From Bradyrhizobium diazoefficiens (GTDB lineage: Bacteria; Pseudomonadota; Alphaproteobacteria; Rhizobiales; Xanthobacteraceae), in NCBI RefSeq assembly GCF_016616425.1, contig NZ_CP067101.1, forward strand, positions 2,604,001 to 2,668,000: 64,000 nucleotides of DNA, read 5' to 3'. The translations under genes and the position numbers were made by a program. This document shows, in pieces, positions 1-64,000 of this stretch. The stretch's first letter is position 1. Every line of letters begins with the position of its first letter. The notes below the pieces were generated by a model. It did no database searches and was not told the DNA's origin. It saw only the letters and a list, made by a program, of their open reading frames with translations.

Positions 1-96
1 CTGCAGAAGGTCGAGCGATTTGAGGCCGAACGGGCAGATGTGCTCCGGCGTCACCATGCGGTAGAGTGTGGCGGTTTTGGAAGGCGTCTGGTCCAT
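1..96 (-). CDS. Glutaredoxin-like protein, N-terminal part (cut by window edge)
   Basis: The reverse strand reads 32 codons from an ATG at 96 without a stop to the left edge. The peptide has a TLYRMV beta strand followed by a cysteine in HICPFGLK, which resembles the thioredoxin-fold active-site loop of short rhizobial glutaredoxin-family proteins (Cys-Pro-aromatic, second cysteine absent). Such monothiol proteins handle glutathione-linked redox chemistry in the cytoplasm. The gene is divergent from the DUF937 gene at 308. The rest lies outside the window, so the family call rests on few residues. Confidence 0.5.
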   Translation of the reverse strand, partial: MDQTPSKTATLYRMVTPEHICPFGLKSLDLLQ

Positions 97-307
97 TTTG
101 CTTGGCCTTGCATAGGGCCCCGGAGACACTTTTGTTTGGCGGCGCGCCCGCTACTTGGCCATCCAACGATGCGTGAGCGACGCGGTTCCGACGGAAGCGT
201 CCGCTCATTGGAAGGGCTCAGCATCAGGAACGTGCCGCACCGCCAGGCGTCGCTGCACAGAAGTCGTCATCTGCACTTTGACACGGTGCAATGCTCGGGA
301 GCCCAAA

Positions 308-769
308 ATGAGCCGCGGAATGCCATCGATGACGGCCCTTTTGGGTCTGCTCGCGATCGCCGGCTATCAAAATCGGGACAAGCTGGCGGACATGTTCCGC
401 AACGCGACCTCGGGCCAGCCGGCGGGCGGCGCCAAGGATTCCCTGAGCGGTTTGCTAGGCAATTTTGGCGGCTTGGTGAGCGGCGGTGGCGTGAGTTCGC
501 TGCTCAATGGCGGGATCGGCGAGTTGCTCGAGCACTTCAGGCAGAACGGCCAAGGTGAGGCGGCTCAATCCTGGATCAATCAGGAGCCGAACCGGGAAAT
601 CACCCCGCCCGAACTCCGGCAGGCTATCGGTCCGGACGTGCTTCAAAAACTTGAGCAGCAGACCGGCCTTTCGCAGCAAGAGATTCTCGACCGATTGTCT
701 CGCGAGCTTCCGACAGCCGTGGACAAATATACGCCCGACGGACGCCTTCCGGCGCCCGCGGCGGGATAG
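308..769 (+). CDS. DUF937 (YidB-like) protein
   Basis: This 153-residue protein has the usual DUF937 layout: a short N-terminal helix ([21 protein letters not shown]), a glycine/serine-rich middle with LLGNFGGL and a C-terminal half with [21 protein letters not shown] and [19 protein letters not shown]. The latter is the typical signature in which a helical motif precedes a conserved glutamine/aspartate block. Function in the family is unknown; members are abundant in soil Proteobacteria. I chose the ATG at 308 because the homologous part begins there, although the frame stays open to 155. It is followed 27 bases later by a broken GlsB-like gene. Confidence 0.8.
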
Positions 770-796
770 CGCCATCGCACCGGCTGGAGGAGAGAC

Positions 797-904
797 ATGA
801 GCATCATTTGGACGATCATCATCGGCTTCGTCGCAGGCGTGATATCCAAGTTCATCATGCCCGGCGACAACGAGCCGTCCGGGTTCATCCTGACCACGAG
901 TTGA
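797..904 (+). pseudogene. Truncated GlsB/YeaQ/YmgE (transglycosylase-associated) protein
   Basis: A good ribosome site (GGAGGAGAGAC) precedes an ATG opening 35 codons. They start MSIIWTIIIGFVAGVISKF, then a PGDNEPSG turn and FILTT, and stop. In the GlsB/YeaQ/YmgE family (about 80-90 residues, three membrane helices) this is exactly the first helix and loop; the next two helices are missing. The bases after the stop show no continuation in another frame, so the 3' part has been lost. The peptide may still be made, but I regard it as a remnant. Confidence 0.6.
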
Positions 905-1202
905 GCGAACGCGACGGCTCCTCGCTGCAGGCAGGAGCGTGAAGCACTCTCAGCCACCGGCGCCCTTTGCCGAGCCCGTGATGACGCGAGTGTAGGACCA
1001 TCTGCGGCCGACACCCAGTCTTTCCTCGCTCGAGGTCCAGCTACTTTCGGAGTTGTTCCGGCAGATCGACAACCGATCACCCTTCCGGCATCTCCGAATC
1101 GAGCGAGCGTGCCGACCATTGTTCCCTGGGCGGCTGAAAAAACCCGGAACCACGCGAGCCAAGTGGAGGGAACGCCTGCCGCAGCCGGTCCATTGATCCC
1201 TG

Positions 1203-2162
1203 ATGGAAAAGCTGCATCCGCTCTTGTTCGAACACAGATTTCCGACGCCGATTCGCTACCTTCTGGCGGCTTCGATCATGTTCGTCTGCGCCGCGCTCCA
1301 GGCCGGCCTGCAGGCGCAATCCGGGTTCACGGGATTCTTTCTATTGCTGCCGGGGGTCTTTCTTTCAGGCCTGCTGTTCGACCACGGCTCCAGTCTGTTC
1401 GCCGCTTGCATCGCGCTCGTCTGCGCCGCCTACCTCAGCTACGCCGGTGAGTACGGAATCGACTTCCTGGTGCCTTGCGGGCTGTTCGCGATCACCGCCG
1501 CCGGCGTCGCCGTGGTCGCCGAGATGATGCGTGCGGAGATCAAGGGCGCGCTGAAGGCGCAGCAAACCCAGAGGCTGCTTTTGGATGAGATGGCGCACCG
1601 GACCAAGAACAACCTCGCGATCCTTGGTGCGATGATCTGGATGCAAGCGAGGAATGGAGAGCCCGCGGTCGCCTCGGCGCTGGAAGGTACGGCCCGCCGC
1701 ATCCAGGTGATGGCGGAGGTCTACGATCACCTTTCGCCGAAGGAGGACTCGCGTCTCGTCGACATGCGACGCTTCCTCTCCGACGTGGTCGAGAAGGTCT
1801 TCCAATCGCTCGCCCCCTCCGGGCCCGTGGCGTTCCAGGTCGTTTGTGAGGAAGCCCATCTGCCCAACCAGCAGGCTCTCGCGATCGGGATTGTCGCCAA
1901 CGAACTGGTCACGAACGCGCTCAAATACGCGTTTCCGGACCAAAGGTCCGGGCAGATCGTCGTCGAGCTGACTGTAATGGGCAAGATCGAACTTTCCGTT
2001 CGCGACAACGGCATCGGACTGGCCCGGGATCAGCAACCGAAGGGCCTCGGCTCCCGCATCGTCGCGCTGCTGACGCAGCAACTAGGCGGGACGCTTTCCT
2101 ACGAACGCCGTGATGCCGGCGTGATGGTGGTTCTGCGCGCGCCCTTGCATGTGCACGCCTGA
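1203..2162 (+). CDS. Membrane sensor histidine kinase, DUF4118 + HisKA_2/HATPase
   Basis: The 319-residue protein starts with four predicted membrane segments (about residues 18-115, KdpD-like DUF4118 region), followed by a short linker and a HisKA_2-type dimerisation box with the phospho-acceptor histidine in DEMAHRTKNNL (about residue 137). The ATPase domain shows the N box NELVTNALKYAF and the G1 box DNGIGL. It should autophosphorylate and pass phosphate to a separate receiver. No intact response regulator lies next to it; the decayed receiver at 2785 is the nearest candidate. The start ATG lies 3 bases inside the open frame following GATCCCTG, with no strong ribosome site. Confidence 0.85.
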   Translation: MEKLHPLLFEHRFPTPIRYLLAASIMFVCAALQAGLQAQSGFTGFFLLLPGVFLSGLLFDHGSSLFAACIALVCAAYLSYAGEYGIDFLVPCGLFAITAAGVAVVAEMMRAEIKGALKAQQTQRLLLDEMAHRTKNNLAILGAMIWMQARNGEPAVASALEGTARRIQVMAEVYDHLSPKEDSRLVDMRRFLSDVVEKVFQSLAPSGPVAFQVVCEEAHLPNQQALAIGIVANELVTNALKYAFPDQRSGQIVVELTVMGKIELSVRDNGIGLARDQQPKGLGSRIVALLTQQLGGTLSYERRDAGVMVVLRAPLHVHA

Positions 2163-2178
2163 CGCGTGTCAGGGCGAT

Positions 2179-2356
2179 CTACCTACCGCCCTTCGTTTTC
2201 GTGCGGTGGAGTTCGTCCAGGTCGCGGAGCCGGTGCATCTGATCGCTGATGCGTGGAGGCAGCTCGTGATTCGGCTTGTAGGGTATGAAGTCTTTCGCCG
2301 ATTTCGCGAACGATTGCGCGGCTGTGGACGCGGTCGATGTCGACGGAATTGCGCAT
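2179..2356 (-). pseudogene. Small conserved rhizobial protein, frameshifted
   Basis: From the ATG at 2356 the reverse strand encodes MRNSVDIDRVHSRAIVREIGERL. The sensible continuation, a helix ELPPRISDQMHRLRDLDE, is found in another frame starting near base 2285 and ending at a stop at 2179. Read together the two halves match a small protein I recall as common in Bradyrhizobium (IVREIGERL followed by LPPRI-RQ--RLRDLDE). One frame change near the codons for ERL is needed, so the gene is probably inactive. Function is unknown. Confidence 0.45.
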
Positions 2357-2605
2357 CGCTGATGTCCGGTTGCCGAGCTGGCCTCGCGACATCAACTTGA
2401 GAGTGCCCCGAATGTTGCGCGGTCCATATGCATGGCCGGTACCCGTTCGGCGGGAATGCAGCTAATGCCCTGGAATGATTTGCTTGTTCTTGCCATGACA
2501 AATCCGGAGCTTTGGGAACTGAATCCTTCGGTCAACTTTTGAGCATTTCGGGGAACAAAGATCGCTGCCGCACGTAACTGCCTGGGGTCAAACAGCGGAC
2601 AGAAA

Positions 2606-2788
2606 GTGGCTGGTAGAGAGTATTTGACGCGTCAGGCCGCGACCCTGCTCAAATTCGCACAGGCGACCACGGATCCGGATGTCACTCTCGGTCTGGTCGA
2701 CAAGGCGAACGACCTCAAAGCCAGGGCGGAGGCGGCTCCATCGTCGGAAACGGGTCCGGAGGCTCCCGATGACGGATATGGGGAATGA
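2606..2788 (+). CDS. Small hypothetical protein, helical
   Basis: A GTG start gives 60 residues, MAGREYLTRQAATLLKFAQ followed by a second helix LGLVDKANDLKARAE and an acidic tail. The pattern of two amphipathic helices with LLKFA and DKA-DLKAR occurs in short rhizobial proteins of unknown role. No closer ATG is available. The stop overlaps the first bases of the next (decayed) gene. It belongs to a series of very short proteins between 2.6 and 4.4 kb. Confidence 0.5.
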   Translation: MAGREYLTRQAATLLKFAQATTDPDVTLGLVDKANDLKARAEAAPSSETGPEAPDDGYGE

Positions 2789-3054
2789 GGGGCTTCCCAA
2801 TGTGCCTGAGCTTCTCGTGTTCCTCGCCGAGGACGAGGCGCCTATCCAAGAACCTGCTTCGCGATGCTCTTTCGGCTCTTCGCTCGTTTCGCGAGCGCTC
2901 CGGGGCCTATCGCGCGCTGGTCACGGCATCAGGCTCAGCCAAAGCCTGGACGTTTGGGAACTCGCCCCGCTGGTCTGCGAGATCGACCATCGCGCAGGCG
3001 CAACTGCTGACCGCCGTTTCCCAGCTTCTCAACACGGGAGGGCCGTCCGGCTAG
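2785..3054 (+). pseudogene. Decayed CheY-like response regulator
   Basis: Pieces of a receiver domain alternate between two frames. One frame shows LVFLAEDEAPIQ near 2815 (beta-1 with the acidic pair) and later IRLSQSLDVWELAPLVCEID near 2930. The other frame shows LLRDAL, FRERSGAYRALVT near 2895 and AQLLTAVSQLLNTG at the end. Ordered, these make a single-domain response regulator of the rhizobial type, but the beta-4 and lysine (KPF) region is deleted and at least two frame changes are needed. It may once have served the kinase at 1203. Confidence 0.6.
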
Positions 3055-3097
3055 ACGGGTTTGCCCGGCACCGGTGCCCACGGGGAAGAAGTGTCCC

Positions 3098-3268
3098 ATG
3101 ACGACGGCCGCCCGGCTGTTGGCCCGAAGACAGGATCTGTTCGACCGGTTGCGGCAGGATCCGGGTCCGCACGAACGCGAGGAGATCGAGCGGCTCGTCG
3201 CGAAGATCGATACGGCGCTGGAGTTGCTCAAGGATACGGGGCAAGGCGATACTGCGGATTCGGAATAG
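3098..3268 (+). CDS. Small hypothetical protein, coiled helix
   Basis: The ATG at 3098 follows a purine-rich site (GGGGAAGAAG) and gives 56 residues with a long amphipathic helix: LARRQDLFDRLRQDPG, EREEIERLVAKIDTALELL. No transmembrane or signal segment. I do not recognise a named domain; similar short proteins are frequent in Bradyrhizobium. A GTG at 3074 would add eight residues, but the ribosome site favours 3098. Confidence 0.5.
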   Translation: MTTAARLLARRQDLFDRLRQDPGPHEREEIERLVAKIDTALELLKDTGQGDTADSE

Positions 3269-3309
3269 CCCGACGGCCGAGCCTTTCCGAATAGGTAATC
3301 CTACAGCCG

Positions 3310-3513
3310 TCACGCCTCGCCGGATTGCTGGAAGATCGAGGCAGGCAAGGTCGTGCGGGCCGGCGGCAAGGGCCGTGCGCCCCCGGATATCGGCGGCTTG
3401 CTCCGGACGTCGTATCTTTGGGCCAAGTCCAGCAACCGCTTCCTCGTGAACGGGTCGGCCCGCTCCGCCAGATCGCGAGCGCGCTGCGCGAAGCCTCGGT
3501 AGAACTCTTCCAT
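3310..3513 (-). CDS. Small hypothetical protein
   Basis: This reverse-strand gene encodes 67 residues, MEEFYRGFAQRARDLAERADPF followed by RKRLLDLAQRYD and a proline-rich tail. The first half fits the short rhizobial family in which a tyrosine/arginine helix (YR--A---R-LA--AD) precedes a second helix. A GGGGGTGG element sits just before the ATG as ribosome site. Role unknown. Confidence 0.55.
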   Translation of the reverse strand: MEEFYRGFAQRARDLAERADPFTRKRLLDLAQRYDVRSKPPISGGARPLPPARTTLPASIFQQSGEA

Positions 3514-3663
3514 GACGCCACCCCCACCACAAATCGAAAGCCGGATTCAGTACTGCGAAGAAGCTCGTCGTCAAGTCTGAAAAGGACTCTCGCCTCGCGC
3601 AGGAACGTCCTTGTCTTGACGCGGCACGCCGGTCCTAATCTGTCCGCGGCAGGGGTGATATCG

Positions 3664-3846
3664 ATGACAGATCTCCATCCGATCCGGAAGGCGTGCCCGA
3701 CGTGCGGCAAGCCTATGAAAGCAGATCCAGAGGACGTCGCGAGCGGACGCCAGCGCTACGTCTGCACCTCCTGCGACGACGATCCGCTGCACGACCCCGC
3801 AGCCCGCAAGTGGGCGGAAGGTCCGCTGAGGCCTCCGGCAAAGTAG
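3664..3846 (+). CDS. Small zinc-ribbon protein
   Basis: Sixty residues with two cysteine pairs, CPTCGKPM near the N terminus and VCTSCDDD near residue 35, spaced as in a zinc ribbon. The tail (HDPAARKWAEGPLRPPAK) is typical of short rhizobial zinc-ribbon proteins of unknown function. The chosen ATG (3664) is preceded by AGGGGTGATATCG. The zinc binding is inferred from the two CxxC motifs. Confidence 0.65.
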   Translation: MTDLHPIRKACPTCGKPMKADPEDVASGRQRYVCTSCDDDPLHDPAARKWAEGPLRPPAK

Positions 3847-3905
3847 GTCCGTGCAAGGCGCCTCCTTTGCTGCGTGCTCATGCTCCCATTCGACAGGAGG
3901 ATGAG

Positions 3906-4088
3906 ATGTCGACGGCGAAGAAGACGGCACGCGGGCGCAATCAGGACCGGGCTCGCGTAGCCGGCGGCCAGGACTACGAAGTCCGGGACGAAACGAAGAA
4001 GACCGGACGCTCGGCGTCCGCGGTCAAGAAGACCGTCAAGAACGTAGGCAATTCGCGGAAGCGGGCGGAGAAGCGTCTCGCCCGCTGA
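3906..4088 (+). CDS. DUF3606-like small basic protein
   Basis: Sixty residues, rich in lysine and arginine. The middle, ARVAGGQDYEVRDETKKTG followed by SAVKKTVKNVG, matches the DUF3606 pattern in which D-YEVR-WTKK-G precedes an AVKKVG helix. Family members are short, of unknown function, and often sit among stress genes. The start at 3906 follows an AGGAGGATGAG ribosome site; an out-of-frame ATG lies 5 bases earlier. Confidence 0.7.
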   Translation: MSTAKKTARGRNQDRARVAGGQDYEVRDETKKTGRSASAVKKTVKNVGNSRKRAEKRLAR

Positions 4089-4163
4089 AGGACCCCAGGG
4101 CCGGATTCCTACGGAGCCGCCGCCCACCTGTCGTTTACGTTGTCCCGCTACGATATCGGACGC

Positions 4164-4349
4164 ATGGACGACGATTACGATCCCGAGCGCGAGGCCGAAG
4201 CGGCCATGAAGATGGCCGTGAGGGCTGTTGGCCCCGAGCGACAACGCTGGATTGGCCTGGCGATGGCCTGGCAGGAGCTCGCCCGCATGCGCTCGCCGCG
4301 GGCGCCCTGCGGTGAAAGCGAGGCGACGGCCTCGGTCGTGTACGCTTAA
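4164..4349 (+). CDS. Small hypothetical protein
   Basis: Sixty-one residues from an ATG: an acidic start (MDDDYDPEREAEAAMKMA) and a helix ERQRWIGLAMAWQELARM typical of a small protein widespread in Bradyrhizobium. A TTG at 4140 would add eight residues. Function unknown; it closes the run of small genes before the ArsR pair. Confidence 0.5.
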   Translation: MDDDYDPEREAEAAMKMAVRAVGPERQRWIGLAMAWQELARMRSPRAPCGESEATASVVYA

Positions 4350-4573
4350 AAGCCATGTCGGCTCCTGAAGGCCAAGTGGAAAACTTCTGATCGGCCGGAG
4401 CATTACTGCTGGCACCTGCAGCAGGCGTTTGGCCCGTGCGAGAATCTCACTCCACACGTTTGACGCGGTCATCAGTATGAGCTAATCATTAGCTGTTACT
4501 TATTGTCACGTGAGACATTGTCGTGGTGATCGAGCGAGACCCCGGAACGCTGGCGGGTGGATGTGGGGTAGCC

Positions 4574-4885
4574 ATGGTTAGAGATAGCTTGCAGTTGGCC
4601 GCTCTGGGAGATCCGACTCGGAGACGAATATTCGAACTGGTGGGGGCGCGGCCGCGCACCGTTGCTGAAATTACTCGCGAACTGACGGTCTCCCAATCGG
4701 CCGTCTCCCAGCATCTCAAGGTGCTGCGCGAATCTCGTTTGGTCCGTGCTGAGCCGAAGGGTGCCAGCAACGTTTATCACATCGATCCGGCGGGACTCGG
4801 CCAGATGCGCGCGTGGCTCGACCGCTTCTGGAGCAGCACACTGGCGGCGTACAAGGTCGCCGTCGAAAAATCACGGGAGGACTAG
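4574..4885 (+). CDS. ArsR/SmtB-type winged-helix repressor
   Basis: A 103-residue regulator. The helix-turn-helix is clear: LGDPTRRRIFELV, then TVAEITRELTVSQSAVSQHLKVLRES and a wing RLVRAEPKGASNVYHID. No metal-binding cysteine cluster is present, which fits the group of ArsR proteins paired with SRPBCC (AHSA1) genes rather than metal sensors. The downstream SRPBCC gene begins 3 bases after its stop, so both are one transcript. The start at 4574 places the family-typical LAALGD close to the N terminus; the frame is open to 4523. Confidence 0.85.
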   Translation: MVRDSLQLAALGDPTRRRIFELVGARPRTVAEITRELTVSQSAVSQHLKVLRESRLVRAEPKGASNVYHIDPAGLGQMRAWLDRFWSSTLAAYKVAVEKSRED

Positions 4886-4888
4886 CAA

Positions 4889-5374
4889 ATGAGCAGACGT
4901 GTATCGGCCGCGCCCGTCAAACAATCGATCGTGGTCGAGGCGCCGATCGAGCGTGCGTTCAAGGTCTTCACGGAAGACTTCGGCAGCTTCAAACCGCGCG
5001 AACACAATCTGCTCTCGGTCCCCATTGCAGAGACAGTATTCGAGCCGCGGGTGGGCGGGCACGTTTATGATCGCGGCGTCGACGGCAGCGAATGCCGCTG
5101 GGCGCGTGTGTTGGCGTATGAGCCACCGCATCGCGTGCTCCTAAGCTGGGACATCAGCCCGCGATGGCAAATCGAAACTGATCCCGACAAAACCAGTGAA
5201 TGGGAGGTACGGTTCATCGCCGAAACGCCAGGCCGGACCAGGCTAGAGCTTGAGCACCGTCACCTCGAACGTCATGGCCAGGGTTGGGAAGGTGTGCGCG
5301 AGGGCGTCGAGGGCGATCAGGGCTGGCCGCTCTATCTAAAACGGTTCGCCGAACGGATTGCCCGCGAGGCATGA
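4889..5374 (+). CDS. SRPBCC (AHSA1-like) protein
   Basis: The 161-residue protein shows the START/SRPBCC pattern: KQSIVVEAPIERAFKVFTE at the N terminus, a GGHVYDRG-DGSE hairpin, a beta strand VLAYEPPHRVLLSW and a C-terminal helix GWPLYLKRFAERIAREA. The family binds hydrophobic ligands or assists stress proteins. Its pairing with an ArsR regulator is a recurring arrangement in soil bacteria; a MAPEG membrane protein follows 35 bases later. Confidence 0.8.
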   Translation: MSRRVSAAPVKQSIVVEAPIERAFKVFTEDFGSFKPREHNLLSVPIAETVFEPRVGGHVYDRGVDGSECRWARVLAYEPPHRVLLSWDISPRWQIETDPDKTSEWEVRFIAETPGRTRLELEHRHLERHGQGWEGVREGVEGDQGWPLYLKRFAERIAREA

Positions 5375-5408
5375 TGCTCGCGTATATATCGTAATTGCGG
5401 AGGCCGGT

Positions 5409-5831
5409 ATGGCAGCCTACTCGCTTAGTATTGTCGGAGTGCTGGTCCTCTGCCTGCTGTCCATTTTGCTGGCGATTTATTCAGGATCCTCCAAAGGCAG
5501 GGCGGGCGCCCTTGCCGGACCTGTCCTGCCCGCGGATGACGACAACTTGCTGTACCGGATTGATCGGGTCCACATGAACGCGGTGGAAGCGCTGCCGCCT
5601 TTTGTGGTCCCGGCTGTACTGGCTATGATGGTGGGGGTTGGACCCGTTACGCTTGCGACGCTGATATGGGCCCATATCGCAATTCGTCTGATCCACCTTG
5701 CGGTCTATTTGCGCGGCGGCAAAGCAGCCAAAGGCGGCAGCATCAGAACCATTCTCTATGTTTCAGGGGCGCTCATGACAATCATTCTCATTGCCACGAC
5801 GACCGCCGCAACTGTCCACTTACGTGTCTAA
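5409..5831 (+). CDS. MAPEG-family membrane protein
   Basis: 140 residues with four hydrophobic segments (about 5-24, 55-75, 80-98, 112-135). Between the first two lies YRIDRVHMNAVEALPPFVV, the MAPEG signature in which an R-x-H-x-N-x-x-E motif binds glutathione-type thiols. MAPEG proteins are glutathione transferases or related membrane enzymes. It probably shares a transcript with the ArsR-SRPBCC pair upstream. Confidence 0.8.
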   Translation: MAAYSLSIVGVLVLCLLSILLAIYSGSSKGRAGALAGPVLPADDDNLLYRIDRVHMNAVEALPPFVVPAVLAMMVGVGPVTLATLIWAHIAIRLIHLAVYLRGGKAAKGGSIRTILYVSGALMTIILIATTTAATVHLRV

Positions 5832-6087
5832 CGCCGAGGCACCACGACGGCGATAGTGTCGCCTGCTTGGCCCTTCGGCACCGTCAGCGATTCTGCTGTT
5901 TGTGCCGCTGCTGCGTTCCCGCGCCGAGGACGACCGGTGGGAAAAGGAAAGAGAACCGCTGGAAGCCGCGCTGCGGCGCGCCCCCGGCTAGGGCGCGTGA
6001 TCATTAATTTCGACCTGTCTGCTTCGCTCCGAAAGTGGTCGAGATCGTGCAGTGGCGCAATATGTCGCGATGGGCCATGCGCAGACA
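5832..6087. other. Intergenic region without recognised gene
   Basis: Between the MAPEG gene and the 3' end of the broken regulator I find open frames only in shadow positions, without a plausible ribosome site or familiar motif. No hairpin terminator was seen. Confidence 0.4.
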
Positions 6088-7636
6088 TTAACTGCAAGTA
6101 GCGAGTTCGCTCCACGCCCGTGCCATTGGATCGAAAACGGCAGGGTTTTTCCGTACGGTAACCGACCATACTGGCATCGTGAACGTCGGGTCCAGGTTCA
6201 AGACACGTTCGGCGGCCGATCTCGCCTCTTCGATTCGACCGAGCCGGACCAGGGCGATCGTTTGAAGGACGTGCGGCACACTGAATAAAGGATTGGCTTC
6301 GACGGCGCGAGCCGCCACCTTGAGCGCCTCGTCAAAACGGTTCGCATGGAGTTCGGTCACCGCGATCGCCATGTGAGCAATCAGTGTATCGAACGGGCTA
6401 ACCTTGAGGGCACGTTGCGCCAGTTGCAGTGCGATTTTGCCGTCGCCCATGAACGCATGTGCGAACGCACTGTTTCCCAAGGCGACGACATTCGAACGAC
6501 TGATCGACAGTGCCCGGTCAAACACCTCGAACGCATCACTGAAGTCGGAGTCAGCAAACCAGATCACCAGACCGGCAGCACCAAGCGCGGTCGCGTCATC
6601 ACTTCTCATCGCAGCGCGAGCATAATGGACGGCGGTGGCGCGATCTGCCTCGTTCAATCCACCGCGGCTGAATCTGATCTGAAAGCATCGCGCCAACTGT
6701 GCCTGGGCCGCCGAATAATCGGGGCTCCAGCTCCAATGCCTTCTCCAATAGCGGAATGGCTTCACCAGCGCCCGTCGGCATCGTTGTGCGCATCGAGGAG
6801 AGTGCCCGCAACACGAGGTCATAGGCATCGAGACTGTTGGGTCGCTCTCGTCGAACGCGGCTGATCTCGACCTTGCGTAGACTCGGTTCGAGCGCCCCGA
6901 TCAGGCTCATCGCAATGGCATCCTGAACCTCGAAAATATCATCAAACCGGCGATCGTACCGTTCGGCCCACAATGCGACACCGGTGTCGGACTCGACCAG
7001 CCTCGCCGTGATCCTTATGCGATTGTCGGCCTTACGCACGCTCCCCTGCACGAGATAGCGGCACCCCAGCTTCCGCCCGATACTCGCCAGATCGCCTGAG
7101 CCGGGTTCGAACAGCAAGCTCGACGTGCTGCCGACCACCGATAGGCCGGTGATACGGGATAGTCCCGTGATGATGTCCTCTACGATGCCGTCGGCGAAGT
7201 AATCCTGGCTGGAATCCCCGCTGAGATTGGCGAACCGCAGCACGGCGACCGTGGTCCCGCGCGCCGGGATGTCTCCGGAGCCCGAATACGCCAGCACGTC
7301 GGGACCATTCTCGACCCCCACCAGGCGATAACCTCGTCCCGGAACGGTTACGACGTAGCTGTGACCGTCACTTCCGAGTTCGAGTGCCTTGCGCAATGTG
7401 GACACGTGCACCTGAATCGCGTTTTCCTCTACTACGCGGCCCGGCCAGATTTTTTCCATCAGGCGATCCTTGCTCACGACCTCGCCTGGGACCGAAGCCA
7501 ATTCGCAGAGGATATCGAGCGCCCGGCTTGAGAGCTTGACGGGCTGTCCCGAACAGGTCAGCCGCCGGTCGACAAGACCCAGCACAAACTTTCCAAATCG
7601 AACCGTATCTCGATCCGGTTTCGGATTGAACGCCAT
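6088..7636 (-). pseudogene. Winged-helix / TolB-like / TPR transcriptional regulator, frameshifted
   Basis: From the ATG at 7636 the first 310 residues contain an OmpR-type winged helix (LSSRALDILCELASVPGE, then VHVSTLRKAL and VPGRGYRLVG), then a CadC/adenylate-cyclase-associated TolB-like domain (TTVAVLRFANLSGD, YFADGIVEDIITGLSR). A TPR region should follow. At a run of four G at 6720-6723 the frame changes: ALELEP continues as DYSAAQAQLARCF in the next frame, which then reads TPR repeats to the stop at 6088. One extra base in the run explains it. The gene is divergent from the TctC gene at 7750 and was probably its regulator. Confidence 0.75.
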
Positions 7637-7749
7637 GCCTGTTCAGAACTCTTCAGACCCTGAAACAAGGACCTTAAGGGTATCGCTTCGTAGTGTCCAT
7701 CGAGCCCGACAAACCGCCGTGCCGGCGGTCGGGACGAGGAGGTTCCGTC

Positions 7750-8709
7750 ATGCGCACCACGCATTTGGCTCTGGGACTGCTGACAACGATCGCTCTGTCG
7801 TATACCGCGCTTCCGGGCAACGCCCAGTCGTGGCCAACCCAAGTCGTGAAGATCATCACGCCATTTCCGACTGGCAGCGGTGGCGACGTCACGGCGCGTC
7901 CGTTCGCCGAAAAGCTCGCGGAACGGTGGGGGAAGCCCGTCATCGTCGAAAATCGTCCAGGCGCCGACGGCATCATCGCCGCGACCGCGGTGCTCAACTC
8001 GAACGATGGACATACTCTCCTCTATACGAACGGGGGACCGCTCACGAGCAACCTGCTCGCGCACGCGGGCAGCCTTCCGTACAATCCCGATGATCTGCTG
8101 CCGGTTGCGGCCGCCGCTGAAGTCTACGTAGCGATAGGGGTGCCTGCTTCCCTCGCGACAAGCTCGCTGTCCGCATTTGTCACGCAGGCGCGCCTCAGGC
8201 GGGGGCAGTTCAATTGGAGCGGAACTCCCGGCAGTCTGGACTATCTGGTGCCGGGGTTTTTGAAGCGCGCCGGCATCGATCTCCCGCGTGTCCCATACCG
8301 AGAGGTAAGCATGGCGATGCAGGATCTCTCGCAGGATCGACTCCAATTCTATGCTGCTGCCCTCGCGACCCAGTTGCCAATGGCGCAAACCGGCAAGATC
8401 AAGATTATCGCGATCACGAATAGTCAACGATCACCCTTCCTGCCGGACGTTCCCACGGCGCGCGAGTCGGGCTTCCCGGAGCTCGAGTACGAAGCGTTCC
8501 TTGGCTTTTTCGCGCCCCGGGGGATGTCGGCGGAGCTACGTGAACGCATCGGCGCCGACCTGCACGCGATCGGCGCGGACGCGGATCTGGCGGGACGCTT
8601 CAATGCGATCGGCATGCGGGTACGCGTCACCTCTGCTGCAGAACTACAAAAGATCGTCATGAACGAGCGCGCCGCGCTCGTTCGTTACACCCAGGCGGCG
8701 CCGCGATAG
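7750..8709 (+). CDS. TctC/Bug-type tripartite tricarboxylate transporter binding protein
   Basis: A 319-residue exported protein. The signal peptide is visible (MRTTHLALGLLTTIALSYT, cleavage probably after GNAQ), followed by the Bug hallmark VKIITPFPTGSGGDVTARP, KLAERWGKPVIVENRPGADG and later FNWSGTPGS and VPTARESGFPELEYEAF. Bug proteins capture carboxylated or aromatic acids in the periplasm. The ATG at 7750 follows GAGGAGG; the frame is open further upstream. No TctA/TctB membrane partners are next to it, so it may serve a transporter elsewhere or act as a sensor-linked orphan, as many Bug proteins do. Confidence 0.85.
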   Translation: MRTTHLALGLLTTIALSYTALPGNAQSWPTQVVKIITPFPTGSGGDVTARPFAEKLAERWGKPVIVENRPGADGIIAATAVLNSNDGHTLLYTNGGPLTSNLLAHAGSLPYNPDDLLPVAAAAEVYVAIGVPASLATSSLSAFVTQARLRRGQFNWSGTPGSLDYLVPGFLKRAGIDLPRVPYREVSMAMQDLSQDRLQFYAAALATQLPMAQTGKIKIIAITNSQRSPFLPDVPTARESGFPELEYEAFLGFFAPRGMSAELRERIGADLHAIGADADLAGRFNAIGMRVRVTSAAELQKIVMNERAALVRYTQAAPR

Positions 8710-8745
8710 GGACGCGCAAAGCACCGAGACAGGAGAAATATCCCC

Positions 8746-9759
8746 ATGACCCGCGAGCATCCGCGTACCGATCGGCTTTTCGAGATCGGCAGCGCCTATC
8801 GACGGGCGAAAGTTCTATTGAGCGCGGTTGAACTCGGAGTTTTTTCGGAGCTCGCAGCCGGCCCGCTCGATGCGAGGGATCTCGCCAGCCGCATTCAGGT
8901 CCACGGTCGCCCGGCTCGCGACTTCTTCGATGCACTCGTGGCGACTGGTCTTCTGACGCGAGACGACGAAGGGCGATATCGCAATACCGAGGAGAGCGAC
9001 TTTTATCTAGACCGAGCGAAGCCGACTTATCTCGGCGCCAGCTTCGAACAGTACAACCGCCGCGAATACGCCTTATGGGGATCGCTGACGCAGTCGCTGC
9101 AGACCGGCAATCCGGCGGCCGAAACGCATGGCCAGGATCACTTCGGGTCTTTGTACAACGACGCAGCGAGATTCCGGACCTTCGTCACCGCGATGACGTC
9201 CGGCAGCTTGCTCGCCGCTCAAGGTATCGCTCACCAGTTCCCCTGGGAGAACTATCAGACACTTTGCGATGTCGGCACCGCTCAAGGCTGCTTACCGGTC
9301 CAGGTTGCTTTGGCACATCCTCACGTCCGCGCCATCGGATTCGATCTTCCGATGCTGCGTTCGGCATTCGAGGAGTACGCGGTCGAACGCAACGTTGCTA
9401 ACAGGGTGAGTTTCGCGGGAGGCGATTTCTTTAAGGATCCGTTGCCTCAGGCCGATGTCATCGTGTTGGGTCGCGTCCTCCACAATTGGGATCTTGAAGC
9501 CAAGAAAATGTTACTGGACAAGGCGTATCGAGCGATCCGGACAGGTGGGGCTGTCATCGTCTATGATATGCTGATCGACGACGACCGGCGCACAAGCACA
9601 ACGGGCTTGCTCTCCTCTCTCAACATGCTCCTTTGGACGGCGGGCGGGTTTGGATATACGGCAACGGATTGCACCGGTTGGATGCGTTCGGCCGGGTTGG
9701 CAGAGACGATAGTTCGCGACCTTCCAGGTGGCAACTCCATGATCATCGGCGAAAAATAG
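8746..9759 (+). CDS. SAM-dependent O-methyltransferase (acetylserotonin/hydroxyneurosporene type)
   Basis: 337 residues with the two-domain plan of small-molecule O-methyltransferases. An N-terminal dimerisation winged helix (SAVELGVFSELAAGPLDARDLA) precedes a Rossmann SAM domain with a degenerate DVGTAQGCLP motif I, FDLPM after beta-2, and GGDFFKDPLPQADVIVLGRVLHNWD, where the HNWD element is typical. The family methylates hydroxyl groups of aromatic or polyketide substrates. It follows the TctC gene by 36 bases with an AGGAG ribosome site and should be co-transcribed. O-demethylation is not expected; it would modify a phenolic intermediate. Confidence 0.85.
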   Translation: MTREHPRTDRLFEIGSAYRRAKVLLSAVELGVFSELAAGPLDARDLASRIQVHGRPARDFFDALVATGLLTRDDEGRYRNTEESDFYLDRAKPTYLGASFEQYNRREYALWGSLTQSLQTGNPAAETHGQDHFGSLYNDAARFRTFVTAMTSGSLLAAQGIAHQFPWENYQTLCDVGTAQGCLPVQVALAHPHVRAIGFDLPMLRSAFEEYAVERNVANRVSFAGGDFFKDPLPQADVIVLGRVLHNWDLEAKKMLLDKAYRAIRTGGAVIVYDMLIDDDRRTSTTGLLSSLNMLLWTAGGFGYTATDCTGWMRSAGLAETIVRDLPGGNSMIIGEK

Positions 9760-9827
9760 GCGGCGCCATATCTTCCGGGTGCCCCCTCAGGATCATTTTC
9801 AACGAGCACCTCGTCCTGCTTTTGGTG

Positions 9828-10283
9828 TCACAAGACTTCGAACACGTCCAGATGGACGTCGTTTTTCAGCCGGGTGCCGGCAGCGATGCTGAATATCCTT
9901 GTCATCCAGTCGTAGGCAGGCGCGCTCGTCTCGAACCGTATGACCTCTCTGAAATAGTAGGACGAAGGGTCGACCGTTTCTCCTTCGGAAATTCGTTTGA
10001 ATACCTCTGACGGGCCGTGACGAAGCCCGATTCCGCGAAAGTCAATGAGAGCGCCGTCGTCTGTTTCCAGGATGCAACGAATGTCGAGCTCCGCTGTCCC
10101 GTCGGGCCGGATAGACTGCCAGTCGGCTCCGACTTCGTGGATAGAGCCGCGCAATCGAGCGCCCACGAAGGCTCCTCCAAGTATCTTGACGATCCTCCTA
10201 TGGCGACCGAAGGAGTCAGGTCCGAGTTCGATGGGTATATCGACCCGGGCGGAAAGATTGAACAGTGGTCTCAACTGAATCAT
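9828..10283 (-). CDS. DUF3237 protein
   Basis: 151 residues built as one beta barrel: LRPLFNLSARVDIPIELG, GRHRRIVKILGGAFVGARLRG, then GADWQSIRPDGTAELDIRCILETDDGALI and YYFREVIRFETSAP-YDWM. These are the DUF3237 hallmarks (GG-F-GP-L-G--LPGGADW and R-DG---LD-RY). The family has no established reaction but recurs in aromatic catabolic clusters. It lies 68 bases downstream of the MFS gene on the same strand, so it is probably in one operon with it and the flavin reductase at 11968. Confidence 0.8.
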   Translation of the reverse strand: MIQLRPLFNLSARVDIPIELGPDSFGRHRRIVKILGGAFVGARLRGSIHEVGADWQSIRPDGTAELDIRCILETDDGALIDFRGIGLRHGPSEVFKRISEGETVDPSSYYFREVIRFETSAPAYDWMTRIFSIAAGTRLKNDVHLDVFEVL

Positions 10284-10351
10284 TCTCTATCTCCAGTACG
10301 AAACCAGGATAAGCAGGCATCGAGGACGGCCATGCTGATCGGGCCGGTCCG

Positions 10352-11704
10352 CTACTGATCGCTGGCCGTCTCGTCGTCCAGGACCTTGCCGTTGGTCTCA
10401 GGCGACAGCGCGGTCGCAATGAGTACCAATGCGCAAAGAAGAATGAGGCAGCCATCGAACAGCCGCGGTTGCCTCAACGAATACAGCCACATTTGAAGAT
10501 AGGGAGCAGTTCCCGCGGCCAATGCTCCCGCCGAGTACGGTAGCCCCATGGCTATGGCGCGGATCTTCGTCGGAAACTGTTCCGCGAAGAATGCCGGCAT
10601 GATCGCGGTGGGCGCCGAGATGAGCAGCATCCCCACCCCCATATAGACCCCAAGGCGCCAGATTTCTCCGTTGCCACCGGTAAAGACGAGGGACAATGGA
10701 ATGATAGCGAACATGGATCCTATCGAGAAGAAATACCAGTTCAGCTTTCGACCGTATCGATCGGAAATGCGTCCCCAGGCAATAAGACAGACGATGAAGA
10801 AGCCGTTAGCCGCCACACCGATCCACATCACCGGACCGGGAGCCATTCGCAGAGGGCCGATAGCGAACGTCGTAGCCATGATTGCCCAGACGTAGTAGAG
10901 GACTGCGCCGGCGCCGGAAAGCACGAAGACGCGCATGCAAGCTTGGCGGTACTTCCACACATCCCGCCAGACGGAGCGACCCGCTCGATCCTCCCGCAAA
11001 CGTGTCCCACGCGCCGCAGCCTTCGCTCGAAACATCGGCGTTTCATCGAGGCGCCGACGCAGAACCAGCGCATAGACGCCGAGTATACCTCCGATGATGA
11101 ACGGGATGCGCCAAGCCCATTCCTTGATCGCACTCGCCCCGAAAACGCTCGTCAGTCCCGCGCCGAGCAGGGTGGCGAACATGACGCCGATCGTCACGAA
11201 AACAAAAACAGATGATGCCCACGCCCCTCGTTTATTCGCAGGCGCCATTTCGGTGACATAGGTGAAGGACGAGACAACCTCGCCGCCGTGGCCAAAGCCC
11301 TGGAGCAGTCTGCCTAACAGGAGCACCACGGCAGCTGCGGCTCCAATGTTGTCGTAAGTTGGCGTGATGCCAATGAGCAGACTTCCGCTGGCCGTCACGA
11401 GCATGGATAAGGTCATCGCCGGACGCCGACCGCGACGATCCGCGAACCAGCCGAAAAACACACCGCCTAACGGCCGCATGAAAAAGCCGGCCGCGAAGAT
11501 CGCGAGGACTCCGAGCAGGTCGGCTAACGGATCGTCACTGCGGAAAAACTGTCGTGCAAAGTATGCGGCGAAGATCGAATATGCCATCCAGTCGTACCAT
11601 TCGAGAGCATTTCCTACACCGACGCCAATGACGATCTTACGCCTCTCGGAACGCACCCGAGCGCCTTCACATGAAGAAGTCATCTGCAGTGTGGCTTGGT
11701 CCAT
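10352..11704 (-). CDS. MFS transporter, metabolite:H+ symporter (MHS) family
   Basis: 450 residues with 12 predicted membrane helices. The MHS signature is clear: VGNALEWYDWMAYSIFAAYF in helix 1, MRPLGGVFFGWFADRRGRR in the loop between helices 2 and 3, LLLGRLLQGFGHGGE and later RISDRYGRKL. Such carriers bring in aromatic or organic acids with protons. The ATG at 11704 follows an excellent ribosome site (AAAGGAGATAAGC), so the longer frame upstream is not used. It points to an external substrate for the 8-16 kb module. Confidence 0.9.
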   Translation of the reverse strand: MDQATLQMTSSCEGARVRSERRKIVIGVGVGNALEWYDWMAYSIFAAYFARQFFRSDDPLADLLGVLAIFAAGFFMRPLGGVFFGWFADRRGRRPAMTLSMLVTASGSLLIGITPTYDNIGAAAAVVLLLGRLLQGFGHGGEVVSSFTYVTEMAPANKRGAWASSVFVFVTIGVMFATLLGAGLTSVFGASAIKEWAWRIPFIIGGILGVYALVLRRRLDETPMFRAKAAARGTRLREDRAGRSVWRDVWKYRQACMRVFVLSGAGAVLYYVWAIMATTFAIGPLRMAPGPVMWIGVAANGFFIVCLIAWGRISDRYGRKLNWYFFSIGSMFAIIPLSLVFTGGNGEIWRLGVYMGVGMLLISAPTAIMPAFFAEQFPTKIRAIAMGLPYSAGALAAGTAPYLQMWLYSLRQPRLFDGCLILLCALVLIATALSPETNGKVLDDETASDQ

Positions 11705-11967
11705 GCTTATCTCCTTTGGCAGAAGTACGGATGTAGCGAGACGAGTGCGCGGGCGCGCGGGCAGTTGAGCGCAGAACTTCGGATCCAAGCGCAGGAGCTC
11801 CTTGTCGACGAACCCTGCTCCAACATCGAGCTTCGTCCGGTGGGCAACGCTGCGCGCAATGACTCTTCTTATCGACGATTTGAGCGGCGCAGGCAGCGCG
11901 GAAACGATTTGGTGCGCCCAACCTCGCCTTCTCCTGAGGAGGGCCAGCTGAGAGGACCGCTAAGGCA

Positions 11968-12495
11968 TCAGGCGTTTATGAGCTCTGCAGCCGGCTCCAT
12001 CGCAAGTTGGGTAAAGCGCGAGCCGTGGAAGACCAGCGGAGGCGTCTCCTTTTCGACGTCGAACTCATGAATCAGCAGCAGCACGACATCGTGATCGCCG
12101 GCGGCGTGAACATCGAAGATGCTGCACTCGAACCAGGCTGCAGCTCCTTCTATCCGCACCGCGCCTTTTGGGGTCGAGATTGCCTCGATGTCGTTGAATC
12201 TCGTGGATCTGTCTCGGCCTGAAAGTTGTCGGCATTTCTGAGCGTGGTCGACGCTGAGAACAGAAATGCCGATGCGCCTTGCCGCAGACAGCGAAATCCA
12301 CGTTGAGGACGACTTCTGGACGAAGACCGCCACGAGCGGTGGATCCAGCGAAACTCCGACTGTGAAGGAGGAGGCGACAAGAACGTGCCGTCGTCCGTCG
12401 ACAACGGCGGCGACGGCCGCCACGCCCGACGGGAAATGGCCGAACGCCTCTCGCAGGCGCTTTGGATCGGTTGCGACATGCGAAATGACTGACAC
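11968..12495 (-). CDS. Flavin reductase-like protein (module 1)
   Basis: 175 residues with the flavin reductase-like FMN-binding split barrel: REAFGHFPSGVAAVAAVVDG, VASSFTVGVSLDPPLVAVFV with the S-F--VSLDPPL motif, RRIGISVLS and a C-terminal LVFHGSRFT. It should supply reduced flavin to the flavin monooxygenase encoded by the divergent operon (13435). I set the start at the GTG 12495, which follows a perfect AGGAGG with an 8-base spacer; the open frame extends 110 codons upstream into AT-rich promoter DNA and is not credible. Confidence 0.85.
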   Translation of the reverse strand: MSVISHVATDPKRLREAFGHFPSGVAAVAAVVDGRRHVLVASSFTVGVSLDPPLVAVFVQKSSSTWISLSAARRIGISVLSVDHAQKCRQLSGRDRSTRFNDIEAISTPKGAVRIEGAAAWFECSIFDVHAAGDHDVVLLLIHEFDVEKETPPLVFHGSRFTQLAMEPAAELINA

Positions 12496-12750
12496 GGCGA
12501 TGTCCTCCTTGTTGGGCTGATGTCCTTGAATGTCGTTGGGACCAGTATAGCTGAAATTTCTCGTATGAATAGCAAAAATATGACGATCAGAAAAATTTTG
12601 CAATATAGCGGCAGGGAGTGATTTGGGTCGTGGTGGGCTCGAGGAAAATCTAAGAGAATGCTGTGATAGCTGAGAGGCGCCGCTCCCACCCACACACCAC
12701 CTCATTGATAGCCTCTGGCCGTGTCGCGCGGCGTATTGTATTGCAAATAA

Positions 12751-12778
12751 TTGACGGACGTTACGATACAGGTATACT
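12751..12778 (+). promoter_or_regulatory. Candidate promoter and inverted repeat before the cupin-monooxygenase operon
   Basis: TTGACG at 12751-12756 and TATACT at 12773-12778, spaced by 16 bases, form a good sigma-70 type promoter 45 bases before the cupin ATG. An inverted repeat GTATTGTA (12733-12740) / TACGATAC (12762-12769) brackets the -35 box and may be an operator, possibly for the PaaX protein of this module. On the other strand AGTATA at 12544-12549 (TATACT reversed) may be the -10 box of the flavin reductase gene. Confidence 0.45.
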
Positions 12779-12823
12779 TCAGCTCGCCGAAGCATATAAG
12801 GTCTCTGAAACTCAGGAGGAGCC

Positions 12824-13345
12824 ATGACCGCTCAAGCCGTCGAGCCCAATAGTCGCGTGTTTATCGTGCGTGAATCGCAACGCGAGAGCCTCTGGTTTCT
12901 AGGAGATCTGATTCAGCCGATCATCACCACGGAGATGACGCAGGGGCGCTTCCAGATTGCGTTGACCCACTCGAAGGCCGGATCGGAACCTCCGTTGCAC
13001 GAGCACAATGGCGAGGACGAAATCTTCTATGTCCTGGAAGGCCGCATCTCGTTCTGGGCCGCGGATCGGGCCGTCACTCTTGGAGTTGGCGACTGCATCC
13101 TGATGCCAAAGGATGTGCCGCACATTTTCCAGGCCGACTGCGAAACGGGTGCAAAGTGGCTCGTGATGTCCGCGCCCGGTGGTCTGGACGATTTCTTCCG
13201 CGCCGTTGCCGTGCCCGCCGAGTATGCGGCTCCTAAGGAAGGGTGGGGCATGGACCATGCGACCGAGAAACGTCTGGAAGACGCCTGCAAGCGCTTCGGC
13301 ATCACGATCTTGGCGCCGCCCGGAACCCGACCGACGGAGATCTGA
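12824..13345 (+). CDS. Cupin-fold protein
   Basis: 173 residues. The cupin motifs are complete: PPLHEHNGEDEIFYVLEGRISFW supplies the two histidines and the glutamate of motif 1, and GDCILMPKDVPHIFQ supplies the last histidine of motif 2. The protein therefore should bind a metal and could be a small dioxygenase, isomerase or sensor. An AGGAGG site lies before the ATG. It is the first gene of an operon with the flavin monooxygenase (89 bases downstream) and the carboxylesterase. Confidence 0.85.
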   Translation: MTAQAVEPNSRVFIVRESQRESLWFLGDLIQPIITTEMTQGRFQIALTHSKAGSEPPLHEHNGEDEIFYVLEGRISFWAADRAVTLGVGDCILMPKDVPHIFQADCETGAKWLVMSAPGGLDDFFRAVAVPAEYAAPKEGWGMDHATEKRLEDACKRFGITILAPPGTRPTEI

Positions 13346-13434
13346 TCTCCGACGGAGTTTTCTCAGGATCAACATGAGTCCAGTTATGGATACGAGGCTG
13401 TACGCATCCAGGCGCCGGCCTATGGAGGATTAAC

Positions 13435-14661
13435 GTGCTGAAAGCCCTTTCGTCAGAAGTGTGCAGACCAACAATGGCGTGCGCGCCGCCACCCTCAGAG
13501 ACGGCCGAGATCGTCGAGCGAATTCACAGGATCGGCCCGTTGCTGCGTCAGAACGCAGTCGCCGCAGATCGAAATCGTGTTCTTCCTCAAGAGACGGTTG
13601 ATGCTCTCGAGTCAACTGGCGCCTGGTCAGTTTCGACGTTGAAGCGCTATGGCGGCTACGAGGGCGGCGCCTCGATGCTGCTCGATGTCGCGAGGAACGT
13701 TGGCTACTACGATCCGGCCGCGGCGTGGTGCGTCGTGATCTCCAATGGATCGATCATGCTGGCGAACCGCTACGGCGACGAGGTGCTGGACGAGGTTTTC
13801 GCCAAGGGGCCGATTCGCGCTGCATCGATCTTCGCCCAGCCTCAAGGCACGGCCACCCCCGATGGGGAAGGTTGGAAGGTTAGCGGAAAGTGGCCGTTTG
13901 CGTCGAACAGCGCGCACTCGGAATGGGCTCTCGGTATCCTCTTCATCAAGGAGGATCCGGAGGCTGAGCCGCGCGTCGGCTTCGCGCTGATGCATCGCAG
14001 CGAGTACGAGGTGCAGGATACGTGGTTCACGATCGGCATGCGCGGATCGGGCTCGAACACCATGGTGGCGCAGGACCTTCGGCTCGCGAAGAGCCGCGTC
14101 ATCACTTTTGAGGACCTCATGGGCGCTGGGCCGGAGCGGGATCCGAAGGCGACCTTCGGACGTAGGCTGACGCCCCATTTGACGATGTCGACCACGATCC
14201 AGTCGCCTTCGTTGGGGGCCGCCTATGCGGCGCTCGACTGCGTGACGGAGGCGGCACCCAAACGGAGCATTACGTACACGCACTATCGTAAGCAGACCGA
14301 CTCCGGTGCATTTGTGCAGAACTTGGGTGCGGCAAGCATCAAGATCGATGGCGCTCGTCTTTTGCTCGAGCGAGCTGCGGCTGATATCGACGCGGCGGCC
14401 TCCGGTATCGTTCCGATGCCTCTTGCAGACCGCGCGCGTCATCGCGCCGGCGTTGGCCATGCTGGCCATGGACTGGTCGATGCTGTGAACGATTTGTGCT
14501 GGCTTCACGGTACGGCCGCTTTCGCCGAAGGCAGCCTGCTCGGCCGGATGTGGCGTGACATCAACACGGGGACGCGCCACGCATCGATTACGGCGCCGAT
14601 GGGCTATGAGCTGCATGGGAACGGCATCACGGGCACCGAATATATCTCGAGCAAACTCTAG
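13435..14661 (+). CDS. Group D flavin monooxygenase, acyl-CoA dehydrogenase fold (module 1)
   Basis: 408 residues. The N-terminal helices (EIVERIHRIGPLLRQNA), the middle beta domain (GTATPDGEGWKVSGKWPFASNSAHSEWA) and the motif TWFTIGMRGSGSNTMVAQDL are typical of the oxygenase component of two-component monooxygenases such as HsaA, HpaH-type and IacA, which use FMNH2 or FADH2 to hydroxylate aromatic rings. The catalytic base of true acyl-CoA dehydrogenases is absent. The GTG start follows TGGAGGATTAA. Partner reductase is most likely the divergent gene at 11968. Substrate cannot be read from the sequence. Confidence 0.85.
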   Translation: MLKALSSEVCRPTMACAPPPSETAEIVERIHRIGPLLRQNAVAADRNRVLPQETVDALESTGAWSVSTLKRYGGYEGGASMLLDVARNVGYYDPAAAWCVVISNGSIMLANRYGDEVLDEVFAKGPIRAASIFAQPQGTATPDGEGWKVSGKWPFASNSAHSEWALGILFIKEDPEAEPRVGFALMHRSEYEVQDTWFTIGMRGSGSNTMVAQDLRLAKSRVITFEDLMGAGPERDPKATFGRRLTPHLTMSTTIQSPSLGAAYAALDCVTEAAPKRSITYTHYRKQTDSGAFVQNLGAASIKIDGARLLLERAAADIDAAASGIVPMPLADRARHRAGVGHAGHGLVDAVNDLCWLHGTAAFAEGSLLGRMWRDINTGTRHASITAPMGYELHGNGITGTEYISSKL

Positions 14662-14665
14662 CCGC

Positions 14666-16021
14666 ATGCCGAAGTTAACTCACGACATGCGTCCGTCCGC
14701 GAGCAAGCACCATGACGGAGTCATGGTCAATGCGTGGTACGGGCTCAAATATGCGACAGCGCTCGTTCGGTTCGGGCCGCCTGTACCTGTCCAGGGCCGT
14801 CTTGATGCAGTGAGCCTCCTCGAGGTGCCGATATTTCCCCAGCGTCCCAGCCGATTGGCCGCGGCGATGGGAAATGGCTCGCAGAACCCGCAATCGGAGG
14901 ACGCCTTCTTCGCAAACGTGTGGGCTCCTTCGGGTGCGGAGAGTCTACCGGTCCTCCTGTTCATCCACGGCGGAGCCTGGATGACCGGCGGCGGATCGTT
15001 GGAATGGTACGATGGCGGAACCCTGGCGTCGCGCGGGATCGTCGTGGCTACCGTCAACTATCGAATCGGAGTGCTGGGTCATCTTGGCCGGGCCGGGGAC
15101 TGCGACCTTCCGCTGCCGGCGGCCGATCTGGTCGAAGCGTTGCGATGGATCGGCAATCATATCCGGATGTTTGGGGGAGATCCGGGCCGGATCACCGTAG
15201 TCGGACAATCTGCGGGCGGCTGGTACGCTCACCTTTTGTCCGTGCTGCCGCAGGGGCATGGGCTTGTTCATCGCCTGTCCCTCTTGAGCATGGGCACCCG
15301 AGAGCCCTGGACCCCTCAGCGGCAGGCCGAGGTTACAAGCCAGACCAGCGAAGAACTTGACGGCGCGGACCTTGATAAGGTGTCCGTCGGCAAATTGATG
15401 GAAGCTGGCGCCAAGGCGCTCGGGCAACAGCGGTCCGTTCTTGGCCACGCTCCGTCCGCATTTCTGCCGGTCGCGAGTGCCGCCTTACCCGATTTGTTGC
15501 TCGACCCGCAGTGGGGAGCGCAAACTTGTCATGCTCAGGCGGTCCACTTGCGTTGTACAGCGGACGAGTCCGCAGCATTCCTGTTCGCTTCGCCCCAACA
15601 GAGAGATGCAACGCAATCGCAAGTCGACGAGGTGCTTTCCTCCTGGGAGTTCTCCGACATCCCGCAGTCGCTTCGTCGTGACGGCGCGTATGCCGGCAGC
15701 TCAAGTGGTCTCTCTCCGTACCGCCAGCTCGTCGCCGCCTCATCATGGCGCCAGTTTCAGCGATTTCCGACAGAGTATGCGAGCGCTTTAACCGCAAAAG
15801 GCACTGACGCTCGACTTGAGATCTTCTCGGAAGAGAGCGAGCTGCCCGGCTTGCACAGCGGGCACTGTTTCGATCTTCCGTTTCAGTTCGGGACACGGCG
15901 TGCTTGGATGAATGCTCCGATGTTGCGTGGATTCGATGATGAGCGGTTCGAAGCGATTTCGCAGCGCCTCATTGGTAACCTGGTCGCTTTCGTTAACGGG
16001 AAAACGAATGATCGCGGTTAG
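14666..16021 (+). CDS. Type-B carboxylesterase
   Basis: 451 residues, slightly shorter than the usual 500. Signature elements are LPVLLFIHGGAWMTGGGS (oxyanion hole), then GGDPGRITVVGQSAGGW with the nucleophile serine in GQSAGG, followed by a histidine-bearing HSGHCFDLPFQF region near residue 408. It should hydrolyse an ester. The ATG at 14666 lies 4 bases behind the monooxygenase stop, so translation is coupled; the frame stays open upstream inside that gene. The 3' end overlaps the convergent PaaX gene by four bases. Confidence 0.85.
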   Translation: MPKLTHDMRPSASKHHDGVMVNAWYGLKYATALVRFGPPVPVQGRLDAVSLLEVPIFPQRPSRLAAAMGNGSQNPQSEDAFFANVWAPSGAESLPVLLFIHGGAWMTGGGSLEWYDGGTLASRGIVVATVNYRIGVLGHLGRAGDCDLPLPAADLVEALRWIGNHIRMFGGDPGRITVVGQSAGGWYAHLLSVLPQGHGLVHRLSLLSMGTREPWTPQRQAEVTSQTSEELDGADLDKVSVGKLMEAGAKALGQQRSVLGHAPSAFLPVASAALPDLLLDPQWGAQTCHAQAVHLRCTADESAAFLFASPQQRDATQSQVDEVLSSWEFSDIPQSLRRDGAYAGSSSGLSPYRQLVAASSWRQFQRFPTEYASALTAKGTDARLEIFSEESELPGLHSGHCFDLPFQFGTRRAWMNAPMLRGFDDERFEAISQRLIGNLVAFVNGKTNDRG

Positions 16022-16926
16022 CCGCGAATAACTTCATCCACATAGCGGGCTGACATCGGGCTCAAAACCCGATTCAGTTCGCCGAACACTCTGCGTGCGG
16101 TGATGCCCATCCATTTGGTGGGCAACAACTCGGGCGGGAGTCCCGGGTCCATGAACGGCAAACGGCGCCATTGGGTGACCATCGGAATGTATATGCGGAA
16201 AGCCTCGCGATAAACATCCTTCCCTTCACGGCCATAAGAGAGCCAGCGGTCCGCTTCCAGTTCAAAAGCATCAACGAATGCGCGGTACTCGCCTTCCACC
16301 GCGGTGAGGTCCCACCATTGGGCGACCTTGCGTCGCAAGTCTCCCGGCCCAACCGGCTGGGACGTGAAGAATTCCACGTACTCCGACAGCTTGTGCTCAC
16401 TCATATAGTTGAGCGCCTCGATCTGCAGTCGGACAGGAGCGATGCAAAGACCCGGCGCGACGGTGCCGAACCCCAAGCGCGCGAGCCCGGCGCGAATCTT
16501 GTGGCGTTTTTGCCGTTCGCTTTCGGGAACGGAGAACGAGGCGAGCAGCCAAGGATCACCTATGCTCGCCGTACGCGGGGAGAAGATCCGTTCGTCGCCA
16601 GCCAACATATGCGGCTCGAGGTTGGCTGACATCGCGTAACCGCTCGCGCCGCCCGATTTCTTGCTGACGAGGACGCCCTTTTGCTTCAGCCGCGAGATAG
16701 ACGACCGAACACTAGCAGGTTCATATCCCAGTTCCGAAAGAAGCCGAACCACTGCGGCGACCGGAATGATCTTGCCGGCCGGTCGACCGTAGAGACCGAA
16801 TACAGTCACAACGTAGCGGTGGTGCGCTGCCTGCTCATGACCGCCGGGTTCTCGGCCAGCAATGATCTCATCAACGGCAATGGTGGCGTTTGACGCTGTT
16901 GCCACGCGCGGTTTCGATGGACCCAT
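16018..16926 (-). CDS. PaaX-family transcriptional repressor
   Basis: 302 residues. The N-terminal winged helix (YVVTVFGLYGRPAGKIIPVAAVVRLLSELGYEP followed by VRSSISRLKQKGVLV) and the PaaX-like middle and C-terminal parts (WDL-AVEGEYRAF, TQWRRLPFMDPGLPPELLPTKW) are all present; the DPGLP-ELLP-W motif is diagnostic. E. coli PaaX is released by phenylacetyl-CoA. Phenylacetate catabolic genes are absent here, so it probably answers a different aryl-CoA or ester-derived signal for the 7.7-16 kb module. Confidence 0.9.
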   Translation of the reverse strand: MGPSKPRVATASNATIAVDEIIAGREPGGHEQAAHHRYVVTVFGLYGRPAGKIIPVAAVVRLLSELGYEPASVRSSISRLKQKGVLVSKKSGGASGYAMSANLEPHMLAGDERIFSPRTASIGDPWLLASFSVPESERQKRHKIRAGLARLGFGTVAPGLCIAPVRLQIEALNYMSEHKLSEYVEFFTSQPVGPGDLRRKVAQWWDLTAVEGEYRAFVDAFELEADRWLSYGREGKDVYREAFRIYIPMVTQWRRLPFMDPGLPPELLPTKWMGITARRVFGELNRVLSPMSARYVDEVIRG

Positions 16927-17170
16927 TTCTTATTTGAACCTGAGGTTTGCAGCCGGAGCCGATCGTAGAGAACGGCTAGGATTACGTACCACTGGGGCTC
17001 GCAGCGGACAACTGTGCAGAGGTGATGGTCGTGCTTCGTGCGCCGATGCCGCAGATCGTGACCCTACAACGTTTGCATAGTGTGCGTAAAATCCGATCTA
17101 GCCCAACGTGGTGGGACCGTCTCATGCGGATGATTGAAGCAGATTTCGGAGCGCCGGGTAGTGTAGCGAA

Positions 17171-17577
17171 AGGCGGTCGATCGACGTTGGAGCCGGCGAG
17201 AAGGATGCGATGGCCGCTGTCGCGGGGTTTGGAGTTGCCAATGACGTGACCGAGCGGAATTGGCAACTCCAGCAAGGCGGACAGTGGAGCAAGGCCGAGA
17301 GCGCTGACACTTTTGCGCCGCTCGGGCCATGGTTGGTCAACACCGACGAAGTCGCGGACTTGGGACCTCGGCGTATCTGGCTCCAGAAAAACGCCGTGAT
17401 TCGGCAGGAGTCGGTGCTGTGTCGGATGATCTTCTCTCGGTGCCGCGTATTGTCGCCCATCTCAGCGAGTTCATGCGTCTCGTGCCGGGGGATGTGATCC
17501 TCACCGGCACACCGCGCGGCGTGGCGTTCAAGAAGTCCGACTCGGACTATTTTCGCGCAGGGGACCTGCGGCATTGA
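17171..17577 (+). pseudogene. Fumarylacetoacetate hydrolase family relic
   Basis: One frame reads VGAGEKDAMAAVAGFGVANDVTERNWQ, then DTFAPLGPWLVNTDEV and IWLQKNAVIRQE; after a two-base shift near 17432 another frame continues VPRIVAHLSEFMRLVPGDVILTGTPRGV. Together these are the central and C-terminal FAA-hydrolase motifs (VANDV-ERDWQ, GPWLV, GD-I-TGTP-GVG). The metal-binding N-terminal half is missing. Enzymes of the family hydrolyse C-C bonds of acylpyruvates at the end of aromatic ring-cleavage paths, which suits the setting. Confidence 0.75.
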
Positions 17578-17631
17578 GGGGGGGCGAACAACGAACTCAA
17601 GTCGTGCAGTAGCGCATGCTGGATTCCGGCG

Positions 17632-17766
17632 CTTCGGTATTTCATGAAAGTTGACGGTGCGGAGGTCCATACGCGCTTGGCGGCGGACCACCTCCAGATT
17701 GCGCCGAGCGCGATCAGCAGCCAGATCAAGTTACTTGAGCATCGGTTCGGCGCGCTGTTCCAGTTT
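17632..17766 (+). pseudogene. LysR-type regulator relic (HTH only)
   Basis: Reading from 17632 gives LRYFMKV, then LAADHLQIAPSAISSQIKLLEHRFGALFQ, the N-terminal helix-turn-helix of a LysR-type regulator (A---L-I-PSA-S-QIK-LE---G--LF). The effector domain is absent; unrelated sequence follows. There is no good start codon. It lies next to the FAA hydrolase relic and was perhaps its regulator. Confidence 0.65.
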
Positions 17767-17974
17767 GCGAAGCCGGACGGGGATCGAGACCCACCGAGCG
17801 GGCAAGCCGTCGCCTGCCATGTCCAATGCGCTAGGCTGGCCAGGTCACGGACCAATCGACGCGAGAAGGGCTAATTGGGTCACCTGTTGCTCCCCGCCAC
17901 AGCTCATCCGTGGCGGGCAAGTCGGGATGACGCTGGGGACGATGGCTCTTCGTCGCGAGAATAGAGCACAAAAA

Positions 17975-17997
17975 AGTCGGGGCTCTCGGCCCCGACT
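17975..17997 (-). terminator. Rho-independent terminator of the monooxygenase-ridA operon
   Basis: AGTCGGGGC (17975-17983) pairs perfectly with GCCCCGACT (17989-17997) across a five-base loop. On the reverse strand the stem is followed by six T, 32 bases beyond the stop of the RidA gene at 18029. Textbook form. Confidence 0.85.
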
Positions 17998-18028
17998 CAG
18001 TCTGGGAGATAACCCAAAACGAGTTCGT

Positions 18029-18442
18029 CTAGCTTCGAGCGGCCGCAACCGCTTTAATCTCGATGACGAGGCCAGGGCGCGCGAGTCCAGCGATGTCGAG
18101 GATCGTCCAGGTCGGAAACGGCGCAGGGACGTACCTTTCTTTGACCTTCATGAAGGTAGTGAGATGAGAGCTCAAGCCAACGTGATAAGAGACGATCTCG
18201 ACGAGATCGCTCATCTGACCACCGGCATCATCAAGAACCAGCCGGAGCCGTTCGAACGCGTTGACGAATTGCTGCTCGGCCGTTTCGGGCATCGAGCCAT
18301 CGGGGTTGAGGCCGATCTGCCCCGCAACGAAGACCAGCCCGCCCGCCTTCACCGCGGATGAATACTGAAACTTGTCGAAGATCGTCCCACCGCCTGCGGC
18401 GGCAAAGATCGGGTTCTTGGAGCTGTAAGTCTTCTTGGTCAT
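18029..18442 (-). CDS. RidA/YjgF-family protein
   Basis: 137 residues. The family pattern is visible: FQYSSAVKAGGLVFVAGQIGLNPDG, EQQFVNAFERLRLVLDDAGG, VEIVSYHVGL and a C-terminal FPTWTILDIAGLARPGLVIEIKAVAA, where the arginine of the ARPGL motif binds the carboxylate or imine substrate. RidA proteins hydrolyse reactive enamines or imines, or act as deaminases, as RutC does in pyrimidine breakdown. It starts 38 bases after the monooxygenase stop and ends at a strong terminator, so it is the last gene of that operon. Confidence 0.9.
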   Translation of the reverse strand: MTKKTYSSKNPIFAAAGGGTIFDKFQYSSAVKAGGLVFVAGQIGLNPDGSMPETAEQQFVNAFERLRLVLDDAGGQMSDLVEIVSYHVGLSSHLTTFMKVKERYVPAPFPTWTILDIAGLARPGLVIEIKAVAAARS

Positions 18443-18480
18443 CGACGGATTCCTTGCATTTCTTCTTGAAAGTGGGTGGA

Positions 18481-19698
18481 TCAGAGGCGCGTGCCGGGGG
18501 CGAGTTCCAGACCGAGCAGGAGGCGACCGTAGGCCTCCGAGATTGGTTCGGGCTGGAGGAGGAAGTGAGAACTCATCGCATGGATGTCGCGGAACAGACG
18601 CTCAATCCGCGTTCCTTCCGGCAGGAGGGATCCGCCGAGCGCGGCGAACAACCGTTGCGCCGAGCTCAGCGCTTGCCGGGAAGCGATCGCGATCTTCGTG
18701 CGGCTCAAACCACGATCCTCATGTGTGAGGGGACCTTGAACGATCCGGTTTTCGATCGCCGCCGTTTCTGAGATCAGGAAATCCCGCAGGAAGCTCATTG
18801 TGGCGGCGCTGGTTCCGGCATCGACATGAGCGATCTTGTCGTTGATCTGGGCTTGCTGATTGCCGGAGCTGACGCGACCCCGAATGATCTTGATGCACTC
18901 TTCGCTACAAGCACTGGCGACGCCAAGCGTTGGAGCAAGAACCGACATCGCGTTGGCAGTGTTCAAGGGAAATTCGTAGACCGGTTCGGTGTTTTGGCAG
19001 GTCGAGTGCTTGTTGCCCGCTTGCAGTTCCGTCCAGCTCATGAAGCGATGGGACGGGACAAATGTGTTGCTGAGAGCGACGTTCTTGCTGCCGGTGCCCC
19101 GCATACCCATCACCCGCCAGCTCTTGTGATCGATAGTGAACTCGGACTGGGGGACGAGGACAACATGAGGGGCCGATGTCTCGCCAGAACAGGGAATGTT
19201 GATCAGGAGGCCAAGCCAATCCGAAACATCGACGCCGGATGCATAACGCCATCGACCGCTCAGGACGATGCCGCCCTCGACAGGTTCGATCTTGATGTCC
19301 TGGCCGACGCCACCCGTCAGCATCGGGACGATTGGAGATACGCCGGGAGAGAAGATCTCTTGTTGGGCGTCCGCGGAGAACTTGCCGAGCATGATGATGT
19401 TGGCGCTTGTCAGTCCGGCGAGCCAGGCGGAGGACGAACAGCCTAGCGCAATGTTGAAAGTCGCCTCCCAAGCGAAACGGGGCGAGACGCCGAATCCACC
19501 GAAGCGAGTGGGACGCATCAGGTTAAACAGCCCGGTCTCGAACAGACGTTCCGCAACATCATCGGGGATGCGGCGTGCTTCCTCGATCCGGGTCGCTTGT
19601 TCGCTCAGCCACGGCGCGAGGGCAGCGGTCTTCTCGATTACCTCTTCGGCCCCGGCTTCTGTTGAAGCGGGACCTGCGGTGCGTTGAGCCAAGCCCAT
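18481..19698 (-). CDS. Group D flavin monooxygenase, acyl-CoA dehydrogenase fold (module 2)
   Basis: 405 residues, related in plan to the enzyme at 13435 but clearly different in sequence. Features are EEARRIPDDVAERLFETGLFNLMRP, GGIVLSGRWRYASGVDVSDW, SWRVMGMRGTGSKNVALSNTF and AQRLFAALGGSLLPEGTRIERLFRDIHAMSSH; the RD-HA-S-H ending is shared with HsaA/IacA-like oxygenases. It needs reduced flavin, likely from the reductase at 20478. I place the start at 19698, seven bases behind AGAGGAGG; ATGs at 19725 and 19731 are possible. The promoter region shared with the Crp/Fnr gene contains palindrome 1. Confidence 0.85.
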   Translation of the reverse strand: MGLAQRTAGPASTEAGAEEVIEKTAALAPWLSEQATRIEEARRIPDDVAERLFETGLFNLMRPTRFGGFGVSPRFAWEATFNIALGCSSSAWLAGLTSANIIMLGKFSADAQQEIFSPGVSPIVPMLTGGVGQDIKIEPVEGGIVLSGRWRYASGVDVSDWLGLLINIPCSGETSAPHVVLVPQSEFTIDHKSWRVMGMRGTGSKNVALSNTFVPSHRFMSWTELQAGNKHSTCQNTEPVYEFPLNTANAMSVLAPTLGVASACSEECIKIIRGRVSSGNQQAQINDKIAHVDAGTSAATMSFLRDFLISETAAIENRIVQGPLTHEDRGLSRTKIAIASRQALSSAQRLFAALGGSLLPEGTRIERLFRDIHAMSSHFLLQPEPISEAYGRLLLGLELAPGTRL

Positions 19699-19758
19699 TG
19701 CGATTGCCTCCTCTCGCGCTATCATTCCCATGGGGTACCCCGGGTCGTCGCCGCGCGC

Positions 19759-19774
19759 TGTATCGCGGGATACT
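19759..19774. promoter_or_regulatory. Palindrome 1: candidate Crp/Fnr-family operator
   Basis: TGTATC-GCGG-GATACT lies midway between the divergent monooxygenase (start 19698) and Crp/Fnr gene (start 19814), 39 bases before the latter. It has the half-site geometry of FNR/FixK boxes (5-4-5) but a different sequence, and recurs twice more in this module (21096, 25959). Confidence 0.6.
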
Positions 19775-19813
19775 GTTTGCTGTTCCTTTGGAAAAATCGA
19801 CGGAGGGCCATGA

Positions 19814-20473
19814 ATGACGAAGAAGCCCACCGCGACCTGGCGCATGACGGATGCGCTCGCGGCCAAGCTAAAATCGTTCGAGGGCAAGGTGCGGCTGCGC
19901 CGCTTTGCGGAAGGCGAGCAGCTATATCGGCAGGACGAGGTCAATACCTGCTTCTATTTCGTGAAGTCGGGGCTTGTTCAGATATCAATCTTCAGGCGGG
20001 ACGGCACCGAAGTGGTACTCGAGAACATGGGGCCAAATGCCTTGTGCGGCGAAGGCGCCGCCTTCGACGGACTGCCGAGGTTCTCGACCGCTGTCGCCGT
20101 CGAGACGACCGAAGCGCTCGAATTCGATACAGCCCGCCTCGAAGTGTTGATGCGGGAGGACCCCGAATTCGCATTGGCGTTGCTGAGGCTGACGAGTCTC
20201 AAGCAACGGATTCTCGCGCTGCGACTGGAGCACCTTGTCTCTAACGATCCAGAGGAGCGCATCCTCGAACTGCTCAGCCGTTTGAGCAGGATGTTCGCCG
20301 TCGATCATGAACGAGGCCGGAAGATTTTGACGTATCTCACGCACGAACAGATCGCGTCGATGACCGGCACCTCGCGCGTCACCGTCACCCGCACGCTTGG
20401 CCGGCTGCGCGACAAGGGAATGTTGTCCGTCGAGGACGGCTACACGATCCTGGCCAGAAATCTCGACATTTGA
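19814..20473 (+). CDS. Crp/Fnr-family transcriptional regulator
   Basis: 219 residues. The N-terminal cyclic-nucleotide-type barrel (residues 20-120) keeps a GEGAAFDGLPRFSTAVAV phosphate-loop-like stretch; the dimer helix follows (about 122-142), then the winged helix YLTHEQIASMTGTSRVTVTRTLGRLRDKGML (175-204). No four-cysteine cluster is present, so it is not an oxygen-sensing Fnr. In the recognition helix the glutamate conserved in Crp and Fnr is replaced by Val189, between Arg188 and Arg193, which implies an altered operator. It sits inside the catabolic module and three matching palindromes flank its operons. Confidence 0.9.
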   Translation: MTKKPTATWRMTDALAAKLKSFEGKVRLRRFAEGEQLYRQDEVNTCFYFVKSGLVQISIFRRDGTEVVLENMGPNALCGEGAAFDGLPRFSTAVAVETTEALEFDTARLEVLMREDPEFALALLRLTSLKQRILALRLEHLVSNDPEERILELLSRLSRMFAVDHERGRKILTYLTHEQIASMTGTSRVTVTRTLGRLRDKGMLSVEDGYTILARNLDI

Positions 20474-20477
20474 GGCT

Positions 20478-21002
20478 TCATCCCGTCCACCAGAGCTCGT
20501 CGATGCGCCCGGGTTGCTCGAGTCCGTCGTAAGGAAGGCGCACGTACTTGCCCCCATGATAGAGCAGCGGCGTTGCCGCGGTCGCCGGACCGAACATCGC
20601 ATCGATACCGCCGATGAGGATGCGGTGATCTCCGCCCGGATGTTCTGCGACCAGCCGGCAACGGAAGGTCGCGTTCGCTCCCTCGATCCAGGGAACGGAT
20701 ACGCTCTGCTGCCAGCGCCATGTCGGCTCCGGCAGAGGCCTGCCGGCATGATGGATCGAGACGTCCTGTTGGTCCGCCGACAGTACGTTGACCGAGAACG
20801 CCCCGACCGCGGCGATCCTCTTTGCCGTCGCGCTGGTCAGCGATGCACAAAACAACAACAGCGGCGGATCGAGGCTCACCGGTGTCAAGGAGTTCACGGT
20901 CATACCGATCGGCCCTGCTTCTCCCGCTACCGCGATCAACGTCACGCCAGTCGTTAGCCTGCGGAACAGCGTTCGAAAATCGTGGGTGATATGTCCTTCC
21001 AT
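20478..21002 (-). CDS. Flavin reductase-like protein (module 2)
   Basis: 174 residues with the flavin reductase FMN-binding fold: FRTLFRRLTTGVTLIAVAGEAGPIGMTVNSLTPVSLDPPLLLFC, FSVNVLSADQQDVS, and a C-terminal TPLLYHGGKYVRL (the YH-G-Y motif). It is the expected partner of the monooxygenase at 18481, comparable to RutF. ATG 21002 is chosen because the family match begins there; ATG 21029 is the alternative. It is divergent from the ABC importer, with palindrome 2 in between, and converges on the Crp/Fnr gene with a 4-base gap. Confidence 0.85.
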   Translation of the reverse strand: MEGHITHDFRTLFRRLTTGVTLIAVAGEAGPIGMTVNSLTPVSLDPPLLLFCASLTSATAKRIAAVGAFSVNVLSADQQDVSIHHAGRPLPEPTWRWQQSVSVPWIEGANATFRCRLVAEHPGGDHRILIGGIDAMFGPATAATPLLYHGGKYVRLPYDGLEQPGRIDELWWTG

Positions 21003-21095
21003 GCCGCGGCTCTCCGTCTGTCTGCCCATTCGAGATGCCGAGCCCTACCAACTTCGGTCGGACGCCGGCTGTATCCAGCAGCACAAAATCGCGGA

Positions 21096-21111
21096 TGTAT
21101 CCGCAGATACA
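21096..21111. promoter_or_regulatory. Palindrome 2: candidate Crp/Fnr-family operator
   Basis: TGTATC-CGCA-GATACA is a perfect 6-4-6 inverted repeat between the flavin reductase (start 21002) and the ABC binding protein (start 21169). A further TGTATC half-site stands at 21070-21075. Same motif as at 19759 and 25959. Confidence 0.65.
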
Positions 21112-21168
21112 GCACCCGCGGGGCGGCGGTGTCACCATTGCCGCGACAATGGCAACCGTGAGGGACAC

Positions 21169-22383
21169 ATGAGGACGACCACGAAGCGCGGGTTCATCGC
21201 ACTCGGCGTGACGACGTTACTTGCCGCCGGATCCATCACATTCTCAGGGTCTAGCCCTGTGCTGGCCCAGGACAAGCCCGAACTGCGCATTGCGGCGATC
21301 ATTGCCGTGACGGGGCCTGCGTCGGCCCTCGGAGCACCGGAGCGCAACGCGGTCGATTTGTTTGACAAGACGTGGTCGAGTCGCAACGATCTCCCGTTCA
21401 GGATCAAGGTCATTTCATACGACGACGGCTCGGACCCGACCAAGTCCGTCAGCCTGACGCGCAAAGCGATCGAAGAAGATAAGGCTGACGTCGTGGTCTG
21501 CTGCACAACGACGCCGAGCTCTATGGCCATCATCGATACGGTCAGCGCCGCCAGGGTCACGATGATCTCCATGGCTTCGTCGCTGTCCATCGTCGAGCCG
21601 GCCAGCGCGCGCCCATTCACTTTCAAGACGCCGACGTCGGACAAGCTGATGATCCAGCGCACGCTGAACTACATGAAGCGCCAAGGCATCAAGAAAATTG
21701 GGTTCTTCGGTCTGGAGGACGCCTATGGTGAAGGCGGGCTGAAGGAGCTTCAGAACGTCGTCAAAGATACGGGCATTGAGCTTGCGGCCACCGAGCGCTT
21801 CGCCCGCCAGGATACCAACTTCACGCCCCAGGCTCTGCGTCTGAAGCAGGCTGGGCTGGATGCGGTGTACATCCACGCCATCCCGCCGTCGGCGGACCTT
21901 GCCCATGAGGCGTTGAAGCGGGTCGGTTACACCGGGCCGATCTATCATGGCGGTGGCTCCTCCATCAACGCGTTCGTCGATATCGGCAAGGCAAACGTCG
22001 AAGGCGCCATCGTCGGCGTCGGAGCGCTGAACGTCTACGACCAGATCAAGCAAGACAATCCGCTCCGGCCGGTGCTCGCGAAGTTCGCCGAGCTTTTTGA
22101 CGGCGTCTACGGGAAGGGGAAGGTGGACCTTTTCGCCGGCCAGTCTTGGGACGCGATGATGCTGGCCGTCAACTCCTACCAGAGAGCGCTCAATTCGGGA
22201 GCGAAGCCCGACGATCTCGCCTCAATGCGGATCGCGATCAAGGATGCGATGGAACACACCAAAGATTGGCCCGGCGTGAACGGTGTCTTCAACATCACGC
22301 CGACCGATCATCTCGGCCTCGACAAGCGCTCGACCTTCCTGTCGCAGATCAAGGGCGGGAAGTTCGTCCTGATCGAGGAATGA
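21169..22383 (+). CDS. Branched-chain-amino-acid-type ABC transporter, periplasmic binding protein
   Basis: 404 residues with a twin-lysine/arginine signal region (MRTTTKRGFIALGVTTLLAAG, cleavage near VLAQ) and the type-1 periplasmic fold of LivK-like proteins: AAIIAVTGPASALGAPERNAVDLF, KVISYDDGSDPTKSVSLTRK, VDVVVCCTTTP-like ligand strand and KKIGFFGLEDAYGEGGLKEL. Members bind amino acids, aromatic acids, amides or urea. It opens the importer operon 21169-25956; the ATG follows GTGAGGGACAC. The frame stays open upstream, but the signal peptide fixes the start. Confidence 0.9.
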   Translation: MRTTTKRGFIALGVTTLLAAGSITFSGSSPVLAQDKPELRIAAIIAVTGPASALGAPERNAVDLFDKTWSSRNDLPFRIKVISYDDGSDPTKSVSLTRKAIEEDKADVVVCCTTTPSSMAIIDTVSAARVTMISMASSLSIVEPASARPFTFKTPTSDKLMIQRTLNYMKRQGIKKIGFFGLEDAYGEGGLKELQNVVKDTGIELAATERFARQDTNFTPQALRLKQAGLDAVYIHAIPPSADLAHEALKRVGYTGPIYHGGGSSINAFVDIGKANVEGAIVGVGALNVYDQIKQDNPLRPVLAKFAELFDGVYGKGKVDLFAGQSWDAMMLAVNSYQRALNSGAKPDDLASMRIAIKDAMEHTKDWPGVNGVFNITPTDHLGLDKRSTFLSQIKGGKFVLIEE

Positions 22384-22386
22384 TCG

Positions 22387-23415
22387 TTGTTTGACACGGT
22401 CCTCTTTCTTCTCGCTGACGGCGTCACCAACGGCGCTGTCTACGGGCTCCTCGCCCTGAGCCTCATTGTGATCTACACGGTGACGCGGGTGGTCAACATC
22501 GCGCAGGGCGAGTACGTGACGCTGGGAGCGCTCTCGTTCGCGAGCGCGCTGTCGGGTTCCTTCAATGTGCTGAGCGCCATCGTGGCCGGCGGTCTGGCCG
22601 CATTCGCGCTAAAGGACGTTGTGGACCGACGCCTGACCGGTGCAATGAGAATCCGCATCGTTCTTTCGCGGGCGCTCTGGATTATCTTCGTGCTCGCGAC
22701 GGCCTGGCTCGCCAATCTCCTGCCGGGATCCTATTGGCTCGCCGTTCTTGCATCGCTGGTTGCGACCGCTTCGTTGGGGACGCTGATCTACCGATTGACC
22801 GTCGAGCCGGTGTCCGCTGCCTCGCCTATCGTGCTGCTAATCGTCAGCGTGGGCGTCTACATGGTGCTTCACGGGACTGCGGTGATGATCTGGGGCGCGG
22901 AGCCTCGGTCCGTTCCGCCGATGGTCGACGGCGGGGTCGAACTCGGCCCCGTATTCGTCACCTTTCAGAGCCTCTGGATATGCGCTTCGTCGTTGGTTGC
23001 GATGATCGCGCTCTATCTCTTTTCCGAAAGGACCTTGATCGGTCAGGCACTGCAGGCCACGGCCGTCAACAGGACCGGAGCGCAGCTTTGCGGCATTCCG
23101 GTCAGCGTTGCCGGTCAGTTGAGTTTTGCGATCGGCGCTGGCTTCAGCGCTCTTTCGGGCCTCCTGCTGGCACCGCTCATCACAGCGAACTACGACATGG
23201 GTCTCCCGATCGGCCTGAAGGGCTTCGTTGCCGCGGCCTTGGGCGGGATCGTGGAATATCCGACCGCGCTGGCCGGTGTCTTGTTGGTGGGACTGACCGA
23301 GTCCTTTTCGGCGTACCAGGTGAGCGCGTATCGCGACGTCGTCGTCTACCTGATGGTGATACCGATCCTGCTCTGGCGAAACGCGGTGCGCCCTCCCGAA
23401 ACGCATGGGCATTGA
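22387..23415 (+). CDS. ABC transporter permease, LivH type
   Basis: 342 residues, eight or more membrane helices. It carries the LivH marks GAVYGLLALSLIVIYTVTRVVNIAQGEYVTLGA near the N terminus and the EAA-like loop LIGQALQATAVNRTGAQLCGI. The TTG start lies 3 bases after the binding-protein stop. It pairs with the LivM half of the next gene to form the membrane channel. Confidence 0.9.
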   Translation: MFDTVLFLLADGVTNGAVYGLLALSLIVIYTVTRVVNIAQGEYVTLGALSFASALSGSFNVLSAIVAGGLAAFALKDVVDRRLTGAMRIRIVLSRALWIIFVLATAWLANLLPGSYWLAVLASLVATASLGTLIYRLTVEPVSAASPIVLLIVSVGVYMVLHGTAVMIWGAEPRSVPPMVDGGVELGPVFVTFQSLWICASSLVAMIALYLFSERTLIGQALQATAVNRTGAQLCGIPVSVAGQLSFAIGAGFSALSGLLLAPLITANYDMGLPIGLKGFVAAALGGIVEYPTALAGVLLVGLTESFSAYQVSAYRDVVVYLMVIPILLWRNAVRPPETHGH

Positions 23416-23417
23416 GC

Positions 23418-25211
23418 ATGTCATTCTCGCCGAAGGTCCAAGGGTCCTGGTGTACGCCGAACGTTGCTTCGATTGCTGTCGCTCTCGGGCTGTTCGTGGT
23501 GGCCACCGCGATCGCCAGTTTCGCTCCTCAGTACAACGTCACTCTTCTGGCGACAGTGGGGCTCTCGGCCGTCGCCGCGATGGGGCTCACACTCCTGCTG
23601 ATCGCGGGACAGGTCTCGCTGGGCCAGGCGGCATTCATGGCCGTCGGCGCTTACGTTTCCGCGATACTTGCCCGTGATCACGATTTTCCCACGATCCTCG
23701 CGCTGCTCTCCGGCGTCGCCGCGTCTGCGGTCTGCGGAATTATCGTGGGTGGAGTCACGCTGAGACTGAAGGGACACTTCCTGCCGCTCGCTACACTGGC
23801 CATGGGCATGGCCAGCAGTGCCGCGATCGTGGCTGCCGGTTCCGTGACGGGGGGCGCCTCCGGATTGGGCCAGATCCCGCCGTTGTCCATCGGTTCGTTC
23901 GAACTGGTGGGCGATCGCATGTTCGCGATCGTGGTCTGGTCGATCGTGGCGGTTGCGGGTGGCGGATTCGCGCGGCTGCTCAACACCCGGACCGGACGCG
24001 CCATCGCGGCGCTGAAGACCGATATCGAGATGGCGGAAGTGTTCGGCGTGAACGCCATGCGTCTGCGGCTTTTGGTGTTCGTCGTGGCTGCCACGCTGGC
24101 GGGGCTTTCGGGAGGGCTCTATGCCTTCTATTTCAAGTTCATCAGCCCGGCGCCCTTCGGATTGACCGCGAGTATCAATCTTCTGATCGCGTGCATCTTC
24201 GGGGGGATGTCGCATCCGTTCGGCGCCGTCCTCGGCGCGTCTGCCGTCGCCGCGCTCGAAATGTTTCTGCAGAATACCGTCGCACGCATGCTCGGACTTT
24301 CCGGGAACGTTGAGATGATCGTGTTCGGCATCGTGCTGATCGGAGTTCTGCTGAGGTGGCCGGGAGGCATCTGGTCCGTGCTGCATCGTATCTGGCCGGC
24401 ATTCTCGATGTCCAAACCGACCCGCAACATCGAACTCACGCCGTCTAAACGCGGCGCCGAGGGCGACGATCTCCTGTCGGTCAACGGAATAGGGAAGAGG
24501 TTTGGGGGCTTGACGGCGCTGCGCGACGTTTCGTTTTCGGTCGGTGCCGATCAGATCGTCGGGCTCATCGGCCCCAATGGAGCTGGCAAATCCACGACGT
24601 TCAACATCGCGACGGGTCTCACCGAACCGTCCGAGGGCAGCGTTATCCTCATGGGAGCGCCGCCCCCGTCGCAGGTTTCGGATCTCGTTCATCGCGGTGT
24701 TTCCCGCACCTTCCAGCATGTTCGGATTGTCCCGGAGCGGACGGTCCTGGAGAACGTCGCGTTCGGCGCCTACGCGCAAGGGAGATCCGGCATAGTCGCC
24801 GGGATGTTTGGCCTGGATCGGGCCGAAGAGGCCGCGACCTTCGCGAAGGCCTGGCGCGCGCTTGAGATTGTCGAACTGGAAAGCCTCGCCCATGAGCCCG
24901 CGTCGCGCCTGGCGATGGGGCAAGCCAGGCTGGTAGAGGTCGCGCGCGCCCTGATCAGCCGCCCGCGGCTGCTGCTGCTGGATGAACCCGCCGCGGGCCT
25001 GCGCACCGGCGAGAAACTCAAGCTCGTCACGCTGCTGCACCGTCTCAAGCGCGCGGGAATGTCGGTGCTGCTCGTCGAACACGACATGGACCTGGTCATG
25101 AACTGCGTCGATCGGGTGGTCGTTCTGGATCGCGGGCAGGGGTTGATGACCGGCCATCCGGATGAGGTCCGCCGGGACGAACGCGTCATCGCAGCCTATC
25201 TGGGGACGTAG
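23418..25211 (+). CDS. Fused ABC permease-ATPase (LivM-LivG)
   Basis: A 597-residue fusion. Residues 1 to about 325 are a LivM permease (TLLLIAGQVSLGQAAFMAVGAYVSA is the LivM mark; EVFGVNAMRLRLLVFVVAATLAGLSGGLY follows). Residues 345-597 are a LivG ATPase with Walker A GPNGAGKST near residue 387, a signature stretch LAMGQARLVEVARAL instead of LSGGQ, and Walker B RLLLLDEPAAGL. Such fusions occur in rhizobia and hold one ATPase to one permease. The ATG follows the LivH stop by two bases. Confidence 0.9.
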   Translation: MSFSPKVQGSWCTPNVASIAVALGLFVVATAIASFAPQYNVTLLATVGLSAVAAMGLTLLLIAGQVSLGQAAFMAVGAYVSAILARDHDFPTILALLSGVAASAVCGIIVGGVTLRLKGHFLPLATLAMGMASSAAIVAAGSVTGGASGLGQIPPLSIGSFELVGDRMFAIVVWSIVAVAGGGFARLLNTRTGRAIAALKTDIEMAEVFGVNAMRLRLLVFVVAATLAGLSGGLYAFYFKFISPAPFGLTASINLLIACIFGGMSHPFGAVLGASAVAALEMFLQNTVARMLGLSGNVEMIVFGIVLIGVLLRWPGGIWSVLHRIWPAFSMSKPTRNIELTPSKRGAEGDDLLSVNGIGKRFGGLTALRDVSFSVGADQIVGLIGPNGAGKSTTFNIATGLTEPSEGSVILMGAPPPSQVSDLVHRGVSRTFQHVRIVPERTVLENVAFGAYAQGRSGIVAGMFGLDRAEEAATFAKAWRALEIVELESLAHEPASRLAMGQARLVEVARALISRPRLLLLDEPAAGLRTGEKLKLVTLLHRLKRAGMSVLLVEHDMDLVMNCVDRVVVLDRGQGLMTGHPDEVRRDERVIAAYLGT

Positions 25212-25212
25212 C

Positions 25213-25956
25213 ATGCCGGACCTGCGCGTCAGCGGATTGAACGTGGGGTACGGCCGGGCCACGGTCATCGAATCCCTCGATCTCGATGTGAAGTCGGGAG
25301 AACTGGTGACGGTTCTCGGCGCCAACGGCGCCGGCAAGTCCACCCTTTTGAACGGCATCATGGGTCTTTGTCCGCCGCGGGCGGGGACGGTCACGCTCGA
25401 CGGCGTGGATCTCGCCGGCCTCCGTCCGGAGCAACTGGTCGGTCGCGGCGTGATCCTGGTACCGGAAAGGCGCGAGCTGTTCGGCAATCTTCCCGTGGAG
25501 GTCAATCTTCGGCTCGGCGGTTATCGGACCGGTGCGCCGGCGCAGTCATTGGAGAGGATCTACGGGCTGTTTCCGATCCTCGCCGAGCGTCGCCGTCAGA
25601 AGGCCGCGACGCTGTCGGGCGGCGAACAACAGATGCTCGCGGTCGGCCGGGCATTGATGGCCGCTCCCCGGCTCCTGATGCTCGACGAGCCCTCCATCGG
25701 ACTGGCACCGCTGATCGTTCAGGAGATCCTGCGAGTCATCGGCCAACTCAAGTCTGAAGGGCTGACGATCGTCCTCGTTGAACAGAACGCGCGGCTCGCG
25801 TTGTCAGTCGCCGACCGCGGCTATGTGCTCGAAGTAGGACGCATCGTCCTGCAAGGCTCGAGCGTCGAGCTTTCGGCGGACCCGCGTCTCAGCCAGGCTT
25901 ATCTCGGAGGTGCCTCGGACTACGCGGCCGCGCGGGATCAAGTCTATGCCGATTGA
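25213..25956 (+). CDS. ABC transporter ATPase, LivF type
   Basis: 247 residues with Walker A GANGAGKST, a Q-loop region, signature LSGGEQQMLAVGRALM, Walker B RLLMLDEPSIGLAP and the H-loop replaced by the LivF-typical LVEQNARLALS. The ATG lies one base after the stop of the fused gene. It completes a five-component importer in four genes. The terminal residues (SDYAAARDQVYAD) are short for a LivF tail and unremarkable. Confidence 0.9.
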   Translation: MPDLRVSGLNVGYGRATVIESLDLDVKSGELVTVLGANGAGKSTLLNGIMGLCPPRAGTVTLDGVDLAGLRPEQLVGRGVILVPERRELFGNLPVEVNLRLGGYRTGAPAQSLERIYGLFPILAERRRQKAATLSGGEQQMLAVGRALMAAPRLLMLDEPSIGLAPLIVQEILRVIGQLKSEGLTIVLVEQNARLALSVADRGYVLEVGRIVLQGSSVELSADPRLSQAYLGGASDYAAARDQVYAD

Positions 25957-25958
25957 TG

Positions 25959-25974
25959 GGTATCGCCGGATACC
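25959..25974. promoter_or_regulatory. Palindrome 3: candidate Crp/Fnr-family operator
   Basis: GGTATC-GCCG-GATACC is a perfect inverted repeat just behind the LivF stop and 66 bases before the FAD oxidoreductase ATG (26041). A half-site TGTATC follows at about 25996. It suggests that the downstream operon has its own promoter under the same regulator. Confidence 0.6.
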
Positions 25975-26040
25975 AACTTGCATCGCATCGGCCTGTATCG
26001 TTTGCCGACCGGATTTAGGTGCGCGGCGCGAGGTTGAGCT

Positions 26041-27633
26041 ATGACGACATACGATGGAATCATCATCGGGGCCGGCCATAACGGTTTGATCACGCAAGCC
26101 TACCTGGCGAGGGCGGGTTTCAAGGTGATTTCACTCGATGCCGGTTCGGTTGCAGGCGGCGGCCTGTCGACCGTCGGGGACCAGAACCATCCCGGCTTCC
26201 TTCATAACCTGCATTCGTATTTCCACCGTGGCATCACCAGCATGCCGTGGTTCACCGAACTTGAACTGGCGCGCCACGGAGTGGAGTACATCGGCAACGA
26301 TCTGTACGTGTCGGTGCTGCAACGGGACGGCAGTGTGCTCCAATGGTGGGACGACTTCGAGCAGACCTATCGATCCTTTGCCGCGATCGATCGGGACGAT
26401 GCCGACCGCCTTCGCTTCTGGCGTGATCGCTTCATTCCCATCACCCGCAACATCATTCGTCCTGAAGCGGCCGCGCCGCCGGTTCCGGAGGCCGTGCGGC
26501 GAGAGCGTCTGCAAAAGACCGAAGACGGCCGCCTGTTGCTGCAGGTCAGCGCGCTCAGCCCCTATGAATTCGTTTCGCAGGAATTCCGCCATCCGGCGAT
26601 CAAGGGAGCGTTGCTGTTCATCAACGGAATGCGCGAGATGGATTTGCGCGCCAAGGGATTCGGACATCACCTGCCATCGCTGTTTGCTTCCTCCGCAAAG
26701 GTACAGACTTGCCGAGGCGGGGCGGTGTCGCTCGCACGCGCTCTGGTCCGTTCGATCGAGGCCGCGGGTGGAACCGTGCGCACCAACGCCCAAGTCAAAC
26801 GCATTCTGTCCAACGGAGCGCGCGCAACTGGCGTGGAGCTTCATAATGGCGAAGTGCTGACGGCCAGCAGATTTGTCGTATCGAGCGTCAATCCGCAGAT
26901 GACCTTTCTCGATCTGATGGATCGCTCGGAATTGCCGGCAGGATGGGCAGGGAAGGCCGAGAAGTTCGAATACAATGCGCTCGGACCCTTGTTCACGCTT
27001 CATTTGAACCTGAAGCAGGCGCCGATCTACAAGGCCGCGGATCGCTTTCCGGAGATCCAAAGGTCACTGATGGTGATCATGGGCATCGATCACGTCGATA
27101 CGTTCCTCGATCTCGCCCGACGCCACGACGAAAAGGAGATCGGTCCGTCGGTGCTGTGGGGTGCGACGCCGACCGCACTCGATCCGTCGCAGGCGCCGGA
27201 AGGCCATCACACCGCATTCATGTGGGAGAAGACGCCGTACGCGCTGCGGGGAAGCCCGTCAAATTGGATCGAAGAGAAGCCGAAGCACGCGAAACGCATG
27301 TTCGACTTGTGGTGCGAATATGCTCCCAACCTTCGCACGGCGACGATCGACAGCTTCGCCCAGAGTCCCTACGAGACTGCGATCCACAATCCCAACATGC
27401 GCGAGGCTGACGTCTTGATCGGCGCGTTCAGGAACGGACAAGTCGGAATAGGACGACCGTTCGCCGGCGCAGGAGACTACCGCACTTTCCTCGATGGTCT
27501 CTATCTCGGCGGTTCGTCGTCGCATCCAGGCGGCAATATCACCGGCTTGCCGGGATATATCGCCGCCCAGGTCATCATCGGTGATCAGTCGATGAGGCAA
27601 GCCAATGCGACGGCGCATGCGGACGTTCGATGA
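26041..27633 (+). CDS. FAD-dependent oxidoreductase, phytoene-dehydrogenase/amine-oxidase type
   Basis: 530 residues. The N terminus YDGIIIGAGHNGLITQAYLARAGFKV is a dinucleotide-binding fold (GxGxxG), with AGGGLSTV closing the FAD site; further marks are GGAVSLARALVRSIEAAGGTVRTNAQVKRI and the C-terminal GLYLGGSSSHPGGNITGLPGYIAA, the FAD-binding end of CrtI-like enzymes. Soil bacteria carry many such proteins in catabolic clusters; they desaturate or oxidise C-N or C-C bonds. No carotenoid genes are near. Its stop overlaps the next ATG (ATGA). Confidence 0.85.
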   Translation: MTTYDGIIIGAGHNGLITQAYLARAGFKVISLDAGSVAGGGLSTVGDQNHPGFLHNLHSYFHRGITSMPWFTELELARHGVEYIGNDLYVSVLQRDGSVLQWWDDFEQTYRSFAAIDRDDADRLRFWRDRFIPITRNIIRPEAAAPPVPEAVRRERLQKTEDGRLLLQVSALSPYEFVSQEFRHPAIKGALLFINGMREMDLRAKGFGHHLPSLFASSAKVQTCRGGAVSLARALVRSIEAAGGTVRTNAQVKRILSNGARATGVELHNGEVLTASRFVVSSVNPQMTFLDLMDRSELPAGWAGKAEKFEYNALGPLFTLHLNLKQAPIYKAADRFPEIQRSLMVIMGIDHVDTFLDLARRHDEKEIGPSVLWGATPTALDPSQAPEGHHTAFMWEKTPYALRGSPSNWIEEKPKHAKRMFDLWCEYAPNLRTATIDSFAQSPYETAIHNPNMREADVLIGAFRNGQVGIGRPFAGAGDYRTFLDGLYLGGSSSHPGGNITGLPGYIAAQVIIGDQSMRQANATAHADVR

Positions 27634-27992
27634 TGGACATGATGGATCGTTTGATTGATTTCCGCGATCGGCGGGTCGAGCCAGTCGTCAATGCGCCTTT
27701 CTTCGCCGAGCTGCTGTCGGGCAATCCGACGACGACCGCCTGGAGAATCGCGACCAGCGATGATGGCAAGGTTTTTTCAGGGTTCTGGTCGGCGACCCCG
27801 GCCAAGTGGCGCATGGACTACGCGGTCTGGGAATTCTGCCACATTCTCGAAGGCGCCTGCGTAGTCACTCCGGAGGGCGGAGCTCCTAAAGAGTATGGCC
27901 CAGGCGATACGTTCGTGTGCCAGCCTGGTCTTCGCGGGACGTGGGAAGTGATCTCGCCCGTGAAGAAGGCCTTCGTCGTACGAAAGACATAG
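27630..27992 (+). CDS. Small cupin (DUF861-type)
   Basis: 120 residues with the cupin_3 pattern: KVFSGFWSATPAKWRMDYAVWEFCHILEGACVVTPEGG then YGPGDTFVCQPGLRGTWEVISPVKKAFVV. The metal ligands are reduced compared with catalytic cupins; only one histidine (CHILEG) and the glutamate in WEF remain. Relatives often occur with ureidoglycolate or amine catabolism. It overlaps the preceding stop by four bases and is translationally coupled. Confidence 0.8.
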   Translation: MMDMMDRLIDFRDRRVEPVVNAPFFAELLSGNPTTTAWRIATSDDGKVFSGFWSATPAKWRMDYAVWEFCHILEGACVVTPEGGAPKEYGPGDTFVCQPGLRGTWEVISPVKKAFVVRKT

Positions 27993-28000
27993 CTGCTTTT

Positions 28001-29398
28001 ATGATGATCGACGGAGAAGCCCACCGGTTGCACGAGCGCTACAAGAGCGGCGACATCTCGCCGGTCGAGGTGGCGCGGGCTCAGCTTGACGCGATCCCGG
28101 GTCTGGACCGAGGCGTCAACGCCTTCGTCCTGGTCGATGACGCCGTCGCGATGGAAATGGCGCGGGCCTCCGAAGAGCGGTATCGCAGGGGCGACGCGCT
28201 CGGCCCGTTGGACGGCGTCACGGTCACGATCAAGGACACGCTCAACGTCACCGGTTGGCCAACGCGGAGGGGATCGCGGACCACTTCCGCAACCGCAGTG
28301 TCGAAGGACGCTATCTCGATCGCCCGTCTCCGATCGTCCGGCGCCGTCTTCCTGGGCAAGACTACGACTCCCGAATTCGCCTGGAAGGGGCTGACCGAAA
28401 GTCCGCTCTATGGTGTGACGACGAACCCGCTGGATTCAGATCGGCATGCCGGCGGCAGCAGCGGCGGCGCGGCCGCGGCGACCGCGTTGGGGCTCGGGAC
28501 CGTGGGCATCGGCACCGACGCGGCGGGATCGGTTCGCATTCCCGCGGCGTTCTGCGGCGTGGTCGGATACAAGCCGACTTTCGGGACGATACCGCTCGAT
28601 CCGTATCCTGCCGCGTTTTGGCAGCTTCCGCATATCGGGCCGATCACCCGCAGCGTGGCAGATGCGGCGTTCGCCGCCTGCGTCATGAGCGGAGCGTTCG
28701 GGGCGGACACGTCATCGTTGTGCCAGATCCCGCTGCACGACCGCCTGTCGGAAGAGCATGTGCTAAACGGCATCCGGATCGGAGTTCCAGCCGGACTGAG
28801 CCGTCACCTCGATCCGGACGTGAAGGCGGCGTGGGAAGACGCGCTCTCGGCCGTCTTCCCGGATTCCGCGATCACGACGGTCGAGGTGCCGATCGACGAA
28901 TCGAGAGGCATCGTCGGTGCTCTCTATCGTCTCGGCTGCGCCTACGCCGTGTCGCAGATCCCGGAAGGCAGACGGGCCGATCTGCATGGCGATCTCCTGC
29001 AGTTCATCGATCCGGTGAAGACGCTCCGGACCGAGGACCTGCTTGAACTGCAACGCCGTCGCGAGGAGATCGCGAGCCAGACCTCGGCGCTGCTGACCGA
29101 TAGCATCGACATCCTGCTCACGCCGACCATGCCGTGCCTGCCGCCGCGCACGGACGCTCCTTCCGCCGCGGCGGCCGACTGGTTCGAATGGTGTCCGTTC
29201 ACCCCGCTGTTCAATCTGTCGCATGCGCCGGCCATTTCGTTACCCTGGCACGGTAAAGCCGGTTCGCTTCCTATCGGCTTGCAGGTCGGTGCCGCGCCGG
29301 GAAGAGACGGCATCGCCGTGGCGGTCGCCGCGTTGATCGAAGCTCAGGACCGGCGCCGGGCTCCCACGCGATTGCGGGTTGCCGTCGATGTCGGTTGA
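28001..29398 (+). CDS. Amidase-signature hydrolase
   Basis: 465 residues. The catalytic triad of the amidase-signature family is visible: Lys in VTVTIKDTLN, the cis-serine in GGSSGGAAAATALG and the nucleophile serine in GTDAAGSVRIPAAFCG. It should hydrolyse an amide to acid and ammonia in the cytoplasm, the job RutB does in pyrimidine breakdown although with another fold. The ATG at 28001 follows the cupin stop by 8 bases; the upstream open frame is ignored. Its 3' end overlaps the next gene by 11 bases. Confidence 0.9.
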   Translation: MMIDGEAHRLHERYKSGDISPVEVARAQLDAIPGLDRGVNAFVLVDDAVAMEMARASEERYRRGDALGPLDGVTVTIKDTLNVTGWPTRRGSRTTSATAVSKDAISIARLRSSGAVFLGKTTTPEFAWKGLTESPLYGVTTNPLDSDRHAGGSSGGAAAATALGLGTVGIGTDAAGSVRIPAAFCGVVGYKPTFGTIPLDPYPAAFWQLPHIGPITRSVADAAFAACVMSGAFGADTSSLCQIPLHDRLSEEHVLNGIRIGVPAGLSRHLDPDVKAAWEDALSAVFPDSAITTVEVPIDESRGIVGALYRLGCAYAVSQIPEGRRADLHGDLLQFIDPVKTLRTEDLLELQRRREEIASQTSALLTDSIDILLTPTMPCLPPRTDAPSAAAADWFEWCPFTPLFNLSHAPAISLPWHGKAGSLPIGLQVGAAPGRDGIAVAVAALIEAQDRRRAPTRLRVAVDVG

Positions 29399-30239
29399 TC
29401 TGGCGTCATCCCGACCTACGCGGGGCACGTTGCAGGTGGGTAACCTGGCCACGGGCGGATCGGCCCATCTCTCGTTCTTGCGGGCGGGACGGGGGCGGCC
29501 GGTTCTCCTGTTGCACGGCTTCGCCTCCGACGCGGCGGAGGATTGGGTCGAGACCGGGTGGTTCGATGCCCTGGTGGCCGCGGGATACGACGTGGTCGCG
29601 CCGGACCTGCGGGGCCACGGCCTGAGTGTGAAATCGCGCGATCCCGCGGACTACCGGCTGGACGCCTTCACCGCAGACATCGCGGCGCTACGCAGCCATT
29701 GCTGGGGCGACGTTCGCTTCAGCCTGATCGGATATTCGATGGGGGCTCACGTGGCGATGTCCGTGGCGCTTGCGTCCTCCGGTCGGGTCGAGCGCCTGAT
29801 ATTGGGCGGCATGGGCGATCGGATCGCCGCCACCGTAGGCCTCGCCCCGGAATTCGCGGACGCGTTAGACGCGCCGGATGACGATCGGCTGGAAACGTTT
29901 CCGCCTTACGTCGTGCGGTTCAGGCGGCATGCGGCATCCCGCGCGTTCAACGATCTGGAAGTTCTGGCCGCATGTCTGCGCGGGCAATCCGGCCTCTTCG
30001 ATCTCGGACGGCTGGCGGCGGTAACTATGCCGGCGCTGGTCATCGTGGGCGAACAGGACAAGTTGGCAGGCGATCCGTATCCCGTCGCGGCGCTGTTCGC
30101 GGCGGGGATCGGAGCGACCGTGCTGGGTGCCAATCACGCCTCGGCGCTCGCCGACCGAAATTTGCGCGCGCGGGCCTTGCTACATCTCGAACACGACTTC
30201 GCAACGATCGCAGCGTGCAAGGCGGTGATTCCGGAATGA
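29388..30239 (+). CDS. Alpha/beta hydrolase
   Basis: 283 residues with the fold's usual markers: PVLLLHGFASDAAEDW (oxyanion strand, HGF), VVAPDLRGHGLS, FSLIGYSMGAHVAMSVAL with nucleophile Ser in GYSMG, an acidic residue in VIVGEQDKL and the catalytic His in GANHASALA. It may cut an ester, thioester or carbamate. The start overlaps the amidase end, and its stop overlaps the next ATG (ATGA), so the group is tightly coupled. A comparable alpha/beta hydrolase (RutD) stands in the Rut pathway. Confidence 0.9.
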   Translation: MSVDLASSRPTRGTLQVGNLATGGSAHLSFLRAGRGRPVLLLHGFASDAAEDWVETGWFDALVAAGYDVVAPDLRGHGLSVKSRDPADYRLDAFTADIAALRSHCWGDVRFSLIGYSMGAHVAMSVALASSGRVERLILGGMGDRIAATVGLAPEFADALDAPDDDRLETFPPYVVRFRRHAASRAFNDLEVLAACLRGQSGLFDLGRLAAVTMPALVIVGEQDKLAGDPYPVAALFAAGIGATVLGANHASALADRNLRARALLHLEHDFATIAACKAVIPE

Positions 30240-33200
30240 ACAGCAAACTTCAGGATACGCCGGTCATGCGCGAGGTATCGCTTTCGGACAAGTTCGACGT
30301 GATGGAAGGCACGATCTTCATCACCGGCAAGCAGGCGTTGTCGAGAGTGCCCCTGCTGCAACGGCTGCTCGACGACAAGCGCGGATTGCGGACAGCCGGC
30401 TACATCTCCGGCTACCGGGGATCTCCGCTGGGGACGATCGACAACGAGCTCCTGAAGATCGCCGATCGCTTGAAAGCCGCGGATATCATCTTTCAGCCCG
30501 GGCTGAATGAAGATCTCGCGATGACCGCGGTCTGGGGCAGTCAGCAACTCGACTTCGTGCCGGGGCGCCGCGTCGATGGCGTGTTCGGCATGTGGTACGG
30601 CAAGGGGCCCGGCGTCGACCGGTCCGGCGATGCGATCAAGCACGCCAACATGTCGGGCACCCATCCGAACGGCGGCGTGCTGCTGGTGTTCGGCGACGAC
30701 CATGCCGGCAAGTCCTCTTCTCTGGCCCACCAGAGCGATCTCGCGCTTGCCGCCCACGAAGCTCCGATTCTCTATCCGTCGGATGTCCACGACATCTTCA
30801 AATTCGGCCTGGCCGGATTCGCGATGTCGCGAGAGACCGGACTTCTCGCGGGATTGAAGCTCGTCAACGAGACGGCGGACTGCACCCAGGCCGTGGCGTT
30901 TTCGCTCGACGAAATCGCGCCCGTGCTCGATGCAAACCCGACGTCGAACAACGATGTCAGCATCCGCGTCGAGATGCTGGCGGTGACCGCGCAGGACCAG
31001 CGGATGGTGCGGAACAAGCTTCCACGCGTCCACGCGTTCACGCGGCGGAATGCCATCGATCGGGTTGCCTTCGGCTCTGATCGGCCCTCTCGTCTGGGAA
31101 TCGTGACGGCCGGTAAGGCTTTCCAGGATGTCATCGACGGACTGCGACTTCTCGGCATCGACGACGCTATCGCGCGCCGCTTGGGGATCGGCATCCTGAA
31201 AGTGGGTCTGATCTATCCGCTCGATCCGGAGCCTCTGAACGCGTTCGCCCAGGACGTTCCGGAGCTTCTCTTCGTCGAAGAGAAACGCCCGCATATGGAG
31301 CTGCAGGCAGCCGCGCTGATGTACCACCTGACCCGGCGGCCGAACATCTCGGGCAAGCTGACGCCGGAGGGCGAGCCGCTTCTGCCCGCGGATGAGCCGC
31401 TGGATGCTGCTACTGTCGCTTTGGCGGTGGGTCGACGCATTCTGGCTACAGCTTGGGCAGAGTCTCCCGACCTCGCGGCGCTACGCGGCGCATTTGACGG
31501 CCTCTCTGGACGTGCGGCCTCGTTGAAACAGATTGAGGTCGGACCGCTGGCGCGCCGTCCCGTATTCTGTTCCGGCTGTCCGCACAACCGGTCGACCAAG
31601 CTGCCGGAGGGCTCGTTCGGGGTGGCCGGGATCGGCTGCCACGGCCTTGTGCAGTTCATGGACCGCAATCCGCTCCCTTGCACGCACATGGGGGCCGAAG
31701 GCGTCAACTGGATCGGGCTGTCTCATTTCACCGATACGAAGCATGTCTTCGTAAATCTCGGCGACGGCACGTTCTCCCATTCGGGATCGCTGGCGATCCG
31801 TGCAGCGGCCGCCTCCGACGCGAACGTGACGTTCAAGATCTTGGCCAACGACGTGGTCGCCATGACCGGCGGTCAGACCATCGAGAGCGGTCTTTCGGTC
31901 GGAGCCATGGTCCGGCAGGTTCTGCTCGAAGGGGCGAGGCGCGTCGTGGTCGTGGCGGAAGATCCGAACGCTGTTCGGTCTGGCCAGTCGTTGCCGCCCG
32001 AGGTCGCAATCGTCCACCGCACACACATGGAGAACGTGCAGCGCGAACTGCGGGAAGTTCCGGGAACGACCGTGATCGTTTACGTCCAGATCTGCGCCAC
32101 CGAAAGGCGCAAGCGACGCAAGCGGGGAAAGGCCCCCGCCGCTTCGAAACGCGCCGTCATCAATTCCGCGGTCTGCGAGGGGTGTGGGGATTGCTCCCGC
32201 GCCTCGAACTGCATGTCAGTGCAGCCGCTTGAGACGGAGTTCGGCCGCAAGCGGCGCATCGATCAGGCAAGCTGCAACAGCGACATGTCCTGTCTCGAAG
32301 GATTTTGTCCCTCGTTCGTGACCATCGAAGACGGTGCGCTGAACAAGCCCGAGCCGATCGATCTCGAGGCGGCTGCCGCTGGTCTGCCGAAGCCGGAAGT
32401 GTGGAGGGCCGACCGCGAAGCGTTCGGCGTCCTGCTCGCAGGTATCGGCGGAACGGGTGTCGTGACAGCCTCCGCGATCGTCGGCATGGCGGCTCACTTG
32501 GAGGGACGGGGCGTCGGGATCTACGACATGACCGGACTCGCTCAGAAGGGAGGGGCGGTCTACAGCCATCTGCGGATTCTGCCGTCGCCGGCGAGCGTGG
32601 CGCCGATGCGCCTCGGCCTGGAGGACGCCGACCTCCTGATCGCCTCGGACGTTGTGGCGGCGACCCAACTCGACTCGTTAAAGACGGTCGGGCTGATGAC
32701 CACGATGCTGGTCGATGATCAGGTCGTCGCGACGCAGGCGTTTCATGAGAACGGCAACGTCGACCTTGACGCAGAACGTCTCGTTCGTCGCCTCGAGAAG
32801 CGCGGCGAGAAGAAGCCGGTGCGAATGCCGGCGAATGATCTCGCCCGTCGCGCATTCGGCGACCCCGTCTCCGCCAATATGATCATGCTCGGATACGCAT
32901 TCCAGATGGGGGCGTTGCCTCTCACCCAGGAAGCGATGGAACAGGCGATCCGGCTAAACGGCGCCGACATAGCCGGAACGCTGCGCGCCTTCCGCCTGGG
33001 TAGACTCTATTTCGCGGATCCGGAGACCGCGGAGCGCCTTCTGGCGCCGGATGAGACGGCGATGTCGATGGCGCGCAAGCCCCTCCAGACTCTGCAGGAG
33101 CGCATCAACGTCCGGGTTGACGCGCTGCGCGCCTACCAGGACGCGGACTATGCCGAACGCTTCCGTCTCCTCGTCGAACGCGTGCGCGCCGCCGAAGACA

Positions 33201-33751
33201 AGGTGGCTACCGGCTCGACCCGGTTGACGGAAGCCGTGGCGACGAACGCATTCCGGCTGATGGCCTACAAGGACGAGTACGAAGTCGCGCGGCTGCTGAC
33301 CGATCCGTCGTTCTGGGATGGGGTCCGTCGTCGGTTCGACGGCGGCTCGCTCAAATTGCATCTGGCGCCGCCGGTCCTTTCCGGCCGTGATCCGGCGAGC
33401 GGACGCCCGCGCAAGATGGCGTTTCCCGCGACGCTTCTGCTGCCGGCGCTGCGGCTGCTGGCGCGCTTCAAGGGTTTGCGCGGATCGAAGTTCGATCCGT
33501 TCGGCTGGATGCTGGAGCGGAAGACGGAACGTCGGCTGCGGGACGCGTATCTGGCGACGGTGGAGGAGATCCTTGCTAGGATCGACGATTCGAACATCGA
33601 GGCCGCGATCGCTCTTGCGTCCTATCCGGACGAAATCCGTGGCTACGGACCGGTGAAGGAGGAAGCGATTGCACGCGTCGAACCCAAAGCGAACGCGCTC
33701 CGGTCGCGATTCGCCGAAGGATCGCGACGCGAACTGACGACCGCAGCCTAG
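30236..33751 (+). CDS. Indolepyruvate:ferredoxin oxidoreductase, fused alpha-gamma form
   Basis: 1171 residues, the usual size of the fused aerobic type. Order: N-terminal pyrimidine-binding part (GYISGYRGSPLGTIDNEL, HANMSGTHPNGGVLLVFGDDHAGKSSS), TPP domain near residue 508 (NLGDGTFSHSGSLAIRAA, then NDVVAMTGGQ), an Fe-S segment near 640-690 (VCEGCGDCSRASNCMSVQP, CNSDMSCLEGFCPSF) and the gamma domain near 735 (LLAGIGGTGVVTAS, TGLAQKGGAVYSHLR). It decarboxylates an aryl-2-oxo acid to the acyl-CoA with ferredoxin as acceptor. It is the last intact gene of the operon. Confidence 0.92.
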   Translation: MNSKLQDTPVMREVSLSDKFDVMEGTIFITGKQALSRVPLLQRLLDDKRGLRTAGYISGYRGSPLGTIDNELLKIADRLKAADIIFQPGLNEDLAMTAVWGSQQLDFVPGRRVDGVFGMWYGKGPGVDRSGDAIKHANMSGTHPNGGVLLVFGDDHAGKSSSLAHQSDLALAAHEAPILYPSDVHDIFKFGLAGFAMSRETGLLAGLKLVNETADCTQAVAFSLDEIAPVLDANPTSNNDVSIRVEMLAVTAQDQRMVRNKLPRVHAFTRRNAIDRVAFGSDRPSRLGIVTAGKAFQDVIDGLRLLGIDDAIARRLGIGILKVGLIYPLDPEPLNAFAQDVPELLFVEEKRPHMELQAAALMYHLTRRPNISGKLTPEGEPLLPADEPLDAATVALAVGRRILATAWAESPDLAALRGAFDGLSGRAASLKQIEVGPLARRPVFCSGCPHNRSTKLPEGSFGVAGIGCHGLVQFMDRNPLPCTHMGAEGVNWIGLSHFTDTKHVFVNLGDGTFSHSGSLAIRAAAASDANVTFKILANDVVAMTGGQTIESGLSVGAMVRQVLLEGARRVVVVAEDPNAVRSGQSLPPEVAIVHRTHMENVQRELREVPGTTVIVYVQICATERRKRRKRGKAPAASKRAVINSAVCEGCGDCSRASNCMSVQPLETEFGRKRRIDQASCNSDMSCLEGFCPSFVTIEDGALNKPEPIDLEAAAAGLPKPEVWRADREAFGVLLAGIGGTGVVTASAIVGMAAHLEGRGVGIYDMTGLAQKGGAVYSHLRILPSPASVAPMRLGLEDADLLIASDVVAATQLDSLKTVGLMTTMLVDDQVVATQAFHENGNVDLDAERLVRRLEKRGEKKPVRMPANDLARRAFGDPVSANMIMLGYAFQMGALPLTQEAMEQAIRLNGADIAGTLRAFRLGRLYFADPETAERLLAPDETAMSMARKPLQTLQERINVRVDALRAYQDADYAERFRLLVERVRAAEDKVATGSTRLTEAVATNAFRLMAYKDEYEVARLLTDPSFWDGVRRRFDGGSLKLHLAPPVLSGRDPASGRPRKMAFPATLLLPALRLLARFKGLRGSKFDPFGWMLERKTERRLRDAYLATVEEILARIDDSNIEAAIALASYPDEIRGYGPVKEEAIARVEPKANALRSRFAEGSRRELTTAA

Positions 33752-33794
33752 AAGCGCTACGGACCAACGATACTCGCAAAGCGAAGGAATTGGC

Positions 33795-34515
33795 ATGTAA
33801 GACGTATTGAAAAGCGCACGCTTCCTGGTGATAGGGGGCAGTTCGGGCATAGGGTTGGCGGTCGCGGAGCAGGCCGCCAAAGCCGGCGCCTCGGTCACCA
33901 TCGCTTCCCGCTCCCAGTCCAAAGCTCGACACTGCGCTTGCTGGTCCCGCTCCAGGCGCAGCGGCGCGTCAGATCGATACCGCGGACTATCCGGCCATGG
34001 AAACCTTCTTCGCCAGTGAGGAGGCCTGGGACCACGTCGTTGTGTCGGCGGCACAGACGACCAGCGGGCCCCTTCGGAAGGCGAGTTTGGCGGATGCGCG
34101 CGCCACCATGGAAAGCAAGTTCTGGGGAGCCTACCACGTCGCCCGGGCGGCAAAGCTGCGCGACGGTGGGTCGCTTTGCTTCATCTCTGGATTTCGCAGC
34201 ATCCGACCTTCGGCGAGCACTGTGCTTCAAGGCGCAGTGAACGCCGCGCTTGAAGCGCTGATGCGCGGGCTCGCGCTCGAGATGGCGCCCGTGCGGGTGA
34301 ACACGGTCTCTCCCGGCCTGGTCGCGACTCCCATGTGGTCGGGCATGGCGCAAGTCGATCGGGACAAGATGTTCGCTGGCGCCGCGGAACGATTGCCGCT
34401 GCGGCGCATCGGAGAGGCGTCCAACATCGCAAGCGCGGTCCTGTTTCTGGCTTGCAGCCCGTTCTCAACAGGGTCAACGGTGGTCGTGGACGGCGGCGCC
34501 ACCATCGCAGCATGA
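33795..34515 (+). pseudogene. Short-chain dehydrogenase/reductase with early stop and frameshift
   Basis: Behind a GGAAT ribosome site the ATG at 33795 is followed at once by TAA. Ignoring it, the frame gives KSARFLVIGGSSGIGLAVAEQA, the NAD(P) motif, up to SRSQS. At AAAG near 33920-33923 one extra base shifts the frame; the correct one continues LDTALAGPAP, TADYPAMETFF and on to VRVNTVSPGLVATPMW and a C-terminal VVVDGGATIAA. The canonical YxxxK is replaced by S--L---N. A TTG at 33807 could bypass the stop but not the shift. The gene closes the catabolic operon and is probably dead. Confidence 0.75.
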
Positions 34516-34788
34516 TCTAGCGTTCGCTCAGGGTAGCGGAATCGACCATTTCTCGCGCTGAGCAGCAGCTTGTATCGTGGACAACCACGGAACGGCGCTC
34601 TTGACCCTATGCTGACTTCGGCGATCACCGCCTGCCGCGAATTGGAGCGACAAGCAATTCAAAATGAATCAAAAAAGCTGCGGCTGTTGCGTCTGAGGGT
34701 TTGCGTTGCTGCGCGCTTAAGCAGCCGGGCGCGGCGATTCGGAAAGCCAAGACGCTGACCGAAGCCGACATGCCGGCGGCGCGGTCCG

Positions 34789-35697
34789 TCATCCGCGTCC
34801 CCGCAACTCCAGTGCCACCCCTCCAAGAGTTAGCACGAACGCGCAGATTTCCCGGAAACCTAGCGCTTCACCGAGAATCGCAGCGGCAGACAGCGCGCCG
34901 ACAACCGGGACCAGTAGAAGTCCGGTCGATGCCGTCGCTGCGGGAACACGCTCGAGGGCCGCGAACCACGAGAGATAGCAGAGAGCCATGGAACACACCG
35001 CCTGGTAGGCGAGCCCGCCTGCTCCAGCGAAGCTCAGCCGCCTGATCTCCGACCCGTTGAGGGTCAAGCCAACGACGATCATTGCCGCCGAACCGAGGCC
35101 GATCTGCCACGCGGTAGAGACTATCGGCGGCAGTGGAATAGGCGTCCGGGAGGTGACCGCGCCTAGCGCGAACAGGATAGCCGCGGCAAGGGCGAGCGCC
35201 ACGCCCGGAAAGGTTTCGGTCCCACCTCCCAAACTTGCCCCCATAAGGAGGACCAATCCGGCAACGCCGAGGCACAGGGCGATCACACTTCGCAGCCTGG
35301 GGCGCTCCCCAAGGATCGGCCAGGCGAACAATATCGCCCAGATCGGCATGGAGTAAGTCAGCAGCGCAGCTTGTGCCACCGTAAGCCACAGCAGCGCCAG
35401 GGCTGCTAAGCCCATCGGGGCGAACACATTAGTCGCTGCCCCGAGCGCGAGCCGCGGCACCAGGCTGCGCGAGGGTAAGAGGTTCTGTCCCCGCACCACC
35501 GCGATGATGGCAAGGCCGAGCGCGGCAGCCAGCCCGGCGCAGCCGCGGGCGAACAGCGGCGGCCAATCGTGCATGGCGAGCTTCATCATGGGCCAGCCGA
35601 GGCCCCAACCAACGGCGGTCGCGACCACAAGCAGCAGGCCCCAAGCGTGCGAGCGAATAGCGCGATTGCATTTGTTCAACGGGGTATTGGGCGTCAT
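34789..35697 (-). CDS. DMT/EamA-family permease
   Basis: 302 residues with ten hydrophobic helices in two EamA repeats (first begins WGLLLVVATAVGWGLGWPMMKLA, second after GERPRLRSVIALCLGVAGLVLL). The C terminus shows FAALERVPAATASTGLLLVPVVGALSAAAILGE, typical of the RhaT/YdcZ-like drug/metabolite exporters. Substrate unknown. The start ATG at 35697 sits in CCGAAATGACG, a sequence shared with the 3' end of the GNAT gene at 36653; see the collapsed copy at 36435. Confidence 0.88.
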   Translation of the reverse strand: MTPNTPLNKCNRAIRSHAWGLLLVVATAVGWGLGWPMMKLAMHDWPPLFARGCAGLAAALGLAIIAVVRGQNLLPSRSLVPRLALGAATNVFAPMGLAALALLWLTVAQAALLTYSMPIWAILFAWPILGERPRLRSVIALCLGVAGLVLLMGASLGGGTETFPGVALALAAAILFALGAVTSRTPIPLPPIVSTAWQIGLGSAAMIVVGLTLNGSEIRRLSFAGAGGLAYQAVCSMALCYLSWFAALERVPAATASTGLLLVPVVGALSAAAILGEALGFREICAFVLTLGGVALELRGRG

Positions 35698-35988
35698 TTC
35701 GGTCTCTGCTGCAGTTCGGAACATAGTCAGTGCGGCCGCCGCACAGCCGGCCATATTGGGCTTCCCTCGGCCGGTCGGCCCATAGGACGCGGAAAGATTG
35801 AGCCGCCCGCCGGTAATGATCGACCGCAGCCGAAGGGTAGCCGCCGGGCGCAGCCTCGCTGGCCCTTGCGTCAGACGGCCGGTCTCCGCCGCGTCGAATC
35901 CGACAAGGCGATAGGTGACGCCCACAAGGGCTACGGTGTTCCCGTCATCCCGCGGACCCTTGGGCGCCTCGATCGCCTCACCGCGCGT

Positions 35989-36438
35989 CTAGATCGCTTT
36001 CGGCCGACACGGCACAAAACCAATCGGAGTGAAAGTGTAAACCGCGTCGCCGTTCTGATTGTAAGCAATCCACTTGATCAAAACGGTGCCTTGAGGCTTG
36101 GACTTGGAAGGCGTGAGGCCAACAACTTCGCCTTCGACGAACAGGATATCGCCGGGTCTCACCGGCGTCATCCAGCGAAGACCGTCAACTCCGAGACCAA
36201 TGAGGGGATGAGGACCAAACGGACGAGTCTGAACCACAAGGCTCATTGCTATGGCAGCGGTGTGCCATCCCGATGCTGCGAGGCCTTTGAAAATCGTTTT
36301 TTGCGCAGCGTCATCGTCTAGATGAAACGGCTGCGGATCGAACTTGGCCGCGAACTGCTTGATATCGTGCTCGGAGACTTGGACAGTTCCACTTTTGAAG
36401 CGCATTCCCAAAGACAAATCCTCGAACCACTCGATCAT
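35989..36438 (-). CDS. MaoC-like (R)-specific enoyl-CoA hydratase
   Basis: 149 residues of hot-dog fold. Marks are FEDLSLGMRFKSGTVQVSEHDIKQFAAKFDPQPFHLDDDAA, where the D-P-x-H motif gives the catalytic Asp and His, and a C-terminal RPGDILFVEGEV. MaoC domain proteins hydrate enoyl-CoA or act on polyhydroxyalkanoate and fatty acid side paths. It overlaps the preceding truncated permease copy by four bases, so it may be expressed with the GNAT gene upstream. Confidence 0.85.
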   Translation of the reverse strand: MIEWFEDLSLGMRFKSGTVQVSEHDIKQFAAKFDPQPFHLDDDAAQKTIFKGLAASGWHTAAIAMSLVVQTRPFGPHPLIGLGVDGLRWMTPVRPGDILFVEGEVVGLTPSKSKPQGTVLIKWIAYNQNGDAVYTFTPIGFVPCRPKAI

Positions 36439-36656
36439 CGCCAGTCCCTCAAATCACTGTGGGGCGTGGCCGATTGGTCCCGGCCATCGACCTCGCTTGA
36501 CGGTATTGTCGCGTATCGCTGCCCGCCGACCCCGCCTCCCAAATTTGCCCCCATAAGGAGGACCAATCCGGCCAGCCCGAGGCACAGGGCGATCACACTT
36601 CGCAGCCTGGGGCGCTTGCATTTGTTCAACGTCGTAAAAGGGGTATCGGGCGTCAT
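36435..36656 (-). pseudogene. Collapsed partial copy of the DMT permease gene
   Basis: The 73-codon frame begins like the permease at 34789 (MTP-TP and a NKCK/NKCN element) and jumps directly to its middle, RPRLRSVIALCLGLAGLVLLMGANLGGG. At DNA level 36534-36614 nearly repeats 35223-35304, and 36615-36675 nearly repeats 35667-35712, so about 360 bases between have been lost. After GLGGG the frame runs into unrelated sequence. A membrane peptide could still be made, but it lacks nine of ten helices. Confidence 0.75.
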
Positions 36657-37267
36657 TTCGGTCTCTGCTGCAGCGGAGCCAGTCTCTTTACAAGCCGCAT
36701 TACGCCCGGCGCGCCGAGACTCGCAGAAATCTTGAAGCCAGCTTTTGCTGCCACCGCCAGCATTTTCTTATTATTAGCAAATGTCTGAGCCGTTATCTGA
36801 CGAACGCCGGCCTCTGACGCAAAGCGTTCAAGTCTGCTCAAGAGCAGTTTTGCGAGGCCGTTACCCTGCCAGGAGTCGGCCACCGATACCGCAAATTCTG
36901 CTGACGAGCCGTCGGCCGCCCGCGCATAGCGCGCCTCTGCAATCACGACTTCGCAGCCATCGACGAAGACTTCGGCAACGAGCGTGACATGATTGGCATA
37001 GTCCACCTGCGTGAATTGCCGCAATAATTCGGAAGACAGTTCACTGACAGGATGCATGAACCGACTGCACCGCGCGTCAGCGGAGAGACCATGGAAGAAC
37101 GCGTTCAGGAGTTCCCGATCCTGCGGCAAGACAGGCCGGATAACGACACGTTCGCCAGCAGTCAGACGTACCACGTCTATCAATTCGGCAGGATAACGCT
37201 GGATTTGCGCCTCAGCATCGTTCGCATCGAACACGTGTCGGGTAACGCCGGTGTGATCCATTACCAT
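36653..37267 (-). CDS. GNAT-family N-acetyltransferase
   Basis: 204 residues. After a short lead the GNAT fold starts at GERVVIRPVLPQDRELLNAFFHGL; motif A is present as EFAVSVADSWQGNGLAKLLLSRLERFA, with Q-GNG-A for acetyl-CoA. RFMHPVSELSSELL precedes it, as in the family of acetyltransferases found at the end of Pat-type acyl-CoA synthetases. The target is unknown. The stop overlaps the ATG of the collapsed permease copy (ATGA). Confidence 0.85.
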   Translation of the reverse strand: MVMDHTGVTRHVFDANDAEAQIQRYPAELIDVVRLTAGERVVIRPVLPQDRELLNAFFHGLSADARCSRFMHPVSELSSELLRQFTQVDYANHVTLVAEVFVDGCEVVIAEARYARAADGSSAEFAVSVADSWQGNGLAKLLLSRLERFASEAGVRQITAQTFANNKKMLAVAAKAGFKISASLGAPGVMRLVKRLAPLQQRPK

Positions 37268-37377
37268 CTGCGTAGGTCCAGCTTATCGATAGGCGTAAGG
37301 TCTCACTGCGGGGTGGCCTAAATCGTGAGTCACGGTCAGCAACGCGTCGATCTCGACCGGCTTGCCATGCTCGGCAT

Positions 37378-37425
37378 CCCCTCTGAAGGTGCAGGCCGCA
37401 CGTTCGAATCGTGCCGGGTGCACCA
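37378..37425 (+). tRNA. 3' remnant resembling tRNA-Arg(CCG)
   Basis: The last 25 bases before 37425 form a perfect T arm (GCACG-TTCGAAT-CGTGC, 37398-37414), a 3' acceptor strand CGGGTGC and ACCA. The bases before, CCCTCTGAAGG and AGGCC, resemble the anticodon and variable loops of alphaproteobacterial tRNA-Arg(CCG), from memory. No 5' acceptor strand (GCACCCG) or D arm exists upstream, so this cannot be a working tRNA. It is best seen as an attachment-site scar or decayed tRNA. Confidence 0.55.
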
Positions 37426-37537
37426 CACCGGCAGCTCAGTCGAAATGGAAGCCAACGAAAAAATTGCGACCGACGGCGGAGCCGATCGACGGACACTCCG
37501 GACGGAGCCGGGTTACGGCGTAGCCGACGACTGCCAA

Positions 37538-37966
37538 TCACGCTTTCGGCCACAGGACCAATTGCGTGTTGCGAAAGTAAGCGATTGCGACGCCATCGGC
37601 CTCGCGGCGCACTTCGGCGTCCCACACTTGCGTGGTACGTCCTTTATGTATCGGACGCGCCGTACAGACCACGATGCCCTCGCGTGCCGTTCCGATTAGG
37701 TTGCTCTTGAGCTCCACGGTGGTGAAACCACTGGCGCCGGCCGGAAGGCCGCGCAGAGTCCCGTAACCACAGCAGGTGTCAGCGAGTGACGTCACGGTGC
37801 CGGCGTGCAGATAGCCATGCCAGGTGGCGTGGGCGCTGCTTACCTCAAGCGTCGCGACAACTTCATCAGCCTCTACTTTACGAAAGCGCATCCCAAGGAG
37901 ACCGGGGAGATAATCGTCGCCGGCTGCGTTCCAGGCGTCCAGTGTTTCGGGGATCTTGATATCCAT
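37538..37966 (-). CDS. PaaI-type thioesterase
   Basis: 142 residues of hot-dog fold. The motif ATWHGYLHAGTVTSLADTCCGYG carries the HGG-like loop (here HAG) with the catalytic acid position as Asp in ADTC, and GFTTVELKSNLIGTAREG follows. The family releases CoA from aryl-CoA or medium-chain thioesters. The ATG at 37966 follows AGGAGAGCAG; the longer frame is ignored. An EthD protein and an HxlR regulator lie on the other strand nearby. Confidence 0.85.
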   Translation of the reverse strand: MDIKIPETLDAWNAAGDDYLPGLLGMRFRKVEADEVVATLEVSSAHATWHGYLHAGTVTSLADTCCGYGTLRGLPAGASGFTTVELKSNLIGTAREGIVVCTARPIHKGRTTQVWDAEVRREADGVAIAYFRNTQLVLWPKA

Positions 37967-38526
37967 TGATCTGCTCTCCTGAATGACGCGCGGCAAGCAA
38001 CGAGAGCCGTGCACCGAAAAATGTCCTCGATTCCTATGTAGGCCGTTCGAGGATATTATCGCTCCGAAATGCTGGCGCGTTGGGTGCGTAATCCGGACCG
38101 CTTCGCCGAGGTTTCTGGCGCTAACGCAGTGGGGCGAAGAACATGTCACCGGCCGAGACGCTCCGGTCGAAATCATTGATCGTCAAGGAAAGCCTCCGCG
38201 TGTACGTGAGGAAGCCGAAGCGATAGGCATTCCAACGCTGGCCGCAGCAACGCGGAAGACGCGTCGTAGCATCCTGTTCTCCCGCACGAAGCGACGGAGC
38301 GGAATGAGGTGGACTCGGGCGACAGGCGTCGCCGCATCGTTTGCCGCGATCACACCTGTTCGTCGCGATAGCGGCTTCCGAGACGACCGAGCGGCTCGGT
38401 CTCGCGTGGCGACGCCACACCCGGGCGGCGTTCAACGAGCAAGGTCAGAATTCCATACCCCACAGACAACGCCGGCCAATCCATACTGCTCTGGCAACTT
38501 CACTCATGGTTAGGAAGGAACACACC
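37967..38526. other. Intergenic region without recognised gene
   Basis: About 560 bases between the divergent thioesterase and EthD genes. Several long open frames cross it on both strands but none shows a known motif, a ribosome site or a sensible start. The AGGAAGGAAC just before 38527 is the ribosome site of the EthD gene. Confidence 0.4.
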
Positions 38527-38838
38527 ATGTCAGCTCATCTCCTCATTATCTATCCTATCCCCAAAGACGCCGTGGCGTTTGAGCGCGCCTATCATGACGA
38601 GCATCTTTCCTACGCCGGCCCGAGACTGATCGGCGCGACAGGTATCGTCACCAAGCGCGTGGTCGGGCCGGCGTTTGCGCCACCGCCCTACCATTGGATG
38701 TCCGATGTAAGCTTTCCGACGATCGATGCACTGAAAAGCTGTGCAGCGTCCAAGGGCGGCAAGGAAGCCCTGGAACACGCCGCGTCGATCAGTTCCGGCG
38801 GCGCGCCGACGATCGTTGTCGTCACCGACGAGACTTAA
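38527..38838 (+). CDS. EthD-domain protein
   Basis: 103 residues. The dimeric ferredoxin-like barrel is visible: SAHLLIIYPIPKDAVAFERAYHDEHLSY (F---YHDEH is the EthD hallmark), then TKRVVGPAFAPPPYHWMSDVSF and a C-terminal SSGGAPTIVVV. EthD proteins accompany several aromatic or ether degradation systems with unclear roles. A clear ribosome site (AGGAAGGAAC) precedes the ATG. Confidence 0.85.
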   Translation: MSAHLLIIYPIPKDAVAFERAYHDEHLSYAGPRLIGATGIVTKRVVGPAFAPPPYHWMSDVSFPTIDALKSCAASKGGKEALEHAASISSGGAPTIVVVTDET

Positions 38839-38921
38839 TACTCGTCCCGACACAATCCAACAGGCGCGGGGGTACGGATTCCGGACCTGTGCAACTCGGC
38901 CATACCTGGTAGTCTGCCGGG

Positions 38922-39617
38922 ATGGCTGGGTATGGACAGTTTTGCTCGATCGCGCGCGCCCATGAAGTCTTGGGTGGACGCTGGACGCTGCTTGTGGTGC
39001 GGGAACTTCTCTGCGGGAGCCGACGCTTCAACGACATTCGCCGAGGCATTCCTCGCATCTCCAAAACCATGTTGTCGGAGAGGCTCCAGGAACTGATCGC
39101 TATCGGCGCAGTCGAGCGCCACGATGGAAACTCGGGGCCGGAATATGAACTCACGGCGTCCGGGAAGGAGATCAGCTCCGTCGTCATGGCCTTGGGCACA
39201 TGGGGTCAGCGCTTCCTGCCGCGTCAGTCCGAGAAGGAAAATCTCGACGCGGAGCCGCTGTTCGTCGATATGCAGCGGCGCGTGCGGAGCGATGCACTCC
39301 CCGCTCGACCGATCGTCGTTCGGTTCCAGATCGACGGTATGAAACCCCGCTTTCTGCTGCTCAAAGCCTCCGAAGTATCTTTTTGTCTGGTGAACCCCGG
39401 GTTCCCCGAGCCACTGCTCGTCCGCGCAAAGCTACCAGTTCTAGTTGCCTGGTGGCGGGGGGACGTCAGCTTCATCGAAGCGAAACGGCTGGGGCTCGAG
39501 CTTTCTGGAAAGCGGGATCTGGCCCGCGCGTTTCCGACATGGTTCGATCGGTATCTTTTCGCGGATGTATTGCCGGTCGACGCCAGTTCTCAGCCGCGAC
39601 GAGCGGCAGCATTTTGA
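38922..39617 (+). CDS. HxlR-family transcriptional regulator with C-terminal sterol-carrier-like domain
   Basis: 231 residues. The first 95 are an HxlR winged helix: FCSIARAHEVLGGRWTLLVVRELLCGSRRFNDIRRGIPRIS, TMLSERLQELIAIGAVER, YELTASGKEI. The remaining part (FQIDGMKPRFLLLKASE, VRAKLPVLVAWWRGDVSFIEAKRLG) resembles SCP2-like domains that follow HxlR regions in many actinobacterial and rhizobial regulators. The ligand is unknown. It may control the thioesterase/EthD pair. Confidence 0.88.
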   Translation: MAGYGQFCSIARAHEVLGGRWTLLVVRELLCGSRRFNDIRRGIPRISKTMLSERLQELIAIGAVERHDGNSGPEYELTASGKEISSVVMALGTWGQRFLPRQSEKENLDAEPLFVDMQRRVRSDALPARPIVVRFQIDGMKPRFLLLKASEVSFCLVNPGFPEPLLVRAKLPVLVAWWRGDVSFIEAKRLGLELSGKRDLARAFPTWFDRYLFADVLPVDASSQPRRAAAF

Positions 39618-39667
39618 GCGAGGGCAGGTCAAGAACGGTGCCGATGAGCCAGTCGAGGAGTGGCGAA

Positions 39668-39703
39668 TGTCCAACGCCATGACTGTGTCCAACGCCATGA
39701 CTG
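39668..39703 (+). repeat. 18-base tandem duplication
   Basis: TGTCCAACGCCATGACTG occurs twice in perfect tandem directly behind the HxlR gene. Small replication-slippage product with no visible role. Confidence 0.8.
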
Positions 39704-40225
39704 AGCGTCATGGGCCGTTCGCTATGCGGGCAGCAGCACGCTGGAGAACTTATCCGTTTCCTATTAGAAGCGATTGGTGACGGTACTTTTCAGAGAGAGG
39801 TTGAACACGGCGCCGTCCGCGTTGAGTCGCTAGAATCGACCGAATGTCGCCGATAGCTGGCGAAACCACAAGAATATTTTTGCGATGATTTTCCCTTCGA
39901 AATCAAAAGCGTAACTTTTTGACGCACCCATAGCCGGAATATTTTTGGTCGCAGAAAAAATTTCGGTGGAATTTCAATACGCTATGCGCGCTTTAAACAA
40001 TCGAGTGGGGATAGTCTCCCATATTTCGACATCACAGCCTGTAAACGCGTGTGGTCGGCGAACCCGCCCGCAGCCCCACCCCGCGATCCAACAGCATAGC
40101 GAGGGCTCGTTCTCGTCTAAAAACGCCGCAACGAATTCGCAACGAAATGGGTGAAACGACCGTGAACGAAACGGGACGGAAGCACCTGGCACATCAAGAA
40201 ATATCAACAAGTTGGAAGATGCTCA
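39704..40225. other. AT-rich non-coding stretch before the tRNA-Pro scar
   Basis: This region is much richer in A and T than its surroundings (runs such as AATATTTTTG at 39873 and AGAAAAAATTTC at 39954). No credible gene is seen. The composition is like that of island ends next to attachment sites. Confidence 0.45.
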
Positions 40226-40275
40226 CTGCGTTCGGGACGCAGGGGTCGCAGGTTCGAATCCTGCCACTCCGACCA
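40226..40275 (+). tRNA. 3' half of tRNA-Pro(CGG): island attachment-site scar
   Basis: From 40226 on the sequence is an intact 3' half: anticodon stem CTGCG / CGCAG with loop TTCGGGA (anticodon CGG), variable loop GGGTC, T arm GCAGG-TTCGAAT-CCTGC, acceptor strand CACTCCG, A, CCA. The matching 5' acceptor CGGAGTG and D arm are missing; upstream DNA is unrelated. Tyrosine-recombinase islands use exactly the anticodon-loop-to-CCA part as attachment core, leaving such a direct repeat at the distal end. The full tRNA would lie to the left, outside the window. Confidence 0.85.
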
Positions 40276-40689
40276 GAAATCATTAGGTTTTTTCCTTCTG
40301 ATCGTTGGTCCTTCCCGAGTCAACCACCGAAACATCCCGATCTTTTTGGCCAATGGCGGTGGCTGCACCCTGTAGAAAGTCAGGGTAATGGTAGTCCTAG
40401 GTATCCTGCAGGACCTCGGGAGACATTCCCAGGAACCGTGCTGCCTCCCAGATCGGCACGCCGCGCTGTATAGGCCCGTGGCGGCGGTATGGCGCGGGGT
40501 GTGAGGCTCACCTTGCCCGCAAGGCCGGCGGGCCCGACAGCGGTCTTGAAGCCCTTTTTCACCGAGGCGACCGGCCGTTGAATTCAACGAAGCACTTCTG
40601 CGATGAGCTTGCGGTTGCAGCAGCGTCGAAGATGGGTGAGCCAAAGCAGCGCTGCAGCCTTAGATGTCGGCCGTCAAGCGTCCTGTCGA
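40276..40689. other. Non-coding flank right of the tRNA-Pro scar
   Basis: About 400 bases without recognised gene. The open frames on the reverse strand that run across the tRNA scar give the well-known artefact peptide EWQDSNLRP and are not genes. Confidence 0.4.
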
Positions 40690-40718
40690 TGAAGAGAGCG
40701 GATCGTCCGCTCTCTTCA
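40690..40718 (-). terminator. Strong hairpin behind the exported-protein gene
   Basis: TGAAGAGAGCGGA (40690-40702) pairs perfectly with TCCGCTCTCTTCA (40706-40718) over a three-base loop, 39 bases beyond the stop at 40757. The T-rich side (TTTCTC) is on the + strand, so it could act in either direction. Confidence 0.55.
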
Positions 40719-40756
40719 TTTCTCAGCCAGAAGAAAGGCTCGTGTGTCACTGAGAC

Positions 40757-41095
40757 TTACTTGCTTCCGGACGTCTTGCCTTGATCGGAGCTGCCGACGG
40801 TCGACGAATCGCTCGAGGTCATCGTGAACATCGTCATCGAATGCGGCCCAATGATCATTGTCACTGGATCGCCTTGCTTGTCCTTTGCGCTCACCAGGAA
40901 CGAGCCCGGCACGACCTGTACGTTGGTAAATCCCTGGTCACGCAGCTTGCTTTGAATTTGCTGAGGCAGATTTTGGTTCGACTGGCTTGCAGTCGATGCG
41001 TTGCCGGTGTCCGACGTGCCGGATGTACCTTGAGCAAGCGCGGGACCGGACACAAGGGTCAGCGCAAGCAAGGCCGCAGGCGTAAATTTTAACAT
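40757..41095 (-). CDS. Small exported protein of unknown function
   Basis: 112 residues with a signal peptide (MLKFTPAALLALTLVSGPALAQ) followed by a Ser/Thr/Gly-rich linker, a domain NLPQQIQSKLRDQGFTNVQVVPGSFLVSAKDKQGDPVTMII and a Ser-rich tail. The middle resembles the short PepSY-like repeats (helix plus strands) of exported rhizobial proteins. The ATG follows TTTGGAGGTGATCTC-like sequence on the reverse strand (CAAAGGAGAGATCGC). Periplasmic, role unknown. Confidence 0.7.
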   Translation of the reverse strand: MLKFTPAALLALTLVSGPALAQGTSGTSDTGNASTASQSNQNLPQQIQSKLRDQGFTNVQVVPGSFLVSAKDKQGDPVTMIIGPHSMTMFTMTSSDSSTVGSSDQGKTSGSK

Positions 41096-41472
41096 GCGAT
41101 CTCTCCTTTGGAGGTGATGCCCCCGACTTCGAGAACGGAAAATGCAGGGCGTCGTTCCTGAGAAGTTTCGGATCGCAATCGACCGGGCGATCTGGCGCAC
41201 AAGCAAATCGATCAGAGCATCGCGGCACAAGGAGAGAGCCTGAGAACGGTAACTGGTCTTCGATCAAGTTCTGGTGGAAGGCATCTGCGGGGTTCTCTGC
41301 CTGCCCGAAGGAGTGACCTGCGCCGCGCGGGTGAGGCGGCTCAGTCCGGTGACGACCCGCTGGTGCGGCTCACGCATTATGGCACCGACGCTGACTTGGT
41401 CAGTGTTGCAAGCGAGAAGTAGGATTCGACGTGACGTAGAGACGGCTCGCGGGCCGGCGTACGCACCGATTG
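41096..41472. other. Intergenic region without recognised gene
   Basis: About 375 bases between two reverse-strand genes. Only shadow frames, no convincing promoter, hairpin or repeat. Confidence 0.4.
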
Positions 41473-42480
41473 TTATCGACGGCGGCCCAGGATCAAGAGG
41501 GCTACTTTCTTGCCGTCGCCGTTAGCGCCAAGCGCTAGTCCGATATGGGTTAAAGTCGACGCCAGGAGCTTTGGCCGGTCCTGCGAACTGTCGAGCCATT
41601 GCTGCGTAAAATAGCGCACATCGGCGCGCGTCGGCTCGGTCCCACAGCCGCCGCAGGCAGCCACCAGGTACGAGATTGATTGCCACTTCCGACGTTGATC
41701 ACTTGGCAGCAACCGGTATGGATTGACGTTTTGGTCAATCTCCAGCTTCTTGGAATCGGAGGAGCCCATGATCGACTTGGCGACGGCGATCAAGTCTGGG
41801 TTGCTCTCGAGCGGCGAGCGGTCCTGGCCAGCCCGTGCGCGATTGATCTGCGACAGCGCAAGCTTGGTTTGCTCACCGGGAGAGGTGACCGCGACCGGCT
41901 CTGCCTTTTCAGCGCCGCGCGGGATGCCCGGGCCAGCAAACGTTTCAACGGCATATTCGCCCTGCTCGGAGCTGGAAACGATACCGAAGCCAAATCGCGT
42001 CAGCCCGCGGTGCAGAATGTTATGCCGATGCTCGGGGCTGTTCATCCAGCCGCGATGTAGCCGCTCAACCGCCTCGGTGTCCGGATCCGAAGTGCAGCCT
42101 GCGCAACGCGCGATATTCTCGGCAATCAAGCGCCACTTGCTGCCACCGGCGTCGACATAACGGTCCTGCACCGTCTCGCCTTCCGGAGATGTGTGGGAAT
42201 AGTAGTTTCGCCGGAGCATGTCCCTTGCATGGGAAAGCGCAGCCTCGTTGACCTTTGGTCCGAGCTCGAGCGGCTGCAGTCCTTGCTCGCGCCGCGCCCG
42301 GTTCACCAGTTCGAGCGCATGGGCTCTGAGCTTTTCCAAATCGCCCGTGCTGGCCGCAACGCATGCAGGCGAGATCGGCGCGAAGAGCGCAAAGTGCATG
42401 AGGATATACATCACCACCCGAGCCGGCCGATGCCGATTCGGGCAATTCTGATGTCTGAATTCGAGCACGCGGCAATTCAT
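41473..42480 (-). CDS. Exported CAP-domain protein, two CAP-like units
   Basis: 335 residues. After an N-terminal hydrophobic stretch (VVMYILMHFALFAPISPACVAA) comes a CAP/SCP domain: ALELVNRARREQGLQPLELGPKVNEAALSHARDML, then YYSHTSPEGETVQDR, WRLIAENIARCAG, WMNSPEHRHNILHRGLTRFGFG. A second, degenerate unit follows (LALSQINRARAGQDRSPLESNPDLIAVAKSIM and QQWLDSSQDRPKLLASTLTHIGLAL) without the catalytic-like histidines. The start at 42480 avoids overlap with the LysM gene; ATG 42411 would begin right at the signal peptide. Confidence 0.85.
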   Translation of the reverse strand: MNCRVLEFRHQNCPNRHRPARVVMYILMHFALFAPISPACVAASTGDLEKLRAHALELVNRARREQGLQPLELGPKVNEAALSHARDMLRRNYYSHTSPEGETVQDRYVDAGGSKWRLIAENIARCAGCTSDPDTEAVERLHRGWMNSPEHRHNILHRGLTRFGFGIVSSSEQGEYAVETFAGPGIPRGAEKAEPVAVTSPGEQTKLALSQINRARAGQDRSPLESNPDLIAVAKSIMGSSDSKKLEIDQNVNPYRLLPSDQRRKWQSISYLVAACGGCGTEPTRADVRYFTQQWLDSSQDRPKLLASTLTHIGLALGANGDGKKVALLILGRRR

Positions 42481-42559
42481 CGCGCCGGGTTCTTCCATTG
42501 GCCCCGGCTCAGCGTGTCGCACCCGGGTGGTGCTACGGGGAGAGGGCGTCTGTTGACGT

Positions 42560-43315
42560 CTATTTTCCGCCTGGCTCGAGCACATCAAACCTTGCCGAGC
42601 GCACGGCGACATCGATGTCGGGGCTGGCAATCACGAAGATGAAATCACGCTCCGGATCGGCCCAGGTCGGCAAGTGCACGGTGACCTGCAAGGTTCCTTC
42701 GGCGCTGGTCAGCGCGGACTCAATGACACGATAGTCGCTTCCTGGTGCGCCACCGGCGATATCGACCCGCTGGTTGGGAGGAAGCCCAATGGCCGACAAT
42801 GTCACCGGCGCTCCCGGGGCGCCTTTCCTGGCCGACAGCGAGATCTGGGACTCGACTTTCTCCATGCCGGGAATGTTGAGCTGCTGGCCGAGCTTGCGAA
42901 CGCGCTGATGCAGGTCCGGATTCCTCCGTATGAAATCCTCGACAGACTGGGTAGCGGTTTCGGCTGCTCCTTCGAGCGATTGGCCAGCCTCTTTGGCGTA
43001 GGATTTCAGGCGGCCGAATAGGGACTCCGCCGCTTCCCGCGTCCTGGCGGCCGCGTCACCGGTCGAAGGCGCGGCCAATTTCAAGGTCATGCCCGCGTGC
43101 AGGTCCTTCGATCCCTGAATGCCTGGGTTGAGGTCGAGAATTCTGGCCTCGGTGACGTCGCAGCGGCTGGCGAGACCGCTCAAGGTTTCGCCTTCTCCGA
43201 CCTGAACTTCGTCGCCACACCGGGCGTGCGCCGGCACGGCCAGCCCAAGCGTGATTGCCAGGCATAGTGCGGTGCCCGGGAGCTGCGGGCGCATAAATGG
43301 CGAGCGAAGGGGCAT
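42560..43315 (-). CDS. Exported LysM-domain protein
   Basis: 251 residues: signal peptide (LPGTALCLAITLGLAVPAHA), one LysM domain (DEVQVGEGETLSGLASRCDVTEARILDLNPGIQ, then DLHAGMTLKLAA), a helical linker and an immunoglobulin-like C-terminal sheet (SLSARKGAPGAPVTLSAIGLPPNQRVDI to DFIFVIASPD). LysM binds peptidoglycan. It lies 80 bases upstream of the CAP gene on the same strand, probably one operon acting at the cell wall. Confidence 0.85.
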   Translation of the reverse strand: MPLRSPFMRPQLPGTALCLAITLGLAVPAHARCGDEVQVGEGETLSGLASRCDVTEARILDLNPGIQGSKDLHAGMTLKLAAPSTGDAAARTREAAESLFGRLKSYAKEAGQSLEGAAETATQSVEDFIRRNPDLHQRVRKLGQQLNIPGMEKVESQISLSARKGAPGAPVTLSAIGLPPNQRVDIAGGAPGSDYRVIESALTSAEGTLQVTVHLPTWADPERDFIFVIASPDIDVAVRSARFDVLEPGGK

Positions 43316-43359
43316 GGTCAGCTCTCAGTGTCGGGCTTCCGCTCGTTTCAAGCGGCGCG

Positions 43360-43548
43360 TCAGTCGTCCGACCGGTGTTCAGGCTTTCCCTTGCGTTTGG
43401 TGGAAGCCATATCTTCGAGCTCCTCCTCGTTCATGGACCTGTACATTGACTTCGAGGCGCCTTTCAGATCGGAGACTTTCGTTTCCTTACGTTTGGCGGA
43501 AAGAGCTGCTCCGGCAGCCTTCTGCTGTGCACGGGATTTCGCGGGCAT
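43360..43548 (-). CDS. DUF3008 small protein
   Basis: 62 residues, MPAKSRAQQKAAGAALSAKRKE, then VSDLKGASKSMYRSMNEEELEDMASTKRKGKPEH. This is the complete DUF3008 pattern (PAKS-AQQ-AAG-AL-A-RG, LKGAS--M---M-E-EL---A-T--KGLP-H). Short, highly charged, function unknown, common in rhizobia. The ATG lies 7 bases behind GGGAGAACAG. Confidence 0.85.
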   Translation of the reverse strand: MPAKSRAQQKAAGAALSAKRKETKVSDLKGASKSMYRSMNEEELEDMASTKRKGKPEHRSDD

Positions 43549-43619
43549 GCTGTTCTCCCAGCTTAATGCCAATCTAACCGCTAACCGGGATCTTCATCGA
43601 GCGTTCCTGAGTGTGCTCG

Positions 43620-43763
43620 ATGAATCGTCGAACTCTCCCGCAAAACAAGCACCCAGCCCCATCCAAGCTCGATCATCCGAAAATCTCAAAACGAGAAGCA
43701 AAGGACGTCGAGAAGCGATCGAGCCCTCGCACCTCGGTCATCTTCGAAGTCGTCCGACGGCTC
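43620..43763 (+). pseudogene. N-terminal stub of a formate/nitrite transporter-like protein
   Basis: MNRRTLPQNKHP opens 48 residues ending SKREAKDVEKRSSPRTSVIFEVVRRL. The SSPRT-VI-E-VRR-L element directly precedes the first membrane helix in the rhizobial group of FocA-like proteins. Here the helix is missing: after RRL at 43763 the sequence belongs to the antisense BrnA-like remnant. So the gene was cut by recombination. Confidence 0.45.
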
Positions 43764-43911
43764 AAAATGACGAATTACGGTGACAGTGCACCAAATTGAC
43801 GCCGCACGTTTCTCTCGGGCACGGCAAATCGCTCTCCGTCCACTCCGGATTGTTGCTCACCGCGCGCAAATCGCCCGCGGTGGAGCGCCTCCTAGCGGCG
43901 GTTCGCTTCAT
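43762..43911 (-). pseudogene. BrnA-like antitoxin, truncated
   Basis: The 49-codon frame reads MKRTAARRRSTAGDLRAVSN followed by NPEWTESDL. NPEWTE-D is the N-terminal mark of BrnA/BrnA-like antitoxins (usually 80-100 residues with a ribbon-helix-helix at the end). The DNA-binding C-terminal part is absent; unrelated residues follow. The ATG overlaps the stop of the upstream toxin remnant (CCATGA), the normal BrnT-BrnA order. Confidence 0.55.
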
Positions 43912-44093
43912 GGTGTGTTCTCTTTCCTTCTTGCTGGCAGGGCGTTGCTAGCATGGCGCATGCTGAAGATGCTGATGGCCTCTTTGCCGTAGACGGTGAA
44001 GATCACGGAAATGGCACCATGGACGCTGACACCGATGGCCCGATAACGGTTGCGGGCGGCTTGGAGAACCAAAGCAGTGCCGAAGCGGCGGTG
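43908..44093 (-). pseudogene. BrnT-like toxin, C-terminal part only
   Basis: An open stretch of 61 codons without start reads ARNRYRAIGVSVHGAISVIFTVYGKEAISIFSMRHASNA. It matches the end of BrnT (R--AIG---G----V-FT-RG---RIIS-R-A---E), a RelE-fold ribonuclease. The N-terminal 40 residues are missing and an in-frame TAG stands at 44094-44096. Confidence 0.6.
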
Positions 44094-44153
44094 CTACGAG
44101 CTGAGCCCAACTGTGTAGGAGCTTTCCCGGTAGCGTCCCCCTTGTAGCAAAAC

Positions 44154-44480
44154 CTACCGCCGCGCCACCAGCACGCCCACCAGAAACGCCACCATCAGCG
44201 ACGGCAGCGGCGCCTCGCGCACCATGTCGCGGACGATGTCCGGCCAGTGCTGCTCCGGGACCAGCCCTGGCGACCTGACTTCCGCCATCGGCGGGATGTC
44301 CCAGCGTGATGCGAGTTCGGCGATCTCGCTTTGCGCCAATTGCACGCCGTCGCGGACGCGGAAGATTGCGGTATCGGATCGCTCGCGCGGCGCAAGCGCC
44401 ATCAGCGTCGCGATGGCCGTACGCAACGTCATCTCGCCAAAACCTTGCAGCCTCACCGACTCCTCGGGGTCGGACGTCAT
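44154..44480 (-). CDS. Small protein with C-terminal membrane anchor
   Basis: 108 residues: RTAIATLMALAPRERSDTAIFRVRDGVQLAQSEIAELASRWDIPP in the soluble part and LPSLMVAFLVGVLVARR as a single C-terminal helix. I recognise no named family. It starts 10 bases after the stop of a 37-residue hydrophobic peptide gene, so the two are likely one transcript. Confidence 0.6.
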   Translation of the reverse strand: MTSDPEESVRLQGFGEMTLRTAIATLMALAPRERSDTAIFRVRDGVQLAQSEIAELASRWDIPPMAEVRSPGLVPEQHWPDIVRDMVREAPLPSLMVAFLVGVLVARR

Positions 44481-44490
44481 GCGAAATCCC

Positions 44491-44604
44491 TCACAGCGCG
44501 AGATGGCGCGCGATGGTGAATGCCGCCGCCGCGCACAGGACCAGCGTGGACACCGCGCCGGCCACGCCGCGCGCGAGATGGGCTCGCGTCAGATGCCTCG
44601 TCAT
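44491..44604 (-). CDS. Very small membrane peptide
   Basis: 37 residues, MTRHLTRAHLARGVAGAVSTLVLCAAAAFTIARHLAL, in two pieces of basic and hydrophobic character: about 20 hydrophobic residues form one membrane helix. An in-frame ATG six bases earlier (44610) is possible. It directly precedes the gene at 44154. Too short for family assignment. Confidence 0.45.
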   Translation of the reverse strand: MTRHLTRAHLARGVAGAVSTLVLCAAAAFTIARHLAL

Positions 44605-44680
44605 GATCATGCTCCATGCTCTGATGGCAATGGCGGCGCCGGGCCTTGGTTCCTCTGCACATACGCGAATCGCAGAGTTC

Positions 44681-44767
44681 GTAGGATGGGTAGAGCCCTT
44701 GCGAAACCCATCACCTTCGTCCCTCGACGGGGGGCGATGGGTTTCGCTCCCGCTCTACCCATCCTAC
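44681..44767. repeat. Palindromic interspersed repeat, copy 1
   Basis: The element begins GTAGGATGGGTAGAGC and ends with its inverse CTCTACCCATCCTAC; inside, GCGAAACCCATC is answered by GATGGGTTTCGC. The 87 bases fold into one long hairpin. A second copy stands at 45860. Rhizobial genomes carry many such short palindromic repeats between genes. Confidence 0.8.
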
Positions 44768-44792
44768 GCGCTGGCGGATCGCCGTCCGCCAA

Positions 44793-45017
44793 CTACTTCC
44801 GCAGCAACTCGCTCAAGGCTGCCGTCGCCTCCGCGCAGCGGATGTCGTCGATCTCGCGCGACAGGCTGAGCGCGATCGCCCTCAGTTCTTCGAGCGTCCG
44901 GCTATCCGGATGCTGGCTTTCAAGCTGGCCGAGACGCCTGTTCAGATCGTCCAGTCTCGATTGCAGCTGCCCGATGCTGGCGTCCCCATTCACTTTCCAA
45001 ACGCGTTGTGCACGCAT
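44793..45017 (-). CDS. Small coiled-coil protein
   Basis: 74 residues: a long heptad-like helix GQLQSRLDDLNRRLGQLESQ, then RTLEELRAIALSLSREIDDIR and a short tail. A GGGGAACG site lies before the ATG. No known domain; similar coiled small proteins are frequent in Bradyrhizobium. Confidence 0.6.
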   Translation of the reverse strand: MRAQRVWKVNGDASIGQLQSRLDDLNRRLGQLESQHPDSRTLEELRAIALSLSREIDDIRCAEATAALSELLRK

Positions 45018-45859
45018 CGTCGTTCCCCTGATCGTCTCACGGCCTTGTGAGAGCGGTTCATGGCCGGAATGGGAATTTGTTTTGTCGGGCTTCGGACGAC
45101 GGGGAACCGTTGCACATTAGCAACGAAGTTCCGGGATTTTCGCGCGCGATCAGCGTCGCCACTTCCGGATGTTGCGGAGTCTGTCAGGGGGCGGCGCTTC
45201 GCGCCGACGCGTTGGCTCATTCAGGCCACGGCCACCTTGCTGTTTCGCCGCGCTGTCAATCCTCTCGTGCAAAAATACCTCTCGTGCAAAAATATTCCGC
45301 TTTACCGAAATTCGGAATTGCGGCATAAGTCGAAGCAGCCCGGCCCGACGAAGAGGGGCGGTTCGCGAGTCGTTCGAAACGCGGGCCGGGTTGCGGTGGA
45401 CGCGGCAGCGTCGGCACGAGATGGGGCGGGCAGGGCGGGTAGTCCCTGTGAGCCCGAAACCGCGTGCGGACGAGCGGCGCTGAACGCGTACGGCAAAACC
45501 GTGTGGTCCTGGCCGTCGTTGCTACGGTCAAGTTTCTGCGAAGGTGCGAGCGAGCCCAACCGGGCAGACTGCATCATCCAATTCGCAGGGCGAGGGAGGC
45601 CAGAACGAACTCGGCTCCCGGGAGATTACGGCATAAGCCGTCCGACCATCGCGCAGGGAAGGCCGAGTGTTCGGCACCACCTGTATGCTGTTGTGCGGTT
45701 CTTCTGCGTGTGCTTTTCGCGCAGCAGACCGCGGGTGCGAGCCGGCACCTGGCCTTCCCTGCGCCCTCCTTCCTTGGAGAGGGCGATGGAGAGAGCACAA
45801 CTCGGGCGAAACGCGCCGCGAGAATGCGAAGGCGTGTCCGCAAATCGAAACGAGAGGTC
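45018..45859. other. Long intergenic region with a short tandem repeat
   Basis: No credible gene in this stretch despite many open frames, all lacking ribosome sites and known motifs. At 45261-45294 CCTCTCGTGCAAAAATA is repeated twice in perfect tandem. Confidence 0.5.
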
Positions 45860-45948
45860 GTAGGATGGGTAGAGCACTTGCGAAACCCATCATGTTTCGG
45901 CGCGGACGACAGTGTGATGGGTTTCGCTTTCCGCTCTACTCATCCTAC
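45860..45948. repeat. Palindromic interspersed repeat, copy 2
   Basis: Second copy of the element at 44681, same orientation of arms: GTAGGATGGGTAGAGC ... CTCTACTCATCCTAC, with inner arms GCGAAACCCATC and GATGGGTTTCGC. The loop sequence differs between copies, which indicates selection on the stem or recent spread with loop change. Confidence 0.8.
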
Positions 45949-46216
45949 GGGTGAAGCTGTCGCCTCTTGCTCCGTCATCGCGAGCGCATCACCTCTCTCG
46001 TGTTCCCGGTGCGGCGCATCGCCCATTGCGTTGCGGTGCGTTGCAGAGCCGGGCCCCACGTCACGGCGTCCTGCCGCCGTTCGGGGCTCCCGGAATTGTG
46101 CGATGCAGTTCGTTTACCAACCTCGCCCGGACGCAACTTCCATCTCGCGGTTTCGGCCGTCTTGTAGTACTTTGGTCGCAAGTGAACCCGGTTAACGGGC
46201 GGCAAGGGGGAGGTTG

Positions 46217-46606
46217 ATGAGACGTGCAGGTCTGTTTGGCGTATCGCGGGTACGGCCATGGTCGTGGCAGGCGTTTCTGCTCGGATTCGTGGTGGTCATG
46301 ATGTCTGCGGCGCTTCAGGGCGTCTGCGTCGCGTTCGGCGCAAAACTCTACTTCGCGGCCTTCCTGCCCAGCCTGTTCGTGGTCGGCATCATCGCGGGTG
46401 CGCCGGCGGCGGGGTTCGCCGTGCTGCTCACCATTGCGGTGGTGTGGTGGGGCTTCATGCCGCCGTTCTTCCGGTTCAGCCCGCTCACCAGCGACTCTGC
46501 GGATTCCATCAACCTGTTCTTCCTGCTCTCGGTGCTTCTGATCGGCCTTGCCGATCTCTGCCGCGAGACGATGAGGATCATCAGCCGCGGCGGGTTGAAG
46601 CCCTAG
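46217..46606 (+). CDS. DUF4118-type small membrane protein
   Basis: 129 residues with four hydrophobic helices (FLLGFVVVMMSAALQGVCVAF, FLPSLFVVGIIAGAPAAGFAVLLTIAVVWWGF, INLFFLLSVLLIGLADL). It looks like a KdpD-type DUF4118 sensor domain without a kinase, similar in plan to the N terminus of the kinase at 1203. AGGGGGAGG is the ribosome site for ATG 46217. Role unknown; may be the remnant of a kinase or a stand-alone membrane sensor. Confidence 0.7.
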   Translation: MRRAGLFGVSRVRPWSWQAFLLGFVVVMMSAALQGVCVAFGAKLYFAAFLPSLFVVGIIAGAPAAGFAVLLTIAVVWWGFMPPFFRFSPLTSDSADSINLFFLLSVLLIGLADLCRETMRIISRGGLKP

Positions 46607-46745
46607 CAGAAGAGCGCGCAAGGTTGCGCGTTGCGCGCGCGCAACAGTCCGGCAACCATCCGCGAGCTTGCCGCGCGGCGCTAACTTTTCGAAAAAGATT
46701 TGGCCGCAATTTCTCCCGCGGGAATGACGAGGGAGTTTTCGAAAC

Positions 46746-46955
46746 ATGAACGGCCAGATAAACGGTCACGCCATCCTGGAGAACGTGCGCCGCTATCGCG
46801 GCATCGCATCGCTCTATCGCCAGACCGCAGCATTCCGCCCGGGCCAGAGCTGGTCGCTGCTGGAGCAGGCGAGGGATTGGGAAGCGCGGGCGCTGTCGGA
46901 GCTGGAAGCCTATTTCGCAGTGTGCGCGGACCACGCCGCTTCGCTCGCGGCCTGA
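46746..46955 (+). CDS. Small conserved rhizobial protein (ENVRRYR family)
   Basis: 69 residues: HAILENVRRYRGIASLYRQTAAFRPGQSWSLLEQARDWEARALSELEAYF. The gene at 57492 encodes a relative with the same ENVRRYR-(I/L)ASL-RQ-AA-RP core. Both consist of two helices. Function unknown; the two copies flank the cbb cluster. Confidence 0.65.
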   Translation: MNGQINGHAILENVRRYRGIASLYRQTAAFRPGQSWSLLEQARDWEARALSELEAYFAVCADHAASLAA

Positions 46956-47112
46956 TCGTTGACCTTCGGCGCCGCCTTGAGCCGGTTTGCCGAAGGCTTG
47001 ATCGTCAGTTCAGCGCATCGAGGTCACAGTGCAATTAAGGAGTTGCTTGGCTGCGCGCCTGTGCTAGCAACGGGCCGATCGAAATCTCCTTCACGGCCGG
47101 CCAGGGCAAGCG

Positions 47113-47205
47113 ATGACCACGTTCAACCGCATCTTCACGACCGAGCGCCTGTGCCAGATCATCGTGATCCTGGCGGCGACCGTCGCCATGAAGCTGATGA
47201 GCTGA
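47113..47205 (+). CDS. Very small membrane peptide
   Basis: 30 residues, MTTFNRIFTTERLCQIIVIL followed by AATVAMKLMS, one hydrophobic helix. The ATG follows GGGCAAGCG. Located just in front of the convergent end of cbbR. Plausible but unproven coding sequence. Confidence 0.35.
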   Translation: MTTFNRIFTTERLCQIIVILAATVAMKLMS

Positions 47206-47216
47206 GCGCGGCCGGA

Positions 47217-48194
47217 TCATCGTCCGCCGAATTCGGGCACGTCGGGCAGATAGTTCGACCCTTCCGAGCCCAGAAAATCGAACATCGCCTGCGCCGGCGG
47301 CAGCAGCACCTTGTCGCTGCGGCGGATCACGTACCATTGCCGTACGATCGGCAGGCCAGCGACGTCGAGCACGATGAGCCGGCCCTCGGTGAGCTCATGC
47401 GCCACGGTGTGGGCCGAGATGAAGGCAATGCCGAGCCCGGCAATCACAGCCTGCTTGATGGTCTCGTTGCTGCTCATCTCCATGCCGATGATCGGCTCGA
47501 GGTCGGACTTCTGGAACATGCCCTCCATCAGCGTCCGCGTGCCGGAGCCGGGCTCGCGGGTGAGGAAGGTCTCGTGCACGAGATCGGTCAGGCTGAGGCC
47601 GGAATCCTTCTCCAGCCAGTGTCCCTTGCGCGCGACGATGATGTGCGGATTGCGCCCGAGCTGGCGGACGTCGACGCTGACGTCGGCCGGTGGCCGACCC
47701 ATCACCGCGAAATCGAGGTCGTAGCCGTGCATGGCCTCGCGGATCTCCTCGCGATTGCCGATGGTCAGCTTGATCTCGATCTTGGGGTACCGCTTGGAGA
47801 ATGCCGCGATCGCGTGCGGCACGAAATATTTGGCGGTCGAGACCGCGCCGAGATGCACGGCGCCGCCGCTACGCCCCGCGAGCAGGTCGAGCGCGCCCTG
47901 GCAATCCATGATGGCGGCCTCGACCCGCTCGGCCAGCGCAAGAACCTCCTTGCCCGCCTCCGTCAGCAGCATGCCGTCGCCGGTCCGTTGCACCAACGGC
48001 AGGCCCGCGAGGTCCTGAAGCTGCCGGAGCTGCTGGGTCACGGCCGGCTGGGTCAGCCCGAGATGGCCGGAGGCTGCCGTCACGCTGCCCTTGGCCGAGA
48101 GCGCCGCGAGCGAGCGCAGCTGCCGGATCGTCAGATGCCGGAGCTGAGTCGCTGCATGGCCGGGGCCATTATAAGAAAATTCTTTGACGCTCAT
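47217..48194 (-). CDS. cbbR: CbbR, LysR-type activator of the Calvin cycle operon
   Basis: 325 residues. The helix-turn-helix is LTIRQLRSLAALSAKGSVTAASGHLGLTQPAVTQQLRQLQDLAG; the effector domain shows VSTAKYFVPHAIAAFSKRYPKIEIKLTIGNREEI and EPGSGTRTLMEGMF, both typical of CbbR, and the C-terminal AGLGIAFISAHTV. CbbR responds to reduced cofactors and phosphorylated intermediates. It is divergent from cbbF, 119 bases away, the classical arrangement. The first 15 residues before QLRHLTIRQ may be an extension. Confidence 0.93.
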   Translation of the reverse strand: MSVKEFSYNGPGHAATQLRHLTIRQLRSLAALSAKGSVTAASGHLGLTQPAVTQQLRQLQDLAGLPLVQRTGDGMLLTEAGKEVLALAERVEAAIMDCQGALDLLAGRSGGAVHLGAVSTAKYFVPHAIAAFSKRYPKIEIKLTIGNREEIREAMHGYDLDFAVMGRPPADVSVDVRQLGRNPHIIVARKGHWLEKDSGLSLTDLVHETFLTREPGSGTRTLMEGMFQKSDLEPIIGMEMSSNETIKQAVIAGLGIAFISAHTVAHELTEGRLIVLDVAGLPIVRQWYVIRRSDKVLLPPAQAMFDFLGSEGSNYLPDVPEFGGR

Positions 48195-48226
48195 TATGAA
48201 TAGAAATTTTCCTTATTAAGTCGCCC
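48171..48226. promoter_or_regulatory. cbbR-cbbF control region
   Basis: An AT-rich stretch in otherwise GC-rich DNA with two short inverted repeats: AAGAA-AA-TTCTT (48173-48184, inside the first cbbR codons) and GAAA-T-TTTC (48203-48211). The position and spacing (about 30 bases) suit the recognition and activation half-sites of a LysR-type protein. No clear -35/-10 pair was identified. Confidence 0.5.
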
Positions 48227-48313
48227 CTGTCAATCTCCTGATGCCGGGAATGACTGCACCAGCCTCCAGCCAGGAGGCATCGGATGCGGCGCCGGCAAAG
48301 GGGATGGACGCAG

Positions 48314-49351
48314 ATGATCGGGCAACTCAGGCTGGACGACCACCTTCAACGGTACTGCGAGACCGCGCCGCATGCGCTGGCCGTGGCGGCCGCGGTCGAT
48401 GCCATCGCGACTGCGGCCATCGAGATCGCCGACCTCATCGCCACCGGCGATCTCGCGGACGCCTCCGGCCTGACCACCGGCCGCAACAGCGACGGCGACC
48501 TCCAGCGCAATCTCGATGTGCAGGCGGATGCGATCCTGCGCCGTTGCCTCGGCAAGCTGCCGATCGCAGCGCTCGCGTCGGAAGAGATGCGTGAGGCCCA
48601 GATCGGCGACCGTGAGGCAAAGATCTGCATCGCGATCGATCCGCTCGACGGCTCCTCCAACATCGACATCAACATGACGGTGGGTACGATTTTCTCGGTC
48701 CTGCCCGCTCCGGACGACCTCGCGCTCGCCTTCCATCAGCGCGGCTCGGCGCAGCTTGCGGCGGGCTTCGTTACCTACGGCCCGCAGACCTCGCTGGTGC
48801 TGACGCTGGGCGAGGGCGTCGACATCTTCACGCTCGATCGCAAGGCAGGCTGTTTCCGCCTCGCGCGCAGCGGTGCGCAGATCGCCGAGGCTGGCGAGGA
48901 GTTCGCGATCAACGCGTCGAACCGCCGGCACTGGGATCCGCCGGTGCGCGCCTTCATCGACGAGTGCCTCGCCGGCGTCGAGGGGCCCGCCAACCACGAT
49001 TTCAACATGCGCTGGGTCGGCTCGCTGGTTGCCGAGGCCTATCGCATCCTCACCCGCGGCGGCGTCTTCCTCTATCCCTCGGACGCACGTCCCGGCTACG
49101 GCGACGGCCGCCTGCGCCTCACCTACGAGGCGCATCCGATGGCCATGATCGTCGAACAGGCCGGCGGCTCGGCCACGACGGGCCGCGAGCGCATCCTCGA
49201 CCTCTCGGCACAGAGCCTGCATCAGCGGGTGCCGCTGATCTTGGGCTCAAGCAACGAGGTGCGCCGGGTCGAGGAACTGCATTGCGATCCGCTGCTGGTC
49301 GCCAGCGTCTCCGCGCCGCTGTTCGCGCGGCGTGGCTTCTTCCGGCTGTGA
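48314..49351 (+). CDS. cbbF: Fructose-1,6-/sedoheptulose-1,7-bisphosphatase, class I
   Basis: 345 residues. The metal site is complete: LASEEM, then [25 protein letters not shown], and the substrate part [28 protein letters not shown] with [15 protein letters not shown]. Class I enzymes of autotrophic alphaproteobacteria act on both bisphosphates of the Calvin cycle. I use ATG 48314, where family similarity ([11 protein letters not shown]) begins; ATG 48284 has a stronger ribosome site (AGGAGG) and would add ten residues. First gene of the cbb operon. Confidence 0.93.
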
Positions 49352-49363
49352 GCGAGGCGTCCC

Positions 49364-50239
49364 ATGTCCAGGAAGCATCCGATCATCTCCATCACCGGCT
49401 CCTCCGGCGCCGGCACCACCTCGGTCAAGAAGACGTTCGAGCAGATTTTCTTCCGCGAGAAAGTCAACGCCGCCTACATCGAAGGGGACGCCTTCCATCG
49501 CTATGACCGCGCCGAGATGCGGACGCAGATGGCCAAGGAGGCCGAGCGCGGCAACAAGCATTTCAGCCATTTCAGCCCCGAGACCAATCTGTTCGAGGAA
49601 CTGGAGCGGGCGTTCCGCGACTATGGCGAAACCGGTACCGCGACGACACGGCATTACGTGCACGACGCCGAGGAGTCCGCGCTGCACGGCGCGGCGCCCG
49701 GCACCTTCACCGATTGGAAGCGGCTGCCGGAGAACTCCGACCTTCTGTTCTACGAGGGCCTGCACGGCGCCGTGGTTACCGACAAGGTCAATGTCGCGCG
49801 CTATGCCGACCTCAAGATCGGTGTCGTGCCGGTCATCAATCTCGAATGGATCCAGAAGCTGCACCGCGATCGCAGCGCGCGGGGCTATTCGACGGGGGCC
49901 GTTACCGACACCATCCTGCGGCGGATGCCCGACTACATCCACTACATCTGTCCGCAATTCACCGAGACCGACATCAACTTCCAGCGCGTGCCGACGGTGG
50001 ACACCTCCAATCCGTTCATCGCGCGGTGGATCCCGACGCCGGACGAATCGATGGTGGTGATCCGCTTCAAGAACCCGCGCGGGATCGACTTCCCCTATCT
50101 GCTCTCGATGCTGCCGCAGAGCTGGATGTCGCGTGCGAACTCGATCGTTTGCCCCGGGGCGAAGCTCGATCTCGCGATGCAGCTGATCCTGACGCCGCTG
50201 ATCATGCAGCTCATCGAGCGCAAGCGGAGCCTGAAGTGA
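49364..50239 (+). CDS. cbbP: Phosphoribulokinase
   Basis: 291 residues of the octameric bacterial type. P loop [14 protein letters not shown], then [48 protein letters not shown] (Walker B with the catalytic acid) and [20 protein letters not shown]. It makes ribulose-1,5-bisphosphate from ribulose-5-phosphate and ATP. Starts 12 bases behind cbbF. Confidence 0.95.
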
Positions 50240-50273
50240 TGATGTGCAACAACGACGACAACGGGAGGATCCG

Positions 50274-52292
50274 ATGAACATCTCGGTTCATGCCGAAGCC
50301 GACCTTACGGCGGTCACGCATAATGATCTCGCCAACGCCGTCCGCTTCCTCGCGGTCGATGCCATCGAGACTTCGCAGTCGGGCCATCCCGGCCTGCCGA
50401 TGGGCATGGCCGATGTCGCAACCGTGCTGTTCTCGCGCTTCCTGAAATTCGACTCGGCGCACCCCAACTGGCCGGACCGCGACCGCTTCGTGCTGTCGGC
50501 GGGCCATGGCTCGATGCTGCTCTATGCACTGCTGCACCTGACCGGCGGCGACGTCAGCCTCGACGACATCAAGGCATTCCGGCAATGGGGCTCGAAGACG
50601 CCGGGCCATCCGGAATACGGCCACACACCGGGCGTCGAGACCACGACGGGGCCGCTGGGGCAGGGGATCGCGACCGCAGTCGGCATGGCGCTCGCCGAGC
50701 GGATGGCCAACGCCCGGCATGGCGACGGCCTCGTCGATCACTTCACCTATGTGATCGCCGGCGACGGCTGCCTGATGGAAGGCCTCAGCCAGGAAGCGAT
50801 CTCGCTCGCCGGCCATTTGCAATTATCCCGCCTGATCGTGCTGTTCGACGACAACGGCATCTCCATCGACGGGCCGACCTCGCTGGCGACGTCCGACGAC
50901 CAGCTCGCGCGTTTCGCCGCCTCCGGCTGGTCGGTGCGCAGCATCGACGGCCACGATCCGGAAGCGATCGCGCTGGCGATCGCAGAGGAGCGGGAGACTG
51001 CAAGGCCGTCGCTGATCACGTGCCGCACCATCATCGGCTACGGCGCCCCTGACCGGCAGGGCACGGAGAAAGCCCATGGCGCGCCGCTCGGGACCGAGCA
51101 GGCAGCGGCGGCGCGCCGGACGCTCGGCTGGGATTATCAGCCGTTCGTCGTGCCGATCTCGATCCTGAAGGCGTGGCGGATGATCGGGCAGCGCGGGCAG
51201 GTCGATCGGCTCGCCTGGCTCGATCGCTATGAATGCGCGACGCCCGAGCAGCGCGACATGTTCATCGAAGGCAAGGCCGCCGCCCTGCCGGGGGCCTATG
51301 CGCTGGCTGCGGCGAAATTGCGCGAGCGCTTCGCATCCGAGCGTCCGAAGCTCGCGACGCGGCAAGCCTCGCAACAGGTGCTCGACGGCGTCGCCGGGAC
51401 GATTGCCGGCCTGGTCGGCGGCTCCGCGGACCTGACGCATTCGAACCTCACGCACGCCAAAGCGCAGACGCCCGTCACGCGCGGCGCGTTCGCCGGCGAC
51501 TACATCCACTACGGCATTCGCGAGCACGGCATGGCCGCCGCGATGAACGGCCTCGCGCTCCATGGCGGCTTCATCCCCTATGGCGGCACCTTCCTGGCCT
51601 TCTCCGATTACAGCCGGCCGGCGATCCGTCTTGCGGCCTTGATGCGGCTGCGCGTCATCCATGTGATGACCCACGACTCCATCGGTCTCGGCGAGGACGG
51701 CCCGACCCACCAGCCGGTCGAGCATCTCGCTTCGCTGCGCATGATTCCGAACCTTCTGGTGTTCCGTCCCGCCGACGCGGTGGAGACGCTCGAGGCCTGG
51801 CACTGCGCGCTCGCTTCAGAGAATCGTCCGTCCGTGCTGTGCCTGTCGCGCCAGGCGCTGCCGACTTTCCGGAGCGACGGGCGCGGCAGAAACCGTGTTG
51901 CTCACGGCGCCTATCTCGTCGTCTCGCCGGATGGCGGCCGTGACGTGACGCTGATTGCAACCGGCTCTGAGGTCTCGATTGCGATGGAAGCCGCCCGTCT
52001 GCTCGCGACCGAGCACGTCCGTGCGGCCGTGGTGTCCGCACCCTGCTTTGCCCTGTTCGAGGAACAGCCGGACGATTACCGCGCCACCGTGCTCGGTACT
52101 GCGCCACGCATCGGGATCGAGGCGGCGGTGCAGGGCGATTGGTCGCGCTGGATCGGCGGTGACGGCGAATTCGTCGGCATGCGCGGCTTCGGCGCCTCGG
52201 CGCCGGCGCCCGTGCTGTACCGCGAATTCGGTATCACCCCGCAAAGCATTGCGGAAGCCGCCCGCCGGGCGATCGCCCGCAAGGGACAATAA
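50274..52292 (+). CDS. cbbT: Transketolase
   Basis: 672 residues. TPP site: [17 protein letters not shown] and [32 protein letters not shown]; pyrimidine-side glutamate region [19 protein letters not shown] and [27 protein letters not shown]. It shuffles two-carbon units in the regenerative part of the cycle. The ATG follows GGGAGGATCCG; 34 bases separate it from cbbP. Confidence 0.95.
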
Positions 52293-52304
52293 GGAGGACA
52301 TCTC

Positions 52305-54889
<2,585 letters not shown>

Positions 54890-54899
54890 GGAGATTGAC

Positions 54900-55307
54900 A
54901 TGAAACTGACTCAGGGCTGCTTCTCATACCTGCCTGAACTGACCGACGACCAGATCTACAGCCAGGTGCAATACTGCCTCGCCAACGGTTGGGCTGTGAA
55001 CATCGAGTTCACCGACGATCCGCATCCCCGCAACACCTATTGGGAGATGTGGGGCCTGCCGATGTTCGATCTCCAGGATGCCGCCGGCGTGATGATGGAG
55101 CTCGCCGAATGCCGCAGGGTGTATGGCGATCGTTACATCCGGATCAGCGGTTTCGATTCCAGCCATGGCTGGGAATCGGTGCGGATCTCCTTCCTCGTCA
55201 ACCGGCCGCCGCAAGAGGCGGAGTTCGAACTGGTGCGACAGGAAGTCGGCGGCCGCGCCATTCGCTACACCACCGTGCGCAAGCCGGCCGCGATCGCCCC
55301 AACCTGA
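54900..55307 (+). CDS. cbbS: RuBisCO small subunit, form IC
   Basis: 135 residues: [61 protein letters not shown] is the red-type small subunit start, and the C-terminal extension [30 protein letters not shown] forms the extra beta hairpin found in red-type enzymes. Starts ten bases after cbbL. Confidence 0.96.
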
Positions 55308-55360
55308 GCCGTTCTCCTCCGCGCGGAGCTCTCCCTGCTCCGTATCCTTGGCGGACCACT

Positions 55361-55386
55361 GCTTCGCCGCTCCCCCGCGGCGAAGC
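55361..55386 (+). promoter_or_regulatory. Stem-loop between cbbS and cbbX
   Basis: GCTTCGCCGC (55361-55370) pairs perfectly with GCGGCGAAGC (55377-55386) over a six-base loop, followed by TCCTTTCTT. In cbb operons such structures lower expression of genes behind cbbLS by partial termination or 3'-end protection; that role is inferred here. Confidence 0.6.
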
Positions 55387-55405
55387 TCCTTTCTTCGAGG
55401 TGACG

Positions 55406-56338
55406 ATGCTCGATCTGCCCCATGCAACGACGACCGAACCCAGCGAGACCCATTTCGATCTCCGCAAGGAAGCCGAAGCGGCCGGCATCACCGACACGCT
55501 GCAGCAGCTTGAGCAGGAGCTGGTCGGATTGAAGCCGGTGAAAAGCCGCGTGCGCCAGATCGCCTCGCTGCTGCTGATCGAACGCATCCGGCAGCGCGCA
55601 GGGCTGGCCTCCGCGCCACCGACACTGCACATGTCGTTCACCGGCAACCCCGGCACCGGCAAGACCACCGTCGCGCTGCGCATGGCCAAGATCCTGCACG
55701 GTCTCGGCTTCGTACGGCGCGGGCAGGTGATCTCGGTGACACGCGACGATCTGGTCGGCCAATATATCGGCCACACCGCGCCGAAGACGAAGGAGATCTT
55801 GAAGAAGGCGATGGGCGGCGTGCTGTTCATCGACGAAGCCTACTATCTGCATCGCCCCGATAACGAGCGCGATTACGGTCAGGAGGCGATCGAGATCCTG
55901 CTCCAGGTGATGGAGAACCAGCGCGAGGACCTCGTCGTGATCCTCGCCGGCTATGGCGAGCGGATGACGAGCTTCTTCGCTTCCAATCCCGGCTTCCGCT
56001 CGCGCATCGCCCACCACATCGAGTTTCCCGATTACGCGGAGGCCGAGCTGCTCGTGATCGCCGAGCTGATGCTGAAGGAGCGGGGCTATCGCTTCTCGGC
56101 GGCGGCGCGCGAGGCGTTCGAGAGATACATCGCGCTGCGGCGGACGCAGCCGTTCTTCTCCAATGCGCGCTCGATCCGCAATGCCGTCGACCGCATCCGA
56201 CTGCGGCAGGCCGATCGCCTGGTGTCCGATCTCGACCGCATGCTCGATGTTGCCGACCTCGAAACCATCGATCCCACGGACGTCCTGGCGAGCCGCGTGT
56301 TCAGCGGCGGCGCCGACGCGCGGAGCGCAAAGCCGTGA
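55406..56338 (+). CDS. cbbX: CbbX, red-type RuBisCO activase
   Basis: 310 residues, one AAA+ module. Walker [16 protein letters not shown], pore loop region [16 protein letters not shown], Walker [13 protein letters not shown], then an arginine finger region [17 protein letters not shown]. The hexamer pulls the C terminus of the red-type large subunit to release inhibitory sugar phosphates. The ATG at 55406 follows TCGAGGTGACG. Its stop overlaps the GTG expected for cbbE. Confidence 0.95.
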
Positions 56339-57071
56339 CCAGAGAGATCGTGATCGCCCCTCGATCCTGGCCGCGGATTTCGCACATCTCGGCGAGGAGA
56401 TCGCCGCAATCGACACGGCCGGTGCCGACTGGATCCATTGCGATGTCATGGACGGACACTTCGTGCCGAACATCAGCTTTGGCGCCGACGTCATCAGGGC
56501 GATCCGGCCGATGACGAAGAAGATCTTCGACGTGCATCTCATGATCGCGCCTGTCGATCCCTATCTCGAGGCGTTCGCGAAGGCCGGGGCCGACGTCATC
56601 ACCGTTCACGCCGAAGCCGGCGCCCATCTCGACCGCTCGCTCCAGGCTATCCGTGCGCTCGGCAAGAAGGCAGGTGTCAGCCTGTGTCCCGCCACTCCCG
56701 AGAGCGCGATCGCCTATGTGCTCGACCGCGTCGATCTCGTGCTGGTGATGACGGTCAATCCAGGATTTGGCGGCCAGTCCTTCCTCGAATCCCAGCTCGA
56801 GAAGATCGTACGGATCAAAACCATGATCGGTGACCGGCCGATCCGGCTCGAGGTCGACGGCGGTATCACGCGCGACAATGCCGCTGCCGTGGCGGCTGCG
56901 GGCGCCGATACGCTGGTGGCGGGTTCCGCCGTGTTTCGCGGCAGCAGCGCCACCGCATATGCCGCAAATATCGAGGCCATTCGCGCCGCCGCCGAGACGG
57001 GCCGGGTCCCGAAGCTGCGAGATAATGCCGTGAACCCGATGCGCCCCGGCAAAACCGCCCGCGCCCGGTAG
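56335..57071 (+). pseudogene. cbbE: Ribulose-phosphate 3-epimerase, frameshifted near the start
   Basis: From about 56361 on the reading frame gives a complete epimerase: [64 protein letters not shown]. The expected start GTG at 56335 overlaps the cbbX stop (GTGA) and opens TREIVIAP in another frame. The two meet at a C4 run (56357-56360) where five C would restore GCC-CCC-TCG. In the given sequence no start codon precedes the epimerase frame outside cbbX. Either a true mutation or a sequencing error in the homopolymer; length after repair, about 246 residues, is normal. Confidence 0.85.
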
Positions 57072-57073
57072 AT

Positions 57074-57280
57074 GAGGAGCGGCGCGAATGCCGCCAGCCG
57101 CTCGCCAACGCCGATTCAGCCCTCTATCGTGCCAAGCGGCAGGGTAGGGTGGCGGCTGAAGGTCGAGATCACCGACCGGCGCTGATCGGCGATTGCCCCC
57201 GCGCGCTTAATCTGCTGCGGCGGTTGAACGCGGTCGGCATCCGCATCGCGTCGGCCGCCCGACCTGATCGGAGCTATCTT
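57074..57280 (+). pseudogene. GGDEF/EAL relic with internal deletion
   Basis: One frame reads ANADSALYRAKRQGRV, the C-terminal signature of GGDEF diguanylate cyclases, and 18 codons later PALIGDCPRALNLLRRLNAVGIRIAS, which matches the EAL-domain stretch -----A---L--L---G-RIA just before the DDFGTG motif. The catalytic parts of both domains are missing. It begins three bases after the cbbE stop. Confidence 0.5.
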
Positions 57281-57491
57281 GACCTGGTCGGCGCGACCGT
57301 GGAGCCCCGGCTTCCGCCTGGCCCCAATCCCCGTGGCGGGGTCTCGGGCTTCAGTCATTCGGAACTTTGGCCCGGACATGTGTTGCCTACCGAGGAGCCG
57401 GAGCCAGGCGGGAGCAGCAAAACTTTTGCGTAACCGCCATCGGCCTGACGCAAATCAGGGCGATAAGGTCTGTGAATGCGAGGAGGGTCTC

Positions 57492-57704
57492 ATGGAGAAC
57501 GTACGTCGCTATAGGGCGCTGGCGTCCCTCTGTCGCCAGCAGGCCGCCTACCGGCCGCTTCAGAACTGGGAACTGCTCGGCCAGGCCGAACATTTCGAAT
57601 ATCTCGCCGAGGTCGAGCTCAAGGCGCATTTCGACGCGTGCAATGTGCAACACGACGAGGGCGCCGCAGCGCCCGCGACATGGGAGACCCCGGTCGCGGC
57701 GTGA
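57492..57704 (+). CDS. Small conserved rhizobial protein (ENVRRYR family)
   Basis: 70 residues: MENVRRYRALASLCRQQAAYRPLQNWELLGQAEHFEYLAEVELKAHFDACN. It is a relative of the protein at 46746 and follows an AGGAGGGTCTC ribosome site. Two helices, function unknown. It comes after an AT-containing 200-base stretch with no other gene. Confidence 0.65.
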   Translation: MENVRRYRALASLCRQQAAYRPLQNWELLGQAEHFEYLAEVELKAHFDACNVQHDEGAAAPATWETPVAA

Positions 57705-57719
57705 CGGCGCCGGGCCGGC

Positions 57720-58106
57720 TCAATGCGACATCGGCGTCGGGACCGTCATCGCTTCCAGCATGGCGCGGGTGACGCCACCGAGAACGCGCTCCTGCAATCG
57801 CGAATGGCCGTAGCCGCCCATCACCGGAAGATCGAGGCCCTCGTCGGCCGTCGGCGACAGGATGGTCGGCTGGATTTCGGCACGCTGCGCCGACAGGCTG
57901 ACCGTGCGGGTCGACGGGCCGTGTCGGCCGAGATGTCTTGCCAGACTGTTCGCTGAAGCTTCGCCGGAGATCGCGTCGGCCTCGTTGACGGTGATCATCA
58001 CGATCTCATCGGCGCGCGCCAAGAACGGTGCTGCTTCGTGCACGGCGCGAGCCGCGAGGCGGCTGCCGTCCAGCAGATGCCGATCCGCCCCGCCGCCCTC
58101 CCTCAC
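57720..58106 (-). CDS. Universal stress protein-like, N-terminally shortened
   Basis: 128 residues with the second half of a rhizobial UspA protein: LLDGSRLAARAVHEAAPFLARADEIVMITV, then SANSLARHLGRHG and the end LPVMGGYGHSRLQERVLGGVTRAMLEAMTVPTPMSH, close to the usual GGYGHSRLRE-VLGG-TR-ML---TVPVLMSH. The family in Bradyrhizobium is normally about 270 residues. The GTG start is weak and the preceding bases still look UspA-like, so it may be a truncated gene. Confidence 0.6.
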   Translation of the reverse strand: MREGGGADRHLLDGSRLAARAVHEAAPFLARADEIVMITVNEADAISGEASANSLARHLGRHGPSTRTVSLSAQRAEIQPTILSPTADEGLDLPVMGGYGHSRLQERVLGGVTRAMLEAMTVPTPMSH

Positions 58107-58248
58107 GTAAGCTGCACTGGTTGCGACATAGCCGACCGCGCGCGGCGTTGAGCTGCATCAACTGCACAAGGACGATTGTCCCGCAGGCGCCCGCGCGCAC
58201 ATACTTTGCCAAGATTTAACCGGATGGACGGGACGTCGTAAGGTGACG

Positions 58249-58293
58249 ATGTCCATATTGGATGCAAGGCGACACCCTATCCAACATGGACAT
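58249..58293 (+). promoter_or_regulatory. Hairpin over the translation start region of degP
   Basis: ATGTCCATATTGGAT (58249-58263) pairs with ATCCAACATGGACAT (58279-58293), 14 of 15 positions, loop 15. The right arm ends 6 bases before the ATG at 58300 and contains the only GGA able to serve as ribosome site. Melting of the stem could control protease synthesis. If the ATG at 58249 is used instead (AAGGTGACG before it), the hairpin lies in the coding part. Confidence 0.55.
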
Positions 58294-58299
58294 TTCGAC

Positions 58300-59844
58300 A
58301 TGAACGATCGCGTCAATCCCGACACCACGACATCCCGCAAGATCTTGAGGCCGCGTCGGCTCGTGCTGCTCGGCACCGTCGCCGCGCTCGGCGTGGCCGT
58401 GCTGGCGGCTTCTCCCGGCGCTTCGCCGTTCGGTATGAATCCCTTCGTTGCCCCGGCCCAGGCTGCGGAATCCGCCGCGACGCCGCCGGGCTTCGCTGAT
58501 CTGGTCAGCAAGGTCAAACCCGCCGTCATCTCGGTGCGGGTGAAGATCGACCAGGACAGCGACAAGAGCGCCATGCTGCAACAGAACCGGATGAATTCGG
58601 ACGAGGACTCGCCGTTCGATCAGTTCTCGCGGCAGTTCGGCTTCCGCTTCCCTGACGGCATGAACGGCATGCTGCGCCCGCACCATCAGATAATCACCGG
58701 CGAAGGCTCCGGCTTCTTCATCTCCGCCGACGGCTATGCCGTGACCAACAACCACGTCGTCGACCACGCCGAGTCGGTGCGGGTGACGATGGACGACGGC
58801 ACGAGCTACACCGCGAAGGTCGTCGGCACCGATCCGAAGACCGATCTCGCGCTGATCAAGGTCGACGGCAAGAAGGACTTTCCGTTCGTCAAATTCTCCG
58901 ACCAGAAGCCGCGCATCGGCGACTGGGTGGTCGCGGTCGGCAATCCCTTCGGTCTCGGCGGCACCGTGACCGCCGGCATCGTCTCGGCCAGCGGCCGCGA
59001 CATCGGCAACGGTCCCTATGACGACTTCATCCAGATCGACGCGCCCATCAACAAGGGCAATTCCGGCGGCCCTGCCTTCGACATGAATGGCAACGTGATC
59101 GGCGTGAACACTGCGATCTTCTCGCCCTCCGGCGGCTCGGTCGGCATCGGCTTCGACATTCCGGCCTCGACCGCAAAGCTCGTCGTCGCGCAGCTGAAGG
59201 ACAAGGGCGCGGTGACCCGCGGCTGGCTCGGCGTGCAAGTGCAGCCCGTCACCTCCGAGATTGCCGACAGCCTCGGACTGAAGGAGGCGCGCGGTGCCAT
59301 CGTTGACAATCCGCAGGACGGCAGCCCGGCGGCGAAGGCCGGCATCGAGGCGGGTGACGTCATCACCGCCGTCAATGGCACCGCGATCAAGGACTCCCGC
59401 GACCTCGCCCGCACCATCGCGACGCTGGCGCCGGGCAGCTCGGTGAAGCTCGACGTCTTCCACAAGGGCGCGACCAAGACGGTGACACTCGCGCTCGGCG
59501 AGTTGCCAAACGAGCGGCAGGCCAAGGCAAATGGCAGTGACGAAGGCAGGGGGGCGCCGAACGCCGGCACACCGCATCTCGGGCTCGGCCTGGCTCCGGC
59601 CGGTGACGTCCAGGGCGCTGGCCAGAAGGGCGTTGTCGTCACCGAAGTCGATCCGCAAGGCCCGGCGGCGCAGCGCGGCATCCAGACCGGCGACGTCATC
59701 CTCAATGTCGGCGGCAAGGCCGTCAGCAATGTCGGCGACGTCCGCTCGGAGCTGGCGCAGGCCAAATCGTCCGGCAAGCACAGCGTGCTGTTGCAGGTCA
59801 GAAGCGCGGAGGCGACCCGGTTTGTCGCGGTGCCGCTCGCCTGA
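58300..59844 (+). CDS. degP: DegP/HtrA-type periplasmic serine protease
   Basis: 514 residues. An N-terminal membrane/signal stretch (RRLVLLGTVAALGVAVLAAS, cleavage perhaps after AQAA) precedes the protease domain with triad His152 (TNNHVV), Asp182 (KTDLALI) and Ser255 (NKGNSGGPAFD). Two PDZ domains follow (GWLGVQVQPV to about residue 410; HLGLGLAPAG to the end). It degrades or refolds misfolded periplasmic proteins. A terminator stands 28 bases behind the stop. Starts at 58249 or 58243 would add 17-19 residues. Confidence 0.92.
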   Translation: MNDRVNPDTTTSRKILRPRRLVLLGTVAALGVAVLAASPGASPFGMNPFVAPAQAAESAATPPGFADLVSKVKPAVISVRVKIDQDSDKSAMLQQNRMNSDEDSPFDQFSRQFGFRFPDGMNGMLRPHHQIITGEGSGFFISADGYAVTNNHVVDHAESVRVTMDDGTSYTAKVVGTDPKTDLALIKVDGKKDFPFVKFSDQKPRIGDWVVAVGNPFGLGGTVTAGIVSASGRDIGNGPYDDFIQIDAPINKGNSGGPAFDMNGNVIGVNTAIFSPSGGSVGIGFDIPASTAKLVVAQLKDKGAVTRGWLGVQVQPVTSEIADSLGLKEARGAIVDNPQDGSPAAKAGIEAGDVITAVNGTAIKDSRDLARTIATLAPGSSVKLDVFHKGATKTVTLALGELPNERQAKANGSDEGRGAPNAGTPHLGLGLAPAGDVQGAGQKGVVVTEVDPQGPAAQRGIQTGDVILNVGGKAVSNVGDVRSELAQAKSSGKHSVLLQVRSAEATRFVAVPLA

Positions 59845-59871
59845 CGCGAACGTCGATCGACCTGGATTCAG

Positions 59872-59896
59872 AAAGGCGGCCGGTCAGGCCGCCTTT
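59872..59896 (+). terminator. Rho-independent terminator of degP
   Basis: AAAGGCGGCC (59872-59881) and GGCCGCCTTT (59887-59896) pair perfectly over a GGTCA loop, 28 bases behind the degP stop. The T run is short (TTT, then CCC). Confidence 0.75.
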
Positions 59897-60014
59897 CCCG
59901 TCTGCAATTGGGATTCCCGGGAGGCCATCGATAACATTCTCGTTAACGGCAGGGACCGTGACCCGATTCGTCCGAAAAAGCCGTGTTCGCTCATCACAGT
60001 TCCGAGTCCTGCAA

Positions 60015-60039
60015 GTCTTGGCGGCGACGCCGCCGCCAA
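60015..60039. repeat. GC-rich perfect hairpin
   Basis: GTCTTGGCGGC (60015-60025), loop GAC, GCCGCCAAGAC (60029-60039). No T run on either side, so not a simple terminator. Lies about 80 bases before the exported-protein gene at 60121. Confidence 0.65.
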
Positions 60040-60120
60040 GACGGGCTGCAGGGCATGGAACTTCGGACGCGCCACCACCTTGTGGAACTGGCCGGTGGTT
60101 CGAATTTGATCGGTGCCGAC

Positions 60121-60483
60121 ATGGATCGATTGAAGCTCTCGCTGAGGGGTGCGCTGCTCGCAGCGCTGTTCGTGCTCTGGGGCGGAAACGCGCTCGGTCG
60201 TGATGACGGCCGCTACGCGGACTCGCCCCTCAAGCCATGGTTCGACAGCCTGCGCAGCCACCTCGGCCCGTGCTGCTCGAACGCCGACGGTCTCGCCGTC
60301 GCCGATCCCGACTGGGAGTCGCACAACGGGCACTATCGCGTGCGTCTCGACGGAGAATGGGTCGAGGTGCCGGACGAAGCCGTCATCACCGAGCCGAACC
60401 GCGCCGGTCGCACCATGGTGTGGCCGGTGAAGACCGCGTTCGGGATTTCGATCCGCTGCTTCATGCCGGGAAGCATGACCTGA
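60121..60483 (+). CDS. Small exported protein with paired cysteines
   Basis: 120 residues: signal peptide (LKLSLRGALLAALFVLWGGNALG), then KPWFDSLRSHLGPCCSNADGLAVADPDWESHNGHYRVRLDGEWVEVPDEAVITEPNRAGRTMVW and a final IRCFMPG. The adjacent cysteines in GPCCSNADG and the single one at the end are usual in this exported rhizobial family of unknown role. Confidence 0.7.
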   Translation: MDRLKLSLRGALLAALFVLWGGNALGRDDGRYADSPLKPWFDSLRSHLGPCCSNADGLAVADPDWESHNGHYRVRLDGEWVEVPDEAVITEPNRAGRTMVWPVKTAFGISIRCFMPGSMT

Positions 60484-60495
60484 AGCAGGTCGGCG

Positions 60496-60777
60496 TCAAC
60501 GCTTGCTGGATTTGCGCTTCGACGATTTCTTGGCCGTCTTCTTCCTGGTCGTCCGCTTCTTGGACGTCTTCTTCTTCGTAGCCTTCTTCGGGACCTTCTT
60601 GCCCTTCTTGCGGGCCTTCGACAGTCCGATCGCGATCGCCTGCTTGCGACTCTTCACGCGTCCGCCACGGCCTTTGCGACCGCTTTTCGCCGTGCCCTTC
60701 TTGTAACGTCGCATCTCGCTTTCGACATCGCTGCCGGAGCTGCGTGAATAGCGGCGCTTCTTTGCCTTGCGTGCCAT
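60496..60777 (-). CDS. Histone-like, lysine-rich small protein
   Basis: 93 residues. The front part MARKAKKRRYSRSSGSDVESEMRRYKKG is followed by SGRKGRGGRVKSRKQAIAIGLSKARKKG, a motif of DUF6496-type proteins, and a tail almost entirely of K, R, S and T (repeats of KKTSKKRT type), like eukaryotic H1 tails. Probably binds nucleic acid. The ATG follows AAGGGAGAAACATGC. Confidence 0.8.
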   Translation of the reverse strand: MARKAKKRRYSRSSGSDVESEMRRYKKGTAKSGRKGRGGRVKSRKQAIAIGLSKARKKGKKVPKKATKKKTSKKRTTRKKTAKKSSKRKSSKR

Positions 60778-60856
60778 GCATGTTTCTCCCTTGGCCGAGG
60801 AGAACCCTTCGACACTGGCATGGTTCCGAGAGCGCGCGTGCAACGTTCCCGGCAGC

Positions 60857-61051
60857 CTAGAAAGAATTCGCCAGCTCGATTTCCGCTTCCAGTACCTGGA
60901 TGCGCCGGGCGGCCTCGGTGAAGGACAGATCGCGCGCATATTGTGCGGGCTGATAGGCCTCTTCGCTCAGCCGTTTCAGCCTCAGCCCCTGCGTCCGGGT
61001 CATCTGCTCGGCGATAAAAACCCGGGCGTCGTATTTGCCTTGAGCCTGCAT
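60857..61051 (-). CDS. DUF3072-like small protein
   Basis: 64 residues: EQMTRTQGLRLKRLSEEAYQPAQYARDLSFTEAARRIQVLEAEIE. This matches the DUF3072 pattern (MT--Q---L--L-EEA------LSK-EAS--ID-L). Function unknown. The gene is divergent from 61113, and the LexA-type box at 61089 lies in between. Confidence 0.7.
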   Translation of the reverse strand: MQAQGKYDARVFIAEQMTRTQGLRLKRLSEEAYQPAQYARDLSFTEAARRIQVLEAEIELANSF

Positions 61052-61088
61052 GTCGGTTCTCCGTCCTGAAATCGTGACTTGACTATAT

Positions 61089-61103
61089 GTTCTTATTTTG
61101 TTC
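61089..61103 (+). promoter_or_regulatory. Alphaproteobacterial LexA-type (SOS) box
   Basis: GTTC-TTATTTT-GTTC fits exactly the GTTC-N7-GTTC operator of alphaproteobacterial LexA. TTGACT stands at 61079-61084 as possible -35 box, so the operator overlaps the promoter spacer of the gene at 61113; the opposite gene starts at 61051. Confidence 0.6.
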
Positions 61104-61112
61104 TATCAAGTC

Positions 61113-61388
61113 ATGAACAACAGAATTAACGAAATTCGACGTAAGATCAGCGCCTTGAGGCTGGAAATGGCCGACGTCGAGGCCGCTGTGCGCGATTGCA
61201 TCAACGGCGATCGCGATTGCACCCAGGAGGCCCTGGCGCAGATTGATCTGCGCCGGAAGATCAATCTGTTGATAGACGAATGGAAGGCGGCCGGGGGCGG
61301 CGATGTCCTGCCTGACGTCCGCGGCCGGGCGCGCTTTCGCCTCGTGAAGACAGCCGGCAATCCCGAGTGCGCAAGCACGCGGCGCTGA
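61113..61388 (+). CDS. Small protein behind a LexA-type box
   Basis: 91 residues: NNRINEIRRKISALRLEMADVEAAVRDCINGDRDCTQEALAQIDLRRKINLLIDEWKAAGG, then an arginine-rich tail. The first part is a coiled helix, with two cysteines six residues apart. The ATG lies 9 bases behind the second half of the LexA-type box, so it may be an SOS-controlled gene. No known family. Confidence 0.6.
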   Translation: MNNRINEIRRKISALRLEMADVEAAVRDCINGDRDCTQEALAQIDLRRKINLLIDEWKAAGGGDVLPDVRGRARFRLVKTAGNPECASTRR

Positions 61389-61407
61389 AATCTTTGAAGG
61401 GGGCGCC

Positions 61408-61590
61408 GTGGAGGAAGGCGCGGACACTTACCGGATCTTGAGGTTGCGCGCCGAGATTCTCGAGCTTGGCTCTGCCATCCGGCAATTGCAGCGCGCGGGT
61501 CTCGATGATGCTGCGGCCCAACTTCTGATCGGACGCAAGCGGGCGCAGCTTGAGCATCTCGTTAACACCCCTGACATCCGACGCAGCTAA
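61408..61590 (+). CDS. Small helical protein
   Basis: 60 residues from a GTG: ADTYRILRLRAEILELGSAIRQLQRAGLDDAAAQLLIGRKRAQLEHLV. The helix-turn-helix-like shape without DNA-binding residues recurs in small Bradyrhizobium proteins. Starts 19 bases after the preceding gene, so likely in one transcript with it; AAGGGGGC precedes the GTG. Confidence 0.55.
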   Translation: MEEGADTYRILRLRAEILELGSAIRQLQRAGLDDAAAQLLIGRKRAQLEHLVNTPDIRRS

Positions 61591-61627
61591 CTAAGCGTGG
61601 GCGCAAGCGACGCGCTGGAGCCGGTCG

Positions 61628-61792
61628 ATGCTGGATGCCGACATGGTCTCCCTGTTGAGGGCGGTTCTCGACGAGGTCTGCGCGGATGTCGCTCCGTCCG
61701 ATACGGCGACGCGGCAGCGTGTGGCCGCCAAGCTGCGCGAAGCCGCGCAAGCAGCCACCTGCTCCCTAAAGCGCGATGACGATTCATCCTGA
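61628..61792 (+). CDS. Small hypothetical protein
   Basis: 54 residues: MLDADMVSLLRAVLDEVCADVA, then TATRQRVAAKLREAAQAATCSLKR. Similar short proteins with L--VLDEVC--V and R--VA-KL-EAA are frequent in Bradyrhizobium (helical, function unknown). It is shorter than most gene-finder limits. Third member of the small-gene string after the LexA-type box. Confidence 0.55.
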   Translation: MLDADMVSLLRAVLDEVCADVAPSDTATRQRVAAKLREAAQAATCSLKRDDDSS

Positions 61793-61838
61793 TCGCATCG
61801 CGCTCGAGGGAGGGATTGCCGATCGAGCATCAAGACAA

Positions 61839-61862
61839 AAGGCCCTGCGTTGGCAGGGCCTT
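61839..61862 (-). terminator. Terminator of the small exported-protein gene
   Basis: AAGGCCCTGC and GCAGGGCCTT pair perfectly over GTTG; on the reverse strand TTTTGTCTT follows. It stands 22 bases behind the stop at 61885 and may also end the + strand transcript of 61628. Confidence 0.8.
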
Positions 61863-61884
61863 CGATGCCCGTGTCGGCCCGAGC

Positions 61885-62133
61885 TCACTTGGTCTTGCTC
61901 ATGCCCTTGCTGTTCTTATGCGTCATGGTGCCGCCCTGGTCCGAGCCGGGGCCGGAACCAGCCTGGCCGGAAGTATCCGCACTCTTGGACGCCTTGGTGT
62001 TGGCGCCGGTGGTCTGCGATGACGACATCGAGGATCGGTGTTTCATCTTGTGCGACTTGGCCTGCGCGGCGAGCGGCGCGGCGGCGAGGCCGGTTGCCAA
62101 CATTACGGTGAGAGCGAGCCTGGTGGTTGTCAT
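61885..62133 (-). CDS. Small exported protein, Ser/Thr/Gly-rich
   Basis: 82 residues: signal peptide (TTTRLALTVMLATGLAAAPLAAQA) followed by a hydrophilic tail rich in Ser, Thr, Lys, Gly (SSMSSSQTTGANTKASKSAD). It resembles in composition the protein at 40757. No domain recognised. Periplasmic or surface location expected. Confidence 0.65.
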   Translation of the reverse strand: MTTTRLALTVMLATGLAAAPLAAQAKSHKMKHRSSMSSSQTTGANTKASKSADTSGQAGSGPGSDQGGTMTHKNSKGMSKTK

Positions 62134-62233
62134 GCGAGGGAACTCCCTGAGTTAAATTGACGCAGGCAGCCAACCGCCATTTGCCGCAGGAGTTCCCAAC
62201 AAAGCATCAGCCGCACATCACGCAGCTTCAAGA

Positions 62234-62485
62234 TCACTTGTCTTCTGTGAGGATGAACACGATGCCGGTGAGGGTCGCGCCGATTGCGAACGTCGTCGCC
62301 AATGTGAGGACGAAGACGATCGTGGCCTGGCTTCCGGCGTGATTGAGCAGGCTGGCGACGGCGGGATCGCACAGGATCAGCGCGAGACTGAAGGCGAGGC
62401 CGAGGGCTACGCCCATCATTGCATGCGTCATCAGCTTGATGAGGCCGGCAGCAGAGATCAGGTCCGACGACTTTCTCGCACGCAT
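62234..62485 (-). CDS. Small membrane protein, two helices
   Basis: 83 residues: SDLISAAGLIKLMTHAMMGVALGLAFSLALILCDPAV and a second helix TIVFVLTLATTFAIGATLTGIVFIL. The pattern of a short amphipathic start and two membrane helices separated by about 12 residues occurs in rhizobial proteins of unknown role. ATG 62485 chosen; 62575 would add 30 residues without hydrophobic or familiar content. Confidence 0.65.
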   Translation of the reverse strand: MRARKSSDLISAAGLIKLMTHAMMGVALGLAFSLALILCDPAVASLLNHAGSQATIVFVLTLATTFAIGATLTGIVFILTEDK

Positions 62486-62627
62486 GGGACTATATCCCGA
62501 TCTGGCATGCAAAACGCGGGCGATATCCGCTGGTTCCAAATGGATGAAGGAATTGTCATCACCGGCTTCATCCAACGTTCATGCCGGGTTTGCGAGGATG
62601 AGCGCCATCAAAACGGGAACATTCGAT

Positions 62628-62849
62628 ATGGGCAAGGTCGTCTTTCTTTACCGCTCGCTGGCCTATCGCAACGCGGCCGTGGACATTCTGCGCAAGGCGC
62701 GCAAGCTGCCGCGCGGCGCGGAGCGAAGCGCGGCTCGCCGCTATGCCAGGGCGTTACACGATCTCGCCCGAACGGAAGCCTGGCTCGAAGGCCGGGTCGC
62801 ACGCGAACCGCGGATGGCGCAACGTATGACGAGCGCGGCGTCCGGCTAA
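62628..62849 (+). CDS. Small basic protein of rhizobial type
   Basis: 73 residues: MGKVVFLYRSLAYRNAAVDILRKARKLPRGAERSAARRYARALHDLARTEAWLEG. The stretch RKAR-LP-G-ER--AR--A-AL-DLARTEAWLEG is familiar from short Bradyrhizobium proteins, whose role is unknown. ATG 62598 (ten residues longer) is an alternative. Confidence 0.6.
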   Translation: MGKVVFLYRSLAYRNAAVDILRKARKLPRGAERSAARRYARALHDLARTEAWLEGRVAREPRMAQRMTSAASG

Positions 62850-62947
62850 AGCTCCTTCCGTTCGGGTGAATCGGAAAAGAAGCCCTGGATTCTTGTCTCG
62901 ACGCGTTTTCTTGACGCGAACCCGCCGCCACTTCGCTGGAAAACGCG

Positions 62948-64000
62948 CTAACCGGATGCGCGCTGCAATTCGGCGGAGCTGGCGTCGTCGAATTTTCCGG
63001 ATGCGGTCGACGTTGCCGTCTTGCGTGTCAACGGCACCTCCAGACGGCACAACAGGCCCTCGGCCCGCCAATCGAACTGCGCCTGTCCACCGAGCTGGGA
63101 CTCGACGCTCGCAAGCAGGCTCCGCGTGCCGAAGCCGCGAGATTTCGGCGTCATGACGAGCGGACCGCCGGATTCCTCCCAGCTCAGCCTCAGCAGCTGA
63201 TCCTCAACCTGCCAGCCGATCGTGAGCCGTCCCGACCTGGTCGAGAGGGCGCCATACTTGGCCGAGTTGGTAAAGAGCTCGTGCAGCGCGAGCGCCAGCG
63301 TCTGGGCCGTCGCCGGCACCAACTGGACCTCCGGCCCCGCCAATATGATCTGGCCGCCGAGCGAATAGGGCGCAAGCTCCTCGTCGATCAGCTTGGAGAG
63401 CTCGGCGCCCTGCCAGCTCGACAGCGACAGGATGGTGTGCACGCGCGCCAGGGCATTGATGCGTCCCTCGACGGCATTGACATAGGCCTTGACCTCGTCG
63501 GCACGGGTGAGGCGCACGATCGACTGCGCCAGCGCCAGCGCATTTTTGGCGCGATGATCGACTTCCCGTGCCAGAAGATTCTGCCGCTCCTCGGCACGCT
63601 TGCGCTCGGTGATGTCCACGGTGACGCCGCTCACGCGCACGACGCGACTGCTATCGTCCACCGTTGCTGCCGCCGTCCCGACGCACCAGCGCACCTCGCC
63701 GTCGGGCCGCATGATGCGGAATTCGGTCTCGTAAGCCCGCGCGCCCTTGTTGAACTCGGCAATCGCCTTGCGCAACTGATCGACGTCGTCGGGATGCAGC
63801 AGCGCCTGAACGTTGGCCGGGTTGACCTCGAAGCTCTCGGGGTTGACTCCAAAGATGTGATATTGCCCTTCGTCCCACATCCAGTCGCCGCTGATCCAGT
63901 CCCAATCCCAGGATCCCATCTTGCCGGCGGCGATCGCCATGCTGCGCCGTTGCTCGCTCTCGCGCAGCTTCGCGGTGGAGTTCTCCAGTTCCGCCGTGCG
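62948..64000 (-). CDS. PAS-HWE/HisKA_2 sensor histidine kinase, N terminus outside the window
   Basis: The frame is open from the right edge to the stop at 62948 (350 codons seen). A PAS domain (GSWDWDWISGDWMWDEGQYHIFGVNPE to GVTVDITERKRAEE) precedes the histidine box ARE-VDHRAKNALALAQSIVRLT and an HWE/HATPase part with LALHELFTNSAKYGALS and GFGTRSLLASVESQLGG. Before the PAS domain the visible TAELENSTAKLRESEQRR is a coiled linker, so more sensor modules lie upstream. It ends about 100 bases from the convergent gene at 62628. Confidence 0.88.
   Translation of the reverse strand, partial: RTAELENSTAKLRESEQRRSMAIAAGKMGSWDWDWISGDWMWDEGQYHIFGVNPESFEVNPANVQALLHPDDVDQLRKAIAEFNKGARAYETEFRIMRPDGEVRWCVGTAAATVDDSSRVVRVSGVTVDITERKRAEERQNLLAREVDHRAKNALALAQSIVRLTRADEVKAYVNAVEGRINALARVHTILSLSSWQGAELSKLIDEELAPYSLGGQIILAGPEVQLVPATAQTLALALHELFTNSAKYGALSTRSGRLTIGWQVEDQLLRLSWEESGGPLVMTPKSRGFGTRSLLASVESQLGGQAQFDWRAEGLLCRLEVPLTRKTATSTASGKFDDASSAELQRASG

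What the first reader, a model, noticed from the sequence alone, without database searches (positions are those of the whole stretch)
19759..25974. Three copies of a KGTATC-N4-GATACH palindrome define a local Crp/Fnr regulon
TGTATC-GCGG-GATACT (19759), TGTATC-CGCA-GATACA (21096) and GGTATC-GCCG-GATACC (25959) stand in the three promoter regions of the 18-34 kb module, one beside the Crp/Fnr gene itself. Their geometry is that of FNR/FixK boxes, but the half-site GTATC differs from TTGAT or TGTGA. The chance of three such sites in just these intervals is low. Together they predict control of monooxygenase-ridA, crp, flavin reductase, the ABC importer and the amidase-oxidoreductase operon by one regulator.
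Basis: partly seen in the sequence, partly recalled or inferred. Interest (0 to 1): 0.82.

Follow-up and report, generated by a model that had tools for sequence, protein, structure and literature searches.

The report
NtcA-type boxes of a local activator
Three matching DNA boxes in a soil bacterium's catabolic gene cluster are most likely landing sites for the regulator encoded beside them, which appears to use a DNA-reading code best known from the cyanobacterial nitrogen regulator NtcA to switch on neighbouring genes.

Summary
Observation confirmed and strengthened. GTATC-N4-GATAC occurs 3 times in the window (0.02 expected) and 6 times in the 7.14-Mb genome; 3 of the 6 lie within 6.2 kb. 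The boxes recur at the same places in close orthologous modules of the genus: mox/crp 7 of 7, fre/sbp 6 of 7, before fadox in 2 of 2 that carry fadox. In wider relatives GTA-N8-TAC is the best shared palindrome upstream of the regulator gene, 23 of 28. Correction: by base identity it is not an FNR/FixK box but GTA-N8-TAC, the NtcA box, and the regulator's recognition helix (SRVTVTR) matches NtcA's (TRVTVTR), not CRP's SRETVGR. New: a -10-like element lies 28-30 bp from the box centre (TANNNT 5/9/8 against 0.30 per other offset in 70 flanks from genomes not used to find it), but not at distant or non-carrier sites. That is class II (-41.5) activator spacing and predicts activation of mox-ridA, the importer, fre (through a second, weaker box) and the fadox operon. 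In the window the crp side lacks it. Binding, start sites and inducer are untested. New member of the Crp/Fnr kind.

The parts
19759..19774 (.). Box 1, TGTATCGCGGGATACT, between divergent mox and crp
   Evidence: exact core in 7 of 7 close orthologous loci
19732..19737 (-). Predicted -10 of mox (TACCCC; TA 29 bp from box 1 centre)
   Evidence: TA at 29 or 30 bp in all 11 loci lined up
21096..21111 (.). Box 2, perfect 12 of 12 palindrome TGTATCCGCAGATACA, sbp side of the fre/sbp intergenic region
   Evidence: exact core in 6 of 7 close orthologous loci
21133..21138 (+). Predicted -10 of sbp (CACCAT; 29 bp from box 2 centre)
21070..21085 (-). Box 2b, weaker box TGTATCCAGCAGCACA (TGTGCTGCTGGATACA read towards fre); TGTACTGCTGGATACA in locus L027
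21042..21047 (-). Predicted -10 of fre (TAGGGC; TA 30 bp from box 2b centre)
25959..25974 (.). Box 3, GGTATCGCCGGATACC, before fadox
   Evidence: found in the 2 close orthologues with fadox, not in the 4 where amidase follows livF directly
25996..26001 (+). Predicted -10 of the fadox operon (TATCGT; 29 bp from box 3 centre)
19814..20473 (+). crp: Crp/Fnr regulator, 219 aa, recognition helix GTSRVTVTRTLGRLR
   Evidence: PF00027 and PF13545; alignment A2
18481..19698 (-). mox: flavin-dependent monooxygenase-like protein, HsaA / p-hydroxyphenylacetate hydroxylase type
   Evidence: below the equivalog cut-offs; start codon
18029..18442 (-). ridA: Rid family protein, follows mox
20478..21002 (-). 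fre: flavin reductase (start placed by comparison with homologues)
21169..22383 (+). sbp: periplasmic binding protein of a branched-chain amino acid-type ABC importer
22387..25956 (+). two permeases and two ATPases of the importer
26041..27633 (+). fadox: FAD oxidoreductase
27630..33751 (+). cupin, amidase, alpha/beta hydrolase and POR-type ferredoxin oxidoreductase genes, inferred to be co-transcribed with fadox
   Evidence: co-transcription inferred from spacing

Best explanation
The Crp/Fnr protein at 19814-20473 binds as a dimer to TGTATC-N4-GATACA, a GTA-N8-TAC box of the NtcA type, and activates the catabolic genes around it. Shown by computation: the boxes, their conservation, the NtcA-like recognition helix, and a -10-like element 28-30 bp from the box centre. 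Inferred: binding; a box centred near -41.5 that contacts RNA polymerase in class II fashion in place of a -35 element; activation of mox-ridA, the importer operon, fre (through box 2b) and the fadox-cupin-amidase operon. At crp itself, box 1 centre lies 47.5 bp from the start codon with a GGAGG ribosome site between and no -10 at the activator spacing, so repression of crp by its own product is the likelier reading in the window; six more distant loci have a CAATCT element at 29 bp on the crp side, which would suit positive autoregulation there. The inducer is probably an acidic intermediate of the aromatic-type pathway rather than cAMP (weak inference).
For: Rarity and clustering. Position-specific conservation in the genus and beyond. 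Test of 64 trinucleotides x 21 spacers upstream of crp: GTA-N8-TAC best, tied with the nested TAT-N6-ATA of the same sites, 23 of 28 sequences, next 17; in the 21 not close to the window 16, next 11. Perfect 16-mer in 7 of 8 genus genomes with a close orthologue (window included), 10 of 249 others. Helix RVTVTR identical to NtcA, V where CRP has E181, invariant in the 26-row family alignment and present in 13 of 14 further relatives, RVTITR in the other. None of the six other own-genome Crp/Fnr-like helices that could be read shows it; the seventh match covers only the N-terminal part. Promoter spacing: in 112 non-redundant oriented flanks TA at 28/29/30 bp is 11/16/17 against 2.28 per other offset (highest 8), TANNNT 10/12/10 against 0.40 (highest 2). 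In 70 flanks from genomes not used to notice the spacing TANNNT is 5/9/8 against 0.30 (highest 2). Controls: in 12 decoy palindromes from the same loci no count at 28-30 exceeds the highest at another offset; TA at 28-30 in 5 of 60 flanks of non-carrier sites and 5 of 53 of remote sites in carriers, against 25 of 70 in the unseen module loci.
Against: No binding, expression or start-site data. Only 2 close orthologues carry the box 3 context. The mox and sbp -10 elements of the window are poor (TACCCC, CACCAT). Non-carrier sites show NANNNT 8 times at 29 bp against a mean of 2.37 (highest elsewhere also 8), so some of those sites may be promoter boxes too. With the stricter box score (11 of 12 or better) in unseen loci, plain TA at 28-30 (1/4/5) does not exceed the highest count elsewhere (6), though TANNNT does (0/4/5 against 1). 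5 of 28 upstream regions lack the box (L057, L061-L064), although each of these loci has a box elsewhere. Box 2b keeps only 9 of 12 consensus positions, a score that 11 other places in the window, outside the four boxes, reach (10 places) or exceed by one (1 place).
Confidence: 0.82

Rival explanations
1. The same regulator binds the same boxes but represses all the promoters, being released by its ligand.
For: At crp the box sits where it would hinder transcription. NtcA can also repress, from a box downstream of the -35 (passages of PMC3898017).
Against: The -10 lies at the class II activator distance in mox, sbp, fre and fadox of the window and in many relatives, and where a -35 would stand I read the edge of the box and no TTGACA-like hexamer (read by eye).
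Confidence: 0.1
2. The boxes belong to another regulator (for instance the PaaX-like protein at 16018-16926 or another Crp/Fnr protein), and the neighbouring crp is only one of its targets.
For: A PaaX-like gene lies about 3 kb from box 1. Seven other places in the genome match the Crp query.
Against: GTA-N8-TAC stands upstream of crp in 23 of 28 loci from many genera. The six other own-genome helices that could be read are not of the RVTVTR type; the seventh match stops before the HTH. Conservation of paaX with the module was not tested.
Confidence: 0.06
3. The three palindromes are a chance cluster without function.
For: Exact sites also occur in genomes without the orthologue: 38 sites in 17 genomes, which had been picked for having at least one.
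Against: Cluster probability 3e-9 to 4e-7 and position-specific conservation.
Confidence: 0.01

Closest known systems
NtcA, global nitrogen regulator of cyanobacteria (PDB 3la2, 8h3v)
   Same: GTA-N8-TAC box; recognition helix RVTVTR; promoters with box near -41.5 and -10 TAN3T
   Different: 27% identity overall; NCBIfam NtcA model 64.6 bits against a cut-off of 244.95; Arg129 and Glu134 of the 2-oxoglutarate site replaced by Lys and Ala; local catabolic regulon, not global nitrogen control
E. coli CRP (CAP)
   Same: Domains; 16-bp symmetric site in the same register; Arg180 and Arg185 of the helix kept (numbering recalled)
   Different: 21% identity; Glu181 is Val and the site has A, not G, at position 7 of TGTGA; Ser83, Thr127 and Ser128 aligned to Phe, Leu and Ala
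FNR / FixK
   Same: Arm length 5 and spacer 4; same superfamily
   Different: Box bases GTATC instead of TTGAT (recalled); no cysteine in the first 45 residues; helix has V where FNR has E (recalled)
Actinobacterial Crp proteins (PDB 4cyd, 4byy, 3d0s; names GlxR and M. tuberculosis CRP recalled)
   Same: Best full-length sequence matches in the PDB, about 70 bits
   Different: Helix SRETVNK in the three chains whose alignments were shown

Membership tests
Crp/Fnr superfamily | cNMP-binding-type N domain plus Crp-type HTH | tested here: met
   PF00027 69.8 bits, PF13545 51.8 bits, both above cut-off
NtcA | GTA-N8-TAC box | tested here: met
   consensus of NtcA from passages of PMC3898017
NtcA | recognition helix RVTVTR | tested here: met
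NtcA | box about 41.5 bp from the start, -10 TAN3T | tested here: inconclusive
   -10 spacing fits; no start site is mapped
NtcA | orthology (NCBIfam equivalog) | tested here: not met
   64.6 bits against cut-off 244.95
NtcA | 2-oxoglutarate residues Arg88, Arg129, Glu134 | tested here: not met
   Arg88 kept, Arg129 to Lys, Glu134 to Ala (alignment; residue roles from passages of PMC12937710)
CRP (cAMP receptor protein) | cAMP contacts Glu72, Arg82, Ser83, Thr127, Ser128 (list recalled) | tested here: not met
   first two kept, last three changed to Phe, Leu, Ala
CRP (cAMP receptor protein) | TGTGA-N6-TCACA site (recalled) | tested here: not met
   position 7 is A in both halves of boxes 1-3; one half of box 2b reads TGTG
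FNR / FixK | TTGAT-N4-ATCAA box (recalled) | tested here: not met
FNR | N-terminal cysteine cluster for Fe-S | tested here: not met
   no Cys among the first 45 residues (translation)
class II activator promoter | dependence on the activator and on its contacts with RNA polymerase | not testable with these tools
   needs in vitro transcription

The most novel reading that the evidence does not exclude
A widespread Crp/Fnr subfamily (Alphaproteobacteria, by genus names also Betaproteobacteria, and in MAGs Acidobacteria) uses the NtcA recognition code outside cyanobacteria as a pathway-specific class II activator of aromatic or N-aromatic catabolic modules, sensing an acidic pathway intermediate. 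Adjacent paralogues with Ile at the key helix position go with GTA-N8-TAC boxes before ring-cleavage dioxygenase genes, so the superfamily's helix-to-base code could be read off natural variation.
Probability: 0.45. Interest if true: 0.58.

Novelty: new member of a known kind. Interest (0 to 1): 0.45.

Why it matters
It turns an uncharacterised catabolic cluster into a testable regulon with named promoters, predicted start positions and a predicted direction of control. It gives a natural case, outside cyanobacteria, in which a helix residue (Val instead of Glu at CRP position 181) and a base (A instead of G at position 7) go together, useful for reading Crp/Fnr specificity from sequence. The -10 spacing test, run over many loci with decoy, remote and non-carrier controls, is a cheap way to tell activator boxes from others.

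Tried and rejected
Own genome's other three exact sites: L001 lies inside a glyoxalase-type ORF; L005 (GTATCGATCGATAC) precedes an MFS transporter ORF, and the same core occurs in non-carriers G018 and G022, so probably another regulator's; L006 has TAGGCT at 30 bp but I found only short ORFs after it, left open. Remote sites in carrier genomes do not show the -10 signature (5 of 53 flanks), so a genome-wide regulon was not claimed for them. The idea that the crp side is also a class II promoter in the window was rejected (no -10 at 29-30 bp). The Glu181 specificity mutants of E. coli CRP (Ebright and co-workers) are recalled; two searches did not find such papers, so they are not used as a test. 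The NtcA-DNA structure paper (PMC11850224) is not held. In the held library no paper contains any of six spellings of this box. The listings showed no title or abstract on such a box in proteobacteria; those papers were not opened except as named next, and PMC5398030 and PMC7662524, which hold one half-site string once, were not opened. Papers seen as passages: PMC3898017, PMC2633013, PMC12937710, PMC4999443 (0 occurrences of GTATC or GTAN8TAC). All others: search listings only. No structure prediction was run.

Rows dropped: L066 (34% partial match) was left out; its helix reads RVTVRK. Several genomes were fetched twice (L026-L036 and part of L039-L051); raw counts and the 39 of 52 module sites include such duplicates, so I rest on the flank statistics, which remove flanks 60% or more identical over 70 bp. 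One search considered only ORFs of 90 codons or more starting 45-220 bp from a box. Of 20 non-carrier genomes, G007 and G019 had no site and G011 (17 sites, mostly one repeated sequence) was left out of the control; of the 38 sites in the other 17, 37 were read. Of the remote carrier sites, G086:C115:10112 was not fetched.

Full report
What was checked. The three palindromes are at the stated coordinates, and exact GTATC-N4-GATAC occurs nowhere else in the window. With one mismatch allowed only one more site appears, at 9525. The genome, a single contig of 7,144,346 bp, has six exact sites. Three lie in 6.2 kb here, which chance gives with probability 3e-9 (rate of the other three sites) to 4e-7 (full rate, 16-kb module).

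The neighbourhood. Site 1 lies between divergent mox-ridA and crp, site 2 between divergent fre and the importer operon, site 3 between the last importer gene and fadox. mox resembles two-component flavin monooxygenases that hydroxylate phenolic rings (HsaA 210 bits, p-hydroxyphenylacetate hydroxylase 133 bits, both below their equivalog cut-offs), fre resembles their flavin reductases, ridA is a Rid-family protein, and a cupin, an amidase, a hydrolase and a POR-type ferredoxin oxidoreductase follow fadox. In 27 named related loci (some short) mox was found in 25, ridA in 24, fre in 24, the importer's binding protein in 19, fadox in 3, and a ring-cleavage dioxygenase in 13; a representative of the last passes the HpaD cut-off (373.8 against 321.4 bits), and tblastn found no such gene in the window. 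This points to catabolism of an aromatic, perhaps nitrogen-bearing, compound; the substrate is not known.

Conservation in the genus. Among 265 same-genus genomes searched, window included, the regulator has matches of 86-94% identity in 7 others and of 58-60% in 3 more. In those 7 loci the exact box stands between mox and crp in 7 of 7 and between fre and sbp in 6 of 7; in the seventh (G174), where no importer gene was found in the stretch read, the fre side has GTACTGCTGGATAC, which is the box 2b position. Site 3 stands before fadox in the 2 that carry fadox and cupin at this place and is missing in the 4 where the amidase gene follows livF directly. The three 58-60% relatives have GTA-N8-TAC between mox and crp in 3 of 3, each with one base of the ten-base core changed. 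The perfect 16-mer TGTATCNNNNGATACA occurs in 7 of the 8 genomes with a close orthologue (window included) and in 10 of 249 others; in the window only box 2 fits this pattern, so this is chiefly a test of box 2.

Conservation beyond the genus. One scan of named genomes with a family alignment gave 28 loci, 27 used, from Bradyrhizobium, other Hyphomicrobiales and Rhodobacterales-type genera, three genera that I know as betaproteobacteria, and two acidobacterial MAGs. In the 250 bp upstream of crp plus its first 20 bp, out of 64 trinucleotides x 21 spacers, GTA-N8-TAC is the palindrome shared by most sequences: 23 of 28, tied only with the nested TAT-N6-ATA, next 17; in the 21 not close to the window 16, next 11. 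This test used no prior motif. The five without it are L057 and L061-L064; boxes lie elsewhere in those loci.

Which regulator. The recognition helix reads GTSRVTVTRTLGRLR; NtcA has GSTRVTVTRLLGDLR and CRP GCSRETVGRILKMLE. NtcA binds GTA-N8-TAC (PMC3898017, passages). Residues 13, 14 and 18 of the CRP HTH contact DNA (PMC2633013, a figure legend passage); by my count these are Arg, Val and Arg here, so of the three only the middle one differs from CRP, and the box differs from TGTGA first at position 7 (G to A). That this pairing is causal follows from the recalled CRP Glu181 mutants and is not tested here. RVTVTR is invariant in a 26-row family alignment, present in 13 of 14 further relatives read and RVTITR in the other. 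The paralogues of about 40% identity found near the module in relatives have RITVTR or RVSVTR, with boxes of the form GTA-N8-TAC nearby, among them one before the dioxygenase gene. Of seven weaker Crp/Fnr-like matches in the window's genome, six helices could be read and none is of this type; the seventh match covers only the N-terminal part.

How it works. Lined up on the box, the promoters of mox (11 loci), sbp, fre and fadox share a -10-like element with its TA (or the A of CANNNT) 29-30 bp from the box centre. For fre the distance is kept from a second, weaker box 2b rather than from box 2; box 2b is found in all 8 close loci, window included. Over 112 non-redundant flanks, both directions of each site included, TA occurs 11, 16 and 17 times at 28, 29 and 30 bp, against 2.28 on average elsewhere (highest 8), and TANNNT 10, 12 and 10 against 0.40 (highest 2). 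In 70 flanks from genomes not lined up the figures are 6, 10 and 9 against 1.56 (highest 7) and 5, 9 and 8 against 0.30 (highest 2). In twelve decoy palindromes from the same loci no count at 28-30 bp exceeds the highest at another offset. Flanks with a TA at 28-30 bp: 25 of 70 in the unseen module loci, 5 of 60 at exact sites in genomes without the regulator, 5 of 53 at remote sites in carrier genomes. Against this, non-carrier sites show NANNNT 8 times at 29 bp, above their mean of 2.37 but equal to their highest value elsewhere. A box centre 29.5 bp upstream of position -12 is a box at -41.5, the class II arrangement described for NtcA-activated promoters. Hence activation is inferred for mox-ridA, the importer, fre and the fadox operon. 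On the crp side the window has no such -10 and only 47.5 bp between box centre and start codon, so box 1 probably overlaps the crp promoter.

Inducer. The 2-oxoglutarate contacts of NtcA named in passages of PMC12937710 are Arg88, Arg129 and Glu134; here they are Arg, Lys and Ala. Of the five recalled cAMP contacts three are changed. Neither ligand is therefore likely; two basic residues in the pocket would suit another acidic compound. This is a guess from an alignment at 21-27% identity.

What it is not. It is not an FNR/FixK box (bases differ, no N-terminal cysteine cluster, helix differs), not a CRP box, and the protein is not NtcA (64.6 bits against a cut-off of 244.95). It works like NtcA at the DNA.

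Limits. Everything rests on sequence. Binding, direction, start sites and inducer need the experiments listed. The extra sites elsewhere in carrier genomes are at background level by the spacing test and are not claimed for this regulator.

Noticed in passing
L032, L037, L109-L111 (genome G205, contig C83, 610-681 kb): 6 of the 11 exact boxes of this genome lie within 70 kb, together with the regulator and two homologues of it; possibly a larger island using the same box. The four boxes outside the module core do not all show the -10 spacing.
   Followed up: partly
L019-L025 and e.g. L029:11967-12560: A second Crp/Fnr paralogue of about 40% identity with helix RITVTR is found near the module in relatives, and a GTA-N8-TAC box with TA at 28 bp precedes an HpaD-type dioxygenase gene (19 of 19 entries, duplicates included).
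   Followed up: partly
genome G011: 17 exact sites, most of them the identical GTATCGCCCGATAC, suggesting a dispersed repeat; not examined.
   Followed up: no
L006:1501-1514 (genome position 5487051): Exact box with TAGGCT 30 bp from its centre but only short ORFs seen downstream; could be a distant regulon member or chance.
   Followed up: partly
window 33997-34515: SDR-type ORF of 172 aa matches only positions 71-236 of a 236-position family model, so it may be truncated or start elsewhere.
   Followed up: no
L028:17261-17300 and L028:2755: Two boxes in tandem, 26 bp apart, before a second flavin reductase-like gene matched in two pieces, and another exact box before a second binding-protein gene.
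   Followed up: partly
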